Assembly: GCA_001683985.1 (NCBI GenBank) | Contig: MAEO01000116.1 | Coordinates: forward strand, 1-32,074 | Origin: Smithella sp. M82 | GTDB lineage: Bacteria > Desulfobacterota > Syntrophia > Syntrophales > Smithellaceae | Length of the DNA stretch: 32,074 bases | Reading direction: 5' to 3' | Part shown: piece by piece, positions 1-32,074 of the stretch | Position numbering within the stretch: the first letter of the stretch is position 1 | How the letters are laid out: each line of letters starts with the position of its first letter | Translations under genes and position numbers: made by a program | The notes under the pieces: generated by a model | The model's input: only the letters and a program-made list of their open reading frames with translations | The model's database searches: none | What the model was told of the DNA's origin: nothing

Positions 1-2
1 CG

Positions 3-59
3 CTTCGTTTAATGTTTCAGGACGAAGCACGTTTTGGACGGATATCAGACACCAGGAGA
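3..59 (+). pseudogene. IS630-type transposase fragment (cut by window edge)
   Basis: Frame 3 reads LRLMFQDEARFGRISDTRR. This resembles the segment around a catalytic aspartate/glutamate of IS630/Tc1-type DDE transposases, where the family typically has DE-x-R-F-G followed by a TRR-W stretch. After the TRR the reading continues to a stop near 168 without the expected Trp-containing continuation, so the match ends abruptly at about base 59. It is therefore a remnant or the broken side of a junction. The upstream part lies outside the window. The call rests on one short motif. Confidence 0.5.
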
Positions 60-541
60 CGAAGTCGGGAGAATTTCCGATGTGACGCGCTTCATGCTAC
101 GGAACTCGAGATAGAAAAGGTTCGATCGATAGTCGCATGGCCATGGATAATTAGCGCATTATTGAATTAGAATTGGAATTAGTCAATTAATTCAGGGGGA
201 AAAGGGATTTTATATCCTATCAACTTCGATGTGGAAATGATTGTTGATATGCCTGTTGATAAATTATCTAACCTATAGAAAAATAGCGCTTATTAGCAAA
301 ATGCTCAAATCTTATGCGTCATAATATTCTTTATGATATTAATAAGTTATATATAAATGCCCGAAAATAGTATTTATGTTTGATATACTCCTGTTTTTTT
401 ATGATATATTATTTTACAGTCTCAAAATTTATATTATTGAGTTTTGATCATATCCCTGTTCAGCTGCCTTGCGATGCCACTTTGCAGCCTCGGCATTGTT
501 CTGACGCACTCCTATCTTTTAAATATTTACGTTTAATTACA
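60..541. other. AT-rich stretch without a recognisable gene
   Basis: Frames are short and none resembles a known family. The stretch after about 170 is strongly AT-rich. It sits between an IS630 scrap and a MITE-like element, so it is probably decayed or intergenic DNA. Confidence 0.6.
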
Positions 542-710
542 GTGAGACCTTTGAAAAATGCTCCCCTCGTGTCATTCCGGCAGGGAACCCCGGCAGGGAA
601 CCCCGGCATGCCCGGGAAAGCCGGAATCCAGAACCGCTTGAAAACACTGGATTCCGTGTCAAGCACGGAATGACAGAAAGGTGATTTAATTATAAATTCA
701 AAGGTCTCAC
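542..710. repeat. MITE-like element with 14-bp perfect terminal inverted repeats
   Basis: The ends gtgagacctttgaa (542-555) and ttcaaaggtctcac (697-710) are perfect inverted repeats. Inside are nested inverted motifs: gtcattccgg near 571 against cggaatgac near 666, and gccggaatccag near 620 facing ctggattccg near 647. A 14-base unit (gcagggaaccccgg) is tandemly duplicated near 580-607. There is no coding capacity. The interior resembles the GTCATTCC/GGAATGAC dispersed repeats common in bacterial genomes. No clear target-site duplication is seen. Confidence 0.7.
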
Positions 711-844
711 AGTGTTTTATGTTTTTAACAATTAACATTGAGATTTTACTGTTTCCGATATTCGATATTATAACAATACTATTCATTTTTTTAAAAGAGT
801 TAATAACCGTCTTCATGGTTAAGTATTAAAATCCAACATTTTTG

Positions 845-982
845 TCGGAGGTTGGCGTTTTGTTCGACAAGCAGGATTATTTTATCTGCATTATTAATAG
901 CTTGAACGATTTTGCAAATATTCCGTATCGAAACAGGCAATAATCTCATCGAAGATTTATCCAACAACAGCATATGTTTCAA
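845..982 (-). pseudogene. livF: livF remnant (branched-chain amino acid ABC transporter ATPase)
   Basis: The minus strand reads MLLLDKSSMRLLP, then KIVQAINNADKIILLVEQNA. LivF proteins carry LLLDEPSxGLAP (Walker B and D-loop) followed by a helix and the H-loop-region strand TILLVEQNA, in this order and spacing. Here the Walker B acidic pair is altered (DEP became DKS) and the D-loop SxGL became SMRL. Upstream Walker A and signature regions are absent, and the frame loses similarity after VEQNANL. This is a decayed internal piece of about 46 codons, not a functional ATPase. It lies just downstream, on the same strand, of a truncated symporter. Confidence 0.7.
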
Positions 983-1043
983 ACGATTTATTTCAAACAA
1001 TGGAATCCCCCGGTCAGTCTTGACTCAGGCTGATTCGTCCAGT

Positions 1044-1352
1044 TTACCGTCCCAGAGAAAGTGTTTTGTTTCGCTTATAATCGCCACCGGACGCTATCGC
1101 CGTAGCCACGCCGACGATATTGCCGGTTCCGATAGTTGCGGCCAAAGCCGTGGTCAGAGCGCCGAACTGGCTTATGTCCCCTTCACCCTCGCGCTTGCGT
1201 GAAAAAGAAATTTTGATTGCTTTGAACATGTATCGTTGAATAAATTTAAGGCGGAATGTCAAAAATATATGTGTTCCGACCAGCAGAACAATCAGGGGCC
1301 ATCCCCAGAGTATATCGCTTACTTGCTGAAGAAAAGATTCTATGGATTGCAT
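1044..1352 (-). pseudogene. Truncated sodium:alanine symporter (AGCS family), N-terminal part only
   Basis: The 102-codon frame begins with a good ribosome site (ggagacttt before ATG). It encodes the AGCS N-terminus: a first helix (WGWPLIVLLVGTHIFLTF, about residues 17-34), the RLKFIQ stretch, then GDISQFGALTTALAATIGTG and NIVGVATAIASGG, the most conserved sodium-binding segment of the family. Normal members have about 450 residues and many helices. Here similarity stops at the GG near residue 89 and a dozen unrelated residues precede the stop. The remaining helices are not found downstream, where a livF remnant begins within about 60 bases. It cannot make a working transporter. Confidence 0.8.
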
Positions 1353-1445
1353 AAAGTCTCCAAAATATCTTAATTAAGATTAAATAAAATATTAAATTCA
1401 ACCTTTTGATTTTTATAAGGGAAGGAGGGTAAGGTGTCAATAGAA

Positions 1446-1541
1446 AGTTCAACATTTAAAGTTCTACGTTCAATGTTCAACGTTCTACATTTCATTTGGG
1501 GAAATTAGTTGGTTAACTTAGAACTTTGAACATAGAACTTA
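1446..1541. repeat. Imperfect inverted GTTCAACGTTCTA-type repeat cluster
   Basis: Left part: near-tandem units of gttcaacattt, gttctacgttcaatgttcaa and cgttctacattt. Right part (about 1516-1540): aacttagaactttgaacata. The right part is an imperfect reverse complement of the left. The right arm runs into the stop codon of the adjacent oxidoreductase, so it may form a hairpin at that gene's 3' end. Such TTCAACGTTC arrays are seen dispersed in many environmental bacterial genomes; their role is unknown. Confidence 0.55.
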
Positions 1542-2648
1542 TTTTAGCATTTTTCGAACATATTGAGCGATGGCGGGGGAGGCGGTCATTCCTGGTGATT
1601 CAATACCGACCAGATTGATGAATCCCGAGAAGTCTTCCTTAATTATAAAATCACGAAAATCATCATCGGGACCCTGCAGTTTGGGACGTATGCCGGACAT
1701 ATCCGGATGAACATTTTCCTTTTTCAGAAAAGGTAAAAATTGGCTGGCGCTCTGAAAGAAAATTTTAGCTTTTTCGGACGCTACATTGTAATCCTCTATG
1801 CGGTCGATATAAGTTGTATCCGGGCCTAGTTTGAATCTTTCATTAAGATCCATTGTCAAGTGAACACCTAATCCAATATGTTTCTTGGCCACAACAGGAT
1901 AAATTAATCTTTGCACTATGCCTTTTTTTATTCCTGAAACGCTGCAATAATCCCCCTTGCAGTAATGCAACTGATAGTTATTTCCCGTCATGTTGGCGAT
2001 TGTGTCGGACTCCAGACCGGCGGCATTGATTACAACAGCAGAGGAAAATTCAAAGTATTCGTCTTTGGTGTTTTGGGTGAAAATTCGATAGTGGCCGGAT
2101 TCCTTTTCTATTCGGACGACTTTAGTTTGATATACAATATGCGCTTTATTGTTTAAGGCCTTTGCCAAAAAATAGTTCATTAAATAATGTGCGCTGATGA
2201 TACCGGTATCGGCTGAGTAAAGAGCGGCTTGAGCTTGAACGTTTGGTTCCATATCTGAAATTTGCTTTTTGCTGATTAGTTCCAGCGAAGTTACACCGTT
2301 TCCTTTGCCGTTGTTATACAAACGTTCGAGGTCTTCATCTTCCTCTTCTTTTACTGCAACGATTAGTTTACCGGTTTTTTTATGAGGGATTTTATTTTTG
2401 GCGGCGAGTTCATAGAGTATTCTGTTTCCAACAACACAAAGAGATGCCTTGAGTGATCCTTCCGGATAATAAATACCGCCGTGAATTACTTCGCTGTTTC
2501 GTGAACTGATTCCGCCACCGTGCGTGTGATTTTTTTCCAAAATAAAAATACTCAAATCCGGTCGGGCGATTTCAGCGGCGATGGCGAGGCCGATTACGCC
2601 GGCGCCTATTATGGTGATATCTGCATCTTGCATTATTTTTCTATACAC
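1539..2648 (-). CDS. FAD-dependent oxidoreductase, L-2-hydroxyglutarate oxidase type
   Basis: The 369-residue protein has an N-terminal dinucleotide-binding fold, GAGVIG at residues 15-20 followed by the glutamate of ILEKN about 20 residues later. The signature HGGGISSRNSEVIHGGIYYP is typical of the DAO-family branch that includes LhgO/L2HGDH. Near the C-terminus is GIRPKLQGP, then FINLVGIESPGMTASPAIAQ, the usual second FAD-contacting end of this family. Family members oxidise L-2-hydroxyglutarate, or related 2-hydroxyacids, to 2-oxo acids and pass electrons to the membrane quinone pool; the exact substrate here is inferred. ATG start at 2648, with a second ATG five codons in that could also serve. 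It appears monocistronic. Length is slightly short of LhgO (about 400) but domain ends are complete. Confidence 0.8.
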   Translation of the reverse strand: MYRKIMQDADITIIGAGVIGLAIAAEIARPDLSIFILEKNHTHGGGISSRNSEVIHGGIYYPEGSLKASLCVVGNRILYELAAKNKIPHKKTGKLIVAVKEEEDEDLERLYNNGKGNGVTSLELISKKQISDMEPNVQAQAALYSADTGIISAHYLMNYFLAKALNNKAHIVYQTKVVRIEKESGHYRIFTQNTKDEYFEFSSAVVINAAGLESDTIANMTGNNYQLHYCKGDYCSVSGIKKGIVQRLIYPVVAKKHIGLGVHLTMDLNERFKLGPDTTYIDRIEDYNVASEKAKIFFQSASQFLPFLKKENVHPDMSGIRPKLQGPDDDFRDFIIKEDFSGFINLVGIESPGMTASPAIAQYVRKMLK

Positions 2649-2734
2649 AATTTTGATGTTTGCCGCAAAAAAACTTGAGTGTAATCTTAGGTCGTGATAT
2701 TAATTACACGTAATTTAGAAAGGTAGCGCTCACT

Positions 2735-3511
2735 TTGAAAATTGCATCTTACAATGTAAATTCCATACGCTCCCGTCTGCATATTGTTGTGCCATGGCTG
2801 CAAAAAAACAATCCCGATTATTTTTGTATGCAAGAAACTAAGGTCGCTGATTCCAGCTTTCCCGTGACTGAATTGGAAGCCCTGGGTTATCATGTAATTT
2901 TTAAAGGAGATAAACAGCATAAAGGTGTAGCCATTGCGTCTAAACAAAAACCGGAAAAAGTTGCATTCGGCTTTGATAGCGAACCAGCCGATTCTGATCG
3001 TCTGATAATTGCGACATATTATAACCTGACGATAATCAATACCTATGTTCCGCAGGGTCAGGAAATGGAAAGTCCTCAATTTGCTTATAAACTGGACTGG
3101 TTTGCTCGTCTGAAAAAATATCTGCAGAAGCATTTTAAACCGCATGATAAAATAATCTGGTGCGGCGATCTGAACGTTGCACCTGAAGATATAGATGTGC
3201 ACGATCCGAAAAGAATCCTCGGGCATGTATGCTTTAATCCTGAAGTTTGGAAAGCGTATGAAGATGTTAAATCATGGGGATTTACGGACATATTCCGTAA
3301 GCATCATCCGGGTGTTGCCGGTCAGTATACTTTTTTTGATTACCGTATCAAGGATTCAGTAAAACGGAAGTTGGGTTGGCGCGTTGATCATATTTTGGCG
3401 ACAAAATCACTTGCCCTTAAATCTGAGAGTTGTACTATTGATTTAGCCACAAGACTTGCCGAAAAACCATCGGATCATCTGGTAATTTACGCTCAGTGGG
3501 AAAAGTTATAA
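2735..3511 (+). CDS. xthA: Exodeoxyribonuclease III (AP endonuclease, EEP family)
   Basis: The 258-residue protein has all active-site blocks of the exonuclease III family: N7 in the SYNVNSIR start, E34 in CMQETKV, Y104 in INTYVP, D145/N147 in WCGDLNVAP, and the terminal D247/H248 in [10 protein letters not shown]. The enzyme cleaves DNA at abasic sites and degrades 3' ends in base-excision repair. Translation starts at TTG (2735), because [10 protein letters not shown] is the canonical family N-terminus and an AGAAAGG ribosome site lies upstream. Its TAA stop overlaps the ATG of the following GAF gene, so the two are probably translationally coupled. Confidence 0.93.
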
Positions 3512-4029
3512 TGAATATAACGGAAGATATTCAATGTATCAATATAAAACTTGCCGATAGTTTCGGAAGAATTAAAGCGAGTCTGTCGGAAGCAGATGAT
3601 ATTGCCGGCCTTTTTGAAAATCTTTTTACAGGAATAGAGAAAGAATTTGATGTCCCTTATGTTTGGTTGACCTTAATAGATACTAAAATAACTGCTTCCG
3701 TTATCACGGCAGTAAAATCTTCCGATGTTTTAATAGATCGGTTAAAGGTAATAAAAGCGGAAATATTTCAAGAAATCCTTCCTTCCGGCATAAAACCGGT
3801 TTTGGTAAATAAAGATTTGCAGACGTATTACAAATTATTGCCTTCTACAAGAAAATATTTTGTCAAATCACTTGCTTTGGTTCCGTTTAAACTTAAGGAA
3901 GAAATCGTCGGAAGCTGGAATAACGGAGACGCTTACCGCGATCGTTATACACCTGAAATGGGAACTGATCTTTTGCAAAATTTGGCGCAGTCATTATCGG
4001 TTCGTTTAACAGAGCTTTTACCGTGGTGA
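3511..4029 (+). CDS. GAF-domain protein of the DUF484 type
   Basis: This 172-residue protein starts at the ATG that overlaps the exonuclease III stop by one base (TAATG). A GTG 15 bases upstream is in frame but would lie inside xthA. The sequence shows LFENLFTGIEKEFDVPYVWLTL near the start of the domain, SLALVPFK, then EIVGSWNNGD and TPEMGTDLLQNLAQSL. The order matches DUF484 proteins, where VPxVWLxL, LALVPL, GSLNLGS and F-x-PxMGTDFL occur. DUF484 is a GAF-like small-ligand or sensory fold of unknown ligand. Coupling to xthA suggests a stress or repair context, but that is inference. The gene ends 24 bases before a strong terminator. Confidence 0.75.
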   Translation: MNITEDIQCINIKLADSFGRIKASLSEADDIAGLFENLFTGIEKEFDVPYVWLTLIDTKITASVITAVKSSDVLIDRLKVIKAEIFQEILPSGIKPVLVNKDLQTYYKLLPSTRKYFVKSLALVPFKLKEEIVGSWNNGDAYRDRYTPEMGTDLLQNLAQSLSVRLTELLPW

Positions 4030-4053
4030 ATTAAAATTTAATCTTTTAGTAGA

Positions 4054-4086
4054 AAAACCCCGCGCCAGTGGATGGCGCGGGGTTTT
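4054..4086. terminator. Bidirectional rho-independent terminator
   Basis: A perfect 13-bp stem (aaaaccccgcgcc / ggcgcggggtttt) with a 7-base loop (agtggat). A/T tracts on both sides let it serve the xthA-DUF484 pair from the left and the leftward small membrane-protein gene from the right. Confidence 0.92.
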
Positions 4087-4119
4087 AAGGTTGTAGCTTT
4101 TGAGAAGGGAAAAAGGGGT

Positions 4120-4395
4120 CTAATTTATTAAAGCTTTAAGAGCGTCAGCTACCGGTGCGGTAAAAAGAGCAACCAAAACAGTATATAATGCAAAAGAACC
4201 AATAGCTTCGCTCAAATATAATTTGGTGTATTTTTTCTTTAACGAAACAATTATCAGTCCGCCAATGATTAAGCAGCCCAAATGAAAGAACGGGAAAGCG
4301 CTGTTTCCGGTTACGCTATATTGGGCATAACTGAAAGAAACTGTTACCAGAGTCACAAAAACCGTTAAAATTGCTACTTGTATGGTCTTTTTCAT
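4120..4395 (-). CDS. Small membrane protein with signal peptide, function unknown
   Basis: A 91-residue protein preceded by an AGGAG site seven bases from the ATG. Residues 1-24 look like a cleavable signal peptide (MKKTIQ, hydrophobic core, SYAQ). Two hydrophobic segments follow: about residues 37-51 (HLGCLIIGGLIIVSL) and 66-86 (IGSFALYTVLVALFTAPVADA), separated by the basic loop KKKYTKLY. It is therefore probably an inner-membrane protein with two helices. I do not recognise the family. It stands alone between the terminator on its 3' side and an AT-rich gap on its 5' side. Confidence 0.7.
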   Translation of the reverse strand: MKKTIQVAILTVFVTLVTVSFSYAQYSVTGNSAFPFFHLGCLIIGGLIIVSLKKKYTKLYLSEAIGSFALYTVLVALFTAPVADALKALIN

Positions 4396-4731
4396 AACTT
4401 ATCTCCTTGTACAAAATCTTAAAAAGTTTCTATTTAAATCTTTGTTTTACTAATATGAAATAAATGTGCCAGATAATGTAAAGAAGAAAACAAATACGTA
4501 AGTACTTAATATGATATCATAAATAATTTAATCACCCCAAGAGCGATATTTGAGACCGTTGTTCGCTATTGAAAGAAACGTTAAATTTTAGGTAAAAATA
4601 GAAAAAAATATTTAATGGCCTTAATTACTGATAAAATAATAACTTTCCGGCATATTTATCTTGACAAATGTTAAAAATCTATACTTATGAACCTTCGTTC
4701 AAAAAATGAATTTTAAAAGAGGTACAAATCC
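4396..4731. other. AT-rich intergenic gap, no gene seen
   Basis: It holds the AGGAG site of the leftward membrane-protein gene at its left edge. A TTGACA hexamer near 4661 has no well-spaced -10 box: TATACT follows after only 13 bases. An agaggt site sits before the small ORF at 4732. Nothing else is recognisable. Confidence 0.5.
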
Positions 4732-4833
4732 ATGGCTGGACAAAGACAAAGAACAACTCGCAGACAAAAAGATATCTCACGGCTTTTGCGCGAGAAAAAA
4801 TATATTCCTCCTCGAAATCGCAAAAAAAGATAA
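4732..4833 (+). CDS. Possible 33-residue highly basic small protein
   Basis: An ATG with an agaggt ribosome site seven bases upstream opens a 33-codon frame beginning MAGQRQRTTRRQKDIS and ending PPRNRKKR, with about 13 Arg/Lys. The composition suits a nucleic-acid-binding peptide. However, the last 19 codons lie antisense to the 3' end of a truncated B12-binding gene, so the basic tail may be only the complement of that gene. I do not recognise a family. It could be a real small gene, the stump of a longer one, or chance. Confidence 0.25.
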   Translation: MAGQRQRTTRRQKDISRLLREKKYIPPRNRKKR

Positions 4834-5253
4834 CCCTTTTATTTTTAAATGGTCTTCTTCGTTTATAATTTTATGCAATAATTCTAAGAACGTTTCTTTT
4901 CCTTCACCATTTATTACCAGGTCGATCCCGATTCTTAGTGTTGTGTGAGGATCGCCTGAGGGATGCGGACCACCCGCCGGAAGAATGACTTTGGGACTTT
5001 TTCGTTTCTTTAATTTTTCCACAATGTCTTTGGTTTGCCAAAATTGCGGCGTAAAGAAGGATATGCCGATTATTACTTTTTTGTGATTCTGTAAAATGGC
5101 GGGTATTTCCTGGAAAAGTGATTTTTCATTTGGAAAGAAATATACATTAATTTTTCTTAAATCGAGGTACTTTTCTATTGCTCCGGCAAGGGCGTTATAG
5201 CTGTTTCGGTTTTCTTTCGTGTAATAAAATATCAGCGCCGTTTCAGAGTTCAT
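4777..5253 (-). pseudogene. Truncated B12-binding/radical SAM protein (B12-binding domain only)
   Basis: The frame from ATG 5253 has an AGGAAG site upstream; the longer in-frame start at 5295 lies inside a repeat. It encodes about 158 residues beginning MNSETALIFYYTKENRNSYN. The middle carries IGISFFTPQFWQTKDIV, then PAGGPHPSGDPHTTL and IDLVINGEGKETFLELLHK. These are hallmarks of the B12-binding domain of a radical-SAM subfamily in which the GGPHPxGxP and GEGExTF blocks are conserved. The normal protein continues past residue 160 into a radical-SAM domain with a CxxxCxxC cluster. Here the frame stops after FFLAQKP and no such motif follows in any frame. The gene has lost its catalytic half. 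Confidence 0.72.
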
Positions 5254-5274
5254 AAATTGCGGGGACTTCCTGGC

Positions 5275-5400
5275 AGAGCGTTCACAAAATAACATAGCAA
5301 TTATAGGACAGCCGAGACGGCTGTCCTACCCCTTTGGATGCTTGCAACTTAATACAGTAGGACAGGCGTCTTGTCTGTCACATTATTCAGGAAACGCTCT
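5275..5400. repeat. Dispersed repeat with AGAGCGTT termini and two hairpins
   Basis: The element is bounded by agagcgtt (5275-5282) and its reverse complement aacgctct (5393-5400). Inside is an 11-bp perfect hairpin, taggacagccg-aga-cggctgtccta (5304-5328), and a second related unit, gtaggacaggcgtcttgtctgtc, near 5358-5379. The ends overlap the 5' side of the B12-binding remnant and the stop codon of the neighbouring lipoprotein gene, so the element inserted tightly between two genes. It has no coding capacity. Confidence 0.65.
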
Positions 5401-5962
5401 ACTGGTTGATTGTTTTGATGAATTCCTTATCTTTAAGAAGTTCTTCAATGTTCAACTTAACCATTTCATTTACCGCACTTGAGAGATTCATAAGTTTGGA
5501 AACATTGCGTTTCGTGATTTTTGCTGATTCATACAAAGTCTTGCCCGTTTGCACGTTTTTTACCGAGTAATTAACTTCAAGTGTCCAGTTCGCACCGGCA
5601 CTCAGTTCGTCAATTAGAAAGTCTTCGATTTCTCCACTCAGAATTTTGTTCTTATCATTGAGCGTTACGCCGGCAGAACATAACTGTGCAAAAACCGCAT
5701 TCCTGAAAAATAGGTCAATGTCCTTGTCGAATTTCAGGCTGCCAACAGCCGTATTACGAATTTGATATGGTTTTACTTTTCCGGATTCTGCAGGGATATA
5801 TTTGAAACTGGAAATTGATACGCTTCCTGAAATTTTATTGACTGAACATGGCAGATAGTTCAAAGGAATTCGTCCACATCCTTCTACTAATAAAAAAGGT
5901 GCCCCAATTGGCATTATAAATATAAGGATAAGAATCCTGCCGGAGGCGATCAGCTCTTTCAT
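5399..5962 (-). CDS. Putative YajG-like lipoprotein
   Basis: The ATG at 5962 (MKELIASG) is preferred over the in-frame GTG at 5974, because that GTG lies inside the GAGGTG ribosome site and inside a dispersed repeat copied near 31834. About 187 residues. A hydrophobic segment ILILIFIMPIGAPFLLVEGC ends in a possible lipobox Cys (VEGC, imperfect at -2). The mature part has a strand-rich pattern: GSVSISSFKYIP, LSGEIEDFLIDE, WTLEVNYSVKN and GKTLYESAKI, then a helical C-terminus. That pattern resembles YajG and related outer-membrane lipoproteins that take a TGKxLY-type turn. Function is unknown. The stop codon touches the adjacent repeat. Confidence 0.55.
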   Translation of the reverse strand: MKELIASGRILILIFIMPIGAPFLLVEGCGRIPLNYLPCSVNKISGSVSISSFKYIPAESGKVKPYQIRNTAVGSLKFDKDIDLFFRNAVFAQLCSAGVTLNDKNKILSGEIEDFLIDELSAGANWTLEVNYSVKNVQTGKTLYESAKITKRNVSKLMNLSSAVNEMVKLNIEELLKDKEFIKTINQ

Positions 5963-6200
5963 CTGAAAATGCACCTCTAAGTTATTGTTTATATTGTTAT
6001 TTAAAAACTATCCTCATCAAATCCCCCTCCATCCCCTTTTCTAAAGGGGGAAGTTCCCTCATCAAATCCCCCTCAATCCCCCTTTTCTAAAGGGGGAAGT
6101 TCCCCTCTTGGGCAAAGAGGGCAGGGCTTGAGTTCCCCTTTTTCTAAAGGGGGAAGTTCCCCATCAATCCCCCCTTTTTCTAAAGGGGGGTGAGGGGGGA
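5962..6200. repeat. Long dispersed repeat, left copy (AT leader plus CCCCCTTT/AAAGGGGG hairpins)
   Basis: Bases 5962-6036 are identical over 75 positions to 31834-31908. The rest is a chain of palindromic units, ccccttttctaaagggg, alternating with aagttcccc and a shared non-palindromic block ttgggcaaagagggcagggc. It fills most of the gap between the lipoprotein gene and rlmN. The leader end carries a GAGGTG that now serves as the ribosome site of the lipoprotein gene. Confidence 0.85.
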
Positions 6201-6296
6201 TTTTTATGCTCCTTTGTGACGGAGACCGTCATGTGGGTTTCATGAATGAATCCTCCTCTTTATAAAGATGTTCGGATGCCTGCTGTGCCGTTTACG

Positions 6297-7364
6297 CTAT
6301 AAAGAAACCGCTGTAGCGCTCAATTGCCCGCAGGCGGCGAGAATATCGCTGCCTTTGCTTGCGCGAAGTATAGCCGTATAATGGTTTTCCAGCAAGACTT
6401 GTTGAAAAGCTTCCACGGTTTTTTTCGATGGTGATTTAAAGAGTGAGCCGGGATATTCATTGAGAACAATCAAATTAAGTTTACAACGCTGACCTTTCAA
6501 TAATGCGACAAGTTTTTTTGCGTCCTGTACGGAAGAATTGAGCCCATCAATTAAAATATATTCAAAGGTCAGCAGTCTTCGTCCGGGCATAGGATATTTT
6601 TTGCAGGCATCCAGCAGCACTTCCAAAGGATATTTTTTATTAATGGGCATAAGCTTATTTCTTATTTCATTATTTGGTGCGTTGAGCGAAACTGCAAGGT
6701 TGACGCAAATGTCTTTGCCGAGTCGAAGAATTTGCGGAGCCAGTCCGCAAGTGGAAACAGTAATTTTACGGGTGGAAAATCCCATGCCGAAATCGCCGGA
6801 AAGATTTTTTATCGTTTTCAGAACATTATTATAATTGGCCAGCGGTTCACCCATTCCCATCATAACGATGTTCTTGATTTCCGGGCACTGTGGCAGCTCG
6901 CTTTTTAGAGTAAGAATTTGACCTGTGATTTCCGAAGGTTTTAGGTTTCTTTTAAATCCCTGGCGCGCCGTCAGGCAAAATTTGCAGTCCATGGCACAGC
7001 CGGCCTGAGTGGATATACATATCGTCCAGTTATTCTTTCCCGGAATTAAAACGCTTTCGATAAAAAGCCCGTCTTCCAGACGTAAAAGAGCTTTTTTAGT
7101 TGAGTCTTTGGATTTCTGAACTTTGACGATTTGCGGACGACTGATACGCGCGATTTTGGAAAGCTCTGTGCGAAAATCGCGGGCAAGAGTGGTCATTTCT
7201 TCAAAAGAAACATTGCCGGATTGATAAAGACACTTACTTATCTGCCGGGCGCGGAATTTTTCCTTACCCAGAGAAGAAATGAATTCCTCCATTTCCTCCA
7301 AAGTAAAATCCAGCAAGTTAGGAAGCAGATTTTTATCTGAAATAATTTTTTGTTTATGAATCAT
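6297..7364 (-). CDS. rlmN: Dual-specificity rRNA/tRNA adenine-C2 methyltransferase RlmN
   Basis: A 355-residue radical-SAM enzyme that methylates A2503 of 23S rRNA and A37 of some tRNAs. The CxxxCxxC cluster is GCAMDCKFC (C123, C127, C130 counting from the ATG). Flanking blocks are FIESVLIP, TICISTQAG, NIVMMGMGEPLANY, ITVSTCGL, NLAVSLNAP and FEYILIDGLN. The second methyl-carrying cysteine lies near the C-terminus in RASKGSDILAACGQL (C345). The N-terminal accessory domain has FRARQISKCLY. ATG at 7364 is chosen over an adjacent TTG at 7367. The length is normal. It appears monocistronic between two repeats. Confidence 0.95.
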   Translation of the reverse strand: MIHKQKIISDKNLLPNLLDFTLEEMEEFISSLGKEKFRARQISKCLYQSGNVSFEEMTTLARDFRTELSKIARISRPQIVKVQKSKDSTKKALLRLEDGLFIESVLIPGKNNWTICISTQAGCAMDCKFCLTARQGFKRNLKPSEITGQILTLKSELPQCPEIKNIVMMGMGEPLANYNNVLKTIKNLSGDFGMGFSTRKITVSTCGLAPQILRLGKDICVNLAVSLNAPNNEIRNKLMPINKKYPLEVLLDACKKYPMPGRRLLTFEYILIDGLNSSVQDAKKLVALLKGQRCKLNLIVLNEYPGSLFKSPSKKTVEAFQQVLLENHYTAILRASKGSDILAACGQLSATAVSL

Positions 7365-7425
7365 CAAAAGGTGTCTTTATCAAAAAAATAAAAGAGAAAA
7401 AGAAAATGCGATATAAAACACGGGT

Positions 7426-7577
7426 TTCCCGCCTGCGAGACTGTGTCGTAATTCTTCTTCATGTCATTTCGACCAACGGAAGAAATCTTTAACTTTAATG
7501 TTATCAATGCATTAAGATTCCTCGCATGCGCTCGGAATGGCATTTTTTGTTATTGCAACATAGTCTCTGCGCGGGAA
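7426..7577. repeat. Dispersed repeat with imperfect terminal inverted repeats
   Basis: The ends agactgtgtcgtaat (7438-7452) and attgcaacatagtct (7552-7566) are inverted with 12 of 15 positions matching. The pairing extends outward through tcccgc near 7426 and gcggga near 7572. The interior contains tcatttcgaccaacggaagaa and a partner ending cgctcggaatggca. There is no coding capacity; it occupies the gap between rlmN and icd. Confidence 0.55.
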
Positions 7578-7613
7578 CGACACTTTTATTATTTTAACCG
7601 ATCACAGTAACGT

Positions 7614-8831
7614 TCACATACTTTTTTGCAGTGTCGCGGCGATAGCGTCAATAAAATCTTCCGTGTTAACTTTTTTGTTGGAAGGTTTTTTTTCAGCGAG
7701 TGCCAGCAAATCACCTGTCATTGTGCCTTCTTCAACTGTGGCAATGGCGGCTTCTTCGAGTTTGTCGGCAAATTTTACCACGTCAGACGTGCCGTCTATT
7801 TCTCCCCGTTTGCGCAGACCGCCTGTCCAGGCAAAAATAAGCGCCATCGAATTACTCGAAGTTTCCTCTCCTTTTAAATGCTTGTAATAATGTTTTTGAA
7901 CAGTGCCGTGTGCTGCTTCATATTCAAACCATCCGTTAGGAGAGACAAGAACCGATGTCATCATGGCCAGTGAACCGCAGGCGGAAGCGACCATATCAGA
8001 CATGACGTCGCCGTCGTAATTTTTTAAAGCCCAGAGTACGCCGCCTTCGCCTTTCATAATACGCGCCACAGCATCGTCAATCAGGGTAAAAAAGTACTCA
8101 ATACCCGCCTTGTCGAATTTTTCTTTCCAGTTTTTTTCGAACTCTGTGTTGAATATTTCACGAAATCCGGCATCATATATTTTGGAAATGGTGTCTTTGG
8201 TGGAAAACCATAAATCAATTGTTTCACTCAACGCGTAAGTGAAACAAGCTCTGGCAAAGCTCAGTATGGACTGCTCCAAATTATAATTAACCTGGGCGAT
8301 TCCCCTGCCGGGGAAATTAAATACCGGAACGCCGACGGTTTTACTCCCATCCTGCGGGGTAAAAACCAACTCGAGTTTCCCGGCAGACGGTACAGCAAAT
8401 TCCGTATTGCTGTAGACATCGCCATAAGCATGACGGCCGATGACAATGGGTTTCTTCCACGAGGAAACATTAGGCTTGATATTGTTGACCAAAATCGGTT
8501 TTCTGAAAACCGTTCCGTCGAGCATTGCGCGAATAGTGCCGTTAGGACTTTTCCATGCCTTTTTCAGTTTATATTCTTTCACGCGGTCTTCGTTGGGTGT
8601 TATAGTTGCACATTTAATGCCGACGCCATATTTCATAATCGCTCGTGCTGCATCAACTGTTACCTGATCGTCGGTGTCATCGCGATGTTTTACATGAAGA
8701 TCGTAGTAGTCAATGTCCATATCCAGGTACGGGAAAAGGAGTTTATCCTTGACCATCTGCCACATTACCCGTGTCATTTCATCGCCGTCCATTTCGACGA
8801 TAGTAGTTTTAACTTTTATCTTTTTTGTCAT
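7614..8831 (-). CDS. icd: NADP-type isocitrate dehydrogenase (eukaryote-like homodimeric type)
   Basis: The 405-residue protein converts isocitrate to 2-oxoglutarate and CO2. It opens [13 protein letters not shown] and carries the substrate region [20 protein letters not shown] and [16 protein letters not shown], giving the usual Ser95/Asn97/Arg101/Arg110 contacts. The metal-binding aspartates lie in [10 protein letters not shown] and [11 protein letters not shown]. The [10 protein letters not shown] block marks the coenzyme site of the NADP-linked eukaryote-type (subfamily II) enzyme, not the E. coli type. The start lies 8 bases after the aconitase stop, and the ribosome site GGAG is inside the last aconitase codons. 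The two are therefore an operon catalysing consecutive TCA steps. Confidence 0.95.
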
Positions 8832-8839
8832 GAAAAATA

Positions 8840-10777
8840 TTACTCCATATACTTATTACTTATATTGAGAGCTCCGCCTGCCAGGATTATCTGCTTCTGA
8901 CGGGCGGACAGTTCGCAAGTCACATAAAATGCAATGCCTTTTGTTTTATCACGCATCAGAAATTTTCCGTCTCCTGCAATTATTCTTTTTATGTCGGAAA
9001 TTTCCAGTTCGTCTTCCTTGTCTATTCTGTCATAATCGTTTTCATTTAAGAAAGTGAGAGGCAATATGCCGAAATTAATCAGATTGGCGGCATGGATTCT
9101 TTCAAAAGATTTGGCTATAACGGCGCGTACGCCCAGATACATGGGACATAAAGCGGCATGTTCCCGTGATGAACCTTGTCCGTAGGAAAGCCCGGCCACT
9201 ATTATATTTTGTTTTCCGTCTTGCCGCAGTGACATGGCCCGTTTGGCAAAGGTTGCGTCTACATTTTCAAAAACGAACTCGGAATATTTGGGAATGTTTG
9301 AACGATATTTCATCCGCGCACCCGCAGGGATGATGTGATCTGTTGTAATTTTATCGCCGACTTTTATTGTTACGTGGCCATGAATAGCATCAGAGAGTTC
9401 CGGACAGCGCGGCAAAACACCTATATTGGGACCACGGAGAACATCAATGGTTCTTTTCTTATCCGGCCATAATATCATTGAATCATCGACTAGAAACTTT
9501 TTCGGCATGACGATTTTCGGATAGCGCATCTTTAAGTCGCGCGGATCAGTGAAACAACCGGTAATTACCGCTGCTGCTGCTGTTTCGGGACTGACCAGAT
9601 AAACATCGGCATCCATGGTTCCCGATCGTCCCGGAAAATTTCGATTGGATGTACGCAGGGATACTGCTGCCGACGGGGGACTCTGGCTGTTACCGATGCA
9701 GAATCCGCAAGCATTTTCCATAATTCGTGCCCCTGAGGCAATCAGGTCGGCAAGATAACCTTTATTGGCCAGCTCTTCCAGTACTTGTCTGGAACCGGGC
9801 GCCAAAACGAAACTTACATCGGGATGTACGATTTTTCCCTTTAAAATTTTTGCCACTGTAACCAAATCCTTGTATGAAGAATTGGTGCAGCTGCCCAGGC
9901 AAACTTGATTAACGGTAATCTTTTTCATTTTCCTTACGGTACTGATATTATCAGGGCTGTGGGGTTTGGCGGTTAATGGTTCGATTTTGGACAGGTCAAT
10001 ATTGATAACTTTATCGTATTTTGCGTTTTTATCGGCTTCCAGTTGTATAAAATCACGTTCCCTTTTTTGTGAACGCAGGAAAAGACGGGTCATCTTATCA
10101 CTTGGAAAAATAGAAGTTGTTACGCCGCATTCCGCTCCCATATTGGTAATTGTGGCCCGTTCGGGGACAGTCAGAGCGGCAACTCCTTTGCCGCCATATT
10201 CGAATACGGTATTGACATTTCCTTTTGTGGTAAAGATTTCCAGTACTTTGAGAATAACATCTTTGGCGGAAACCCATGGTTTAAGTTTGCCGGTAAGATT
10301 GATTTTAATAACTTTGGGACAGATAAGATAAAATGGGCTGCCTGCCATAGCCATGGCGACGTCAAGTCCTCCTGCGCCTATAGCTATCATAGACAACGCT
10401 CCACAGGTCGGAGTATGGCTGTCGGAACCGATCAATGTTTTTCCCGGCTTACCGAATCTCTCCAGGTGAACCTGATGGCATATACCGTTTCCGGCGCGAG
10501 AAAAAACAATTCCGTATTTTTGCGCCACGCTTTGCAGATAGAGATGATCGTCTGCGTTTTCAAAACCGATCTGTATAGTATTGTGATCAATATAACTTAC
10601 AGACAATTCGGTCTTTACCTTAGGCACATTCATTGCCTCGAATTGCAAATAAGCTAAGGTACCCGTGGCGTCCTGAGTAAGGGTCTGGTCAATGCGAATG
10701 CCAATTTCTTCACCGGCCTCAAGAATGCCTGAGACTAGATGCTGCGAAAGAATTTTTTCAACTAAATTTTTTCCCAT
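8840..10777 (-). CDS. acn: Aconitate hydratase (short, Aquifex-type)
   Basis: The 645-residue enzyme interconverts citrate and isocitrate with a 4Fe-4S cluster. Cluster cysteines are C297 in CLGSCTNSS and C357/C360 in ACGFCIGN. Other aconitase blocks are [11 protein letters not shown] (117-127), [29 protein letters not shown] and, in the C-terminal swivel domain, [12 protein letters not shown] and [15 protein letters not shown]. At 645 residues it is shorter than AcnA (about 890) and near the 640-660 residue group seen in Aquifex and many anaerobic Deltaproteobacteria. First gene of the acn-icd pair. A stop-flanked gap and a terminator separate it from the NlpC/P60 gene upstream. Confidence 0.95.
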
Positions 10778-10832
10778 AGTCCATTTCTTTAAAAGAAGAA
10801 TTTAGATGATAACGCATTTACAGTCGCGAACT

Positions 10833-10859
10833 TATATAATAAACGCGATGGATAATCAA
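10833..10859 (-). promoter_or_regulatory. Possible promoter of acn-icd
   Basis: On the minus strand TTGATT (10854-10859) is followed after 15 bases by TATATA (10833-10838), about 55 bases before the acn ATG. The spacing is short of the 17-base ideal, so support is modest. Confidence 0.3.
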
Positions 10860-10882
10860 CCGGCAAAAAGGAAAAATATAAT

Positions 10883-10928
10883 AAAAAATAACGGACTTTG
10901 GATTTATTAGCAAAGTCCGTTATTTTTT
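10883..10928. terminator. Strong bidirectional terminator between acn and the NlpC/P60 gene
   Basis: An 18-bp perfect stem (10883-10900 and 10911-10928) with core aacggactttg / caaagtccgtt and a 10-base loop. Stem arms end in A6/T6 tracts. It lies just 3' of the leftward NlpC/P60 gene, so it mainly ends that transcript. Confidence 0.9.
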
Positions 10929-10955
10929 TATATAAGTTCTTGATATAAGTAAAGT

Positions 10956-11906
10956 TTAAGCGCCGTTGTTATCCAACCCCTTTATCCGTACGGCACGCTG
11001 AAATCTTTTTTGATAATAGGGCGTATCCAGGCTGTCAATCCGGACGACTTTACTTTTGGATGACGCATGAACAAATTCATTGTTGCCGATATATATTCCT
11101 ACATGTCCCAATGACCGTTTTGTATGGAAGAAGACAAGATCGCCCTCCGAAAGATTTTCGCGGGTTATACTGATGCCGACTCTGGACTGTTCGCTTGCCT
11201 TACGGGGTAAGTTTACATCAAAAATGCGATAAATTTTTTGAACAAAAGAAGAGCAGTCAATTCCTTTTAAGGTAGAGCCGCCAAATCTATAAGGTGCGCC
11301 AATAAATTCGATTGCCACTTTTACAAATAACTGGACTTCATCTGGACTATTCCATTTTCCCAGAAGTTCTTCTTTTCTGTTAGAGTCTTCTTGTTGATTG
11401 GGATCAATGATATCTTGATTTATGTTTTCGATAGATATATCTAATGAATCGTCTTCTTCTAAATCTTCATTTCCATTAGTTATTTTCGGTTCTTCCGTTT
11501 CATGATTCTGTTTTGCCAGAACAAGCTTCTGCCCAACACGTAAATTTCTGCTGCTGACGTGATTAAGAGCCATTATTTTTTTTACGGATTGATTAGTTTT
11601 TTGAGCTATTTTAAGTAAGGTATCACCTTTTCGGACAGTATAATAATTTGCTTTAATCTTTGATTTCGCGATATTTTTTGAATTTCTTTTTGTAGAAATA
11701 TTTAAAATTTGATTTTTTTTGATTTGCGATTTTTGAAGATTGTTTGTTTCTTTTATCTGGTTGACGCTAACGCCAAATTTTTTAGAAATGCCATAAAGGG
11801 TGTCTCCATTTTTTACCTTATATTGTATTGCAAAAACGTTTGAACTTAAACTAAGGAACAAAATTAAGACAAAGAGTCCGGAAAACGCAAGAATCTGCCG
11901 TTTCAT
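10956..11906 (-). CDS. LysM-LysM-NlpC/P60 peptidoglycan endopeptidase
   Basis: A 316-residue secreted cell-wall hydrolase. Residues 1-26 form a signal peptide ending NVFA. Two LysM domains follow (about 28-71, YKVKNGDTLYGISKKFGVS; and 88-131, YYTVRKGDTLLKIAQKTN), each binding peptidoglycan glycan. A low-complexity acidic linker spans about 135-185. The C-terminal NlpC/P60 domain has catalytic C218 in GIDCSSFVQ, H268 in GHVGIYIG and H280 in FVHASSKS, so the triad is complete. Such enzymes cut D-Glu to diamino-acid bonds in stem peptides. An AGGAGG-type site precedes the ATG. It sits near mtgA, which polymerises the same wall, but is transcribed divergently. Confidence 0.93.
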   Translation of the reverse strand: MKRQILAFSGLFVLILFLSLSSNVFAIQYKVKNGDTLYGISKKFGVSVNQIKETNNLQKSQIKKNQILNISTKRNSKNIAKSKIKANYYTVRKGDTLLKIAQKTNQSVKKIMALNHVSSRNLRVGQKLVLAKQNHETEEPKITNGNEDLEEDDSLDISIENINQDIIDPNQQEDSNRKEELLGKWNSPDEVQLFVKVAIEFIGAPYRFGGSTLKGIDCSSFVQKIYRIFDVNLPRKASEQSRVGISITRENLSEGDLVFFHTKRSLGHVGIYIGNNEFVHASSKSKVVRIDSLDTPYYQKRFQRAVRIKGLDNNGA

Positions 11907-12306
11907 AATGAAATGCCTCCTTTGTTATGGGGGGTATTATCCTATTAACGGTGTATATATTTCGGTTTAATGTCATATTAATAACCCAAAACGAAAATCA
12001 ATTTACCACATACACCACCTGTACATTTATTACAGCAATGTACAAAAACTACACAATTTACAGAAACACTACTAAAAAAATACCTGCTTGTCAAATTTAT
12101 TTTGCAGTTTTGGGCAGGAATAGCATTGTAAGTATTAGTTTAAATTGAGTTTCTGTAGATAATGGTCTGCCCCGGATATGTTAAATTATTATGGATTTTA
12201 TATTAAAATTCGGTTAAAGCAATGCCTGCCTTTTATGATCCTCGGGATTGATTTGACTTTTTACCTGAGAGTAGATTGAGGCCATTAAATTTATATAAGG
12301 ACTGCT
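11907..12306. other. Divergent intergenic region between NlpC/P60 and mtgA
   Basis: It contains the AAAGGAGG site of the leftward NlpC/P60 gene at the left edge and an AAGGA site just before mtgA at the right. One leftward promoter candidate is visible near 12066-12094. No gene or clear terminator is seen. Confidence 0.5.
12066..12094 (-). promoter_or_regulatory. Possible sigma-70 promoter for the NlpC/P60 gene
   Basis: Minus-strand TTGACA (12089-12094) is followed by a 17-base spacer and TAGTGT (12066-12071). The -35 is perfect and the -10 is weak. It would give a leader of about 150 bases before the ATG. Confidence 0.35.
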
Positions 12307-13197
12307 ATGCGACCTTCTTGGAAATTTATTTCGGTAATATTGGTTTTTGTTTTAGCGTTTTTTCTTGTTGACATAGGGCGCTATTTTGTTTACCCCAATG
12401 TGGCCTCTCTAAGGAAAAGTTGTCCTCAGAAAACGGCTTTTATGAAATACAGGGAGAAAATCTGGCAGGAAAAGGGAATTAAAAGAAATATTACTAATAT
12501 TTGGGTGCCGCTATCTAGAATATCACCTTATGTCATGAAGGCCGTAATTATAGCTGAGGATGATAAATTCTGGTCTCACGAAGGCTTTGACTTTGAGGCC
12601 ATGCAGAAAGCGCTGGAGAAAGACATTAAAAAAAAGAAGTTCAAAGCCGGTGGCAGTACGATTTCTCAGCAACTGGCAAAAAATTTATACCTCTCACCAT
12701 CTAAAAATCCGGTCAGAAAAATCAAAGAGGCAATACTGACCTGGCGTATGGAGAGGAATTTAAGTAAAAGAAGAATTATGGAACTTTACTTAAATGTTGT
12801 CGAGTGGGGAGATGGAGTCTTCGGTATCGAGGCTGCAGCGCGGAAACATTATGGACAAAGTGCTGCCTCGCTTGGTCCACGGGAAGCGGCAATACTGGCA
12901 TCAATTCTACCCAATCCGATCAGATACAAACCTAATAGTTCGTCTAGATACGTCTCATACCGGTCGGAAAGAATTTATCAGATCATGGTGCGTCGCGGTA
13001 TTGTCATACCTGAATATGAAGAAGTGATTTCCGAATCTGACGAAAACAATCAGGAGAACACAGAGCCGAAAGATGAAAATAATAAGGTAATAGTTGACCA
13101 AGGTGCGGAAAGCATTCAGGAAACAGGCGAACAAAAAGAAACCGTTCAGGAAGGACAGAAGGTAAGTCCTGAACTTCCTGAAACGGTAAATAAATAA
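12307..13197 (+). CDS. mtgA: Monofunctional biosynthetic peptidoglycan transglycosylase
   Basis: A 296-residue GT51 enzyme that polymerises lipid II glycan at the periplasmic face of the inner membrane. A transmembrane anchor covers about residues 8-22. GT51 motifs are in order: IIAEDDKFWSHEGFD with catalytic E84, GGSTISQQLAKNLYL (115-129), then KIKEAILTWRMERNLSK, IMELYLNVVEWGDGVFG, and a final AAILASILPNP. There is no transpeptidase domain. Residues past about 240 form an unusual acidic, Gln/Glu-rich tail (ENNQENTEPKDENNK and similar) lacking in most MtgA proteins of about 230-240 residues. An AAGGA site precedes the ATG. Confidence 0.92.
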   Translation: MRPSWKFISVILVFVLAFFLVDIGRYFVYPNVASLRKSCPQKTAFMKYREKIWQEKGIKRNITNIWVPLSRISPYVMKAVIIAEDDKFWSHEGFDFEAMQKALEKDIKKKKFKAGGSTISQQLAKNLYLSPSKNPVRKIKEAILTWRMERNLSKRRIMELYLNVVEWGDGVFGIEAAARKHYGQSAASLGPREAAILASILPNPIRYKPNSSSRYVSYRSERIYQIMVRRGIVIPEYEEVISESDENNQENTEPKDENNKVIVDQGAESIQETGEQKETVQEGQKVSPELPETVNK

Positions 13198-13215
13198 AAT
13201 CCAGAGACGAAAATT

Positions 13216-14469
13216 TTATAAAATTTCGATAGCACAGGCCATGGAAACGCCACCGCCGCCACAGAGAGTGGCCAGTCCCAGTGTTTTGCCGTGTTTTTGC
13301 ATGGCGTGAATTAATGTAACCATAATTCGAGAGCCGGTAGAACCGACAGGATGTCCAAGTCCAATACCGCTGCCGTTAATATTGGTAATTTCGCGTTTTA
13401 AACCAAGTTCCTTCTCGCAACCGAGATACTGGCCGGCAAAGGCCTCATTGACTTCCATCAGTTCAAATGCATCCAGATTAAGGCTGGGGTCGTTTTTGAG
13501 CAGGTTTTTTACGGCCGGAACCGGGGCCAAACCCATAACGGAAGGATGACAGGCGCCACGTCCGGAAGCGCGAATTTTCGCGATCGGTTTTAATCCCAAT
13601 TCCTTGGCTTTGTCTGCCGACATAATGATCATGGCGGAGGCACCGTCGTTAAGACCCGAGGAATTGCCGGCCGTTACTTTGCCGACTTTAGGAATAAACG
13701 CCGGCGGCAGGGCCTTGAGTTGTTCCATCGTCAGCCCCGGACGATAGTGTTCATCCTTGTCGAAAATGACTGGTGGCTTGCCTTTTTTCTGGGGTATCTC
13801 GATGGGCACGATCTCGTCTTTGAAATCGCCGTTCTTTGTTGCACGTTCGACGTTGTTATGGCTGCGCAAGGCAATCTCATCCATTTCCTCTCGGCTGATG
13901 TTCAGAAGCTGGGCGATCAGTTCTGCGGTATGTCCCATGATATAGGGTTTGCCCTTTAAGCTCTCGAAAGGCTGACCTGATTTTAGGGGGCCATCGTCGG
14001 ATAGCGGCATTATATGCGAGCCGCAATGAAGTGCGTGGATCATGGCATCAACAAAAACCGTATCCTGAAGGCGGCAGCCCCACCGGGCATCAAAACTGAC
14101 ATAAGGCGCGCCGGACATATGTTCGACTCCGCCCGCCAGAATAACATCAGCCATACCGGCCTTGATCATGGCGGCGCCGGAAAGGACAGCCTCCATGCCC
14201 GAAATACATACACGATTGACGGTTACAGCGGTTATTGTATCCGGGATACCGGCCAAAAGGGCTGCTACACGAGCGGTGTTCAGTGTATTGGGGTGTTCGA
14301 TGCAACAGCCGAATCGGACATCATCAATTATGCCCGGGTCTATTCCGGCGCGTTTGATGGCCTCTTTCATTACAACCGCCGCAATTTTTGCTCCGATCAT
14401 GTCTTTTAATGATCCTCCGAATGTTCCTATTGCTGTTCTGCACGCTGAAACAATTACGACATCTTTCAT
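13216..14469 (-). CDS. Acetyl-CoA acetyltransferase (thiolase)
   Basis: The 417-residue thiolase-fold enzyme condenses two acetyl-CoA or cleaves 3-ketoacyl-CoA. The acyl-accepting Cys is C88 in VNRVCISGMEAV. The other catalytic blocks are NEAFAGQ, GSGIGLGHPVGSTG (H373) and LCGGGGVSMACA (C403), so the active site is complete. The canonical N-terminus VVIVSACRTAIGTFGG fixes the start at ATG 14469, with an AAGGAGA site upstream. A biosynthetic and a degradative role cannot be told apart from sequence. It converges with mtgA, with only 18 bases between stops. A divergent broken sigma-54 activator gene begins 146 bases upstream. Confidence 0.92.
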   Translation of the reverse strand: MKDVVIVSACRTAIGTFGGSLKDMIGAKIAAVVMKEAIKRAGIDPGIIDDVRFGCCIEHPNTLNTARVAALLAGIPDTITAVTVNRVCISGMEAVLSGAAMIKAGMADVILAGGVEHMSGAPYVSFDARWGCRLQDTVFVDAMIHALHCGSHIMPLSDDGPLKSGQPFESLKGKPYIMGHTAELIAQLLNISREEMDEIALRSHNNVERATKNGDFKDEIVPIEIPQKKGKPPVIFDKDEHYRPGLTMEQLKALPPAFIPKVGKVTAGNSSGLNDGASAMIIMSADKAKELGLKPIAKIRASGRGACHPSVMGLAPVPAVKNLLKNDPSLNLDAFELMEVNEAFAGQYLGCEKELGLKREITNINGSGIGLGHPVGSTGSRIMVTLIHAMQKHGKTLGLATLCGGGGVSMACAIEIL

Positions 14470-14615
14470 CTCTAAATACTCTCCTTGTATTTGTATTATT
14501 TTCTTCTTTTAAAGCCGGGTTATCAGACGGGCTTTGAAGAAGTAATTTTTCAATCACGCTGTTGATATTTTTATCTCGAAAACAGCGTTGACATTGTTAA
14601 ACGATTGCAAAAAAT

Positions 14616-15101
14616 ATGTCAAACAATAAAATTAAATTGGTTTTGAATCTTTTGCACGAAGGAGAAATTATCTCTTTCCTTGCGCGCCGAATTCATCAGA
14701 AAAGCCCGCGAAGCCGGAATCCATTCATTGTAATTGATGCCACAACCATTCCGGAAAACCTTATGGAGAGTGAACTATTCGGTTACGAAAAAGGCGCTTT
14801 CACCGGCGCTGACCAACGCAAAATAGGCCGCATTGAGCAGATACATCAGGGATCGCTTTTTTTGGACGAAATTGGTGAGCTTTCCCTTGCGGCACAATCG
14901 AAACTCTTGAGAGCGCTGCAGGAAAAAACATTTACAAGGGTAGGTGGCGTTCAAACCTTGTCTTCCGATTTCAGGCTTATCGCAGCAACTAATCGGGATC
15001 TCAACATGGATGTATCTGCCGGACGGTTCCGCAAAGATCTTTCCTACCGATTGAACGTTGTTCCTTTGACAATACCTCCGTTACGGGAGCGACAAGACGA
15101 C
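14616..15101 (+). pseudogene. Broken sigma-54-dependent transcription activator (AAA domain piece)
   Basis: About 160 codons of a sigma-54 interaction domain: [20 protein letters not shown] then [16 protein letters not shown], with the GAFTGA loop intact, a Walker [12 protein letters not shown], and [42 protein letters not shown]. The Walker A GES/GETGTGKE is replaced by HEGEIISF, and the N-terminal sensory domain is missing. The frame leaves the family exactly at LRERQDD (about 15101), well before the normal C-terminal helix-turn-helix, and ends at a stop by 15161. It can neither bind ATP normally nor DNA. The 3' break marks the left edge of a compositionally different block. Confidence 0.85.
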
Positions 15102-15143
15102 GCCCAGCCAATAAATTCTTTCCTTTATCTTCCTTTTATCCAT
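15081..15143 (-). pseudogene. Stump of a leftward gene: strong ribosome site and first codons only
   Basis: On the minus strand an AAAAGGAGG site lies six bases before ATG 15143. The frame reads [14 protein letters not shown], then runs into the sigma-54 remnant and stops after 20 codons. It starts 23 bases after the nodT-like stop, so it was probably the next gene of the efflux operon before its body was lost at the junction near 15100. Product unknown. Confidence 0.5.
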
Positions 15144-15166
15144 AAAAATACCTCCTTTTGATAATA

Positions 15167-16636
15167 TTAATAGCTATTGCTTACACCTCCACCGCCCATT
15201 GCCTGATAAAATGCGGCGCTATCGACAAGGCGCTGAGCCTGGGCCTCTATCAGGTTGATTCGTGTCTGTTGCAATTGCTGTTGCGCAATGAGCAGTTCAA
15301 AATAGCTGCCCGCGCCCAAAGCGTAGCGACGTTGCATTGATTTCAGAAAATTTTGCGCGGCGTCGCTTGCAGCCGACAGTGCCGCCAGTCGCTGAGCGTC
15401 GTTGTCCAACGCGCGCAGTACATCAGCCACATTGCGCAGTGATTCCAATACGACGTTTCGATAATTTGCCGCAGCCGCATCGAATGAGGCCAGTGCGGCA
15501 CGCTTTTCCGCCGGCAGTCCGGGATTGAACAAGGGTTGGGTTAATTGCCCAACCAAGCTCCAGATCGCCGAACCACTGCCGAACAACGCACCCGTTGTTA
15601 ATGCCTGTGAGCCCAGATCGGCGCTGAGATTGAGTTGAGGATACAGTTTGGATATCGCCACCCCGTATTCGGCATTGGCAGCATGCAGCAGGGCTTCGGC
15701 AGCCTGGATGTCGGGGCGCGCCCGCACCAGCTCGGAGGGCACGATCAGCGGCAGATCGGCCGGCAGGGTGAATTCTTCCAGGGAGAACGATGGCAAGGCG
15801 CCCGCGCCGGGTGCACGGCCTGCGAGCACGGCCAGCAGGTGTTCGTTCTGCTGGAGCCGATTGCACAGTACCGGGATGCCGGCGCGAGTTTGTTCCGCCT
15901 GAGTTTCCAAAGCAAATACGTCGTCCGGAGCGGCTTGGCCGAGGCGTGCCCTTTCCCGGGTCAGCGCAAGCTGTTCTTCCTCGGATCGTAGGATGCCCTC
16001 CGTGACCTGGATTTGCATTGCAAGCCCGGCCCTGGTGACGACGGTGGTAACGATGTTTCCCGCCAGCGTCAACTGTGCACCTTCCAGTTGGTAGCGCTGA
16101 TAGTCGACTCGGGCGGCAAGGGCTTCCAGGGCACGCCGGTTGCCTCCTGCCAGGTCGAGCGTATAACGAACACCAACACCTGCGTTGTAAAGACTAAATT
16201 CTCTGGAGTCACCCGTCTGACCCAAGGAGATGGGATTGGCTCGCTGGCGCTGGGCACTGAGGTTTGCATCAACCTGTGGATAAAGGGTTGATCCAGCGCG
16301 TGCGGCATATAGTTCCTGCGCCTGGCGCAGCGTGGCCTGGGCTGCAGCCAGAGTGGGGCTGGCCTGCAGGGCTTCTTCTATCAGAGCGTTCAGTTTGGCT
16401 GAACCAAGCTCTTGCCACCATTGCGGGTTGACCCGGCCGCCCTCGACGAAACGCTGTGACTCGCCAAGCGCCGTCGGGGTGGCGGTTGTGCGCCCCGGCA
16501 ATGGTGTTGTTGTATAGGCCGTCAAATCGGTTGTTTCCGGGCGCTTGAAATCCGGACCAACCACGCAGCCTGCCACCAGAACGGCAAGGAGGAGCACGCA
16601 AATGAGTCGACCATTGATTGTTTCGGAATCAGCCAT
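15167..16636 (-). CDS. NodT-family outer-membrane efflux lipoprotein
   Basis: About 489 residues from the ATG at 16636, chosen because it opens MADSETINGRLICVLLLAVL with a lipobox LVAGC directly after, preceded by AAAGGGA. The upstream ATG at 16690 would overlap the ATPase gene's end and bury the signal peptide. VGPDFKRP and QWWQELG are typical NodT/TolC-like starts. Two repeats of the outer-membrane efflux domain follow, with coiled-coil segments and the inter-repeat PADLPLIVPSELVRARPDIQAAE. It forms the trimeric outer-membrane duct for the adjacent ABC exporter. NodT proteins usually partner RND pumps, so pairing with an ABC permease is somewhat unusual. Last intact gene of the leftward operon. 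Confidence 0.9.
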   Translation of the reverse strand: MADSETINGRLICVLLLAVLVAGCVVGPDFKRPETTDLTAYTTTPLPGRTTATPTALGESQRFVEGGRVNPQWWQELGSAKLNALIEEALQASPTLAAAQATLRQAQELYAARAGSTLYPQVDANLSAQRQRANPISLGQTGDSREFSLYNAGVGVRYTLDLAGGNRRALEALAARVDYQRYQLEGAQLTLAGNIVTTVVTRAGLAMQIQVTEGILRSEEEQLALTRERARLGQAAPDDVFALETQAEQTRAGIPVLCNRLQQNEHLLAVLAGRAPGAGALPSFSLEEFTLPADLPLIVPSELVRARPDIQAAEALLHAANAEYGVAISKLYPQLNLSADLGSQALTTGALFGSGSAIWSLVGQLTQPLFNPGLPAEKRAALASFDAAAANYRNVVLESLRNVADVLRALDNDAQRLAALSAASDAAQNFLKSMQRRYALGAGSYFELLIAQQQLQQTRINLIEAQAQRLVDSAAFYQAMGGGGVSNSY

Positions 16637-16686
16637 AAAAAGTTCCCTTTTTATTGACACGTGCAGGGGATGGATCGGTTCGCAGA

Positions 16687-17397
16687 TCATTCGAAACCTC
16701 GTCCCTCTCCGGCTTCTTCATAGGTCACGCCATCACGGATGTGATAGATGCGCTTGAAGGTCGGAATGATCTTTTCGTCGTGCGTAACGACGATGATGGC
16801 GGTTTCGTGCTGACGGGCCATTTGGTTGAGGATGCGAATCACGGCCAATGCGCGTTCGCTGTCAAGCGGCGCGGTCGGCTCATCGGCAAGGATCACCGGC
16901 GGTCGATTGACCAGACCTCTGGCGATGGCCACCCTTTGCTGTTCCCCGCCGGAGATCTGCGAAGGCATGGCCTTGGCGCGATGCTCCACATCGAGCGCTT
17001 GCAACAGCTCTGTTGCCCGCTGGCGCGATTCGGCATTGGATTTGCCTGCCAGCATGGGCAACAGGGCGACGTTGTCGGTAACATCAAGGAAAGGGATGAG
17101 GTACGGCGCCTGAAATATAAAGCCGATTTTGTCACGACGCAGGGCGCGCAAGTCGCCAACCTTCCATTCGTCATCGTAAATCACCTCGTCGCCAAGTGTC
17201 ATACGCCCGGCGGTCGGCTCGATTACTGCGCCCAGGCACTTGAGGAGCGTGGTCTTGCCTGATCCTGAAGGTCCGATCAGGCCGACCACTTCACCAGGGG
17301 GCACCTGCATATCCACATTCTTCAGCGCGTCAACGGCAGTGTCTCCGCTGCCGTAACGTTTTTTCAAGCCTTCGATACGGATTCCTTTACCGGCCAT
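16687..17397 (-). CDS. ABC transporter ATPase, MacB/LolD/DevA type
   Basis: A 236-residue ATPase. Walker A GPSGSGKTT (42-50), Q-loop GFIFQAPYLIPFLDVTDNV, signature ISGGEQQRVAIARGL from 148 (ISGGE instead of LSGGQ), Walker B VILADEP, D-loop APLDSE, H-loop H206 in VVTHDEK. It energises the FtsX-type permease encoded one base upstream. The LTV-type late-loop and IPFLDV context match ATPases of macrolide, lipoprotein and heterocyst-glycolipid exporters (MacB, LolD, DevA). Substrate unknown. Confidence 0.9.
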   Translation of the reverse strand: MAGKGIRIEGLKKRYGSGDTAVDALKNVDMQVPPGEVVGLIGPSGSGKTTLLKCLGAVIEPTAGRMTLGDEVIYDDEWKVGDLRALRRDKIGFIFQAPYLIPFLDVTDNVALLPMLAGKSNAESRQRATELLQALDVEHRAKAMPSQISGGEQQRVAIARGLVNRPPVILADEPTAPLDSERALAVIRILNQMARQHETAIIVVTHDEKIIPTFKRIYHIRDGVTYEEAGEGRGFE

Positions 17398-17398
17398 A

Positions 17399-18604
17399 TC
17401 AGCCTCCTATAGCCTCGGCCGGATCGACCTTGAGGGCGGCGCGAATGGCGATGATGCTCGATAATATGCAGATCACAACGACGGCGACGAACCCGCGTAC
17501 GGAATCGAGTGGTTCGAGCAACACATATTTGGGAAAAATCGGCGCCATCAACAGGGTAGCGGTGATCTTGCCCACCACGAAGCCGATCATACCCAGAGCG
17601 ATGGCCTGTTGCATGATCATGGCGGCAATGGTCCGGTTGCGAGTGCCGATCAACTTGAGCACCGCGATTTCACGGATCTTGCCGAGGGTCAAGGTGTAGA
17701 TGATGAAGGCGACAATGGCCGCGCTGACAATCGATAGGATTACCAGGAACATGGCGATCTGTTTTGCCGACGTGGCGATTAGCTTGCCGAGGAGGATATC
17801 CTCCATCTGGCTGCGGGTGTAGACCGTCAATCGCTTCCAGCGGCGGATCGATTCGGCCACCCCGTCCGCGTCATGACCCTCTTCAATCTGTACCAGAACT
17901 GCGTTGACGTAAGGGTTGGTGCTTTGCGAAGCGATGACGGAATCGACTAAACCCGGAACCTGTGGTCGATTAAACGCCGGGTTTGCGGCGGTGCGGCGAC
18001 GCTGCTGTCGGATGGCGTCGTTGTCCTTGAGAAACTGGGCTTCCTGGGCATCCTTGAGCGGGATAAATATCATTGGATCGCCGCCGGAAGAAACCATCCG
18101 CCGGGTCAGGCCAACCACGGTGTACCCGTTGCGGCGGATCCGGAGGCGGTCGCCGAGCTTGAAGCCGCCGGCGATGTCGGCCACCGCCTCGTAATGGCCA
18201 CGGGTAATGTGGCGCCCGGCGACGAGATACGGCGGCCAGCCGGGTGTGCCAGGTCCGCCGGCGGTGATGCCTGTGACCATCGTCCGCACGTCGCGGTCAC
18301 CATGACGCACCTGCATGGTGAGATATGTAATGTTGGCTGTCCGCGCCACCCCCGGCATGCTGCGAATGCCGCGCCAGCTATCGTCGTAGATACTTGAAGG
18401 CTCGGCATAGGGGCCGAGGGTCTCCTTTTGCACCACCCAAATATCGGCGCCGCTGTTGTCGAGCAATGCCTTGCCGTCATCCACCATCCCGCGGTAGATG
18501 CCGGCCATGGAGAGCGTCACGCCGATCAACAGCCCAAGACCAACGCCGGTAAAAACGAACTTTCCCCAGGCGTGCATGATGTCGCGACCGGCCAGACTGA
18601 TCAT
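17399..18604 (-). CDS. FtsX-type ABC permease (DevC-like)
   Basis: The 401-residue inner-membrane protein has the MacB/FtsX layout: one N-terminal helix (FVFTGVGLGLLIGVTLSMAG, about 17-36), a large periplasmic domain (about 40-265), and three C-terminal helices (about 280-305, 325-350, 365-390) ending DPAEAIGG, the usual cytoplasmic tail. Its ATG overlaps the HlyD stop by four bases, and the ATPase ATG follows one base after its stop. These tight links mean a single exporter complex made in step. MacB-type permeases act as mechanotransmitters driving an adaptor and outer-membrane channel. Confidence 0.9.
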   Translation of the reverse strand: MISLAGRDIMHAWGKFVFTGVGLGLLIGVTLSMAGIYRGMVDDGKALLDNSGADIWVVQKETLGPYAEPSSIYDDSWRGIRSMPGVARTANITYLTMQVRHGDRDVRTMVTGITAGGPGTPGWPPYLVAGRHITRGHYEAVADIAGGFKLGDRLRIRRNGYTVVGLTRRMVSSGGDPMIFIPLKDAQEAQFLKDNDAIRQQRRRTAANPAFNRPQVPGLVDSVIASQSTNPYVNAVLVQIEEGHDADGVAESIRRWKRLTVYTRSQMEDILLGKLIATSAKQIAMFLVILSIVSAAIVAFIIYTLTLGKIREIAVLKLIGTRNRTIAAMIMQQAIALGMIGFVVGKITATLLMAPIFPKYVLLEPLDSVRGFVAVVVICILSSIIAIRAALKVDPAEAIGG

Positions 18605-19752
18605 CGCTTGACTCCCGGAATTTGTTCGACCACTTGAATGCGGCTGCTCGCATTCAATGCTTTTGCGCTATAGACGATCACATGATCGCCGACCTTCAGC
18701 CCTTCACGGACCTGTACCCGACCATCCAAATCGGCGGTACCCAAAATGACCGGCGTAAAGTGCAAGTCGCCATTTTTTACCTGCCACACGCCCAATTTGC
18801 CGTCGATGCGCTGGATGGCCGCATTGGGGATGACCGGTCCGGCCGGAAGCGCGGGTAGAACAACAGTGACCTCGGCCAATTCACCGATGGGCGGCAACGG
18901 TTCGGGCAGTTGGCCGAATACCACTTTGGCCAGCGCTTCCTCGGTTACTGCGTCGGCCAATGGCTCTACCCACAACACACGACCGTTCTCCAATTCGCCC
19001 GCTTGCGAACGTAATACGATCTGGGCCGGCAGATTAGGGGCAAGCCCACGCGCATGGATTTGATCGAAGCGTACATTGACCCACAAACTCTCAGGGTCGA
19101 TCAACTCCACCACCGCCTGGCCTGCTACAATCGTGGTACCCGGATCGGCATCGCGCGCAACGACCAGGCCAGCAACTGGAGCGATCAGCCGCAAATTGCT
19201 GTGCTGCGCAACCAAGGCCTCGCGTTCGGTCCGGATGCGGGCGATTTCCTCGCGCGCTGCGTTCAGACCCGCCTCGGCGACCTGCAGCTCGTGTCGTTTG
19301 GTAGCGTCCACCTCCTCACTGGTTGAGCGCACTTCCAACAACTGCTCGTAACGCCGTGCTTGTATTAGCGCATAGTTTTGGCGTGCCTGTGCCTCGTCTA
19401 ATTGTGCTTTTGCCCGTTTCACGGCGGCGTCTTGGGCGCGGATGCGTTCGTCAAGATCAACCGGGTCCATTTCGCCAAGCGCCTGCCCCGCTTTGACCCG
19501 ATCTCCCACATGGACGTCCAGTCTTTTGACACGTCCGGCGAAGGTTGGACCGATTTTGTAGGTGTATCGAGCCTCGACAGTGCCGATGCCGAATAGCGCG
19601 GGTGAAATGGATGTGTTCTCCACGGCAGCCAAGGTCACGGTCACTGGTGCAAGCGGCCCGGAGCGCAGGGCAACATAGACAAAAAGCACCAGCAGCGGGA
19701 TGAGTACCGCAAGTATGGCCAGGGTGCTCTTTTGTACAGGCAGCTTTTTCAT
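18601..19752 (-). CDS. HlyD/MacA-type periplasmic adaptor
   Basis: About 383 residues from ATG 19752, preceded by a GGAGGCG site; the longer start at 19788 lies inside the upstream small ORF. One N-terminal anchor helix (about 10-30). Then a lipoyl/barrel-sandwich half, YKIGPTFAGRVKRLDVHVGD, with RVKAGQALGEMDPVDL. A long alpha-hairpin of about 100 residues follows, then the second lipoyl half LRLIAPVAGLVVARDADPGT and beta-barrel segments. It bridges the FtsX-type permease and the outer-membrane channel. The ATG overlaps the stop of the 42-codon ORF (ATGA), tying the exporter to the restriction operon upstream. Confidence 0.9.
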   Translation of the reverse strand: MKKLPVQKSTLAILAVLIPLLVLFVYVALRSGPLAPVTVTLAAVENTSISPALFGIGTVEARYTYKIGPTFAGRVKRLDVHVGDRVKAGQALGEMDPVDLDERIRAQDAAVKRAKAQLDEAQARQNYALIQARRYEQLLEVRSTSEEVDATKRHELQVAEAGLNAAREEIARIRTEREALVAQHSNLRLIAPVAGLVVARDADPGTTIVAGQAVVELIDPESLWVNVRFDQIHARGLAPNLPAQIVLRSQAGELENGRVLWVEPLADAVTEEALAKVVFGQLPEPLPPIGELAEVTVVLPALPAGPVIPNAAIQRIDGKLGVWQVKNGDLHFTPVILGTADLDGRVQVREGLKVGDHVIVYSAKALNASSRIQVVEQIPGVKR

Positions 19753-19877
19753 GACGCCTCCCTGATCTCTCGTTGATAGCGGAACCATCCCTTGACCTGG
19801 GGATCACGCAGGTCCGGGTTGCCCTGGATAAACGCTCGGGTATCGTTGAAAAACCGTGCTATTTCTTCATTTGTCAT
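19749..19877 (-). CDS. 42-codon ORF linking hsdR and the efflux genes; possible helicase N-terminal stump
   Basis: The ATG at 19877 lies inside the last codons of hsdR (overlap of 11 bases in another frame), and the TGA overlaps the hlyD ATG. The peptide begins MTNEEIARFFNDTRAFIQ and continues PDLRDPQVKGWFRYQREIR. The LRDPQ-x-x-x-W/Y-F-Y pattern resembles the Q-motif region just before Walker A in some SF2 DEAD/DEAH helicases found in defence loci, but no Walker A follows. It may be a truncated helicase gene whose body was replaced by hlyD, or a genuine small coupling ORF. I do not recognise it with confidence. Confidence 0.45.
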   Translation of the reverse strand: MTNEEIARFFNDTRAFIQGNPDLRDPQVKGWFRYQREIREAS

Positions 19878-22800
19878 TTGCGGCTGCGGCCTCCTCCCTG
19901 ATCTTCTCGTAGACCTCCTTGAGGAGGTGTTGGCTGACAGCATCCCGGAATTGATCCTCGTTCATGAATTTTGCCGTGATCTCCTCGTTCTGCTCCATGC
20001 GGTCGATAAACAGGCCCTCCAAGGCTTTGCGGAAGACATAGCCGAAGTTCTCCATTGTGTTGGCGAGCGCGGCTTGACGGAGGCTGCTGTCGGCCACGGC
20101 GTCCTCGCGTATCGATTCGAAAAACAATTGGTCACCCGGCTTGAACTCGGTTCCGAACCGCTCGTTGAGAAGGTCGATGAGCCTGGACAGATCGATCTCA
20201 TCACCTCGGGCCACGCCGGTGCCCACAGACGTCGGCCCCGATACCTCGTATCGGGCTTCCGGATCCATGATGATGGAGCCCTCACCGATCTTCTGTAATC
20301 GGTAAAACTTGAGCGCCACGTCATCATTAAAGTTGTAGATCGGTCCCCGGTTATCTCTCGGCAGTTTGGTAAGCAGAAATCGGACGTAGGAGTACAGCTT
20401 CTCCAAATCGGAGTCCTGGAAGGGGATCACCTGCGACATGAAAGAATAGAGGTTTCTGAAAGCGGCCAGCGTCTCCCGGAACTCCTCCCGGACATCTTCC
20501 TCAAGTCCGTTGTAACGATTCACGGCCGGATCAATGCATGCGTTCATCCTGGCGTGGTCGGCGGGTGTTTGATTCTGTCGTGGTTTGTAGAATACCTTGC
20601 AGAACTCCTCGACCTCGGCCTTGTAGTAGACCTGGTGTCCGTCCAATTTGGCCTGAAGCTCGTAAAGCTGCTTCGGTTCCGCCCTTTCGCCGATGATCGT
20701 TTGCTCGTAGTAGGGCTGGAAGGCCTTCAGTATCTCTTCGGGTTCGTTGACGAAGTCGAGAACAAAGGTATCTTCCTTGCCCGGATGGGTGCGGTTAAGC
20801 CGCGAGAGGGTCTGGACCGCCTGGATTCCTGCGAGTCTCTTATCCACGTACATGGTGTGAAGAAGCGGCTGGTCGAATCCGGTCTGGTATTTCTCCGCCA
20901 CGAGCAACACCTGGTACTCTTCTGTCCCGAAGCGTTCCGGGAGTTCCTTTTCCCGGATGCCTTTGTTCATACCGACTTCCGTATATTCGACGCCGGGCGC
21001 ATCCGGATCGATCACCGTGCCGGAAAAGGCAACCAGCGTCTTGATTCCCGTGTACCCCTTTTCGGCGATGTACTTATCGAATGCCTGCTTGTACTTCACC
21101 GCATGCAATCGGCTGGAGGTGACCACCATCGCCTTGGCCTTTCCGCCGATCTTGTGCATGGTGAAGTGGCGGAAATGCTCGACCATGACCTCGGTCTTCT
21201 GGGCGATGTTGTGCGGGTGGAGACTCATGAAGCGGGCGAGCGCCCTTGCAGCCTTGCGCTTGTCCACCTTGGGATCGTCCTCGATGGACTTGATCAGCCG
21301 GTAATACGTCTTGTAGGTCGTGTAATTCTGGAGCACGTCGAGGATGAATCCCTCGTCGATGGCCTGACGCATGCTGTAGAGATGAAAGGGTTGCGGCTTG
21401 CCATCCGCGCCGGGTGTGCCGAAGACCTCCAGCGTTTTGTATTTGGGTGTCGCGGTGAAGGCGAAGAAGCTGATATTGGGCTGGCGGCCGCGCTTGGCCA
21501 TGGTCCTGAGGATTTCCTCTTCGTAGTCGGGCAGCCCTTCTTGCTCGGCTTTTGCTCGGGCTTCTTCTTTGATTGCCGCTCCGGCCAGCACACCCTTAAG
21601 TTCGGTCGCTGTCTCGCCGCCCTGCGAACTGTGCGCCTCATCAACCACCACCGCGTATCGGCGCATGGGCAAATCGCCCATCTTCCCGGTGACAAAGGGG
21701 AATTTCTGGAGCGTGGTGATCACGACCGGCACGCCAGACCCGAGGGCCTCGGCCAACTGGGTCGAGTTGATGTCGATCTTCTGGACCACGCCCTGCTTGT
21801 GCTCGAACTGGTAGATGGTGTTCTGGAGCTGCTGGTCGAGGACTACCCGGTCAGTAACCACGATGATCGAGTCGAAGACCTTCTCGTCCTTTGCGGTGTA
21901 GAGACTGGCGAGCCGATGGGCCAGCCAGGCGATGGAGTTGGATTTGCCGCTGCCGGCGGAGTGCTGGACAAGGTAATTGGTCCCGGCCCCCCGCACGCGG
22001 GCGTCCGCCACGAGTTTCCGCACGCAATCGAGCTGGTGATAGCGCGGGAAAATCATCGTCTCCCGCTTCACCTTCCTGCCGCCGGGCTGCTTCTCCTCGA
22101 CCTGGAGATGAATGAACCTTGCCAGGATGTCGAGGAAGCTGTGCCGTTCCAGGACCTCTTCCCAGAGGTAGGCGGTTTTGTAGCCGCCGGGGTTTTCCGG
22201 ATTGCCTGCGCCGCCTCCGCAGCCCTTGTTGAAGGGCAGAAAGAGTGTGCTCTTTCCCGAAAGACGCGTGGCCATGTAAACTTCGTCCGTGTCCACGGCG
22301 AAATGGACCAGCGTGCGCCGCTTGAACTGGAAGATCGGGTCTGAAGGATCGCGGTCATTCTTGTATTGGGTGATCGCATGCCGCCAGGTCTGGGCGGTCA
22401 TGGGGTTCTTGAGCTCCAGCGTGGAGACGGGGATGCCATTCAGGGCCAAGGTTACATCGAGGGTATTGCCGTGCCTGGCCGAATAGCGAAGCTGACGGGT
22501 CACCGTGAGTCGATTGGCCGCATAGAGCTTCTGAGTATCCGGGTTCATTCCGCTCGCCGGGGCGAAGTAGGCCACCCGAAACAGCTTTCCAAAGCATTTG
22601 AATCCGTGTCGCAGCACAGAGAGACACCCTTCGTGGCCGGAATTAAGCGCCCGGCAGAGGTTATCCAGCAGAGTTTCTTCGGCCTTATCCTTTTGGAGCC
22701 TGGCGAGGTATTCCCATTCCTTGGGTTGAGTTGCCTGGATGAACGCGATTACCTCGGCGGGGAACAGGGCGCGGGCCGGATCAAACGTTTCCCGGTCGCC

Positions 22801-22878
22801 TTTCACGTACCCGCCCGTCGTGGTCAGGTGGTGTTCGATGGCGGTCTCAAAGGCGTATTCTGTGTGTTGGCCCGGCAT
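19867..22878 (-). CDS. hsdR: Type I restriction enzyme R subunit
   Basis: The 1003-residue motor-nuclease has all expected parts. The PD-(D/E)XK nuclease is formed by D141 and E155-L-K157 in STLELKNPM, followed by QYKND (the QxxxY motif). SF2 translocase motifs follow: Walker A HSAGSGKS (306-313), DEAH (413-416), FFAFTATPKYKT (motif III), then VVTSSRLHAVKY, LLVAEKYQTGFDQP and QTLSRLNRTHPGK (motifs IV-VI). It translocates DNA and cuts distant unmethylated DNA with HsdM and HsdS. A GAGGAG site overlaps the protease stop one base upstream. Residues are intact, so activity is expected. It lies separated from hsdS by the ATPase-protease pair. Confidence 0.96.
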   Translation of the reverse strand: MPGQHTEYAFETAIEHHLTTTGGYVKGDRETFDPARALFPAEVIAFIQATQPKEWEYLARLQKDKAEETLLDNLCRALNSGHEGCLSVLRHGFKCFGKLFRVAYFAPASGMNPDTQKLYAANRLTVTRQLRYSARHGNTLDVTLALNGIPVSTLELKNPMTAQTWRHAITQYKNDRDPSDPIFQFKRRTLVHFAVDTDEVYMATRLSGKSTLFLPFNKGCGGGAGNPENPGGYKTAYLWEEVLERHSFLDILARFIHLQVEEKQPGGRKVKRETMIFPRYHQLDCVRKLVADARVRGAGTNYLVQHSAGSGKSNSIAWLAHRLASLYTAKDEKVFDSIIVVTDRVVLDQQLQNTIYQFEHKQGVVQKIDINSTQLAEALGSGVPVVITTLQKFPFVTGKMGDLPMRRYAVVVDEAHSSQGGETATELKGVLAGAAIKEEARAKAEQEGLPDYEEEILRTMAKRGRQPNISFFAFTATPKYKTLEVFGTPGADGKPQPFHLYSMRQAIDEGFILDVLQNYTTYKTYYRLIKSIEDDPKVDKRKAARALARFMSLHPHNIAQKTEVMVEHFRHFTMHKIGGKAKAMVVTSSRLHAVKYKQAFDKYIAEKGYTGIKTLVAFSGTVIDPDAPGVEYTEVGMNKGIREKELPERFGTEEYQVLLVAEKYQTGFDQPLLHTMYVDKRLAGIQAVQTLSRLNRTHPGKEDTFVLDFVNEPEEILKAFQPYYEQTIIGERAEPKQLYELQAKLDGHQVYYKAEVEEFCKVFYKPRQNQTPADHARMNACIDPAVNRYNGLEEDVREEFRETLAAFRNLYSFMSQVIPFQDSDLEKLYSYVRFLLTKLPRDNRGPIYNFNDDVALKFYRLQKIGEGSIIMDPEARYEVSGPTSVGTGVARGDEIDLSRLIDLLNERFGTEFKPGDQLFFESIREDAVADSSLRQAALANTMENFGYVFRKALEGLFIDRMEQNEEITAKFMNEDQFRDAVSQHLLKEVYEKIREEAAAANDK

Positions 22879-22879
22879 A

Positions 22880-25462
22880 TTATGTCGCTCCTCTTCTATG
22901 AATCGGCACCCGAATGCGGAGCCTGTCTCTCACTTCCTGATAGATCGGAATGGCGATTCCCTCTGCAACCTCCAATGTCACCGCCAAACCATAGCGTATA
23001 GGCTCAGGGATGTCTCCGGCATCAGCGCGACAGTTCACCTTGATTCCGATTGTTTCCCCATCCTGGAAGTCCACGGCCTCTGCGCTTTCCAGCACCTCGT
23101 GCTGAACGGTCCCCCGCTGTACCGCATTATGATCCGCACAGACACGGTCCGTTGCGAGATAGTTTTTCGGATTGAACCATAAATGAGCGATCCGGTAATT
23201 CTGACGAATGCAGTTCACCGGGGTGACCCAGGCAAGCGTGATTGTGAGACGACGTTTGTCGGTAACAGCTGAAAGGCTTGGTGGAAGTGGAAAAAGAAAC
23301 TCCTGACCCTCTCCATCCCCAAGCTTACCCATCCCCAAGACAGTAACGCGTTGGTCTGTGCAGGCAATCACCTTCGTCATATCGGCAGCCCCATATCCGA
23401 AAAATCGCCCGACATAGTCCCTGAAGACCCGACTGTTCCGAGGATTTTTCAAAATCGATTCGTAAAGCGGTCCTCCATTTCCCCAGTCCGCTCCATGGAC
23501 AAGAAGCGTCTTTAGAAGGACCACATCATACTCTGGTGACAGGCTCGCTCCAGGCTGCTCACGAAGCTGGCTTATGAGGTCCAATAAGGTAATTGCCCAA
23601 CGTGAGGCCAGCGCTGCCGAATTGCTTGTGCCCCTGGTGTGGAAGGTCAGGTTCAATTCACCCGCCGCCCCTGGGGCGGCAACCCGCTGTCCTGGGGGAC
23701 GAGTAAAATTCGGGGTCTGCAGGACAGCTTTTGTATGAACATTCCCAATTTTCTCGGAGAGGAACTGCCTGCCGCCGGGAAGGAGGATATCCGGTTTGAT
23801 GGTCCGTCGGTACCCCGGCCCCTGAGCGCTGATCGTGCTTGGAAGCCCCGTACGCGCAAAAGGATCGAGCAGGTTGGGATTGGTTCCGGAGGCAGAGGCG
23901 TCCGCATGGGTGGCCGCTACCGTAATGCCGTTAAATGTCTCAGCGGGTGATAGCAGGCGGCGATGTCTTGTGTCCGCCGCTATGGCCTCAATCACGGCCT
24001 TTTCCCGATCTTCCGCGCTCAAATTCCGAAGGTCAGCCCTTGGAACGTTTAACTCAATGTCATGGGGATGATTGCCGGCGCTGACCACGAACAGCACGTT
24101 GTATTTCCAGGAGAGCCAGTCCAGCAATCGAGCCCAAGAACTTATCACGCGATCAAAAGGTCTGGAACGATCACACACTGACAGGTTCACTACGCGTACA
24201 TTGGGAGCAACGGGCTGTTCTTCTCCTTCGGCTTCAAACAACCGCCGTACCGCGCGGTGTATCAGGTCCACCGCCAGGACTCCTTCTGGTATCCGTTCAA
24301 CAAATTGGCCATCGAAGCCGCGATAAGGTTGCAGGATCGGCCGGACATACACCGGCCTTCTCGACGGCCAGCCGCCTTCATCCAAGTCGCCATGGCAGAT
24401 GAGTGAGGCCATGGCGGTGCCGTGAACCCGTTCCCTCGCCTGGTAAGCGGTTCCGTACCCATCCGGATCGTCAACAATCAGTCTCCCATCAAGCAACCGG
24501 TGTCCTGTTAACGGATAGCCGTCAAACAAGGCAACGACCGGCACACCCCGTGGAAGGTCTGGTTGTTGTTGTCTGGAGATCTCCAAGCCCGACAAATCCT
24601 CCTGTACGCGGATCGCGCATTGTCCGACAGGTCGGAGATGCATAATATCCTCGCACTGGAAGAGGTGAAAATTATGCAATTCGGATAAGTCGGATAGCAG
24701 GCCGGTTAGCGCGTCAGATGGAATTCTACCCAGAACGCCGTGGTAGGCAATTGGGGGAATAACACATTGTTGGATAATTTCACCACCCAGAGAAGCAACC
24801 ACATTCCCAAGATAGGCTTCCGCTTGGCGTTGGCGGCCAGGATTTTCTCGAAACCATAATTCCACTTCAAAGGGGACAACTCCCAGACCATGCCCGACCC
24901 TGTCCTGCCAATCCGGAATGAGACCGGTATCGCGAATTCGGTCTTCGGCATCCCATGGTCGGATGGTACGGAGATGGGCAAATGCCTGTTTGAGGGGTGC
25001 GAGGCCACGGGGGAACCTGACGTTTGGATTCTGTTGCCAGTTGTTGAAAAGGCCCTGCAATTCCTGAAGGGCGCGCTGATCCGTCATGACCAGAAAGAGT
25101 TGCCCTTTAAGAAGCTTCTGTGGGTCTTTTTCGTCTTCGAACCCATAGTCCGGAGCGATATCATCAATCTCGAATTCTCCGAGCCACTCCAGCCCAGGGA
25201 CTTTCTTAATTGCTTTGATAAAACCATCAACAGAACCGATGGTCTCCAGAACCAAGGCTTGTTCCGGCTGAAGGCCAAGTGAGTTGTTTTGCAGGGCGAG
25301 CCGTTGCCTGTCGATGGCCTGCTGAAGCCGCTGGAACTGCGGCGCAATCCGTTCCGCCTGTACTTGAGCGGCTGGAAGTCTAATTTTCCCGCGAGGTGGG
25401 GGGCGTTTTGCCCTTTCGGCAATCGTCGGAGTTGGAAAAATCAGGAGTGGGTATTCCGCCAT
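22880..25462 (-). CDS. ietS: Subtilisin-like serine protease, IetS-like
   Basis: The 860-residue S8 family protein has a complete triad: D314 in VVALFDGYPL, H347 in RVHGTAMASL, and S613 in HTRGTSNSAALAS; the oxyanion N464 is in VVSAGNHP. A 300-residue N-terminal region without recognised domains precedes the protease, and about 220 residues follow it. No signal peptide is visible (MAEYPLLIFP start), so it acts in the cytoplasm. The ATPase-S8 protease gene pair matches IetA/IetS, known from a Ti-plasmid stability locus and from anti-phage screens; the assignment is by architecture. Its ATG lies 3 bases after the ATPase stop, with GGAAGG inside the ATPase end. Confidence 0.8.
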   Translation of the reverse strand: MAEYPLLIFPTPTIAERAKRPPPRGKIRLPAAQVQAERIAPQFQRLQQAIDRQRLALQNNSLGLQPEQALVLETIGSVDGFIKAIKKVPGLEWLGEFEIDDIAPDYGFEDEKDPQKLLKGQLFLVMTDQRALQELQGLFNNWQQNPNVRFPRGLAPLKQAFAHLRTIRPWDAEDRIRDTGLIPDWQDRVGHGLGVVPFEVELWFRENPGRQRQAEAYLGNVVASLGGEIIQQCVIPPIAYHGVLGRIPSDALTGLLSDLSELHNFHLFQCEDIMHLRPVGQCAIRVQEDLSGLEISRQQQPDLPRGVPVVALFDGYPLTGHRLLDGRLIVDDPDGYGTAYQARERVHGTAMASLICHGDLDEGGWPSRRPVYVRPILQPYRGFDGQFVERIPEGVLAVDLIHRAVRRLFEAEGEEQPVAPNVRVVNLSVCDRSRPFDRVISSWARLLDWLSWKYNVLFVVSAGNHPHDIELNVPRADLRNLSAEDREKAVIEAIAADTRHRRLLSPAETFNGITVAATHADASASGTNPNLLDPFARTGLPSTISAQGPGYRRTIKPDILLPGGRQFLSEKIGNVHTKAVLQTPNFTRPPGQRVAAPGAAGELNLTFHTRGTSNSAALASRWAITLLDLISQLREQPGASLSPEYDVVLLKTLLVHGADWGNGGPLYESILKNPRNSRVFRDYVGRFFGYGAADMTKVIACTDQRVTVLGMGKLGDGEGQEFLFPLPPSLSAVTDKRRLTITLAWVTPVNCIRQNYRIAHLWFNPKNYLATDRVCADHNAVQRGTVQHEVLESAEAVDFQDGETIGIKVNCRADAGDIPEPIRYGLAVTLEVAEGIAIPIYQEVRDRLRIRVPIHRRGAT

Positions 25463-25465
25463 GAT

Positions 25466-26464
25466 TTATTCATCCTTCCCGTCAGCATTTGGATTCGCTT
25501 GAGTGAACCGTTTCTTCCATTGAGCCAAGCAGTGTTCTGTGATTTGTTTTGGATTCGCATCAAGCTGGCTCAACGCGATTCGCCGGAGCACATCGCTTCC
25601 GAAATCCTCGATCTCAGCAAAACTCAAACCCTTCAAACTCTGGGCCATACTGCGGGGCAAGACGCCCAATGAGTGCCCGCTTCGCGTTTCGAACCGCCGG
25701 AACCATTCCTCGATTTGGCCTTGCTTCGGCATTGGCAGTTCCAGGCGCACTTGAAATCGCCGCCATACCGCGCGGTCGAGCAGTTCCGGATGGTTGCTAG
25801 CTGTCACGACAACCACATAACTCGGCAGGGCATCGATCTGTAACAACAGCGAGCTCACCACCCGCTTGATTTCTCCAGTTTCGTGGAGGTCGCCCCGTTC
25901 TTTTCCAATCGCGTCGAATTCATCGAAGAACAGCACGCATTGCCGCGAGCGAGCATACTCAAAGACCTGCTCGATCCGTTGCGCCGTTTCGCCGAGATAG
26001 CTTCCGATGATTGCCTCGTAGCGAACAATCAAGAACGGAGCATTCAGGGCGTCGGCAATCCCTTCAGCCAGCGATGTCTTGCCGTTTCCCGGCGGCCCCG
26101 CCAGGAGCACCCGGTGACGCGGCTCCAGGTTATGTGACCGCAGCAAATCGGCGCGGTGCTGCTCCTCCACCAATTCGCGAACAGCCTGTTCGGCTTCGGT
26201 AGGCAAAATCAGGTCTTCAATGCGTCGTCTGGGAACTACCTCGGCCACAAGCGACCCGGAAAGAGGGCGGATGGGCGGTGGCACGAGCGGCTTCGGCCGT
26301 CCGTTGTTGTCCTGCTGAAGCAGTGCAATAAGCCGGTCGGCCAGAATATCGTGATTCTTGGCCCGCTCATCGGCGGCCAATGCTTCCACGGTCTTCCGAA
26401 ACTGAGCCTGGTCGCCTCTGGTGCCCGCCCGTATCAAGTTCAGAATCAAGTCTGCTCGTGCCAT
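25466..26464 (-). CDS. ietA: AAA ATPase, IetA-like
   Basis: A 332-residue single-domain AAA protein. Walker A LAGPPGNGKTS (121-131), Walker B VLFFDEFDAIG (177-187), sensor-1 VVVTASNHP (218-226, N224), and an arginine-finger region DRAVWRRF (230-237). It resembles classical AAA (katanin/FtsH-like core) without substrate-binding partners. A helical N-terminal part (about 1-70) precedes it, and the C-terminal lid ends VLRRIALSQLD. Partner is the adjacent S8 protease, so it may unfold or gate substrates or regulate the protease. The start lies 5 bases after hsdS with an AGGA ribosome site. Confidence 0.82.
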   Translation of the reverse strand: MARADLILNLIRAGTRGDQAQFRKTVEALAADERAKNHDILADRLIALLQQDNNGRPKPLVPPPIRPLSGSLVAEVVPRRRIEDLILPTEAEQAVRELVEEQHRADLLRSHNLEPRHRVLLAGPPGNGKTSLAEGIADALNAPFLIVRYEAIIGSYLGETAQRIEQVFEYARSRQCVLFFDEFDAIGKERGDLHETGEIKRVVSSLLLQIDALPSYVVVVTASNHPELLDRAVWRRFQVRLELPMPKQGQIEEWFRRFETRSGHSLGVLPRSMAQSLKGLSFAEIEDFGSDVLRRIALSQLDANPKQITEHCLAQWKKRFTQANPNADGKDE

Positions 26465-26469
26465 GGTCT

Positions 26470-27831
26470 TTATCCTCGCTTGAACTGCTTTGGTCGTTGC
26501 TCGATGCTGTCTCGCACGTCGATCTTACCGGTGACGGCAGCGGAGATCAGGGCGGTGCGGTATTCGCGGAGCAATTCAATGGATTTTTCCACCTTTTCGA
26601 TCAGCGCATCGATCCGCGCCGTCTCGCGGTCCAGGAACGCGGCGATGGTGAGCTGTTCTTCAAGGGGAGGAATAAGGAACAGTCCGTTGTCGAGCCAGTA
26701 GTTTCCAAGTCCATATCGAGTAATACCTGTCGATGCTACTTGAAACTGATGATTTATTGGCTTCGATGAAAAGGCTCTGAAAAGGTACTTGCATTCCATC
26801 AATCGTGTATTGGCGCGAATCTGGGCAAGGTGATAGCCACAAAGAACATCATCAAGCTTGTCCGACACATACGAGGGGACAGCGATGTCAGTCCATGATT
26901 CCGAATCTTTCGTGATGATAACGTCGCCGCGCCGAACTCTGAACTTCCTAATTTCTCCTTTCGTAGCCGTTGCAGACATGAAAGGAAGGTCGCCCGTTAT
27001 GAAATCGTTATTGTAAACATCTACATAGTTACAAAGCCGAACGGTTTCTTCGCCTTCTACAGAGTTTTTGTCCACGTTGCTGAATTGGACCGATGCAATA
27101 TACTTCAATTTTAGGACTTCCCAATGCTCCGGTATCTCCCCCAGCCATTCGATACCCGAATCCTTCATCTTGGCATTGGGGTCGAGCCCTTTGGTGACAG
27201 CGTGGCTGATGAGGGCGGAGCGCTTCTCCTGGAGCAACTCGATCTGCCGTCGCTTCTTTTCGATCAGAGCATCGATCCGTGTCGTCTCGCGGTCCAGAAA
27301 GGCGGCAATGGCGCGCTGCTCGGTGAGCGGAGGGATAGGGACCGTCATATCTGCGACTTCGTCTGCAGACACTGCTTCATAAGTGGACCCAGTGGCAATG
27401 CACCACAGTTCGTGCCTTGTGACCGTAAGAGTGTGCCAAGCAAAGCGGCTTATCAATAAGCTTTGATCCGGAATCACAGCACATAGACCACGTCCGATCC
27501 CATAGCAACGATCCGCCATATTCAGAGTGCCTACCGGTGCTCTAACGGAAACAAGTAGTGAACCTGCTGGCGCTGTTTTCGTCGCCGTTTCGCAATAGTA
27601 TTTCGCCGTTGGGTTCTCGACCCCAAATTCAGCGTTCCCCTGCAAGAACGGCCTGTCTGACTCTTCGAATGTGTAATCGTCAGAATTGGGAGACTGGCCC
27701 ATGACTGTATTGGCGACAAATTTCAATCGCTTAACCTCCCAATGCTCCGGTATCTCCCCCAGCCATTCAATGCCCGATGGCCTGTACACCGGGTAGGCCG
27801 CTCGTTTGTGTTGAGTTGCTGGCCGGCTCAT
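26470..27831 (-). CDS. hsdS: Type I restriction-modification specificity subunit
   Basis: The 453-residue protein has two target-recognition domains (about 15-150 and 226-380), each opening SGIEWLGEIPEHWEV, and two coiled-coil spacers (about 177-215, DRETTRIDALIEKKRRQIEL; and about 400-440, DRETARIDALIEKVEKSIEL). The repeats define half-sites and fix the spacing of the bipartite DNA target. The duplicated ends are nearly identical in DNA, so recombination can swap domains. The start overlaps the YhcG-type nuclease stop by four bases. Specificity cannot be read from sequence. Confidence 0.94.
   Translation of the reverse strand: MSRPATQHKRAAYPVYRPSGIEWLGEIPEHWEVKRLKFVANTVMGQSPNSDDYTFEESDRPFLQGNAEFGVENPTAKYYCETATKTAPAGSLLVSVRAPVGTLNMADRCYGIGRGLCAVIPDQSLLISRFAWHTLTVTRHELWCIATGSTYEAVSADEVADMTVPIPPLTEQRAIAAFLDRETTRIDALIEKKRRQIELLQEKRSALISHAVTKGLDPNAKMKDSGIEWLGEIPEHWEVLKLKYIASVQFSNVDKNSVEGEETVRLCNYVDVYNNDFITGDLPFMSATATKGEIRKFRVRRGDVIITKDSESWTDIAVPSYVSDKLDDVLCGYHLAQIRANTRLMECKYLFRAFSSKPINHQFQVASTGITRYGLGNYWLDNGLFLIPPLEEQLTIAAFLDRETARIDALIEKVEKSIELLREYRTALISAAVTGKIDVRDSIEQRPKQFKRG
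27119..27159 (-). repeat. HsdS internal DNA repeat, second-domain copy
   Basis: About 41 bases encoding GIEWLGEIPEHWEV. It matches 27737-27777 with about two differences, well beyond protein-level conservation at a repeated motif. Confidence 0.8.
27737..27777 (-). repeat. HsdS internal DNA repeat, first-domain copy
   Basis: Partner of 27119-27159, direct orientation, about 620 bases away. Recombination between them would delete or exchange one target-recognition domain. Confidence 0.8.
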
Positions 27832-29024
27832 GGTTTGCCCCCTTTGCCAGGCCCTTTCTTCTCGTCTTCATTCTGGCTCTTCGTGGGCTGCTTGACCGTT
27901 CGCGAGCCCGCCGGGTGAACCGTCAAGTTTTTCTTGACGGTTGTTTTTGTGGTTGCCTCGCCTGCGTCATCGCCCCGATTCTCGATGGCCAATCGGGAAC
28001 GCTCGATGGCCTCATGCAGCTTGCGTTTCAAAATATCCTTGGGCGGCAGGACGGTCAGGTACTCGGCGACATGGATGCCGGAGCGGCCCAGCTCAAGCAG
28101 TTCGATTTGTTCGCTGTTCTTCCCGGCGCAAAGGATGATGCCCAGGGGTGAATCTTCTCCCGGCTTGCGCTCGTGCCGGTCAAGCCAGCGCAGGTAAAGC
28201 TCCATCTGTCCCTTGTGATCGGGCCGGAACTTGTCGAGTTTGAGCTCCACTGCCACCAGACGCCGCAGATCGCGATGGAAAAAGAGCAGGTCCAGATAAA
28301 AATCATCATGATCCACGGTGATGCGTTTCTGCCGGGCGACGAAGGTGAAGCCTGCGCCCAACTCCATGATGAAGGCTTCCAACTCGCGGAGAATGGCCGC
28401 CTCCAGGTCTTTTTCCTGGTAAGCGCCTTTCAAGCCGAGAAAGTCGAGGAGGTACGGGTCGCGGAACACCAGGTCGGGCGTTATTCGATCCTCTTCCCGC
28501 AAGGCCTGAAGTTCAAGCTTTGCCAACTCCGCCGGTTTCTTAGAGAGGGCCGTCCTCTCGTACAGCATAGAGGCGATTTTCTTTTGGAGCGTGCGGGTGC
28601 TCCACCGTTCGACGCGGCACATCTCGGCGTAGAAGTCACGCTGAAGAACCTCCGGCAGGTAGATGATGGCGAGGAAATGGGTCCAGCTCAATTGTCTCAG
28701 CAGCGCCGAGACAATCCTGTCATCGGGAAACGCTTCAACGAAGCGGATCATGTGGCGCAGACTCTTTTCGGAAAATCCCCGCCCGTACTCGCTCGTCAAT
28801 TGTCTCGCCAGAGCTGAGACAATCTCCGCGCCATACTCCGCCCGCTCTCCCTTGAGTATCTCCTGGCTGATCCGCCTGCCGATTCGCCAATAAAGCATGG
28901 TCAACCCGGCATTCACCGTGGCGGCCACTGAAGCCCGGGCTTCCTCGATCATTTGGCGGATGTCACCGAGCAATTGATCGGGGAATAAAGCCTTATCGGA
29001 GGGTTTCATCGGCTTTTCGCTCAT
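27828..29024 (-). CDS. YhcG/DUF1016-type PD-(D/E)XK nuclease
   Basis: A 398-residue protein with the DUF1016 N-terminal domain (about 20-150; LYWRIGRRISQEI, GRGFSEKSLRHMIRFVEAFP, LSWTHFLAI) and a C-terminal PD-(D/E)XK domain (about 190-345). Nuclease residues are E214 or nearby in LRELEAF, D245 in YLDLLFFH, and E260-L-K262 in VAVELKLDKF, followed by GQMELYLRWL. Such proteins occur singly or in type I restriction loci; nuclease activity is inferred from the complete motif. It sits between hsdM and hsdS with four-base ATGA overlaps on both sides. An acidic/basic, Lys-rich tail (TTKTTVKKN onward, about 350-398) is not part of the usual domain. Confidence 0.92.
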   Translation of the reverse strand: MSEKPMKPSDKALFPDQLLGDIRQMIEEARASVAATVNAGLTMLYWRIGRRISQEILKGERAEYGAEIVSALARQLTSEYGRGFSEKSLRHMIRFVEAFPDDRIVSALLRQLSWTHFLAIIYLPEVLQRDFYAEMCRVERWSTRTLQKKIASMLYERTALSKKPAELAKLELQALREEDRITPDLVFRDPYLLDFLGLKGAYQEKDLEAAILRELEAFIMELGAGFTFVARQKRITVDHDDFYLDLLFFHRDLRRLVAVELKLDKFRPDHKGQMELYLRWLDRHERKPGEDSPLGIILCAGKNSEQIELLELGRSGIHVAEYLTVLPPKDILKRKLHEAIERSRLAIENRGDDAGEATTKTTVKKNLTVHPAGSRTVKQPTKSQNEDEKKGPGKGGKP

Positions 29025-31033
29025 TCCGTTACCTTCGCAAGCATATCCGCAATTTCCTTTTCGATCTTCTTGAGGTCAACCTCAATCTCCGCAAGCGGCC
29101 TCGGCGGGTTGTACTGGTAGAAGTATCGGTTGAGATTGATCTCATAGCCGATCTTGGTCTTGGATTCGTCGACCCAGGCGTCGGGCACGTGCGGCAGCGC
29201 CTCGCGCTTCATGTATTCGTCCACGTCCTCCTTGAGCGGCACGTTCTCGTAGTCACGCAGCTCTGGATCAGGTTCCGGCTTGCCCCTGGCGTCGGTGCAG
29301 ATGTCCGCCGTTTCGTCCCGTTCCGCCAGGGCCATGAGGAGGGCCTTGAAGAGTGCGGCCGGGACATTGAAGCCCGCCTTCTTGAGCGCCGTCTTCATCA
29401 TCTCCGAGAATTGATCGCGGTTCTTGACGATGCCTTTACCGGCAAGCGGCCGCAGGGCGGACAGGATGGCTTCCTGCAGCTTGCGGCCTTCTTCGATCTC
29501 GGCCTGAGCGGCTTTTGTATCCTTGCGCTTTTTGCCGGCGGCAAGGTTGGCGAAGGCCGTTGTCTCCTTGAGGCGGGCGATTCGAGCCTCGTCCACCGCG
29601 AAGTTGAGCCGCAGAGGACGTTCTACTGTGATGCGCCGGTAGCCGAAGTCGGCGTTGTCGAAAATGCGGACGTGATCCGCATCTTCCAAATTCCCATAGA
29701 GCCGGGTGATCTCGTCGCGCTGATCGTCGCAGACCTCGTTGCGCTTATTGCCGAGGGACTTGCGCATCTTTTTGAAGAAGGTCGTTCCGTCCACCAGTTG
29801 AATCTTGCCCCTGCGCCCCGGCTTCTTCCGATTGGTGACGATCCAAAGGTAGGTGTAGATGCCGGTATTATAGAAGAGCTGGTCCGGCAGTGCGACAATG
29901 GCCTCCAGCCAATCGTTCTCGATAATCCAGCGGCGGATCTCGCTCTCTCCCGACCCGGCCGCGCCAGTGAACAGCGGCGAACCGTTAAAGACAATTCCGA
30001 GGCGGGTGCCGCCCTCCTTCGGGTCCTTCATCTTGCTGATCATGTGCATGAGAAAGAGAAGGGAGCCGTCATTGATGCGGGGCAGTCCCGCGCCGAAACG
30101 GCCTCCGAAGCCCTGTTCTTCATGTTCGCGCGTGATGAAGTCGGCTTCCGGCTTCCATTCCACACCGAAGGGCGGATTGGCCAGCATGTAATCAAACTTG
30201 TGGCGAGGGAAGCGGTCATCCGTGAAACTGTCGCCAAAAGCGATGTGCTCGATATCCTGCCCCTTGATCATCATGTCAGAGCCGCAGATGGCGTAAGCCT
30301 GGGCGTTGTAGTCCTGTCCGAAGACCTCCAGGCGGGCGTCGGGATTGAGCTCGCGCACGTAGTCCTCAGCCACCGAGAGCATGCCGCCCGTTCCGCAGGC
30401 CGGGTCGTAGAGGGTCTTGACAATTCCTTTGGTAGTGAGGATGTCACCATCCGGCAAAAAGAGGAGGTTCACCATCAGGCGAATGACCTCGCGGGGGGTG
30501 AAGTGATCGCCGGCCTCTTCGTTCGATGCCTCATTAAATCGCCGGATCAGCTCTTCGAAGATGTAGCCCATCTCGATGTTCGAGACGGCATGCGGGTGCA
30601 GGTCGATGTCGCAGAACCTGGACACTACCAGATAGAGCCGGTCGGCCTTGTCGAGCTTGGCGATGTGTTCCTCGAATCCGAAGTGCTCGATGATCTCTCG
30701 GGCGCGCGAGGAGAACCCTTTGATATAGTTGGTCAGATTTGCGGCAATGTTGTCCGGGTCGCCTTTGAGCTTTTGGAACGAGTACCGGCTGGTGTTGTAA
30801 AAAGGCACTCCCGTGACACGGCAGAGAATGGGATCGACGTTTTTAACCTTGCCGCCCGAGAGTTTCTTCTGCTGTTCGAGAACCTTATCCTTGGTGGGCG
30901 AAAGCACGCAGTCGAGACGGCGAAGAACGGTCATGGGGAGCATGACGTCCTTGTACTGGTTTGGCCGGTAGGGTCCGCGAATGAGGTCGGCAACCGACCA
31001 AATGAAACTTACTTTTTCGCCGAAATTGTTCAT
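29021..31033 (-). CDS. hsdM: Type I restriction-modification methyltransferase subunit
   Basis: A 670-residue N6-adenine methyltransferase. HsdM N-terminal domain (about 8-140), then EAGDHFTPREVIRLMV, motif I DPACGTGGML (210-219), GQDYNAQAYAIC and motif IV NPPF (286-289). The later blocks LFLMHMISKMK and IVALPDQLFYNTGIYTYLWI are also typical. It binds SAM and methylates one base in each half-site with HsdS. At 670 residues it is longer than E. coli HsdM (about 530); the extra part lies after residue 500, with a coiled-coil-like tail. The stop overlaps the nuclease ATG. The start is 8 bases after the regulator stop. Confidence 0.95.
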   Translation of the reverse strand: MNNFGEKVSFIWSVADLIRGPYRPNQYKDVMLPMTVLRRLDCVLSPTKDKVLEQQKKLSGGKVKNVDPILCRVTGVPFYNTSRYSFQKLKGDPDNIAANLTNYIKGFSSRAREIIEHFGFEEHIAKLDKADRLYLVVSRFCDIDLHPHAVSNIEMGYIFEELIRRFNEASNEEAGDHFTPREVIRLMVNLLFLPDGDILTTKGIVKTLYDPACGTGGMLSVAEDYVRELNPDARLEVFGQDYNAQAYAICGSDMMIKGQDIEHIAFGDSFTDDRFPRHKFDYMLANPPFGVEWKPEADFITREHEEQGFGGRFGAGLPRINDGSLLFLMHMISKMKDPKEGGTRLGIVFNGSPLFTGAAGSGESEIRRWIIENDWLEAIVALPDQLFYNTGIYTYLWIVTNRKKPGRRGKIQLVDGTTFFKKMRKSLGNKRNEVCDDQRDEITRLYGNLEDADHVRIFDNADFGYRRITVERPLRLNFAVDEARIARLKETTAFANLAAGKKRKDTKAAQAEIEEGRKLQEAILSALRPLAGKGIVKNRDQFSEMMKTALKKAGFNVPAALFKALLMALAERDETADICTDARGKPEPDPELRDYENVPLKEDVDEYMKREALPHVPDAWVDESKTKIGYEINLNRYFYQYNPPRPLAEIEVDLKKIEKEIADMLAKVTE

Positions 31034-31041
31034 GGCCGCTC

Positions 31042-31299
31042 CTAATCCTGATCCGAGCCCAGGTCCGCGAAATCAATCATGTCGGCAGACAGTGTCAACT
31101 TGCCCTGACCGGTCATCTTCTTACAGAAGGCTTTCAGTTGGGCCTTGGCGAGCTTGGAGGGCTTAGACAACCCGTTTTCCCATCGGTTGACGGTCGCGTA
31201 GCTGACGCCGAGCTGCCTGGCCAGGTCTTCCTGGCTCAGGGAAAGCTGACGTCGCATCTCTTTTACCAGCGCCGAAAGACTTCGACCCTCTGTGTCCAT
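31042..31299 (-). CDS. Xre-family transcriptional regulator (controller-like)
   Basis: From ATG 31299, preceded by a GAGGTG site six bases away, it encodes 85 residues; the upstream ATG at 31326 lacks a ribosome site. A helix-turn-helix covers about residues 15-60: LSQEDLARQLGVSYATVNRW then ENGLSKPSKLAKAQL. It is the first gene of the leftward operon, 8 bases before hsdM. Xre proteins in this position often auto-regulate restriction loci, so a control role is likely but inferred. The C-terminal 25 residues (LSADMIDFADLG) are family-unknown and acidic. Confidence 0.85.
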   Translation of the reverse strand: MDTEGRSLSALVKEMRRQLSLSQEDLARQLGVSYATVNRWENGLSKPSKLAKAQLKAFCKKMTGQGKLTLSADMIDFADLGSDQD

Positions 31300-31344
31300 T
31301 CGCTGCACCTCTTGTCTGGATGGCAAACCACGGCCCTTGACCGA

Positions 31345-31374
31345 ATATAATGGCGTATGTTATATCGTTCGCAA
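31345..31374 (-). promoter_or_regulatory. Promoter with overlapping palindromic operator before the Xre regulator
   Basis: Minus-strand TTGCGA (31369-31374) is spaced 18 bases from TTATAT (31345-31350). The region also holds an inverted repeat, atataa (31345-31350) and ttatat (31360-31365), nine bases apart. The palindrome covers the -10 and part of the spacer, the expected place for an autoregulator's operator. Confidence 0.45.
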
Positions 31375-31657
31375 GAGAAAAGCAAGGGAAATCCGCAGCC
31401 ATAATCCGCCACCTAATTTTGCACGGACTCGATTCCCCGTTTTTCAGCGTTGTTTGTTTGAGATGGCTACAAGATATTGCCCTCATTGAGTCGGGTCAGA
31501 TCAATTCTGCGCATGATTATCCCCTTCGAAAGCTCCTTAGCGCCAAAAATGGACAAGCCTCACCCTGAGCGTGAAAATTACCCTCGAAAATCCACCGCCA
31601 AGGGGCATTCGCCCCTCTGCGTCTGCAATTCCCCGATGGGGCCGAAACAAGCCCCAT
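31375..31657. other. Non-coding stretch upstream of the restriction operon
   Basis: GC drops compared with the operon. Frames are short and unrecognised. The right part (about 31540-31657) adjoins the transposase remnant and may be old IS end sequence. Confidence 0.45.
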
Positions 31658-31833
31658 GATCCGGCTTCTGGCCTCAAGAAAGAGGGCATATGTCTGGCGG
31701 TCTTTCACAAGGCGAATGATCAATTCACGAGAGCGTTCGACAATCCGTCCGGGGATGTTGATGAGCGAAAACCGAATCGCCTTTCTCCTGTTCGTACTTG
31801 AATGATAGAAGACCTTGTGCCATAATAGTTTCC
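31658..31833 (-). pseudogene. C-terminal remnant of an IS1380/IS4-like transposase
   Basis: The minus strand reads LLWHKVFYHSSTNRRKAIRF then SLINIPGRIVERSRELIIRL and ALFLEARSRI. IS1380-family transposases end with a similar pattern: a basic KTIR-F stretch, IAGRVVRHARRIILKL, then a final helix before the stop. The body of the transposase with the DDE residues is absent. Its upstream side abuts a dispersed repeat at 31834, so the repeat either inserted into the IS or brought it to the island edge. The in-frame MHFQ start at 31846 derives from that repeat and is not the original N-terminus. Confidence 0.5.
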
Positions 31834-32012
31834 TCTGAAAATGCACCTCTAAGTTATTGTTTATATTGTTATTTAAAAACTATCCTCATCAAATCCCCCT
31901 CCATCCCCCTTTTCTCAAGGGGGAAGTTCCCCTCTTGGGCAAAGAGGGCAGGGCTTGAGTTCCCCCTTTTCTCAAGGGGGAAGTTCCCCATCAATCCCCC
32001 CTTTTCTCAACT
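31834..32012. repeat. Long dispersed repeat, right copy
   Basis: Bases 31834-31908 are identical to 5962-6036. The following hairpin units match the left copy in kind but have ctcaagg in place of ctaaagg and one unit fewer. It is in the same orientation as the left copy, about 26 kb away, and truncated at 32009-32012 by unrelated sequence. Confidence 0.85.
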
Positions 32013-32074
32013 AACTATGTCCCATATCTTTTTGCTGGACACAGGGGGGAATTAATGATATCGTGTCCGCATGA
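32013..32074. other. Window end, possible start of another element
   Basis: The sequence carries tgtcccatatct and tggacacag, an imperfect tgtcc/ggaca inverted pair, followed by gtgtccgcatga. It may be the edge of an insertion sequence, but the window ends here and no gene can be assigned. Confidence 0.3.

What the first reader, a model, noticed from the sequence alone, without database searches (positions are those of the whole stretch)
22880..26464. ATPase-protease pair (IetA/IetS-like) embedded between hsdS and hsdR of a type I restriction system
The sequence shows a complete S8 protease with D/H/S triad and an intact AAA ATPase placed within an hsdM-hsdS-hsdR operon, with gaps of 5, 3 and 1 bases. 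IetAS-type pairs are known as stand-alone stability or anti-phage modules. Here the module is inside the restriction operon, so protease, ATPase and restriction subunits should be made together. One possibility is a protease that is held inactive by or triggered through HsdR/HsdM activity; HsdR itself, normally controlled by ClpXP-type proteolysis, could also be its substrate. A named system with this exact order is not known to me.
Basis: partly seen in the sequence, partly recalled or inferred. Interest (0 to 1): 0.85.

Follow-up and report, generated by a model that had tools for sequence, protein, structure and literature searches.

The report
Protease defence pair inside restriction operon
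A two-gene bacterial defence module (a protein-unfolding ATPase plus a protease, called IetAS) sits inside the operon of a DNA-cutting restriction system, and relatives of the pair are repeatedly found inside such operons in distant bacteria, so it is not a one-off, although nobody yet knows what the protease cuts.

Summary
Observation confirmed. On the minus strand lie an HTH regulator, hsdM, yhcG (DUF1016 nuclease), hsdS, ietA, ietS and hsdR, with gaps of 5, 3 and 1 bases around the pair. PADLOC names the pair IetA (490 bits) and IetS (1056 bits, full length). Triad D314/H347/S613 and the Walker motifs are intact and invariant across relatives.

The insertion is not unique. In a draw of genomes from five phyla, chosen by IetS alone, 45 loci had readable flanks: 8 lie inside type I restriction operons (between hsdM and hsdS, or between hsdS and hsdR), 5 inside BREX, 2 inside type III restriction and 1 inside an Hma-like methylase operon; the rest are mostly stand-alone. 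IetS and HsdM/HsdR histories disagree, and the hsdS/hsdR slot of the same HsdR group holds Septu, RhuM-Fic, Schlafen or nothing elsewhere. IetAS is thus portable cargo of methylase-based defence operons.

Most likely function: a co-expressed second defence layer, an ATPase-fed protease. The idea that it acts on HsdR is weakened by its presence in BREX, type III and alone; a PrrC-like guard role stays open. Embedding is a known theme; IetAS as its cargo was not found in papers searched.

The parts
31042..31326 (-). small HTH_3 (XRE-type) regulator gene directly upstream of hsdM (start codon uncertain)
   Evidence: Pfam HTH_3 46.5 bits; ends 8 bases before hsdM; homologue upstream of hsdM in L008
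29021..31033 (-). hsdM, type I methyltransferase subunit, 670 aa, with DPACGTGG and NPPF motifs
   Evidence: Pfam HsdM_N and N6_Mtase; PADLOC MTase_I 994 bits; motifs
27828..29024 (-). yhcG, DUF1016 N-terminal plus YhcG PDDEXK nuclease; PADLOC candidate PDC-S02; overlaps both neighbours by 4 bases
26470..27831 (-). hsdS specificity subunit with two target-recognition domains, 453 aa
   Evidence: Pfam Methylase_S, two stretches
25466..26464 (-). ietA, AAA ATPase, 332 aa; N-terminal helical domain (residues 4-50) plus classic-clade AAA module
   Evidence: PADLOC IetA PDLC04232 490 bits; AF2 model pLDDT 82; Foldseek matches to p97, FtsH and PAN AAA domains
26075..26098 (-). ietA Walker A, GPPGNGKT (residues 123-130)
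   Evidence: invariant glycines, K129 and T130
22880..25462 (-). ietS, S8 (subtilisin-like) protease, 860 aa: two N-terminal alpha/beta domains with the strand-helix order of ferredoxin-like folds, subtilisin domain, C-terminal beta domain
   Evidence: PADLOC IetS PDLC04233 1056 bits, residues 1-855; Pfam Peptidase_S8; AF2 pLDDT 87.5, pTM 0.90; KP-43 protease Z 25.8
24521..24523 (-). catalytic Asp314 codon of ietS
   Evidence: invariant in alignment
24422..24424 (-). catalytic His347 codon of ietS (HGT)
   Evidence: invariant in alignment
23624..23626 (-). catalytic Ser613 codon of ietS (GTS)
   Evidence: invariant in alignment
19867..22878 (-). hsdR, type I restriction subunit, 1003 aa; Shine-Dalgarno-like GAGGAG lies inside the 3' end of ietS
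   Evidence: Pfam HSDR_N and SWI2_SNF2; NCBIfam hsdR 196 bits; junction sequence

Best explanation
The pair is a member of the IetAS anti-phage family, carried as an embedded cargo module in the hsdS/hsdR slot of a mobile type I restriction operon. Shown by sequence: an intact protease and ATPase, same-strand spacing of 1-5 bases, separate Shine-Dalgarno-like sites, repeated independent occurrence inside methylase-based defence operons, and exchange between them. Inferred: the operon is read as one unit under the upstream HTH regulator. IetA forms an AAA ring that binds a phage-derived or infection-induced protein and unfolds it or uses it to switch on IetS. IetS is made as a latent subtilisin and then cuts cellular or phage proteins, stopping infection, possibly by abortive infection. 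This gives a second layer that still acts when a phage escapes restriction. Embedding mainly provides co-expression and co-transfer; it need not mean physical control by HsdR or HsdM.
For: Full-length PADLOC IetA and IetS matches. Invariant catalytic and Walker residues over 28-39 homologues. Recurrence: type I embedding in L002, L005, L006, L008+L014, L071, L074, L099, L106, L116, L117, L129 and L131; BREX in L062, L063, L065, L066 and L098; type III in L068 and L102. The type I label needs 9 changes on the IetS tree, 8 forced by strongly supported branches, so embedding changed repeatedly. Discordance: L002 and L005 have IetS 71-72% but HsdM 37-40% and HsdR 41-44%, and use the hsdM/hsdS slot; L116 and L117 have IetS 44-45% but HsdR 60-61% in the same slot as the window. 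The same slot in related HsdR systems holds Septu (L076), RhuM-Fic (L077), Schlafen-AlbA (L078), Septu plus IetAS stacked (L116), or nothing (L079-L083). Stand-alone copies on plasmids show that the pair does not need restriction genes nearby.
Against: No activity was measured here. NCBIfam equivalog cut-offs are not reached, so the characterised pair is distant. The mechanism of IetAS is stated as unknown in the papers read (PMC11878078, PMC9958689). Labels on the IetS tree are mildly clustered (type I: 11 of 500 shuffles as low; BREX: 1 of 500), so some lineages stay with one host system, which could mean functional dependence.
Confidence: 0.62

Rival explanations
1. Guard model, as for PrrC in EcoprrI: the IetAS protease is held latent by, or monitors, the modification/restriction complex and is released when a phage anti-restriction protein disables that complex.
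For: PrrC embedded in a type IC operon is sequestered in the enzyme and released by T4 Stp (PMC3874165, PMC12707154). IetAS recurs inside several methylase-based systems (type I, type III, BREX), next to methylase or translocase genes, and some IetS lineages keep one host type (BREX, 1 of 500 shuffles as low).
Against: Stand-alone copies exist on plasmids and chromosomes. Embedded IetS has no added domain. The partner enzymes (PglX, ModIII, HsdM/S/R) are unrelated enough that one shared binding mode is hard to picture. Two different slots are used.
Confidence: 0.2
2. Regulator model: IetAS proteolyses HsdR (or HsdM) to control restriction, replacing ClpXP in restriction alleviation.
For: ietS abuts or overlaps hsdR in operons that use the hsdS/hsdR slot (gap 1 in the window; overlaps of 26-29 bases in L099, L116, L117), and type I endonuclease control by ClpXP proteolysis is known (PMC12255303).
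Against: The same family sits in BREX and type III loci and alone, where there is no HsdR; the HsdR relatives inspected in the window's own lineage lack it (L076-L086).
Confidence: 0.06
3. Stability or hitchhiker model: the pair behaves as a plasmid- or island-stabilising addiction module that inserted into a hotspot by recombination without functional meaning.
For: Many homologues lie on plasmids (110 records); the hsdS/hsdR junction accepts many modules; PMC12255303 calls this site a potential recombination hotspot.
Against: Close spacing with start-stop overlaps and intact active sites argues for selection on joint expression; embedded in 16 of 45 readable loci.
Confidence: 0.12

Closest known systems
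IetAS (PADLOC IetA/IetS; NCBIfam IteA/IteS) anti-phage ATPase-protease pair
   Same: adjacent AAA ATPase and S8 protease genes, full-length PADLOC profile matches, conserved triad and Walker motifs
   Different: below NCBIfam equivalog cut-offs (70 of 900 and 223 of 510 bits); embedded in a type I operon instead of standing alone
EcoprrI/PrrC, anticodon nuclease embedded in a type IC restriction operon
   Different: two-gene ATPase-protease instead of a tRNA nuclease; no evidence here that it is held by the restriction enzyme
RRDM island (RptR, hsdM, hsdS, DarTG2, hsdR, M48) of enteropathogenic E. coli, PMC12255303
   Same: defence module in the hsdS/hsdR slot, small DNA-binding regulator at the head of the operon
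   Different: DarTG2 toxin-antitoxin instead of IetAS; relation of the HTH here to RptR not tested
Septu (PtuAB) embedded in type I or Hma loci
   Same: same slot in a related operon (L076), and stacked with IetAS in L116
   Different: ATPase-HNH nuclease, not a protease

Membership tests
IetAS anti-phage family | adjacent AAA ATPase (IetA) and S8 protease (IetS) genes | tested here: met
   gap of 3 bases
IetAS anti-phage family | full-length match to PADLOC IetA and IetS profiles | tested here: met
   IetS PDLC04233 1056 bits over 1-855; IetA PDLC04232 490 bits over 1-324
IetAS anti-phage family | intact protease triad and ATPase motifs | tested here: met
   D314, H347, S613, N464; K129, D181, E182 invariant
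NCBIfam equivalog of the characterised pair (IteA/IteS) | score above NCBIfam equivalog cut-off | tested here: not met
   IteS 70.1 of 900, IteA 223 of 510 bits: homologous, but not called equivalent
IetAS anti-phage family | protects against phage, dependent on both active sites | not testable with these tools
   needs plating assays
Type I restriction-modification | hsdM, hsdS and hsdR with catalytic motifs in one operon | tested here: met
PrrC-type RM-guard | effector gene embedded in a type I operon | tested here: met
PrrC-type RM-guard | latency through the restriction enzyme and release by an anti-restriction protein | not testable with these tools
   indirect argument against: stand-alone and non-type-I copies

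The most novel reading that the evidence does not exclude
IetAS is a general guard or partner of methylation-based defence (type I, type III, BREX, perhaps DISARM and Hma): it senses failure or inhibition of the modification/translocase complex and answers with proteolysis, a protease counterpart of PrrC that works with several unrelated host systems.
Probability: 0.2. Interest if true: 0.85.

Novelty: new member of a known kind. Interest (0 to 1): 0.48.

Why it matters
Embedding of one defence module in another is a known way to find new immunity genes (PrrC, DarTG2, Septu). Here a protease-based module of unknown mechanism is shown to be recurrent cargo of four kinds of methylase-bearing systems (type I, type III, BREX, Hma-like) in several phyla. 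This gives a concrete test set (same slot with IetAS, with Septu, or empty) for asking whether embedding means functional coupling or only co-expression and shared transfer, and it offers native operons in which the unknown trigger and substrate of IetAS can be sought.

Tried and rejected
HsdR-specific substrate: weakened, because the family occurs with BREX, type III and alone. A unique insertion: rejected. A dead or truncated protease: rejected by motifs and alignment. Separate expression: the promoter/terminator scan found nothing beyond shuffled expectation (6 against 4.5 promoters; 14 against 13.3 terminators), which is weak evidence either way. PDB search by sequence found no relative of IetS, so no solved homologue informs the mechanism. 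In the VIA-align rows the N-terminal 300 residues of IetS were barely tested by the fold search. Phage records held no relative of IetS. Literature: of the 19 papers that hold the word IetAS only three were opened (PMC9958689, PMC11878078, PMC12629846), plus five on restriction systems, embedding or defence genes; none of those read described IetAS inside an hsd operon. The guilt-by-embedding preprint (Payne et al. 2024, doi 10.1101/2024.01.29.577857) is not held and could not be checked.
Full report
What is there. The minus strand carries, in order of transcription, an HTH_3 regulator (31326-31042), hsdM (31033-29021), yhcG/DUF1016 (29024-27828), hsdS (27831-26470), ietA (26464-25466), ietS (25462-22880) and hsdR (22878-19867). 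Each of ietA, ietS and hsdR has a Shine-Dalgarno-like stretch just upstream (GAGG, AAGGA and GAGGAG), and the one for hsdR lies inside ietS. The promoter and terminator scan shows nothing above shuffled expectation inside the operon. One transcript is therefore likely but not shown.

Identity. Pfam and PADLOC agree: Peptidase_S8 and AAA, IetS PDLC04233 at 1056 bits over residues 1-855 and IetA PDLC04232 at 490 bits. NCBIfam's equivalog models for the characterised pair match far below their cut-offs, so this is a distant subtype. Catalytic D314, H347, S613 and oxyanion N464 are invariant in 39 aligned homologues; IetA K129, D181/E182, N224 and R235/R236 are invariant in 28. HsdM and HsdR keep their methylase, helicase and nuclease motifs, so the host system looks intact.

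Structure. AlphaFold2 gives IetS a confident model (pLDDT 87.5, pTM 0.90): an N-terminal part of about 290 residues whose strand and helix order (about 67-144 and 195-277) is that of two ferredoxin-like domains, a subtilisin domain, and a C-terminal beta domain. The nearest solved structures are the KP-43 and SubHal alkaline proteases (Z 25.8 and 25.7, rmsd 3.4 and 3.3, 384 and 385 aligned residues). Pro-Tk-subtilisin and ProN-Tk-SP also match, the latter from model residue 170 on (Z 23.0, rmsd 6.6, 448 aligned), which suggests that the second N-terminal domain corresponds to a subtilisin pro-domain; this is an inference and was not tested on the domain alone. No signal peptide is evident by eye, so the protease is probably cytoplasmic. 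IetA is a classic AAA module close to p97, FtsH and PAN behind a small helical N-terminal domain.

Is it recurrent? IetS homologues were collected with the IetS profile alone from even draws of Desulfobacterota (395 genomes; identified as the window's phylum because the draw around the Desulfosarcina locus L002 returned the same genomes), Chloroflexota (251), Acidobacteriota (247), Pseudomonadota (398) and Bacteroidota (296) (phylum names follow the record titles of the loci used as centres), and from a genome-contig scan biased to close relatives. Gene maps show 58 even-draw loci, 45 of them with at least 1.5 kb on both sides. Of these, 8 lie inside type I operons: five between hsdM and hsdS (L071, L074, L106, L129, L131; in L106 no hsdS was recognised, but hsdM precedes and hsdR follows) and three between hsdS and hsdR (L099, where hsdM was not found nearby and HsdR is 731 aa; L116; L117). 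Five lie between pglX and brxH in BREX loci (L062, L063, L065, L066, L098; PglXI 1289-1445 bits, BrxC 2181 bits). Two lie between mod and res of type III systems (L068, L102). One sits in an Hma-like methylase/helicase operon (L113). Two more abut BrxL (L067) or DrmMI/DrmD of DISARM (L104). The rest stand alone or have unidentified neighbours; the plasmid pairs inspected stand alone. From the biased scan, L006 (Nitrospinota) repeats the window's slot, and L002, L005 and L008+L014 use the hsdM/hsdS slot.

Chance. If a genome of about 4 Mb holds one or two type I operons of about 9 kb, random insertion would put about 0.3% of pairs inside one. Eight of 45 then has a probability near 1e-12, and about 4e-4 even if insertion were confined to defence islands at 4%. 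These base rates are my rough estimates, and L065/L066 are near-identical copies, so the effective number is somewhat lower.

Cargo or partner? On the IetS tree the type I label needs 9 changes, 8 of them forced by starred branches, so embedding was gained or lost repeatedly. L003 and L004 are scored as not embedded only because their contigs end near or inside ietA. Pairwise identities disagree between modules. L002 and L005 share 71-72% of IetS with the window but only 37-44% of HsdM/HsdR, and use another slot. L006 shares 86% of HsdM/HsdR but 68% of IetS. L116 and L117 share 60-61% of HsdR but 44-45% of IetS, in the same slot. In other operons of the same HsdR group the hsdS/hsdR slot holds Septu (L076), RhuM-Fic (L077), Schlafen-AlbA (L078), Septu and IetAS one after the other (L116), or nothing (L079-L083). 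This is what a cargo slot filled by exchangeable modules would look like. Mild clustering of labels on the tree (type I 11 of 500, BREX 1 of 500 shuffles as low) leaves room for some functional dependence.

How it probably works. The most economical reading is a second, co-expressed immune layer: an AAA ring (IetA) delivering a target to, or switching on, a latent subtilisin (IetS). The trigger and substrate are unknown; papers that mention IetAS state that its mechanism is unknown. A PrrC-type guard remains the main rival and would be the more exciting outcome.

Known context. One module embedded in another is an established theme: PrrC in EcoprrI (PMC3874165), DarTG2 between hsdS and hsdR with a small repressor at the operon head, the site being called a potential hotspot (PMC12255303), second defence systems including PrrC inside type I loci of Pseudomonas islands (PMC12629846), and the guilt-by-embedding preprint cited in PMC12988326. 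The yhcG gene in this operon is itself a PADLOC phage-defence candidate (PDC-S02). None of the papers read here describes IetAS inside an hsd operon, but subscription papers and bioRxiv were not searchable, and not every paper that names IetAS was opened.

Origin. The operon and the neighbouring efflux genes (15-32 kb) have G+C 0.56-0.59 against 0.41 for window positions 1-14500; sampled contigs of the genome range from 0.39 to 0.58, mostly 0.39-0.49. ietA and ietS (0.573, 0.55) match the operon. The island was probably acquired with the pair already inside, which fits the same layout in a different phylum (L006), or the contig is chimeric near 14.5-15 kb; neither affects the operon itself.

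Noticed in passing
window 14500-15170 and 15000-32074: G+C rises from about 0.41 to about 0.57 near 14.5-15 kb, beside a 181-aa sigma-54 activator fragment (14616-15161, + strand): an acquired island, or a chimeric contig.
   Followed up: partly
window 27828-29024: A second embedded candidate defence gene, yhcG/DUF1016 (PDC-S02), sits between hsdM and hsdS and overlaps both by 4 bases; YhcG also lies between hsdM and hsdS in L082, L083 and L071.
   Followed up: partly
window 31042-31326: A small HTH regulator just upstream of hsdM, with a homologue upstream of hsdM in L008; its position resembles that of RptR in the RRDM island.
   Followed up: partly
L116 4566-13575: Septu (PtuAB) and IetAS stacked one after the other in the same hsdS/hsdR slot: hsdM-hsdS-ptuA-ptuB-ietA-ietS-hsdR.
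   Followed up: yes
L076 9030-10918, L077 9395-10420, L078 9777-11450: The same slot of related type I operons holds Septu, a RhuM-Fic protein and a Schlafen-AlbA protein.
   Followed up: partly
L068 1984-10923, L102 1280-9507, L075: IetAS between mod and res of type III restriction systems (L075 is cut by its contig end).
   Followed up: partly
L113 502-16393, L114: IetAS upstream of an Hma-like methylase and helicase, preceded by 339- and 920-aa proteins without PADLOC matches.
   Followed up: partly
L010 10001-14751: Close stand-alone relative (65% IetS identity) whose ietS overlaps by 4 bases a 723-aa alpha/beta-hydrolase-type protein.
   Followed up: no
L110 411-4986: ietS overlaps a PifA-like gene (PADLOC PifA 263 bits) by 59 bases.
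   Followed up: no
L093, L097, L108, L122, L125: IetS reading frames split or shortened in several stand-alone loci.
   Followed up: no
window 15167-19788: Outer-membrane efflux protein, ABC ATPase, MacB/FtsX permease and HlyD-type fusion protein genes: a MacAB-like export operon directly downstream of hsdR.
   Followed up: no
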